Part shown: positions 1-21,971 of the stretch, in pieces | How positions within the stretch are numbered: the stretch's first letter is position 1 | Layout: each line of letters starts with the position of its first letter | Made by a program: the position numbers and the translations under genes | Notes under the pieces: model-generated | The model's input: only the letters and a program-made list of their open reading frames with translations | The model's database searches: none | What the model was told of the DNA's origin: nothing | IMG/VR virus record: IMGVR_UViG_3300043449_000450 | Span: 1 to 21,971 of that record | Length of the DNA stretch: 21,971 bases | Direction: 5' to 3' (one strand) | Source of the DNA: a virus

Positions 1-26
1 ACCAACAACTAACTAGGAGATATATG

Positions 27-218
27 ATGGCATTGAAACTGTGGACACTTCGCAATGGTCCCGGCGGAGCCTTGGTTATGAAAGAGAATGGCGCTGAGCC
101 GTACTACTTTGAGGACAAAGTAGCGGCTAAGCGGATGAGGGATAACCTTAATGGGGTTGCGCCTTTGACCCCTGTGGTTGTGGCTCATGGCCCTGACCAT
201 AAGAAGGCTAAGCAGTGA
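27..218 (+). CDS. Small hypothetical phage protein (63 aa)
   Basis: This is a small, charged, soluble protein of unknown function. No signal peptide, membrane span or recognisable domain is visible. The N-terminal half looks like a short beta-rich fold (Leu-Trp-Thr-Leu, then a Gly-Gly turn) and the C-terminal tail is basic (HKKAKQ). Two in-frame ATGs lie at 24 and 27. The Shine-Dalgarno AGGAG at 15-19 is 4 nt from the first and 7 nt from the second, so I prefer 27 (protein MALKLW...). It is the first gene of a + strand series, and a 6-bp hairpin begins at its stop codon. It is probably real because of the strong ribosome site and its position in a dense cluster, but no function can be assigned. 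Confidence 0.7.
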   Translation: MALKLWTLRNGPGGALVMKENGAEPYYFEDKVAAKRMRDNLNGVAPLTPVVVAHGPDHKKAKQ

Positions 219-230
219 GGCTTTGCCTCA
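216..230 (+). other. Short hairpin at the stop codon of the first gene
   Basis: TGAGGC (216-221) and GCCTCA (225-230) form a perfect 6-bp stem with a TTT loop. The stop codon TGA is inside the left arm. No T-tract follows, so it is not a classical terminator. It is the first of four hairpins that each follow a gene in 1-3420. Confidence 0.4.
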
Positions 231-283
231 ACCATAGCGTCGTGCCTAACTTCTTAAATCAACGGAACAAGCAGGAGATATGA

Positions 284-1276
284 ATGCGTTCCTCTGATGT
301 CTACAATCTGATCCTTGATCTACACCCCGTCCTTCGCCCCATTATGATCGAAGGTATGCCGGGTGGCGGTAAGACTTCCATCGCCAAGCAAGCTGCTAAG
401 TCTCTGGATAAGCCGATCATTGTCCGGCACCTGCCGTCCATGCTGGTTGAGGACTTCGGTGTTCCCGATTTGGGAACTTCTGCAACCTCGTTCGGCTATA
501 AACTTCCTGATTGGTTCCCTGAGCAGGGTAAGCCGGGGACTGAGAGTGGCGGTATCCTGCTGTTTGACGACCGTTCTCAGGCTGGTCCTGAGTTGCAGAA
601 AGTTCTTGCCCATATCATCCTTGAACGTGACCTTCATGGTCATAAGCTGGCTGATGGTTGGCAGATCATCTCCACTGGTAATCGGCAGTCTGACCGGGCT
701 GGTGCTAACCGTACTCTGTCCCATCTGGCTGACCGTGAGACTACGGTGGAGTACGAGACCCATCTGGATGACTGGTCTGACTACGCATTGAAGCATAGCT
801 TCGACCCGATGGTCATCGCCTTTATCCGGTTCCGGTCTAACCTTCTGCATGACTTCGACGCTAACCGTCCTAAGAATGCTACGCCCCGTGGTTGGGAAGC
901 GGTTAGCACCATGCTGCCCTATCTCAAGTCTGCCACTGAGTACGCTGCCATTGCTGGTACTGTCGGTGAGGGTCCTGCTGCTGAGTTCACTGGGTTCTGT
1001 AAGATTTACCGTAGCTTGCCTAACCCTGATGCAGTCTTGCTTGATCCTAGCAATGCAGCAGTTCCGACTGATCCGGCTACGCTTTATGCGCTGACTGGTT
1101 CTCTTGCCAGCCGCGCTACTGCTACCAACTTCGACCGGATGGTGACTTACGTATCTCGTATGCCTCCTGAGTTCTCGGTGTTGGCTGTTAAGATGTCGGC
1201 TACTCGTGACCCGTCACTGGCTAACACTCCTGCCTTCAATCGTTGGGCAGTGAACCATAAGGAAGTCCTGTTCTGA
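284..1276 (+). CDS. MoxR-type AAA+ ATPase
   Basis: This 330-aa AAA+ ATPase is probably a chaperone-like remodeller that acts with the VWA protein two genes downstream. Walker A is GMPGGGKT at residues 24-31. The Walker B strand is ILLFDD at 91-96, and the sensor-1 region (ISTGNR) is around 129-134. A conserved-looking LADRE segment near 148-152 may carry an arginine finger. The compact AAA core followed by a helical lid of about 150 residues fits the MoxR family. The expected catalytic Glu after the Walker B Asp is an Asp here, which may slow hydrolysis. The start at 284 has AGGAG at 273-277 with a 6-nt spacer; an ATG at 280 reads into an early stop. MoxR proteins usually work in pairs with VWA proteins, which fits the context. 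The substrate is unknown. Confidence 0.88.
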   Translation: MRSSDVYNLILDLHPVLRPIMIEGMPGGGKTSIAKQAAKSLDKPIIVRHLPSMLVEDFGVPDLGTSATSFGYKLPDWFPEQGKPGTESGGILLFDDRSQAGPELQKVLAHIILERDLHGHKLADGWQIISTGNRQSDRAGANRTLSHLADRETTVEYETHLDDWSDYALKHSFDPMVIAFIRFRSNLLHDFDANRPKNATPRGWEAVSTMLPYLKSATEYAAIAGTVGEGPAAEFTGFCKIYRSLPNPDAVLLDPSNAAVPTDPATLYALTGSLASRATATNFDRMVTYVSRMPPEFSVLAVKMSATRDPSLANTPAFNRWAVNHKEVLF

Positions 1277-1285
1277 GGATAAACA

Positions 1286-1312
1286 GGGGGGTTAGTGCCG
1301 AACTAATCCCCC
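1286..1312 (+). terminator. Strong intergenic hairpin after the MoxR gene
   Basis: An 11-bp stem (one G-T pair) is formed by 1286-1296 (six G then TTAGT) and 1302-1312 (ACTAAT then five C), with a 5-nt loop. It lies 10 nt after the MoxR stop. The downstream bases ACTTCTAA are not a real T-tract, so an RNA-processing or 3'-end protection role is as likely as termination. Confidence 0.5.
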
Positions 1313-1336
1313 ACTTCTAAGAAGTTAATCAACGGA
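1313..1336 (+). promoter_or_regulatory. Small inverted repeat plus shared leader word before the DUF3150-like gene
   Basis: ACTTC-TAA-GAAGT (1313-1325) is a perfect 5-bp inverted repeat. It is followed by AATCAACGGA at 1327-1336, which contains the start of the ribosome site. The same ten bases occur at 257-266 before the MoxR gene, also preceded by a CTTCTTA-like stretch. This could be an operator or a conserved leader. The function is not shown by the sequence. Confidence 0.3.
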
Positions 1337-1344
1337 GAAACCCT

Positions 1345-2196
1345 ATGAACCTCAATGACAAAGCCCTTCTCGTTCAGCTTTCCATCCGTCAGTGGACTGC
1401 ACGTAAGGTGGATAAACAAGTTACCTCTGAGGTGAACACCTCTAAGAGAGCTAGCGACAAGGCTGGTCGCTATAACAAGTCGCTGCTGCCTGAGAACCAA
1501 TACCTTGCGGATGTTAACTATAAGACTGGTCAAATCCGTAACGAGTTCTACTACAATACCCTGCCTTGGGGTATGGACGGGATGCAAATCCTGCCGTCTG
1601 CTAACTACCTCAACTTCATGTCGGAGTTCCGCAAGAAGAAAGCCGACTGGGAGTTCCGTGTTAAGGAGTTTATCGACAACTACGATACGCTTGTGCTGAC
1701 TGCACAGGCTGACTTGGGTGATCTGTTTAACCCTGCTGACTACCCGTCTGCCTCTGATCTGCATAAGAAGTTTAGCATCGACATCAACGTGATGCCGGTC
1801 CCGACTAATGACTTCCGTGTTAACCTTGCCAATGAAGAACTTAGCCAGCTTGAGGCTGAGTGGGAGCAGCGTAAACTTGCCTCGCAGAATGAGGCTATGA
1901 AGGATGTGTGGAACCGCCTCTATGAGCAGGTCTCCCGTGTTGCTGAACGGCTTGGCGATCCTAAGCGGGACTTCAAGCAGACTATCTTCGACACTGCCCT
2001 TGAAACCTGTGCCATGCTGACCCGTCTTAACTTCATGGATGACCCGAACCTTGAGGCTATGCGGTCTAAGCTGGAGGGTGCGCTTGTCGGGTTGGATGTC
2101 ACTGATGTCAAGGCTGATGCGTCACTGCGTCAAGATGTAGCAGAGACAACCAACGACATCATGGCTAAGATGTCTGTCTTTATGACTGGCCTCTGA
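1345..2196 (+). CDS. DUF3150-like protein between MoxR and VWA genes
   Basis: This 283-aa, mostly helical and charged protein has no signal peptide or membrane span. It resembles the DUF3150 family of phages and plasmids, whose genes often sit beside MoxR ATPase and VWA genes; I assign it from general sequence character and this context. The middle (about residues 65-95) has an aromatic, Gly/Pro-containing patch (NEFYYNTLPWGMDGM), and the rest is rich in heptad-like helices (about 90-125 and 150-270). The start at 1345 has GGAG at 1334-1337 with a 7-nt spacer. Its position inside the ATPase-VWA pair suggests an adaptor or substrate-recognition role, which is inference. No catalytic motif is visible. 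Confidence 0.75.
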   Translation: MNLNDKALLVQLSIRQWTARKVDKQVTSEVNTSKRASDKAGRYNKSLLPENQYLADVNYKTGQIRNEFYYNTLPWGMDGMQILPSANYLNFMSEFRKKKADWEFRVKEFIDNYDTLVLTAQADLGDLFNPADYPSASDLHKKFSIDINVMPVPTNDFRVNLANEELSQLEAEWEQRKLASQNEAMKDVWNRLYEQVSRVAERLGDPKRDFKQTIFDTALETCAMLTRLNFMDDPNLEAMRSKLEGALVGLDVTDVKADASLRQDVAETTNDIMAKMSVFMTGL

Positions 2197-2201
2197 GAAA
2201 C

Positions 2202-2221
2202 AGGGGTGGTTCGCCACCCCT
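2202..2221 (+). terminator. Hairpin with UUCG tetraloop after the DUF3150-like gene
   Basis: AGGGGTGG (2202-2209) pairs perfectly with CCACCCCT (2214-2221) around a TTCG loop, giving an 8-bp stem capped by a very stable UUCG tetraloop. It starts 6 nt after the stop codon and ends 12 nt before the next ribosome site. There is no T-tract, so mRNA stabilisation or processing is at least as likely as termination. Confidence 0.5.
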
Positions 2222-2245
2222 AACCCTTACTGAAAGGAAGCTAAC

Positions 2246-3382
2246 ATGACTGATCTCAAGACTCGCCTTTCCAAGGCTAAGACTAACCTGATCCTCGACC
2301 ACCCTTTCTTCGGCGCTCTTGCTATGAACATGCCGTTTGAACTGGTCCCTGAGGATCATCACATCAACACTGCTGCCACTGACGGCAAGAAGGTATGGTT
2401 TAATGAGAAGTTTATCAGTGAGTTGAACGATCTCGAACTTACGTTCCTTGTGGCTCACGAAGTGTGCCATCCTATGTTTGACCACAACGGTCGTCGCGGT
2501 TCTCGTGACCATCTCCGTTGGAATATGGCTGCTGACTATGTGATTAACGAGCTTCTGGTTAACGAGAAGATCGGCCAGATGATCGAAGGCGGTTGCTATA
2601 ATCCCACCCTGTACAAAACTGGTCGTGGTATCTCTGAGGGTATCTACGATCTGCTGCCTGAAGATAACGGTGGCGGCGGCGGTAAGTTTGGTCAGGGCGG
2701 TGACGGTCAGGGCTCCGCTTATGATGATGTCATGGATAGTGGACAGACTGAGGCTGAGCGTACTCAACAGGCTGAGGAGTGGAAGGTTAAAGTCGCTCAG
2801 GCTGCACAGTCAGCTAAGATGATGGGTAAACTCTCTGCCAACATGGCCCGGATCGTGGATAACACGCTCCAGTCTAAGGTTGATTGGCGAGATGTCCTTA
2901 GGAACTTTGTGGTCAAGGCTAAGAACGAGAGCCGTACTTGGGCTCGTCCTAACCGCCGCTTCGTAACTCAGGGATTGTACCTGCCCAGTGTGGATGGTGA
3001 AGCGACTGGTGAACTTGTTATCGCTGTTGATTGCTCTGGCTCCGTTGGTGATGCTGACCTGAACCGCTTCGCTGCTGAGTGCAAGGCGATTAAGACCGAC
3101 CTTAACCCTGCCAAGATGCACATCGTCTACTTCGACCATGATGTCTGTCACTACGATGCGTTTGGTCCCGACGATGAGTTGTCCATCAATGCTCATGGCG
3201 GTGGCGGTACGGCGTTTTCACCCGTATTCAAATATCTCACCGCCAATAACATCGAACCGATTGCCACTGTGTTCCTGACTGACCTGTACTGCTCTGACTT
3301 CGGTAAAGAGCCGGGACACCCTGTCCTCTGGGTTACTTACGGTACTGACAAGGCACCGTGGGGTGAAGTGGTGAAGATGTAA
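2246..3382 (+). CDS. Putative metallopeptidase fused to von Willebrand factor A domain
   Basis: This 378-aa protein has two parts. The N-terminal part carries a zinc-peptidase-like motif HEVCH at residues 71-75, followed by another His at 80, inside a helix; this matches the putative metallopeptidase domain (DUF2201 N-terminal type). A Gly-rich linker (about 141-156) leads to a helical region and then a VWA-like domain from about 250. The VWA metal site is DCSGS at 262-266, with Thr322 in a GGGGT motif and Asp346 in LTDLY as likely further ligands. The domain order is the same as in VWA-metallopeptidase proteins that partner MoxR ATPases. The start at 2246 has AAAGGAAG 5 nt upstream. It probably binds metal and is remodelled by the ATPase upstream; peptidase activity is unproven. 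Confidence 0.88.
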   Translation: MTDLKTRLSKAKTNLILDHPFFGALAMNMPFELVPEDHHINTAATDGKKVWFNEKFISELNDLELTFLVAHEVCHPMFDHNGRRGSRDHLRWNMAADYVINELLVNEKIGQMIEGGCYNPTLYKTGRGISEGIYDLLPEDNGGGGGKFGQGGDGQGSAYDDVMDSGQTEAERTQQAEEWKVKVAQAAQSAKMMGKLSANMARIVDNTLQSKVDWRDVLRNFVVKAKNESRTWARPNRRFVTQGLYLPSVDGEATGELVIAVDCSGSVGDADLNRFAAECKAIKTDLNPAKMHIVYFDHDVCHYDAFGPDDELSINAHGGGGTAFSPVFKYLTANNIEPIATVFLTDLYCSDFGKEPGHPVLWVTYGTDKAPWGEVVKM

Positions 3383-3390
3383 ACAATAAC

Positions 3391-3411
3391 GGGGGCGGCA
3401 CTGCCGCCCCC
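3391..3411 (+). terminator. Perfect GC-rich hairpin after the VWA gene
   Basis: GGGGGCGGC (3391-3399) pairs with GCCGCCCCC (3403-3411) around a 3-nt ACT loop, a 9-bp GC-only stem. It starts 8 nt after the stop and ends 4 nt before the AGGAGG of the next gene. There is no T-tract after it. It may end or attenuate the MoxR-VWA transcript, or protect its 3' end. Confidence 0.55.
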
Positions 3412-3426
3412 TCTCAGGAGGATAAG

Positions 3427-3660
3427 ATGGTTCAAGTAAGCAAAGCGATAGCTTACCTACACAAGGTCAGGGAGTTTCTTCCTGCTAACTTATCAGTGGA
3501 TGTGCGACTGACTTACATGCACAACCAGATCGAACTGTTCAACACGCATAACTTCTTAGACTTAGGGACGTTCTACTATGTCGGTGTCCCTCCTGAGGAG
3601 TTCTATGAGAAGTTCCTACTGCCCATCATAACAAGGGAGAGGATACGTGGATACCTCTAG
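3427..3660 (+). CDS. Hypothetical protein (77 aa)
   Basis: This small soluble protein has no recognisable domain. It is predicted to be largely helical at both ends, with an aromatic stretch in the middle (LGTFYYVGVPP). A perfect AGGAGG at 3416-3421 lies 5 nt before the ATG, so expression is likely efficient. It overlaps the next gene by 14 nt, which suggests coupled translation. It uses more ATA, AGG, TTA and CTA codons than the MoxR-VWA genes before it, suggesting lower codon adaptation. The function is unknown. Confidence 0.65.
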   Translation: MVQVSKAIAYLHKVREFLPANLSVDVRLTYMHNQIELFNTHNFLDLGTFYYVGVPPEEFYEKFLLPIITRERIRGYL

Positions 3661-3925
3661 GCAGACATGGGAAGATTACGGTGTCGTCATACCAGATGGG
3701 TACTGGTGTACGGTGTACTTAAGAGACCGTACAGACGGCACGTGGTTTGAGGTCGCCTTGTATGAGGACTTCGAGCATAAACTTTACCGGGTTGGAACCT
3801 TTGTTGTCCCCGTTGAAAAGCTAGCCCTACTCAATCGTAGAATACAGATAGCCTGTACAAAGTACCGACTTCGCTTACCTGTTTACGCTTATAAATACAA
3901 ACCTAGAAAGAGGAGAACGCCATGA
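3647..3925 (+). CDS. Hypothetical protein (92 aa, GTG start)
   Basis: This uncharacterised protein has alternating hydrophobic and charged residues in its first 60 residues, suggesting a beta-rich fold (YWCTVYLRD, WFEVALYEDFEHKLYRVGTFVV). The C-terminal tail is very basic (YKYKPRKRRTP), which could bind nucleic acid. The start is GTG at 3647, supported by a purine-rich GGGAGAGG at 3635-3642. It lies within the last codons of the upstream gene. Its stop overlaps the next gene's ATG by 4 nt (ATGA). No known family is recognised. Confidence 0.65.
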   Translation: MDTSRQTWEDYGVVIPDGYWCTVYLRDRTDGTWFEVALYEDFEHKLYRVGTFVVPVEKLALLNRRIQIACTKYRLRLPVYAYKYKPRKRRTP

Positions 3926-4596
3926 CTGTTACCCTTACTGAAAGCCTGCGCGGTGATCTGCGTAGAGAGTTCGTTGGCCGGATGGCTGAGTTCTACAGTA
4001 AGAAGAACGGCACCCTGCCCGATGGGTTCGCTGATCGTGTCTATAACCTGATGATGGGTGAGTACCTGCCGTCTCTGTCGCTTGTGCCTGAGATGTTTCT
4101 GACGCACATCCAGTCGTTCAGGCTGGAGCATAAGATCAGGGTCGCAGAGGGTGACATCATCCGGCACGCTAGCTTTGATGTTATGTTCGATAAGCCGATG
4201 CCGTGGGTGTCCTCGAATGCTAATAAGAGCGGGAAGTATGGCGGTGATATCTTCGGCGGTAAACTCAAGCGCCGTGGGTACTACTCCAATGACTACACTG
4301 TGGGTGATCTCGCCTCGTGGGGTGCTGTTGGCGATGAGTTGGTCGCTTACATGACCCAGCGAGTTAATGATGACATCCTGATGGAGAAACTTAGGGACGA
4401 GTTCCAAAAGCTGTTGGATCAGAACCGTACCCTTCGTCAACTTCTTAAGGCGTTTCCTGCACTCAAGCCTTTCGTTGCTCCCTCATTGCTGGACCGTCTG
4501 AAGTCTGAGCCTAAGGCTCGTGTCGGTAACGCTAGGGATGTGGACCTTCAGTTCCTGACGACGATGGCTGTGCAGTGCCGACTGCTCACGACCTAA
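3922..4596 (+). CDS. Hypothetical phage protein (224 aa)
   Basis: This soluble protein of unknown function has a helical N-terminal half (about residues 1-95) and a Gly/Ser-rich loop around 118-135 (SSNANKSGKYGGDIFGG). A long helical region at about 155-200 looks like a coiled coil (MEKLRDEFQKLLDQNRTLRQLL). GAGGAGAA lies about 6-13 nt before the ATG, and the ATGA overlap with the upstream gene indicates coupling. Codon use is similar to the MoxR-VWA block (GGT, CGT, CTG). The coiled coil hints at oligomerisation, which is inference. Confidence 0.75.
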   Translation: MTVTLTESLRGDLRREFVGRMAEFYSKKNGTLPDGFADRVYNLMMGEYLPSLSLVPEMFLTHIQSFRLEHKIRVAEGDIIRHASFDVMFDKPMPWVSSNANKSGKYGGDIFGGKLKRRGYYSNDYTVGDLASWGAVGDELVAYMTQRVNDDILMEKLRDEFQKLLDQNRTLRQLLKAFPALKPFVAPSLLDRLKSEPKARVGNARDVDLQFLTTMAVQCRLLTT

Positions 4597-4634
4597 CGAC
4601 TACCGCCTAACAACTTATCTAAAGGAGAACTGCA

Positions 4635-5405
4635 ATGGCTTGGTGGAAACAGAATAAGCGTAACAACTACTCCGATCTGGTTGCGCTATGGAAAACCTGT
4701 CGGAATAAGGAGAAGGGCAAGCCCCTTAACCAAGGGCATCGGCTGCTGCTGGCCGGTGAGAAGTTTATCATCACATACAACAGCTACCCTATCGCCTACA
4801 TCACACCGGATAACATCATTGAACTTGTTGATGTCAAGCTCAGCGGGGCGCTCTATAAGACGCTGCCCATCCTCGTGATGCGGTATGGTCAGGACAAGTA
4901 CCGGGTCGATCATATCAGTAGGGTTAAGACCCGTGGTACACACGACTACTGGCTGGACTTTAACGAGTTCAAATCGGAAGCCCATCCTCAGTACTTCGAG
5001 GGCATCAAGTTTAACTTGTTAACCGGAGAGTGTGTCAACCGTCTGCCTGATCTGAAGTACCGTGCTATCCCTGAAGTGTCTCGCCAGTGGAAGCGGGACA
5101 TTGGAGCGTGGCAGAAGGGGTGGAAAGTTCGTCAGCGGATGGGTGTTGCCGCAGGGTATGAGCGAGACATCACCGCTCTTGAGCATAATGCCCTAGTCCA
5201 TACCATTCTTAACCAGCCGCATGAGGATCGCCTTAAGCAAGTCGTTAAGTGCATCAAAGAGCAGGACTTCTCGGTCACTGCTTACGTATATCTCCGGCAC
5301 TACGGTGCGATGTATAACACTAACTTGGATGTCGAAGCCGGACTGACTTACTTGTTCAGTCGGTATCGTGACGACCTTCGCAAAATCTATGGAGTATTCG
5401 GATGA
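4635..5405 (+). CDS. Hypothetical phage protein (256 aa)
   Basis: This is an uncharacterised, basic, aromatic-rich protein. The first 130 residues look like alternating beta strands (KFIITYNSYPIAYITPDNIIELVDV, cut here by turns), and the rest is mainly helical, with several Trp residues around 152-165. There is no signal peptide, membrane span or known catalytic motif. AAAGGAGA at 4621-4628 gives a 6-nt spacer to the ATG. The stop overlaps the start of the HslV-like gene by 4 nt (ATGA), so the two are probably co-translated. I cannot name a family. Confidence 0.75.
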   Translation: MAWWKQNKRNNYSDLVALWKTCRNKEKGKPLNQGHRLLLAGEKFIITYNSYPIAYITPDNIIELVDVKLSGALYKTLPILVMRYGQDKYRVDHISRVKTRGTHDYWLDFNEFKSEAHPQYFEGIKFNLLTGECVNRLPDLKYRAIPEVSRQWKRDIGAWQKGWKVRQRMGVAAGYERDITALEHNALVHTILNQPHEDRLKQVVKCIKEQDFSVTAYVYLRHYGAMYNTNLDVEAGLTYLFSRYRDDLRKIYGVFG

Positions 5406-5827
5406 GTGTAGCTGTGTGGGACGGTACTACCCTTGCATGTGATCGTGGGGCCAGCGATGGCCCCACCATCTGGGAAGTTAACAAGATGCTGTACTACGGG
5501 AACTACGTCATCATCGGTGTCGGTCCTGTCGCTGATGTCGGCAGACTTATTGACTGGTATTTGACCGGCGCTAACCCTGACCACTTCCCCTATTCAGCAT
5601 CGGCTATGCTGCTGGTCGTCAGGAAGAGTGAGCGGAAGCTATATCAGTATGACCACTCAGCTACACCACGTATCTTTGAGGATACCAAGGTGGCCTTCGG
5701 TTCTGGTAAGGACTTCGCCTTCGGCGGCTTAGCTGCCGGGGCTACGGCAGAACAGGCAGTTCAAATAGCCTGTCGGTTTTCAACATCTTGTGGGCACGGA
5801 GTAGATAAGTATGACCCAATGGAATGA
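5402..5827 (+). CDS. HslV/proteasome-beta-like Ntn-hydrolase
   Basis: This 141-aa protein looks like the short phage relatives of HslV and proteasome beta subunits, which are N-terminal nucleophile hydrolases. Asp14 (ACDRG) matches the conserved Asp17, Lys28 (VNKML) matches Lys33, and the GSG turn is at 100-102 followed by an AAGATAEQAVQIA helix. The residue exposed after Met removal would be Ser2 rather than Thr. Ser can act as nucleophile in some Ntn-hydrolases, but activity here is unproven. HslV is about 175 residues, so this is shorter. No HslU ATPase gene is seen; a link to the MoxR ATPase upstream would be speculation. It overlaps its neighbours by 4 and 17 nt. Confidence 0.75.
   Translation: MSVAVWDGTTLACDRGASDGPTIWEVNKMLYYGNYVIIGVGPVADVGRLIDWYLTGANPDHFPYSASAMLLVVRKSERKLYQYDHSATPRIFEDTKVAFGSGKDFAFGGLAAGATAEQAVQIACRFSTSCGHGVDKYDPME
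5445..5466 (+). promoter_or_regulatory. Hairpin with GNRA loop inside the start of the HslV-like gene
   Basis: GTGGGGCCA (5445-5453) and TGGCCCCAC (5458-5466) form a perfect 9-bp stem around a GCGA tetraloop, a stable GNRA type. It lies 43 nt inside the coding region, over codons for residues 15-22. It may act as a translation or transcription pause. The role is inferred. Confidence 0.4.
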
Positions 5828-6458
5828 GATGAGCAGGGATGAGCGGACGAAAGAAATTGTTCGCCTTATTGAGCATGAGGATTTGTCCTACGGGGATATC
5901 GCATTCATGTTCGGTGTCTCTCGCAATGTGATCGCCGGACTTGTTAGCCGGTTTAAGGATGCCGGTGGCGTACTTATCAACCGCCGCATGACCTCAAAGA
6001 ACCAGTTCTATAACGATCCTGTGAAACGTGAGCGGGCTCTGTCCGGCACGGTGTACTTGGCTGAGACGGATAGCGAACGGGCCAAGCGTAAGGCAGAGAT
6101 CAACGCCAAGCGCAGCGAACTAGCTAAGAAGTTAGCTGCCGAGCGGAAGACGTTGCAGACTGTGGCTACTATGCCTCCGGCTTCTAGACCTAAGGTCGCT
6201 CCCCCTCAGGGGCTTACCGCTATGGAGCTAACCAACGACACTTGTCGTTGGCCTCAAGGCGAGGGACCGTACACATTCTGCGGCAATCCGACGCATCGAC
6301 ATGTCAACGGTAGAGCGGTGTACTGCGAAGCCCATGCCGTTGTCGCTTATAAAGTCTACGAGGGTAAGGGAGGTCGTCGTGTCAGTAAAAATAATGGAAC
6401 TTTTCTATTCGGAAGCAAGGGAGAAGGGCGCACAAATCAAGACGGTTCATGGAGGTAA
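5811..6458 (+). CDS. GcrA-like cell-cycle regulator homologue
   Basis: This 215-aa protein resembles GcrA, an alphaproteobacterial transcription factor that binds sigma-70 RNA polymerase and methylated GANTC promoters. The N-terminal 50 residues hold a helix-turn-helix (SYGDIAFMFGVSRNVIAGLV, 26-45). A basic linker rich in Lys, Arg and Glu follows (about 88-115). The C-terminal block has the GcrA signature: LTNDTCRWP (140-148), FCGNP (156-160) and YCEAHA (171-176), giving Cys145, Cys157, Cys172 and His175 as a likely metal site. The family is usually about 170 residues; the extra C-terminal tail after 180 is Gly-rich and overlaps the next gene by 80 nt. It may redirect host transcription, which is inference. 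The start ATG has GGAG at 5798-5801. Confidence 0.85.
   Translation: MTQWNEMSRDERTKEIVRLIEHEDLSYGDIAFMFGVSRNVIAGLVSRFKDAGGVLINRRMTSKNQFYNDPVKRERALSGTVYLAETDSERAKRKAEINAKRSELAKKLAAERKTLQTVATMPPASRPKVAPPQGLTAMELTNDTCRWPQGEGPYTFCGNPTHRHVNGRAVYCEAHAVVAYKVYEGKGGRRVSKNNGTFLFGSKGEGRTNQDGSWR
6366..6373 (+). promoter_or_regulatory. Ribosome site that decides a GTG start
   Basis: AAGGGAGG lies 5 nt before GTG 6379, within the GcrA-like reading frame. It is the reason I place the start of the next small gene at 6379 rather than at the upstream ATG 6301 or the internal ATG 6394, which lack good sites. Confidence 0.55.
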
Positions 6459-6618
6459 GCACATCAAGCTATTCCACGGGGCGCACCTTCTCTGTGTGCT
6501 GAGCGAGGGATGCAGGACTAACAAGTTAGATAAGCAAACCCTCGCCAAGAAACTCAAAGACTTTAACCGAAATCTAGATAAGGCACTAGAACATGGACAG
6601 AGAACAAGCACTGACTGA
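6379..6618 (+). CDS. Small HicA-like protein (79 aa, GTG start)
   Basis: This small basic protein resembles HicA mRNA interferases, which fold like a double-stranded RNA-binding domain. The segment after residue 15 runs KGAQIKTVHGGKHIKLFHG. His28 sits in a GGKH motif where HicA has its catalytic His in a GSH or GxH motif. A strand (HLLCVLSEG) follows, then a helix (KQTLAKKLKDFNRNL) as in HicA. No HicB antitoxin gene is adjacent, so it may be an orphan or a plain RNA-binding protein. The first 80 nt overlap the GcrA-like gene and the last 26 nt overlap the DUF6378-like gene. The family call is tentative. Confidence 0.5.
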   Translation: MSVKIMELFYSEAREKGAQIKTVHGGKHIKLFHGAHLLCVLSEGCRTNKLDKQTLAKKLKDFNRNLDKALEHGQRTSTD

Positions 6619-6910
6619 GGTCGGCAAGTGTGTCTTGCAGGACCGCAACGCCTCTTACGGTACACCAGAGGATAACTTCTCCGACATAGCTGCACGGTGG
6701 AGCATCTACCTGAAGCGCCGTGGTCTGCTCGTTGCGTCCCTTAAGAAGGCTGACGTTGCCGCCATGATGATCGACGTTAAGCTGGCTCGGATGGGCGCTA
6801 GCCCTAACAAGTTAGACAACTGGATCGACGCAGCAGGCTACGCAGTGTGTGGCGCTGAGGTGGTCGAAGAATCGCCGTTGAAGTCGGTGATCATGGAGGA
6901 TGCGGAATGA
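6593..6910 (+). CDS. DUF6378-like phage protein
   Basis: This 105-aa protein matches from memory the DUF6378 pattern: DRNASYGTPEDNFSDIAARW near 17-36, then DVAAMMIDVKLARM near 54-67, and DNWIDAAGYAVCGAEV near 75-90. The conserved His/Asn/Asp-rich helical bundle looks distantly like MazG-type nucleotide-handling folds, but activity is unknown. AAGG 9 nt upstream is a weak ribosome site; translation is likely coupled to the preceding gene, which it overlaps by 26 nt. Its stop overlaps the next ATG by 4 nt. Confidence 0.8.
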   Translation: MDREQALTEVGKCVLQDRNASYGTPEDNFSDIAARWSIYLKRRGLLVASLKKADVAAMMIDVKLARMGASPNKLDNWIDAAGYAVCGAEVVEESPLKSVIMEDAE

Positions 6911-7035
6911 TGAGGGTCGCTCTTATCTTTGCGGTTATGTGGATGGCCGTTGTCACCGCCATGATGGTGCGTCTTGTCCTCGTTGAGGAGAGGTTGACCG
7001 CCGTCGAGGTAGCTCGTCAGGTGCTACCGAAATGA
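6907..7035 (+). CDS. Small single-span membrane protein (42 aa)
   Basis: This peptide begins MMRVALIFAVMWM and has one hydrophobic helix (about residues 4-27), then an amphipathic, charged tail (EERLTAVEVARQVLPK). It is probably an inner-membrane protein with a short cytoplasmic or periplasmic tail. GGAGG at 6895-6899 lies 7 nt upstream of the ATG, and the ATG overlaps the upstream stop by 4 nt (ATGA). The good ribosome site and coupling support it despite its size. The function is unknown; a holin or spanin role cannot be concluded from one span. Confidence 0.6.
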   Translation: MMRVALIFAVMWMAVVTAMMVRLVLVEERLTAVEVARQVLPK

Positions 7036-7118
7036 TGGGCGAACGTAACGCAATCTGGGCGCTGCTTGCAGCGCTCGGAACTGTCCTCCTCGCTTACGTT
7101 ATGGTGAAGCTGTGCTGA
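7032..7118 (+). CDS. Tiny membrane peptide (28 aa)
   Basis: This 28-residue peptide starts MMGERNAIW, is mostly hydrophobic from residue 8 to 24 (ALLAALGTVLLAYVMV), and ends in KLC. It overlaps the upstream peptide gene by 4 nt (ATGA) and the downstream GTG-start gene by 7 nt, continuing a coupled chain. No independent ribosome site is visible, so it depends on coupling. At this length it could be chance, but the membrane-like composition right beside another membrane peptide is suggestive. Confidence 0.4.
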   Translation: MMGERNAIWALLAALGTVLLAYVMVKLC

Positions 7119-7327
7119 TCGAAGATGTTACGGATATGATTGCCAAGGCACGAGGGCATGATCCCGCTAAGTGCAACGACAAGTGCCAGTGTTATCGGCT
7201 GGCTCTCGACATTATGATCCGTGTCCGGCTGGGCATAGAAACCCGAGAGAACGAACTGCTTGAGAAGTTAAACGAACGAACCGACAAGCTGCTCCAGTTA
7301 CAACGGCTGGTGGGAGAGGAAGCATGA
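7112..7327 (+). CDS. Small helical protein with a Cys cluster (71 aa)
   Basis: This is an uncharacterised protein with a GTG start at 7112 and no clear Shine-Dalgarno, so the start could instead be ATG 7136. Near residue 21-27 it has KCNDKCQC, a three-Cys cluster that could bind metal. The C-terminal half (about 42-68) is a Leu/Glu/Lys-rich helix typical of a coiled coil (ENELLEKLNERTDKLLQLQ). Its end overlaps the next ATG by 4 nt. Confidence 0.55.
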   Translation: MLIEDVTDMIAKARGHDPAKCNDKCQCYRLALDIMIRVRLGIETRENELLEKLNERTDKLLQLQRLVGEEA

Positions 7328-7491
7328 GCGTTTCTGCCGAACACGCCGATAAACTCTACCGCGAACTTTATCAGAAGGACAGAGAGATCAAGGTGATGCG
7401 GGCACTTATTCTCCGGGCATATCATGCTCTGGAAGGTGACAATGACAAGGCTACTGCAATGCGGGCGCTAGAGGAGGCGCTAGGAAAATGA
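7324..7491 (+). CDS. Small helical protein (55 aa)
   Basis: This is a short, highly charged helical protein (MSVSAEHADKLYREL...) with no membrane span. It starts in an ATGA overlap with the upstream gene, with GGGAGAGGA about 5-13 nt before the ATG, and its stop overlaps the next gene's ATG in the same way. The two neat overlaps and the strong ribosome site support it as a real gene. Its function is unknown. Confidence 0.6.
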   Translation: MSVSAEHADKLYRELYQKDREIKVMRALILRAYHALEGDNDKATAMRALEEALGK

Positions 7492-7691
7492 TTGATCCGT
7501 ATGACATGATCGCCCTTCTGGAGAGCGAGGTGCAGTCCAAGACTAGGGACATACGGGAGCTAGAGGAGAAGTACAGCAAGCTGTTTCAGGAAGTATACCC
7601 CCTGAAGGAAGAGCTTCGTGCATATAAGGCGTACTATAAGTACTTAGATAGGTACTATGAGAAGGCCAAACAGAAGCTAGAGGGTAAGTGA
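7488..7691 (+). CDS. Small coiled-coil protein (67 aa)
   Basis: This is an almost entirely helical, charged protein with heptad-like spacing (ESEVQSKTRDIRELEEKYSK). A Tyr-rich segment follows at about 46-59 (AYKAYYKYLDRYYEKAK). AGGAGG at 7471-7476 lies 11 nt upstream and the start overlaps the previous stop by 4 nt. Its TGA stop shares one base with the polymerase ATG (TGATG), so it is tightly coupled to polymerase translation. Polymerase accessory function would be speculation. Confidence 0.6.
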   Translation: MIDPYDMIALLESEVQSKTRDIRELEEKYSKLFQEVYPLKEELRAYKAYYKYLDRYYEKAKQKLEGK

Positions 7692-9544
7692 TGGACGTTA
7701 TCACCATCGACTTTGAAACGTACTACGACAAGGAGTACTCCCTGTCGAAGATGACCACTGAAGCCTACATCCGTGACCCTCGCTTTGAGGTGATCGGTGT
7801 GGCGGTTAAGATCAACGATGGCCCGACCGACTGGTACAGTGGCGCTCACCCTGAGAAGTTTCTAGGTGGGTTCGACTTCAACAAGCGGGCGATCCTCTGC
7901 CACAACACCATGTTCGACGGGGCTATCCTCTCGTGGAAGTTTGGCATCAAGCCCCGGCTCTGGCTGGACACTCTGTCTATGGCTCGGCCCTTCCATAGCG
8001 TAACCACTGGCGTATCCTTGAAGGCGTTAGCTAGTTTCTACAAGCTGGGTGCAAAGGGCGAAGAAGTTTTTAATAACCTCGGGATGCACCGTGCCGACTT
8101 CACGAAGGAACGGATGGATGCCTACGCTGCCTACTGTGTGCAGGACGTAGACCTAACGTACAAATTATACAACATCCTCAAGAAGAAGCTGCCGGTCGGT
8201 GAGATCATGCTGATCGATCAGTGCCTTAGGATGTACACGGAGCCGACCATCGTTCTCGACACGACGATGCTTGCGATACACAAGCTGGAAGTTATTACTG
8301 GCAAAGCACGACTGCTGAACGAAGCCTCGTTGGTAGATCGTGACGAGCTTATGAGCAACGATAGGTTTGCTAAGTTGTTGCTGGCTGTCGGTATCGACCC
8401 GCCGATGAAAACCAGTAAGACCACGGGTAAGCAGACCTACGCCTTCAGCAAGACCGACACTGCCTTCACTAAACTTCTTGAGCATGACGATGAGAGGGTG
8501 ACAAATCTTGTCGCTGCCCGCCTCGGTGTGAAGTCTACCATTGAAGAGACGCGGACAGACCGGCTGATTGGTGTGGCTAATCGTGGGCCGCTGCCCATCT
8601 CCCTTAACTATTATGGCGCTCACACTGGGCGCTTCTCCGGCGGGGAGAAGCTGAACCTACAGAACCTCCCTCGCACTGGTGCATTGCGTAAGTCGTTGAT
8701 GGCCCCGCCGGGTAAAGTTCTTATTGCTTGCGATAGCGCACAGATCGAAGCCCGCACTCTGGCATGGATGGCTGGAGAAAAGAACTTACTGGAAGCGTTC
8801 CGCAACAAGCGAGATGTGTACTCAGAGTTTGCCTCCAAGGTCTATGGCCGCACCATTACTAAGGCTGACAAGACAGAGCGGCAGGTGGGCAAGACCTCCA
8901 TCCTCGGGCTTGGTTACAGTATGGGGGCAGAGAAGTTCCAGACGACACTGGCTCTCGGCATTGCTGGCCCTCGTGTGATGATCGACATGGATGAGGCACA
9001 GCGTGTCGTGAACCTCTACCGCATGGACAACGTGAAGATACAGCAGTTGTGGAACCGTTGTAACTACGCTCTCCATGCCATGTGTGAGGGGAAGGCGGAC
9101 CAGCTTCTCCCCGGCGTGACGTACAACAAGAACGTAATCACGCTGCCTAATGGAATGCCGTTGCGCTATGAGATGTTGACTAACTTCTCAAACAAGTACG
9201 CCTACGTTGGCGACATGCGTGTGTACAGAGATGTGGCGAAACGTCGCATCCTCAATCAAAAGATTGACGGCGACAACTGGACGAAGATATATGGGGGCAA
9301 GGTGGTTGAGAACATAACTCAGGCACTGGCCCGCATCATTGTGGCAGACCAACTGGTCAAGATCGGGCAGCGCTACAAGGTCGTGCTGCAAGTCCACGAT
9401 GAAGTGGTGATATGCGTAGATCAGGAGGAAGCAGAAGAAGCAGAAGCCTTTATGATGGAAGTGATGGCTACGCCTCCGGCGTGGGCACCGGACCTACCGC
9501 TGGCCTGTGAAGCAGGTGCCAGTGACCGCTACGGAAACTGTTAA
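7691..9544 (+). CDS. Family A DNA polymerase with 3'-5' exonuclease
   Basis: This is a replicative polymerase of 617 aa. The exonuclease part has Exo I as Asp7-x-Glu9 (TIDFETYY), Exo II around HNTMFD (71-76) and Exo III with Tyr148 and Asp152. Polymerase motif A is ACDSAQIEAR with Asp348. The O-helix has Arg397 and Lys401. Motif C is HDE at 569-571. The length matches phage polymerases without the 5'-3' exonuclease domain. The residue equal to E. coli Phe762 is Leu405. I start at ATG 7691, which is 6 nt after GAGGG (7680-7684) and shares a base with the upstream stop; GTG 7688 has too short a spacer. It works with the primase-helicase at the end of the cluster. Confidence 0.95.
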   Translation: MDVITIDFETYYDKEYSLSKMTTEAYIRDPRFEVIGVAVKINDGPTDWYSGAHPEKFLGGFDFNKRAILCHNTMFDGAILSWKFGIKPRLWLDTLSMARPFHSVTTGVSLKALASFYKLGAKGEEVFNNLGMHRADFTKERMDAYAAYCVQDVDLTYKLYNILKKKLPVGEIMLIDQCLRMYTEPTIVLDTTMLAIHKLEVITGKARLLNEASLVDRDELMSNDRFAKLLLAVGIDPPMKTSKTTGKQTYAFSKTDTAFTKLLEHDDERVTNLVAARLGVKSTIEETRTDRLIGVANRGPLPISLNYYGAHTGRFSGGEKLNLQNLPRTGALRKSLMAPPGKVLIACDSAQIEARTLAWMAGEKNLLEAFRNKRDVYSEFASKVYGRTITKADKTERQVGKTSILGLGYSMGAEKFQTTLALGIAGPRVMIDMDEAQRVVNLYRMDNVKIQQLWNRCNYALHAMCEGKADQLLPGVTYNKNVITLPNGMPLRYEMLTNFSNKYAYVGDMRVYRDVAKRRILNQKIDGDNWTKIYGGKVVENITQALARIIVADQLVKIGQRYKVVLQVHDEVVICVDQEEAEEAEAFMMEVMATPPAWAPDLPLACEAGASDRYGNC

Positions 9545-9553
9545 GAGGGAACC

Positions 9554-9811
9554 ATGAGTGAAGAAATGAGCACTGAGCTTACCGTACTGCGCCAGACCAT
9601 GACCGACTGCGAGTTCAAGCTGTCGGATGCCACTGCCAAAGTGGCAGAGGCAGAGACCAATGTGTCTCGCCTTGAGAAAGAACTTAGCCAGTGGCAGCGC
9701 TACCTTGACTATCAGCTTCGTCGTCGTGCGGCGCTGAATGCGAAGCTGCGGATTGATCGTGAGATGGTCCGGCAGATCGAAGACTACAACAGCCACATCG
9801 AACCCATGTGA
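9554..9811 (+). CDS. Coiled-coil hypothetical protein (85 aa)
   Basis: This is a small protein that is almost wholly helical, with heptad-like hydrophobic spacing from about residue 6 to 75 (VLRQTM, VAEAETNVSRLEKELSQW). It has no membrane span or Cys cluster. AGGGA sits 3 nt before the ATG and the gene begins 9 nt after the polymerase stop, so it is likely co-transcribed with it. The function is unknown; oligomerisation is likely from the coiled coil. Confidence 0.7.
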   Translation: MSEEMSTELTVLRQTMTDCEFKLSDATAKVAEAETNVSRLEKELSQWQRYLDYQLRRRAALNAKLRIDREMVRQIEDYNSHIEPM

Positions 9812-9817
9812 GGATGA

Positions 9818-10078
9818 ATGATTAACATCGACACGGCTATCCCTTTCCCTTCGGTTGACACCAACGTCCCTATCCCTTCCGGCACGGAGCGTCAGCGGTA
9901 TCCATTCCGCACTATGGAAACTGGATATAGCTTCTTTATACCCGCTGACCAGATAGCGGATGCACACCGGCTGCGTAGTGCGGCCTCCCACTATGCGAAG
10001 CGCAAGGGCTGGACGTTTACCATTAGAAAGGTGCAGGAGGATGGCGTTGACGGATATCGGTGCTGGCGCACAGCTTAG
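9818..10078 (+). CDS. Small phage protein with FFIP and AASHYAKRKG motif (86 aa)
   Basis: This protein has the layout of a small phage protein often seen near replication genes: a Pro-rich head, MGYSFF-like strand (METGYSFFIP, about 33-42), then a basic helix (RLRSAASHYAKRKGW) and a final strand (YRCWRT). I recognise the shape but recall no proven function. GAGG at 9810-9813 gives a 4-nt spacer to ATG 9818. Its last 38 nt overlap the next gene. Confidence 0.7.
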   Translation: MINIDTAIPFPSVDTNVPIPSGTERQRYPFRTMETGYSFFIPADQIADAHRLRSAASHYAKRKGWTFTIRKVQEDGVDGYRCWRTA

Positions 10079-10289
10079 GCGGCGCTTCGCTGAGAAGGTG
10101 GAAGAGCTACTCGCTCACCTCCACCAAGATGAGTATGGGGTGCAGGTCGGGCAGGTTTTCGTAGGCGGTAACGGCGGAATGATTAGCCGGGATACACTGC
10201 TTGTTATGAACGAAGCCTCCCGTCTGCTGGACGAAATTAAAAAGGAGTTAGAGGGAGATGACGGTAGTCAACGGCAAACCCCTCTTTAG
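10041..10289 (+). CDS. Small helical hypothetical protein (82 aa)
   Basis: This is a charged protein with two helical regions (about residues 11-32 and 57-74) separated by a Gly-rich turn (VFVGGNGGMIS). AGGAGG at 10035-10040 touches the ATG at 10041, so TTG 10047 (6-nt spacer) may be the true start, giving 80 aa. An upstream in-frame ATG at 9960 would run through the whole preceding gene and is unlikely. It overlaps the previous gene by 38 nt and dCTP deaminase by 32 nt. The function is unknown. Confidence 0.55.
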   Translation: MALTDIGAGAQLRRRFAEKVEELLAHLHQDEYGVQVGQVFVGGNGGMISRDTLLVMNEASRLLDEIKKELEGDDGSQRQTPL

Positions 10290-10710
10290 GGCCAACCCCA
10301 TCATCGGTATGTCCGACCGCAAGCACAAGTACAACGGCGTTAGCTGGGGGCTGAGCGAAGCGGGTTACGACATCCGCCTCAGGCAGGATGTTTACTTTGG
10401 TAAACAGAGCCGGTTTCAGTTGGCATCCACACTGGAAGAGTTTGACATGCCTGACAACTTAGTTGGCATCGTCCACGACAAGAGCACTCACGCCCGTAGC
10501 GGTCTATCTGTGTTTAACACCGTGATCGAACCGGGCTGGCGTGGGTTCCTCACCCTTGAACTTGTTTACCACGGCAGTGAGGATGACTTCGTTCTTCATG
10601 CTGGCACCGGCATCGCTCAGGTCCTGTTCCACAAGATCGAAGAGCCAGCCGAGTACAACGGCAAGTACCAAGGCCAACCCGACACGCCTGTGAAGGCTAA
10701 ACTGGAGTAA
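10258..10710 (+). CDS. dcd: dCTP deaminase family protein
   Basis: This 150-aa trimeric-fold enzyme converts dCTP to dUTP, a step towards dUMP and dTTP for phage DNA. Family signatures are Ser33-Glu-Ala-Gly-Tyr-Asp38, then KSTHARSGL (75-83), the block EPGWRGFLTLEL (91-102) holding the likely catalytic Glu101, and GIAQVLF (118-124). The sequence DTPV near the end is in the usual C-terminal lid position. It is shorter than E. coli Dcd (193 aa), as is common in phages. I cannot exclude a bifunctional dCTP deaminase/dUTPase. AAAGGAG at 10241-10247 is 10 nt before the ATG. Its stop is 4 nt from the LuxR-like gene. Confidence 0.85.
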   Translation: MTVVNGKPLFRANPIIGMSDRKHKYNGVSWGLSEAGYDIRLRQDVYFGKQSRFQLASTLEEFDMPDNLVGIVHDKSTHARSGLSVFNTVIEPGWRGFLTLELVYHGSEDDFVLHAGTGIAQVLFHKIEEPAEYNGKYQGQPDTPVKAKLE

Positions 10711-10714
10711 GAAA

Positions 10715-10975
10715 ATGTCTATGCAGCACGACTACACCTACGACCCCAACAGCACGTTCACTGATCGCGTTAAAACCCTGTCTCCTCGTGAGCATCAGAT
10801 TGTTCGTATGGCAATGGATGGCTTGACTAACAAGGCTATCGGGACCAAGCTCCAACTTTCTTTCCGCACTGTGGAAGTCCATCGCCGTCACGCCTGTGCA
10901 AAGTTGGGTGCTGAGAACTCATCCCACATGGCGCGTATCTATATCGAAGGCATCACTGGAGTTGCGCTGCCGTGA
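10715..10975 (+). CDS. LuxR-type HTH DNA-binding protein
   Basis: This 86-aa protein is essentially a stand-alone LuxR/GerE helix-turn-helix domain. The pattern TLSPREHQIVRMAMDGLTNK (21-40) leads to AIGTKLQLSFRTVEVHRR (41-58) and KLGAENSS, as in response regulator C-termini. It lacks a receiver or autoinducer domain, so it is presumably a constitutive or partner-controlled regulator. A second Met lies two codons in. GGAGTAAG upstream is a moderate ribosome site. The end overlaps the GTG start of the nuclease gene by 4 nt. It may control phage early genes or the host. Confidence 0.85.
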   Translation: MSMQHDYTYDPNSTFTDRVKTLSPREHQIVRMAMDGLTNKAIGTKLQLSFRTVEVHRRHACAKLGAENSSHMARIYIEGITGVALP

Positions 10976-11637
10976 CCGAACTGACCCACTCGTACTCTTC
11001 CATTAAGATGTTTGAGAACTGCCCGCTGCGTTACTATGAGCAGCGGATCAAGAAGTCTGTGGTCGATCCGGGTGGGGAAGCCTCCAAGCACGGAGAGCGT
11101 ATTCACAAGTTTATCGAAGACCGACTGCGTTCCAACCAGCTTCTGCCTGACGAGATGGCGGACATTGAGCCTTGGGTGCAGTCGGTCGAACGCCTCGCTG
11201 ATGGGCATGAGCTTTTCATTGAGCACGAGCTTACGATAAACAAGTCAATGACACCGACAGGGTGGTGGGACGCTGACGCTTGGCTCCGCTCCAAGCTGGA
11301 TATTCTGATTACCCGTGGCGATGGTAAGGCCCTCGTCATGGATTGGAAAACCGGCAAGCGGCGCACTGATCCGTTCCAGTTGCAGCTATTCGCTGCTCAA
11401 GTGTTTACCCACTTCCCTGCCGTTGATGAGGTTAAGACCACACTGGTCTGGATTAAGGACAGGGCGCTGGATAGCAACGTCTATCGCCGCTCGGCACACG
11501 CTGCGCTATGGGAGGACACCCTCTCTCGCATCGCTCGTATCGAACAGGCAGACGCTCATAACGTGTGGCCCGCTAAACCCAGTGGGCTGTGCCGCTTCTG
11601 CCCTTGCTTTAATTTCTGCGACTACGCAAAGAAGTAG
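10972..11637 (+). CDS. PD-(D/E)XK nuclease, RecB/Cas4-like with likely Fe-S site
   Basis: This 221-aa nuclease resembles RecB-nuclease/Cas4-like proteins of phages. The N-terminus has SYSSIKMFENCP, where Cys17 is the first possible cluster ligand. His45 lies in the GERIHK helix. The catalytic core has Asp110 (KLDILI) and Asp124-x-Lys126 (LVMDWKTGKR), followed by the QLQLFA helix with Gln136. The C-terminal cluster has Cys207, Cys210, Cys212 and Cys216 (LCRFCPCFNFC), a spacing that fits a 4Fe-4S site with Cys17. The likely substrate is DNA ends or flaps during recombination. The start is GTG 10972, in a 4-nt overlap with the HTH gene. It is followed by a VRR-NUC nuclease and an SNF2 helicase. 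Confidence 0.85.
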   Translation: MTELTHSYSSIKMFENCPLRYYEQRIKKSVVDPGGEASKHGERIHKFIEDRLRSNQLLPDEMADIEPWVQSVERLADGHELFIEHELTINKSMTPTGWWDADAWLRSKLDILITRGDGKALVMDWKTGKRRTDPFQLQLFAAQVFTHFPAVDEVKTTLVWIKDRALDSNVYRRSAHAALWEDTLSRIARIEQADAHNVWPAKPSGLCRFCPCFNFCDYAKK

Positions 11638-11664
11638 TTGACACCCTGAAAGGGATATGAAAGT

Positions 11665-11988
11665 ATGGCTCAAACACCGGAAGGGCGCGTCAAAGCAAAA
11701 GTTGACAAGCTCTTCAAAGAAGTTGGGGTCTGGTATTACAGTCCCCAAGCAGGACCTTATGGCTCATCTGGTATACCAGATAGAGTTGCTATTGCAGACG
11801 GCCTCTTTATTGGGGTCGAGTGCAAGGCGGACAGGACTAAGAAGCCTACTGCACTTCAGATGAAGTGTATGTCGGATATCGAACTTGCAGGCGGCAAGTG
11901 CTTTGTCGTCTGTGATGATGAGAGTTTATCTCTCTTGAGGGAGTTTCTTTATGCTCGTTGTGGAAAAGGCCAAGGCCCTAGCGCTTAA
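11665..11988 (+). CDS. VRR-NUC domain nuclease
   Basis: This 107-aa protein is a minimal VRR-NUC nuclease, a PD-(D/E)XK fold relative of Holliday-junction-type resolvases. The catalytic pattern is SSGIPDR with Pro38 and Asp39, ECK with Glu52 and Lys54, and Gln65 in ALQMK. Phage VRR-NUC genes are often next to SNF2 helicases, as here, and the two overlap by 38 nt. AAAGGG about 10 nt before the ATG is a moderate ribosome site. Codon use includes AGA, AGG, ATA, TCA and CCA more often than its neighbours, which suggests separate ancestry. It is probably a structure-specific nuclease, which is inference from the family. Confidence 0.9.
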   Translation: MAQTPEGRVKAKVDKLFKEVGVWYYSPQAGPYGSSGIPDRVAIADGLFIGVECKADRTKKPTALQMKCMSDIELAGGKCFVVCDDESLSLLREFLYARCGKGQGPSA

Positions 11989-13501
11989 GCTCAGTAATCC
12001 AGAGCGCGTACTCGCAACGATACCTACTGCAAAGAAGCTAACCACTTCCGCCGGAGAAGTTGTCGTTGCCCCGCACAGGCTGGATGAAGTCAGAGTTCTT
12101 AGGAACCTTGGTATCCAAGCGCCGTCACCGATCCTCCACTACTATGGCTGGCCGGGGCGGTTCAAACCTTACCATCACCAGAAGCAGACTGCTGCCTTCC
12201 TCACTGTACACCCTCGGGCTTTAGTTCTTAATCAGATCGGCACAGGCAAAACTAAGTCAGCACTATGGGCTGCTGACTACCTGATGAACGAAGGCGCAGT
12301 GAATAAAGTGCTGGTCGTGTCGCCGCTGTCTACACTGGAACGAGTATGGGCTGATGAGATTTTCACCAGCCTGTTCCATCGAAAAGGTCTGGTGTTGTAC
12401 GGCACTGCGGATCGACGTAAGAAACTTCTTAAGGCTAAGGCCGACTTCTACATCGTCAACCATGATGGCTTTGGCATTATCGCTGACGACCCGAACTGTG
12501 ACTTCGACCTTATCATCGTGGACGAAGCGGCTGTCTACCGGAACCCATCTACTCGTCGGTTCAAAACGCTTAAGAAGTACATGGCTAATAAGCCAGACAC
12601 TCGACTGTGGCTGATGACTGGAACGCCTACCCCTAACGAGCCAACTGACGCGTGGTCCTTAGGTTATCTGGTTAAGAACCCATTTATCCCGCAGACGTAC
12701 AGCGCCTTCAAAGAACAAGTTATGTACAAGCAGGGCATGTACAAGTGGCTACCTCGTCCTGAGAGTGCTGAGATTGTGCGCCACGTTCTGCAACCATCAG
12801 TGATGTACCAGCGGGATGAGTGCTTCGATCTACCGGACACCGTGTTCCAGACCCGGCATGTGGAACTGACTACTGAACAGAAGCATCACTACCAGCAGAT
12901 GCACAAACATCTTATTGCGGAGATGGAGCAGGGCCAGATCACAGCGGCTAATCAAGCCGTGAAGATGATGAAGCTAATCCAGATCGCTTGCGGTGTGGCC
13001 TACGCTGATGACGGGCAGAACATTGAGATCGATGCTTCACCCCGTGTGTCTGCTGTCGAAGAAATTATTGAGGAGGCTGGCGAGAAGGTGATCCTGTTCG
13101 TCCCCCTCACTGGCACACTGAAGATGCTGGAGCGGCACCTGTCTAAGCGATGGACCTGTGCTGTTGTGAACGGAGAGGTAGCTGCATCTAAACGGGCTGA
13201 CATATTTGACGCATTCCAGAACCACCCCGATCCTAAAGTTCTTATCGCTCACCCTGCTACTATGGCACATGGGCTGACACTGACGGCAGCATCGACGGTT
13301 ATCTGGTACGGGCCTATTGCCAGCAATGAGCAGTATGTCCAAGCAAACGGGCGCGTAGAACGCATCGGTAAAAAACACGTAGCGAACGTGGTGAACATCG
13401 AAGCCACTGCGCTGGAGCGCGAACTCTATAAACGGTTAGCCGATAAGCAGTCCCTTCAGGGGATACTGCTCGACCTAATCAAGGAAGGAATGGTTGAATG
13501 A
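11951..13501 (+). CDS. SNF2-family DEAD/H-box helicase
   Basis: This 516-aa translocase has the two RecA-like domains of SNF2 helicases. The first holds a Q-like motif (YHHQKQT, 74-80), Walker A GTGKT (97-101), the DEAA box (191-194) and motif III TGTPTPNEP (223-231). The second has HGLTLTAAS (440-448) and motif VI QANGRVERIG (464-473). It is the usual size of phage SNF2 proteins and has no N-terminal accessory domain. GAGGGAG lies 8 nt upstream of the ATG, and the gene starts inside the VRR-NUC gene. It probably remodels DNA for the adjacent nucleases. The stop overlaps the next gene by 4 nt. Confidence 0.92.
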   Translation: MLVVEKAKALALKLSNPERVLATIPTAKKLTTSAGEVVVAPHRLDEVRVLRNLGIQAPSPILHYYGWPGRFKPYHHQKQTAAFLTVHPRALVLNQIGTGKTKSALWAADYLMNEGAVNKVLVVSPLSTLERVWADEIFTSLFHRKGLVLYGTADRRKKLLKAKADFYIVNHDGFGIIADDPNCDFDLIIVDEAAVYRNPSTRRFKTLKKYMANKPDTRLWLMTGTPTPNEPTDAWSLGYLVKNPFIPQTYSAFKEQVMYKQGMYKWLPRPESAEIVRHVLQPSVMYQRDECFDLPDTVFQTRHVELTTEQKHHYQQMHKHLIAEMEQGQITAANQAVKMMKLIQIACGVAYADDGQNIEIDASPRVSAVEEIIEEAGEKVILFVPLTGTLKMLERHLSKRWTCAVVNGEVAASKRADIFDAFQNHPDPKVLIAHPATMAHGLTLTAASTVIWYGPIASNEQYVQANGRVERIGKKHVANVVNIEATALERELYKRLADKQSLQGILLDLIKEGMVE

Positions 13502-13905
13502 CCCTCACTGTCGATGCTGTGATCGACCACTACATTAAGCTGCGGGATAAGAAGGCTGAGCTTAAAGCTGAGTACGAAGCCAAGGCTCAAGGCGTTGAGC
13601 AGCAGATGAAGAAGATCGAAGCCTATCTCTTGCAGCAAGCTGATGCGCAGGGGATTACCAGCTTCAAGACTAAGAGCGGCACTGCCTTTGTTACCACTGT
13701 CGATATGGCTAACGTGGCTGACTGGGATGCGGTGTTGAAGTTCGTGCGTGAAAATGACGCATGGGACATGCTTGAAAAGCGTGTCAATAAGAACGCTGTG
13801 CGGCAGCGCATCGAAGCGACGAAGGCTGTACCTAACGGTGTGAACTGGGCATCCCGCCTAGACATTAACGTCCGGCGTCCTGCCGGTGGAGGTGATAGTG
13901 AGTAG
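13498..13905 (+). CDS. Coiled-coil phage protein linked to SNF2 helicase (135 aa)
   Basis: This soluble protein has a long N-terminal coiled coil (about residues 10-50) with a KAELKAEYEAKAQGVEQQM pattern, resembling the start of Gam-like nuclease inhibitors. A C-terminal half follows with SFKTKSGTAFVTTVDMANVA (55-74) and the conserved-looking RENDAWDMLEKRV. This two-part layout is common in phages beside replication genes, but I know no established function. AAGGAAGG lies 7 nt before the ATG, with an ATGA overlap to SNF2. Its end overlaps the next gene by 8 nt. A nuclease- or DNA-related partner role is a guess. Confidence 0.75.
   Translation: MTLTVDAVIDHYIKLRDKKAELKAEYEAKAQGVEQQMKKIEAYLLQQADAQGITSFKTKSGTAFVTTVDMANVADWDAVLKFVRENDAWDMLEKRVNKNAVRQRIEATKAVPNGVNWASRLDINVRRPAGGGDSE
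13888..13892 (+). promoter_or_regulatory. Ribosome site that decides a GTG start
   Basis: GGAGG lies 5 nt before GTG 13898. In-frame GTG codons at 13886 and 13892 overlap this site, so 13898 is the best start for the downstream gene. Confidence 0.5.
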
Positions 13906-14215
13906 AGGTCGTAACCCATTTCCGAACCCGTACAGCGGGGCTGTCGTGTCCGGTTGGAAAACCACACTGTCTAAAGTGTTTGGTATCCGGCAATCGAGCA
14001 ACGTAGTACGTACTGAGGAGAGTGTTGAAGAACTTATCAATCGCTCTTCTGAACTACTGTTCAATGTAGCCAAGATCGCCAACGGATTTATTGTCCTTAT
14101 CGAACTGTATGATAAGCACGATGACAGCCACCGGACGGCACACTACGTCAAAGATATTAGCGACGTTCCAGAAGTTATTGCGTCACTTACGGCGCAATAC
14201 AAACTAAAGCTCTAA
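13898..14215 (+). CDS. Hypothetical protein (105 aa, GTG start)
   Basis: This is an uncharacterised protein. A basic, Pro-rich head (MSRGRNPFPNPYSG) leads to a segment with heptad-like helices (about residues 40-62), then a strand pair (FIVLIELYD, HYVKDI) and a final helix (PEVIASLTAQYKLKL). No known catalytic or DNA-binding motif is visible. GTG 13898 is 5 nt after GGAGG. It sits between the coiled-coil protein and the candidate SSB, so it is likely in the same transcript. The function is unknown. Confidence 0.6.
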   Translation: MSRGRNPFPNPYSGAVVSGWKTTLSKVFGIRQSSNVVRTEESVEELINRSSELLFNVAKIANGFIVLIELYDKHDDSHRTAHYVKDISDVPEVIASLTAQYKLKL

Positions 14216-14227
14216 AGGAGGATATCC

Positions 14228-15175
14228 ATGAGCATGACTAACGTACCCGAAATCCCCGACCACATCCTTGCCCGTATGTCGAACCGCACTCCGCAGTCGG
14301 CAGCGTTGCTTGACCAGCTTCGTTCTGGCCTGTCGGCTGGCGGTGAGATGGTCCCTCGCATCTCCCTCAAGGGTGCCCGGTTCCGCATTAAGGATGGTGA
14401 CGCTGAGACCGTGCTGGACAGCACGTTCCTCGACGTTGTGATCGTCGGCTCCAACACTGGTATTGCTAAGAACTATTACGCCAAGGCATATGATGCCAGC
14501 GCTGAGGCCACTGGTCCTGACTGCTCGTCTCTCGACGGTATCTACCCGGTGGCTGACGCTCCGCATCCTCAGTCGGATACCTGTGCCGGTTGCCCGATGA
14601 ACGTGTGGGGTTCCAAGATCACCCCGCAGGGCCAAAAGATTAAGGCTTGCTCTGACAGCAAGCGTCTTGCCATCGTGTCGGCAGATAACCCGGATGGTCC
14701 GGTGTACATGCTGATCGTCACGGCCTCTGTGCTTAAGGACTTTAATGCGTACCTGACGCAGCTTGCTCGTCGTGGACTGTCGCCTGAGATGGTGCGTACT
14801 CGTCTGGCCTTTGACCCGAACGCTTCATATCCGAAGCTGACGTTCGCCCTGTCCGGTTATCTGGATGAGGCTGGCCTCTCGACCATTGACGAAGTTCTTA
14901 ATGATCCGCGCGTGAAGTCTGCCACTGGTGCCAGCCAGTTGGCTGCTCTCCCTGCTCCGGCTGCTGCTCCTAAGCCGTTGCTCGTGTCGGCTCCTACTCC
15001 TGCTCCGGCTGCTCCTAAAGCGGCTACTGGGTTTGGTGTGACTGCTGCTGCACCGAAGGCTGCACCGAAGGTTGCTCCTAAGCCGGAACCGGCTGCGGCT
15101 CCTGTTGCCGGTGGCAACGACCTTGCCGCTGAGATCGAAGCTCTGATGGCGGGCGGTTCCACCGACGATGCATAA
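14228..15175 (+). CDS. Candidate single-stranded DNA-binding-type protein with Cys4 site and acidic tail
   Basis: This 315-aa protein has the layout of an SSB although I cannot name its family. The N-terminal part (about 40-95) looks like beta strands with basic patches. A likely metal site uses Cys99, Cys119, Cys122 and Cys141 (PDCSS, CAGC, ACSDSK). Residues 235-295 form an Ala/Pro/Lys-rich linker, and the end is acidic (STDDA), as in proteins that recruit replication partners by their tails. AAAGGAGG lies 6 nt before the ATG, so expression should be high. It stands just before the primase-helicase. It could be another nucleic-acid-binding protein; the SSB role is inferred from layout only. 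Confidence 0.65.
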   Translation: MSMTNVPEIPDHILARMSNRTPQSAALLDQLRSGLSAGGEMVPRISLKGARFRIKDGDAETVLDSTFLDVVIVGSNTGIAKNYYAKAYDASAEATGPDCSSLDGIYPVADAPHPQSDTCAGCPMNVWGSKITPQGQKIKACSDSKRLAIVSADNPDGPVYMLIVTASVLKDFNAYLTQLARRGLSPEMVRTRLAFDPNASYPKLTFALSGYLDEAGLSTIDEVLNDPRVKSATGASQLAALPAPAAAPKPLLVSAPTPAPAAPKAATGFGVTAAAPKAAPKVAPKPEPAAAPVAGGNDLAAEIEALMAGGSTDDA

Positions 15176-15452
15176 TGCTGAGGCGATCCTAGCGGCCATT
15201 GAGTTGCTCAGGGTTAAGCTGAAGCTACAAGTCAACGACATGGCGGAGATATTCGGCGTGTCACGCATTGCCTACTACAAGTGGGTACGAGGCGGGGCTA
15301 TACGCCCCGCCCATGCGGCAGAGGTAGCAGTCTTTCTACGCAAGGCAGTTCGCGTCTTAAAGGAGCAGGACTTCCCCACCAGTGCGGAAGCCAGAATGAA
15401 ATCGTCAGACCGGGCGAAACGCCTACTTGAGCTAATGGATTTGTATGACTAA
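15168..15452 (+). CDS. XRE-like helix-turn-helix protein (94 aa)
   Basis: This small DNA-binding protein has a clear helix-turn-helix near residues 20-41 (QVNDMAEIFGVSRIAYYKWV), followed by RGGAIRPAH and a helix rich in Arg and Lys. The C-terminal tail is charged (SSDRAKRLLELMDLYD). It begins 8 nt before the stop of the upstream gene with only a weak ribosome site, so it is likely coupled. A GC-rich 8-bp hairpin lies at 15291-15311 inside it, and a terminator follows 7 nt after its stop. It is a plausible repressor or modulator, which is inference. Confidence 0.7.
   Translation: MHNAEAILAAIELLRVKLKLQVNDMAEIFGVSRIAYYKWVRGGAIRPAHAAEVAVFLRKAVRVLKEQDFPTSAEARMKSSDRAKRLLELMDLYD
15291..15311 (+). 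promoter_or_regulatory. GC-rich hairpin within the HTH gene
   Basis: GGCGGGGC (15291-15298) pairs with GCCCCGCC (15304-15311), an 8-bp perfect stem with a 5-nt TATAC loop. It overlaps the codons just after the helix-turn-helix (residues 42-48). No T-tract follows. It may pause transcription or affect translation, or be constrained coding sequence. Confidence 0.35.
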
Positions 15453-15459
15453 CGTCAGC

Positions 15460-15486
15460 GCGGGGGCTGCGGCCCCCGCTTGTTCT
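15460..15486 (+). terminator. Likely intrinsic terminator before the primase-helicase gene
   Basis: GCGGGGGC (15460-15467) and GCCCCCGC (15472-15479) form a perfect 8-bp stem with a TGCG loop, followed directly by TTGTTCT (15480-15486). This is the best intrinsic terminator of the window. It lies 7 nt after the HTH gene stop. It would fall inside the coding region if the primase started at ATG 15445, which favours the start at 15496. Confidence 0.7.
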
Positions 15487-15491
15487 GAGGG
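15487..15491 (+). promoter_or_regulatory. Ribosome site for the primase-helicase
   Basis: GAGGG lies 4 nt before ATG 15496, just after the T-tract of the terminator. ATG 15445 has no comparable site. Confidence 0.5.
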
Positions 15492-15495
15492 CAGC

Positions 15496-18357
15496 ATGGA
15501 TACCAAAACCTTCTTGGAGCGAGTGCTCCCCACTTCCGGCGAGTATGCCGTGTGCGTTATCGGTGCGCGTGGCACCAAGCATGGGTGGTTTCCTGACGTT
15601 GACAAACTTGCCAGTGTGGCGGGTGGGCTCAGCAAGCAGGGAGAGAACGTCTACTACGCAGTCGCTTCGTTCGACGGGCAGAAGCATCGTCGCCATGAGA
15701 ATGTGCAGCGCCTGAAGGCGCTCTATCTTGACATTGACTGTGGTGATGGCAAGCCATACCCCGACTGGAAAGAGGGAGTTAAGGCCCTCGGAATTTTTAT
15801 TAAGTCAAGCGGCTTGCCTCAGCCGATGGTCGTTAGCTCCGGTCGTGGGCTTCATGTCTACTGGACCTTGACAGAAGAACTTACCCGTGAGGAGTGGCAA
15901 CCTCTGGCTGATGGGCTCAAGGCTTTGACAGTGAAGCACGGGCTGCAAGCAGACCCGGCAGTGACGGCAGACAGCGCCCGCATTTTGCGACCTGTTGGGA
16001 CTATCAACCCTAAGAATGGCGCGACTGTTATACTTCTGCGGGATGCCCCGCCGGTCGATCCTGCCGCTATTAAAGATTTAGTTTCTATAGAAATTACAAC
16101 CCCGCAACGGCAAACTTATCAGCCAGCGCAGTCGAGTGTCATGGTCGCTGCCATGAGTGGGCTGAAGCGGGAGTATGATCCGGCTAACGCAACGGCTATC
16201 GCTGCAAAGTGCCAGCAGATTAAGTGGGGTATCGACAACCCCGCCAGCGTAGAAGAACCGTTCTGGTACGCCATGATGGGTGTGGCCGGGTTCTGTGCTG
16301 AGCCGGACCAAGTGGCTGCTGACTGGTCGAAGGGTTATCCGGGTTACGATAGTCACGCCACTGTGCAGAAGATGCAGCAGTGGGTGGGGCGGGCCACTGG
16401 CCCGACGATGTGCTCTCGCTTCAAGATGATGCGCGACACCGGCTGTGATGGCTGTCCGTTCGCAGGGAAGGTTACGTCCCCCGCTCAGTTGGGTGTGGTT
16501 TACAAGGAAGCCGAAGCGCCTGAGACTATCGAAGTCAAAGCGTCCAGCGCTGCGCCGCTCAGCTACTCACTTATTAATAACATTCCTATGCCCAAGCCGT
16601 ACAAGCGCACCTCCACTGGCATTGCCCGCACTGAGGATAGTGTGGACAAGATGGTCTGCCACTTCGATGTTATCGCTCTCAGCCACGGTAAGGATGAGGG
16701 GTTGGGCTATGAAGTTGCCCAGTTCATGTGGAACCGTCCTCATGCTGGCTGGTCGCCGCTGAACATGCGCCTATCTATCCTTAACCAAGGTGATGCCAGC
16801 AAGGACTTCGCTACCGCCATTGGCGATCAGGGTATCCTTCTCACGGGTAAAGAACAGCTAAAGGATTTCCAAGTGTTTCTCCGCTCCTATGCGCAGCAGC
16901 TTCAGCAGATCAAGTCGCTTAGCAACATCTACTCCACGATGGGATGGAAGGAAGATGGTAAGTACTTTGTGCTCGGCAGTACGCTGATGAAGAAGGAGCA
17001 GGATGGCAGCATTGTCACGGAGACCAGCACCCTCTCGGAAGTGCTTGCAAAGCGCGACCCCGGCTACGGCTTCAAGGGAGATCACAGCGAATGGAAGCGG
17101 TTGGTCTACTCTCTCGGTCACGCTAACTTGTCAGTTCATATCTTTGCCTTGGGCGTGTCGCTGTCCAACATCCTGTATGAGTTCACCGGCATCAAGGGTT
17201 TTACGATGTCGCTCTATGGCCCGACCGGGACGGGCAAAACGCTGTGCCAGTTGCTGATGCAATCCGTCTATGGCGATCCGACCAAACTGCACTACACCTC
17301 ACAGGCTACACAGAACGCACTGTTCAGCCGGATGTCGCTGCACAACTGCTTGCCCTTTACCATTGACGAACTGACCACGTGGGAGCCGGAGGATATCGTC
17401 AACCAGCTTTACATCACCTCGCAGGGCAGGGACAAAGACCGCCTGACCAAGAGCGCAGAGATGCGTGATGCTCGTACCTTCAGCGGTGTGGTCACGGTAT
17501 CTACTAACAAGTCACTGGCATCTATCGTGTTCGCCAGCAACACCCACACTGACGCGCTCATGGCCCGACTGCTTGAGCTTAAGGTTGCGAACCATCCACT
17601 GTTCGACGGCAACTCGGACTTCGGTAGGAAAATCCATAACTTCCTAGCCAACAACTACGGCCATGCTGGTCGGATGCTCATCGAAGAGTTCATGCGGATG
17701 GGGCCGGACAAGATCAAGGAAGATATCGCTGAGGCGATGGACCGTGTGCCCCGGATGTACAACACCAGCTTCTCTGGCACGGAACGCTTCTGGCATACCG
17801 GCTTTGTCCTTGCCCATTACGCAATGGAAGTTGCCAACCGGATCGGCGCTGTGAGCGTGGCGTGGGAGCGGCACTTTAACAGTGTCTTGATGCAGCTTCT
17901 CGACAATCGCACCGTGATGCTCGACAACCATAAAGATAACTTCGACGTTCTGGGTGAGTTCTCACTGGACCTTGCACCGAAGTCGGTCGTCGTCATCCAC
18001 ACGGATGGGTTCAGCCCTGTCATGGATAACACCCGCCAGCCTGTTGGCGGTGAGGTTCGCATCCGCTTCGACATCATGCGCAAGTCCAGCACAGACCCGT
18101 TCACTGACGGCACGATGATGATCGACAGGAGCTACTTCAAGCGGTGGCTTGCCAGCAAGGGTGTGGACTACAACACGTTCATGGCTGAGATGGCGCAGCA
18201 TGGTGTGGACATCACGCCTAAGGGTGGCAAGGGGACACTGACCCGAGACACCGGCACCCGCACTCCGCAGATACGGATTGTGCTGTTCGACCTCAAGCAT
18301 CCGGCACTGGCTGAGTTGCTGGAGAATGCGTCCCAGCCAGTGCCTGCTACGCCTTAG
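15496..18357 (+). CDS. Primase-helicase fusion (AEP primase plus DUF927-like helicase)
   Basis: This 953-aa protein probably opens the replication fork and makes primers. The N-terminal archaeo-eukaryotic-type primase part has the metal motif LDID (Asp79, Asp81), the SSGRGLHVYW motif (114-123, His120) and a third motif ADSARILRPVGTINPKNG (158-175). Cys306, Cys317 and Cys320 may bind zinc in the linker. The C-terminal ATPase is DUF927/superfamily-3-like: Walker A GPTGTGKT (575-582), Walker B TIDEL (622-626), sensor STN (669-671) and Arg691 as possible finger. The start at 15496 has GAGGG and sits after a terminator; the in-frame ATG 15445 adds a poorly conserved-looking Ala-rich extension. It works with the family A polymerase at 7691. 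Its stop overlaps the stop of the opposing gene. Confidence 0.92.
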   Translation: MDTKTFLERVLPTSGEYAVCVIGARGTKHGWFPDVDKLASVAGGLSKQGENVYYAVASFDGQKHRRHENVQRLKALYLDIDCGDGKPYPDWKEGVKALGIFIKSSGLPQPMVVSSGRGLHVYWTLTEELTREEWQPLADGLKALTVKHGLQADPAVTADSARILRPVGTINPKNGATVILLRDAPPVDPAAIKDLVSIEITTPQRQTYQPAQSSVMVAAMSGLKREYDPANATAIAAKCQQIKWGIDNPASVEEPFWYAMMGVAGFCAEPDQVAADWSKGYPGYDSHATVQKMQQWVGRATGPTMCSRFKMMRDTGCDGCPFAGKVTSPAQLGVVYKEAEAPETIEVKASSAAPLSYSLINNIPMPKPYKRTSTGIARTEDSVDKMVCHFDVIALSHGKDEGLGYEVAQFMWNRPHAGWSPLNMRLSILNQGDASKDFATAIGDQGILLTGKEQLKDFQVFLRSYAQQLQQIKSLSNIYSTMGWKEDGKYFVLGSTLMKKEQDGSIVTETSTLSEVLAKRDPGYGFKGDHSEWKRLVYSLGHANLSVHIFALGVSLSNILYEFTGIKGFTMSLYGPTGTGKTLCQLLMQSVYGDPTKLHYTSQATQNALFSRMSLHNCLPFTIDELTTWEPEDIVNQLYITSQGRDKDRLTKSAEMRDARTFSGVVTVSTNKSLASIVFASNTHTDALMARLLELKVANHPLFDGNSDFGRKIHNFLANNYGHAGRMLIEEFMRMGPDKIKEDIAEAMDRVPRMYNTSFSGTERFWHTGFVLAHYAMEVANRIGAVSVAWERHFNSVLMQLLDNRTVMLDNHKDNFDVLGEFSLDLAPKSVVVIHTDGFSPVMDNTRQPVGGEVRIRFDIMRKSSTDPFTDGTMMIDRSYFKRWLASKGVDYNTFMAEMAQHGVDITPKGGKGTLTRDTGTRTPQIRIVLFDLKHPALAELLENASQPVPATP

Positions 18358-21300
18358 AACCCGAGGGCGTCTGACAACTGTTCGACCACCGGCTTGTTCG
18401 CAGTGCCGGTGGACTTGAGGAAGCGCTCGACGGTCGGCATCTTGGCATCCTTGAGCGCCTTCTCGGCGTTCTTGCGGAAGTTATTAATTTCCAAGCCCGT
18501 ACCCTTGGCGGCTTTATTCCAAGCCTCGACTTCCCTGATGACTTCCATCATCGCCTGACGATCACCGCGCATCTGGTTTGCCATGCCAGCGCGGATGTAG
18601 GCCATGCGGAACTTGCCTGAAATCTCGTTGCGGTATGCGTCGTTCTGCTTGCCCATACGGACAACATCGTTCTGACGGGATGCTTGAGCCGGATAGAAAC
18701 CGAGGAGCCGCATCAGCACCGTGGTAGGTGCCATGTCCTTGCTAACCAGACGACCATCAGCCGTGACGATGGCACCGCTCTCAAGGTAGGCCCAGCTATC
18801 ACCGATGCTACGCAAAGCAGTGACAGGAGAGTTGCGGAACAGGTCGCGCAGTGAGGTGGTCTCCGGCTTACCGCCAAGAAGTTCAAACGGCATAGAGAGA
18901 ACGCCTGTGCCGAACGTAGCAGCGCCAGTCAGTGCGCCGTAGACAGGACCAAGGAAGCTCTCAAACTCACGGAGCTTATCAGTGCCGGGGACACCGGCAC
19001 CGCTGAACGGGAGGATGTCACCGTAGCCGATACGGGGGCTGATTGAGACGTTAAGAACTTGGTCAAGCAAGCCCTTGTTCATCACCGCACCCAAGCCGGG
19101 GACCATGCTGTCGAAGAACAGGATCATCTCCTGCTCCACGTTAGCCTTCGGAATGCCGAAGAAGCTAAGCAGAGTGTCAAGGATATCCATCAGGTCTTCA
19201 GCAAAGAAGATGCCCGACACGCCGGTCATCATCAGCAGGATCGCCAGATACTGAAGCCGAGCCTGAGGCGACATGTTCGCCATGAGTTCGATGGAGTTAA
19301 TGACGAACTGCTTGTACTGGAACGGGTACTGAAGCAGACCAGTGCGCCCAAGTTCCGGGCGGTCCATCACACCGTAGCGGCCCTGAGTAGCGTCGATTGC
19401 AGTCTCGGCAGTCCTCACCGCCGCAGTATATGCTGCCTTCTTCTGTTCCGCAGTGGGCGTACCGTACTTGGAAAGCTGTCGCTGGTACTCCAGACGGAAC
19501 ACAGCAAGCGCAGTGGTACGCCGAACATGTTGCTCAGCGTAGTTAAAGCCGGACATCCATACGTTCGCTGCCTTCTCGAGTTTGGAGTTGCGTCCGAGAG
19601 CCGATCCCATCAGGGTGTCCGCTTGAGCAGGGGTAAGCGAACCGGCTTCAGTCACTTCCTGTAGGAACGTAATCTCTTCTGCCGTGAGGTTACTAGTCCC
19701 CGGCTTGAGCTTCAGAAGGTACTCGTAGTCAGCAAGTTTGTAGTTGAGGGTATCCTTAAACGCCTTGCTCAGTGCGTAACCAGAGTTGCCCGAGCCGTAG
19801 CCAAGACCGAAGCCGTTCTTGGAATTGACGTAGGACATGTACGCCCAAGAGTTCGTCGGGACACCGGAGTACTGGAGGAACGCCGACGCAACGGAACCGC
19901 CAAGCTGAGCCAGCACGGCAAAGGAGCGGAGCTTGCCGCCGAAGCCCTGACCAAAGATCGCTTCCGATACTTCGATGAGTTCGCCACCGGAACGGTTGAG
20001 CGTATCCACCATGCGAATGGCCTGCTCGCGCTGCTTGTTACCACGGCCAAGGGTCTGGTATGTCTTGCCGTTAATCTTGACCCCGCCGAACCCTTCGCCG
20101 CCGTCACTAGCATCAGCAGAGTTCTTAAACTGAGTAGCGTACTTGGCGTAGTCCTTCTGCGCCTGACGACGGGTTTCAGGATCGGTCGCCGCTTTGATAG
20201 CCGCCTCAAGATCGCGCAGTTTTCTACGATCCCCCATCCACACCCTGTTATTATGCGGGAGGAACAGGTCATCCACCTGCGAACGGAAGCGGTTATTGGC
20301 CGCGACACTAGCGATGAAGTCAGAGAACCGCGACTGAACGTCACGTATGTTGGTGTTAAAACCAGCAACGCCGACACGCTGAAGGTTGCGACGAGCCGCA
20401 GCACCCTGCTCAGTAAGAAGTTTGGTGAGGGCTTTCTGCGCGTCTGCGTTGAGCGGCAGACCGATGTTCTCAATCGCCTTGATAAGCAGGAACGGGTTGA
20501 CCGTCACACGCATATCTGCGGAGTTCTTAACCGCACCTACTGTGGCAACTAGCTGAACAGACCGCTCATTACCTTCGCTGTCGAGCAGCACGGTCGTATG
20601 CGCCTTAGGGCCGAACTCCTTGTTCAGCACTTCCATTGCGCGACGAGCCGCGCCTTCGTTGGCAAACTCGTAGTACGGGATATCCGCATAGCTTTCGCGG
20701 CTCAGGTCAACCACGTTGCCCTTCTCATCGACAGCCACAACGCGCACGTAGTGGGTGCCGTCACGATCAAGCGGAGTATAGTGCTGGAGGATACCGGACT
20801 TGGCGTAAAGCTGGTTCTGCTCCAGCGCCTGACGCTTCGTTCCGCCCTGCTGAATAAACAACTTAAGCTGGTTAAGGCCCGTGTTGTCGAGCTTCAGTTC
20901 ACGCAGACGCTTAAGGTCTTTGATGATGTCATCGAACTCCGCAGTGCGGAACTTCTCGCTCGTTTCGCCTTCCTTACCTTCCAGCCAGTCCTTCAGTTTA
21001 AGCTCGCCATACTCAAGCGAGGCCACACGAGAAACCTCGTGGGCAAACTCATCAGCCAGCACGGCAGACTTCTTATCTAGCGTAACGACAAATTCGTCTT
21101 CGCTGACCTTACTACCCTTCATCATCATATCCGCGTACTTTTCACGGACACGCACAAGTAGTTCCATCACGGCATCGCTAGCGCCAGCCGTTTCCACGAG
21201 GAAGTTACGCGCAATCCCTTCCGTAGCGCGGGAACCGTCGATCTGGCTTTCCAAACGGATAAGCTGTTGTTCGATCAGCGTATCAACCATCTGGCTGTAC

Positions 21301-21971
21301 AGCTTGTACGCCTTGCTGTCCTTGGTCATAGTCGCGTCAGAGTAGGCCGCTGTACCTTCACGGAACTCAAACCCGGCCTTGATCTGTGCGGGCGTAGCCC
21401 TGATGCGCTCACGAAGTGCATCGATTGCTTTTTGGTTGCGCACTGGATTGCCCCGGTCGTCCACCTCGGTCGAGGACACCAGATCGGGGATAGACTTCAG
21501 GTCGCTCTCTTTGAAGTCACGAACGGACTTGAGCATCCAACGCCAGAAAAGTTCTTCAGCCTTGCGCAGATCAGGATCGCCAGTGGGTACGGTATGCAGA
21601 TCAACGCCCACATGATGCAGCCGCTTAAGAACCGCATGGCGCGTCTGGTTCATCTTTACGAACAGAGCGTTTAGTTTCTCCATGCCGTAGCTCTTACGAG
21701 CCAAGTTCTGTGGGGTCTGGAACGCTTCAAGAACGTCCTTAACCATACCACGGATATTGAACTTGCTATCCGTCAGGCGACGAGCAGCCTCAGACCGAAG
21801 GTCGGTACGACCAGTGATAGCCTCAGGGATAGATGCCAGCCAGCCAAACGACTTAGCCGGAGAGACAAAGACGCTATCCGTTGCGAAGCGGCCCACTGCG
21901 GCCTCTTCATCCAGACGCTTGAGCGTGGACATAAGCTGCTCAGCGCCGACCGGCGTACCGTTCTGCTCACC
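18354..21971 (-). CDS. C-terminal part of a giant phage polyvalent/internal virion-type protein (partial)
   Basis: Only the C-terminal 1205 residues are visible; the frame stays open through the right edge, so the true start lies beyond 21971. The Met codon at 21930-21932 is internal, because 13 more codons precede it without a stop. The protein is long, charged and mostly helical. A hydrophobic helix pair (LQYLAILLMMTGVSGIFFA, DNA about 19205-19260) lies in a region rich in Gly/Pro. This character, and motifs such as RTGLLQYPFQYKQFVIN, resemble the large polyvalent (LPD38-like) C-terminal regions of giant phage proteins ejected with DNA. The exact family is unconfirmed. It is on the opposite strand to all other genes and overlaps the primase gene by 4 nt at the stops. 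Confidence 0.7.
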   Translation of the reverse strand, partial: GEQNGTPVGAEQLMSTLKRLDEEAAVGRFATDSVFVSPAKSFGWLASIPEAITGRTDLRSEAARRLTDSKFNIRGMVKDVLEAFQTPQNLARKSYGMEKLNALFVKMNQTRHAVLKRLHHVGVDLHTVPTGDPDLRKAEELFWRWMLKSVRDFKESDLKSIPDLVSSTEVDDRGNPVRNQKAIDALRERIRATPAQIKAGFEFREGTAAYSDATMTKDSKAYKLYSQMVDTLIEQQLIRLESQIDGSRATEGIARNFLVETAGASDAVMELLVRVREKYADMMMKGSKVSEDEFVVTLDKKSAVLADEFAHEVSRVASLEYGELKLKDWLEGKEGETSEKFRTAEFDDIIKDLKRLRELKLDNTGLNQLKLFIQQGGTKRQALEQNQLYAKSGILQHYTPLDRDGTHYVRVVAVDEKGNVVDLSRESYADIPYYEFANEGAARRAMEVLNKEFGPKAHTTVLLDSEGNERSVQLVATVGAVKNSADMRVTVNPFLLIKAIENIGLPLNADAQKALTKLLTEQGAAARRNLQRVGVAGFNTNIRDVQSRFSDFIASVAANNRFRSQVDDLFLPHNNRVWMGDRRKLRDLEAAIKAATDPETRRQAQKDYAKYATQFKNSADASDGGEGFGGVKINGKTYQTLGRGNKQREQAIRMVDTLNRSGGELIEVSEAIFGQGFGGKLRSFAVLAQLGGSVASAFLQYSGVPTNSWAYMSYVNSKNGFGLGYGSGNSGYALSKAFKDTLNYKLADYEYLLKLKPGTSNLTAEEITFLQEVTEAGSLTPAQADTLMGSALGRNSKLEKAANVWMSGFNYAEQHVRRTTALAVFRLEYQRQLSKYGTPTAEQKKAAYTAAVRTAETAIDATQGRYGVMDRPELGRTGLLQYPFQYKQFVINSIELMANMSPQARLQYLAILLMMTGVSGIFFAEDLMDILDTLLSFFGIPKANVEQEMILFFDSMVPGLGAVMNKGLLDQVLNVSISPRIGYGDILPFSGAGVPGTDKLREFESFLGPVYGALTGAATFGTGVLSMPFELLGGKPETTSLRDLFRNSPVTALRSIGDSWAYLESGAIVTADGRLVSKDMAPTTVLMRLLGFYPAQASRQNDVVRMGKQNDAYRNEISGKFRMAYIRAGMANQMRGDRQAMMEVIREVEAWNKAAKGTGLEINNFRKNAEKALKDAKMPTVERFLKSTGTANKPVVEQLSDALGF
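18386..18412. terminator. Hairpin near the convergent gene ends
   Basis: CCACCGGC (18386-18393) pairs with GCCGGTGG (18405-18412), an 8-bp stem with an 11-nt loop. It lies 29 nt beyond the primase stop, inside the end of the opposing gene. Neither side has a T-tract. It is the only strong hairpin close to the convergent junction, so it is a weak candidate for bidirectional termination. Confidence 0.3.

What the first reader, a model, noticed from the sequence alone, without database searches (positions are those of the whole stretch)
5811..6458. Phage GcrA-like regulator suggests host cell-cycle interference
The signatures TNDTCRWP, FCGNP and YCEAHA are typical of GcrA. Host GcrA acts with CcrM-methylated GANTC sites, so a phage copy could redirect sigma-70 holoenzyme or exploit methylation. 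It also helps to fix the host as alphaproteobacterial. The N-terminus carries a divergent HTH.
Basis: partly seen in the sequence, partly recalled or inferred. Interest (0 to 1): 0.6.

Follow-up and report, generated by a model that had tools for sequence, protein, structure and literature searches.

The report
Divergent phage GcrA-family sigma-70 cofactor
This bacterial virus carries its own version of a bacterial protein (GcrA) that steers the host's gene-reading machine; such genes are already known in phages, but here the half that grips the host machine is intact, the half that reads DNA is altered, and the virus has almost erased from this stretch of its DNA the short methylation site that GcrA normally reads.

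Summary
Confirmed: ORF 5811-6458 (+, 215 aa) is a GcrA-family protein (Pfam PF07750, 52 bits, cut-off 26.9). A model of its C-terminal domain matches, first of ~350,000 PDB chains, the three solved GcrA sigma-interacting domains. It is not an equivalog of cell-cycle GcrA (NCBIfam 36 bits, cut-off 280).

New here: (1) the gene is syntenic in the nearest relative (43% identical); elsewhere in the lineage GcrA or its sigma domain sits in three other slots. (2) The window has 2 GANTC sites where ~95 are expected (codon-shuffled coding expectation 49 +/- 5), the most avoided of 256 gapped 5-mers. (3) Sigma-domain consensus residues are mostly kept (11 of 13, residues 145-179) but only 11 of 27 in the DNA-binding domain; a lysine present in 61 of 61 cellular GcrAs is Leu here and Val in the relative. 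(4) An isolated Rhizobium phage with the same replication-gene order, with no GANTC in 60.9 kb, encodes a 71-aa sigma-domain-only version.

Best reading: a sigma-70 cofactor uncoupled, at least on phage DNA, from CcrM methylation. Binding and function are untested; the exact mechanism is open.

The parts
5811..6458 (+). Phage GcrA-family protein, 215 aa
   Evidence: PF07750 E 1.3e-13; PHROG 16311 (unknown function) 6.9e-13; PDB profile search with phage+cell alignment hits GcrA 7ye1 at 167 bits
5820..5972 (+). N-terminal HTH DNA-binding domain (residues 4-54)
   Evidence: AF2 helices 9-22, 27-34, 38-50 at high pLDDT; scores only 8 bits against an HMM of cellular GcrA DBDs, and the relative L002 4.6 bits
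5922..5960 (+). Predicted recognition helix, residues 38-50 (RNVIAGLVSRFKD); Leu44 replaces a Lys present in 61 of 61 cellular GcrAs, Ser46 replaces His (58 of 61)
   Evidence: column comparison; helix 38-50 from the model
5973..6203 (+). Linker (residues 55-131) with a predicted helix 87-118
   Evidence: model; linker poorly conserved in alignment
6204..6359 (+). Sigma-interacting domain (SID), residues 132-183, with C145, W147, P148, G150, F156, C157, G158, Y171, C172, H175, A179 retained
   Evidence: SID-only model: best PDB matches 5yix_B (prob 0.99, TM 0.72 by target length), 7ye2_G, 7ye1_G; columns
6384..6455 (+). C-terminal tail (residues 192-215), predicted disordered, overlaps the next ORF in another frame
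   Evidence: pLDDT < 50 at 192-212; tail absent in L002
6379..6618 (+). Next gene in the operon, 79 aa, conserved next to GcrA in L002 (41%), function unknown
   Evidence: synteny; no Pfam match
5402..5827 (+). Preceding gene: HslV/proteasome-type peptidase-like protein, overlaps the GcrA start by 17 bases; same neighbour in L002
   Evidence: PHROG 1040 5e-24, PF00227 sub-threshold; synteny
2260..2264 (.). One of only two GANTC sites in the window, in codons 5-7 of the metallopeptidase gene; not conserved in L002
6869..6873 (.). Second GANTC site, inside the DUF6378 gene; not conserved in L002

Best explanation
The gene encodes a GcrA-family sigma-70 cofactor of a phage that infects an alphaproteobacterium. 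Shown by computation: the protein has an HTH domain and a GcrA sigma-interacting domain (SID), the SID is the better kept half, and the phage stretch held here is nearly free of GANTC. Inferred: the SID binds domain 2 of the host sigma-70, as host GcrA does, and couples the altered HTH to the host holoenzyme during infection. Because phage DNA offers almost no GANTC and the DNA-reading helix has lost residues near-invariant in host GcrA, I think it most likely works independently of CcrM methylation. It would shift the holoenzyme away from methylated host promoters, by displacing host GcrA from sigma-70, and towards phage promoters or promoters with a different site.
For: PF07750 over cut-off; SID model's top three PDB matches are all GcrA SIDs; SID keeps 11 of 13 near-invariant residues between 145 and 179 while the DBD keeps 11 of 27; 8.0 bits (DBD) against 41.0 bits (SID) with HMMs of cellular GcrA; Lys44 (61 of 61 cells) is Leu here and Val in L002, His46 is Ser/Asn; GANTC 2 observed, about 95 expected, 49.3 +/- 5.4 in codon-preserving shuffles of the coding sequence; Rhizobium phage RHph_TM3_14A, sharing this replication-gene order, has 0 GANTC in 60.9 kb (218 expected) and a stand-alone 71-aa SID with only 39 nt of stop-free frame upstream and no DBD in any frame of 900 nt; seven further viral loci have a SID without a GcrA DBD; GcrA or SID genes occupy four different slots in a conserved gene order, which suggests repeated gain.
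Against: No binding or expression data. W4, R38, N39, G43 and R47 are kept, so the HTH may still read GANTC. GANTC absence also suits a protein meant only for host promoters. The link between GANTC depletion and DBD drift across phage GcrAs is weak (rank correlation p 0.10; depleted against other p 0.02 for the DBD, 0.21 for the SID). GANTC-free relatives without any detected GcrA exist (L003, L027), so GANTC loss does not need GcrA. The rest of the genome (perhaps 30 kb) is not in the record.
Confidence: 0.5

Rival explanations
1. The protein acts as a surrogate host GcrA: it binds CcrM-methylated GANTC promoters of the host chromosome and turns on replication-phase genes, so that replication machinery is available in any infected cell (the Gill 2012 / first-reader model). 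The phage avoids GANTC so that its own DNA does not soak up the protein or the host GcrA.
For: Published model for phiCbK (PMC3556154); HTH keeps W4, R38, N39, G43, R47; phage DNA nearly free of GANTC; the gene sits among replication genes.
Against: DNA-reading helix lacks Lys44 and His46 in both family members; DBD is nearly unrecognisable to a cellular DBD model (8.0 and 4.6 bits); a related GANTC-free phage has only the SID, which could not read promoters at all.
Confidence: 0.27
2. It is a sigma-70 decoy: the SID occupies sigma-70 domain 2 and blocks host GcrA, shutting off GcrA-dependent host genes, with no DNA-reading role of its own. The HTH gives only weak, unspecific DNA affinity.
For: SID better kept than DBD in the window; SID-only version in RHph_TM3_14A and SID-without-GcrA-DBD proteins in other viral loci.
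Against: The window and L002 keep a confidently folded HTH, and their HTHs resemble each other, which argues for a DNA-binding role.
Confidence: 0.15
3. The similarity is to the Cys-rich fold only: a small metal-binding regulator, not acting on sigma-70.
For: C145/C157/C172/H175 spacing looks like a metal site (inference); sigma binding is untested.
Against: Matches extend beyond the Cys motif: 11 of 13 conserved SID residues, GcrA SIDs are the only credible PDB matches, and the HTH-linker-SID order is kept.
Confidence: 0.08

Closest known systems
Caulobacter crescentus GcrA (PDB 7ye1, 7ye2; SID 5yix; DBD 5yiu/5yiv/5yiw/5z7i)
   Same: HTH - linker - SID order, SID signature C-[KR]-W-P-x-G ... 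F-C-G ... Y-C-x-x-H ... A-Y, SID fold
   Different: Recognition helix altered (Lys to Leu, His to Ser), Trp21 and Gly24 positions changed, 4-residue insertion after Trp4, longer linker, extra tail; NCBIfam equivalog score 36 against cut-off 280; lies in a phage with almost no GANTC
phiCbK gp222 and other Shapirovirus GcrA homologs (Gill 2012, PMC3556154)
   Same: Phage-encoded GcrA-family protein; in both phages upstream of a polA-type gene
   Different: Different phage type (200 kb siphovirus); about 25% identical; better-kept DBD (36 bits for the near-identical RBC57 copy)
GcrA-like proteins of Rhizobium phages RHph_X2_24 and RHph_Y1_10, Agrobacterium phages Atu_ph08 (PMC6630229) and 7-7-1 (gp14, unannotated)
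   Same: GcrA-family genes in rhizobial phages; X2_24 is also almost free of GANTC (2 in 46 kb)
   Different: X2_24 and Y1_10 fall on other branches of the tree (82-84% support only); no shared gene slot with the window seen
EVB41_066 of Rhizobium phage RHph_TM3_14A (SID only)
   Same: Same replication-gene order and SID signature; GANTC-free genome
   Different: 71 aa, no DBD, another slot (between RecB-like nuclease and VRR nuclease); annotated only as hypothetical
GANTC-depleted pelagiphages (PMC9516812)
   Same: Published precedent for phages of CcrM-bearing hosts that purge GANTC
   Different: No GcrA was described there in the passages read; the difference was seen mostly in Autographivirinae

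Membership tests
GcrA family (Pfam PF07750) | Full-length profile match over the curated cut-off | tested here: met
   52.1 bits against 26.9, residues 10-183
GcrA family (Pfam PF07750) | C-terminal sigma-interacting domain: conserved residues and fold | tested here: met
   11 of 13 residues; best PDB matches 5yix_B, 7ye2_G, 7ye1_G
GcrA family (Pfam PF07750) | N-terminal HTH with the helix TRNAVIGKVHRL | tested here: inconclusive
   HTH present, R38 N39 G43 R47 kept, Lys44 to Leu, His46 to Ser; 8.0 bits against a cellular DBD model
Cell-cycle GcrA equivalog (NCBIfam NF050816) | Score over the equivalog cut-off (280 bits) | tested here: not met
   35.8 bits
Cell-cycle GcrA | Binding of sigma-70 domain 2 | not testable with these tools
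   needs pull-down or co-structure
Cell-cycle GcrA | Methylation-dependent binding of GANTC | not testable with these tools
   needs EMSA; only 2 GANTC sites in the window
GcrA/CcrM pair encoded together | N6-adenine methyltransferase in the same genome | tested here: not met
   no N6_N4_Mtase in 19 related phage records and no methyltransferase match among the main window proteins; the rest of this phage genome is unseen

The most novel reading that the evidence does not exclude
Phages of CcrM-bearing bacteria repeatedly take GcrA for its sigma-70-binding half alone, altering or dropping the methyl-DNA-reading half while purging GANTC from their genomes. They would thus detach RNA polymerase from the host's methylation-driven cell-cycle programme: a methylation-blind sigma-70 adaptor, with SID-only 'mini-GcrA' as the extreme form.
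Probability: 0.3. Interest if true: 0.68.

Novelty: new variant of a known kind. Interest (0 to 1): 0.45.

Why it matters
GcrA ties RNA polymerase to DNA methylation and so to the cell cycle in Alphaproteobacteria. If phages keep the sigma-binding half and abandon methylated sites, that is a new way of taking over host transcription, beside the known sigma-domain-4 anti-sigma proteins of phages. It also makes a long-standing suggestion about phage GcrA (2012) testable with isolated Rhizobium phages that carry a 71-aa SID-only protein.

Tried and rejected
Single-sequence scans of viral contigs with the window GcrA found no relatives and with the L002 GcrA only itself; a mixed alignment had no searchable stretch; a DNA signature of the SID worked. 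Foldseek with the full-length model gave only generic HTH matches, so the SID was folded alone. Positional conservation of the two GANTC sites was tested and rejected: neither is shared with L002. A methyltransferase partner was sought and not found in relatives. A tie between GANTC depletion and DBD drift over 69 phage GcrAs is weak and is not relied on. Locus L271 looked SID-only but has the DBD in another frame upstream (frameshifted gene) and was excluded. The guess that the next ORF is HicA-like found no support. One tree puts window and L002 together (97) but leaves deep branches unresolved; it shows a phage GcrA nested among Caulobacter ones (L301), so more than one acquisition is likely. 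The SID signature used to collect phage GcrAs favours intact SIDs, so the family-wide DBD/SID contrast is biased; the same caution applies to the window, which was noticed by its SID motifs. A scan of viral contigs with the 71-aa SID-only protein found no relatives.

Full report
What is there. Pfam GcrA (PF07750) matches residues 10-183 at 52.1 bits against a cut-off of 26.9. NCBIfam's equivalog model for cell-cycle GcrA gives 35.8 bits against 280, so it is a family member but not an equivalog. The window is a 21,971-base virus record. Its other genes are a MoxR-type ATPase, a VWA metallopeptidase, an HslV-like peptidase, family A DNA polymerase, dCTP deaminase-like protein, a small LuxR-type HTH, PD-(D/E)XK nuclease, SNF2 helicase, a DUF927 primase-helicase and a 1192-aa minus-strand protein. 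The polymerase places it near Rhizobium phages RHph_TM3_14A/TM27/TM29 (37.5%) and, more distantly, KPP25-like Pseudomonas phages; hundreds of viral contigs carry closer relatives.

Gene context and history. The nearest relative, contig L002 (polymerase 73% identical), has a 43% identical GcrA in the same slot, between the HslV-like gene and the small ORF plus DUF6378 gene. Of 50 lineage records searched, three carry GcrA: L002, L004 and L044; many records are fragments. In L004 it lies between polA and the RecB-like nuclease gene, in L044 between a small HTH gene and the primase gene, and in RHph_TM3_14A a SID-only gene lies between the RecB-like and VRR nuclease genes, all within one conserved gene order. 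Four slots suggest repeated gain or relocation. In a tree of 97 GcrAs window and L002 are sisters (97), on a branch apart from the cellular ones, with most deep branches unresolved. Among 385 sampled alphaproteobacterial genomes the best match to the window/L002 pair scores only 50 bits, so no recent host donor was seen.

Structure. A full-length AlphaFold2 model (49-row alignment) has a confident HTH (helices 9-22, 27-34, 38-50) and SID, with a disordered tail. The SID folded alone matches 5yix_B (GcrA SID with sigma-70 domain 2; probability 0.99, TM 0.72 by target length), then 7ye2_G and 7ye1_G; the next match is not credible. The Foldseek E-values are modest (0.08-0.2), as expected for so small a domain; the ranking is what counts. 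A profile of the alignment finds full-length GcrA in the PDB at 167 bits.

The two halves are kept unequally. Among columns conserved in at least 90% of 61 cellular GcrAs, the window keeps 11 of 27 in the DBD and 11 of 16 in the rest; within residues 145-179 it keeps 11 of 13. Lys44, present in all 61, is Leu here and Val in L002; His46 (58 of 61) is Ser and Asn. HMMs of cellular domains score the window's DBD at 8.0 bits and its SID at 41.0. Residue contacts in the GcrA-DNA structures could not be checked, as that paper is not held.

GANTC. The window has 2 GANTC sites; a first-order expectation is about 95 and codon-preserving shuffles of its genes give 49.3 +/- 5.4, minimum 34 of 300 shuffles. 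It is the most avoided of all 256 gapped 5-mers of this shape, while GATC occurs 103 times. Both sites lie inside genes and neither is shared with L002. Cellular loci around gcrA are themselves moderately poor (0.36-0.40 of expectation), and 77 viral GcrA loci pool at 0.31, with 17 below 0.1, so the window (0.02) is extreme even for this class. In the polymerase lineage the ratio runs from 0 to about 1.4 and the four GcrA-bearing records lie at 0.02-0.43 against a median of 0.73 for the rest (one-sided p 0.02, relatedness not corrected). GANTC depletion in phages of CcrM-bearing hosts is known for pelagiphages (PMC9516812). It supports an alphaproteobacterial host here; that host is inferred, not shown.

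SID without DBD. RHph_TM3_14A has no GANTC in 60,889 bases (218 expected) and encodes EVB41_066, 71 aa, CRWPIGEHPTMYC...YCTAHSRMSYTP. Its Pfam GcrA score is 23.3 bits, just under the cut-off, covering only the SID part. Only 39 nt upstream are stop-free and no GcrA DBD is found in 900 nt upstream in any frame. Three further isolates carry an identical copy. Seven viral loci of the signature scan likewise have a SID with no GcrA DBD upstream (L284, L262, L299, L245, L259, L281, L251; for L262 only 417 nt upstream were held), whereas L271 is a frameshifted full gene. All 131 cellular hits had a DBD, but they were collected as full-length GcrAs.

How it probably works. In Caulobacter GcrA binds sigma-70 domain 2 by its SID and methylated promoters by its DBD (PMC7403470; PMC3667746). 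Shown here by computation: family, domain order, SID fold, unequal conservation, near-absence of GANTC. Inferred: binding of host sigma-70 and action during infection. Since phage DNA has almost no GANTC, methylation-dependent activation of phage promoters in this stretch is unlikely. A methylation-blind adaptor or competitor of host GcrA fits the altered helix and the SID-only relative best; a surrogate host GcrA acting on the chromosome is the main rival and is not excluded.

Prior art. phiCbK GcrA and its proposed role (PMC3556154; cited again in PMC9437464), Atu_ph08 (PMC6630229), and annotated GcrA-like genes of Rhizobium phages. In the papers found I saw no report of SID-only forms or of GANTC avoidance in GcrA-bearing phages; five literature searches are not exhaustive.

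Noticed in passing
window 1-21971: GANTC is almost absent (2 sites) and CCNGG is the second most avoided gapped 5-mer (34 against 90 expected).
   Followed up: yes
L082:24939-25154 (Rhizobium phage RHph_TM3_14A, EVB41_066): Unannotated 71-aa stand-alone GcrA sigma-interacting domain in a completely GANTC-free 60.9 kb genome.
   Followed up: partly
L347:19683-20153 (Agrobacterium phage 7-7-1, gp14): GcrA-like HTH plus SID protein annotated only as hypothetical, near the DNA polymerase gene.
   Followed up: partly
L082:30610-33693 (EVB41_076): Annotated as putative integrase but aligns along most of its length with the window's DUF927 primase-helicase (22%, E 1.6e-46); probably a misannotation.
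   Followed up: no
L348:37589-38001 (Rhizobium phage RHph_X2_24): This GcrA-bearing phage with only 2 GANTC in 46 kb also has a gene annotated as Srd, postulated decoy of host sigma factor.
   Followed up: no
window 1-15500: Fewer sigma-70-like promoter matches than shuffled sequence gives (3 against 10.3 +/- 2.4); the plus-strand genes form long runs with small gaps.
   Followed up: no
window 10715-10975: 86-aa stand-alone LuxR/GerE-type HTH protein next to the nuclease gene, a second candidate transcription regulator.
   Followed up: no
window 5402-5827: HslV/proteasome-like 141-aa protein covering about half of its PHROG profile, syntenic in L002 and L027.
   Followed up: no
L271:9894-10442: Phage gcrA split by an apparent frameshift between DBD and SID; sequencing error, decay or frameshifting not distinguished.
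   Followed up: partly
L301:1289-1813: Viral-contig GcrA nested among Caulobacter GcrAs, with no GANTC in the 4.1 kb held; looks like a recent acquisition.
   Followed up: no
control genome Sulfolobus acidocaldarius: The Pfam GcrA model rings over its cut-off in this archaeon, which lacks the GcrA/CcrM system as far as I know; probably an HTH cross-hit.
   Followed up: no
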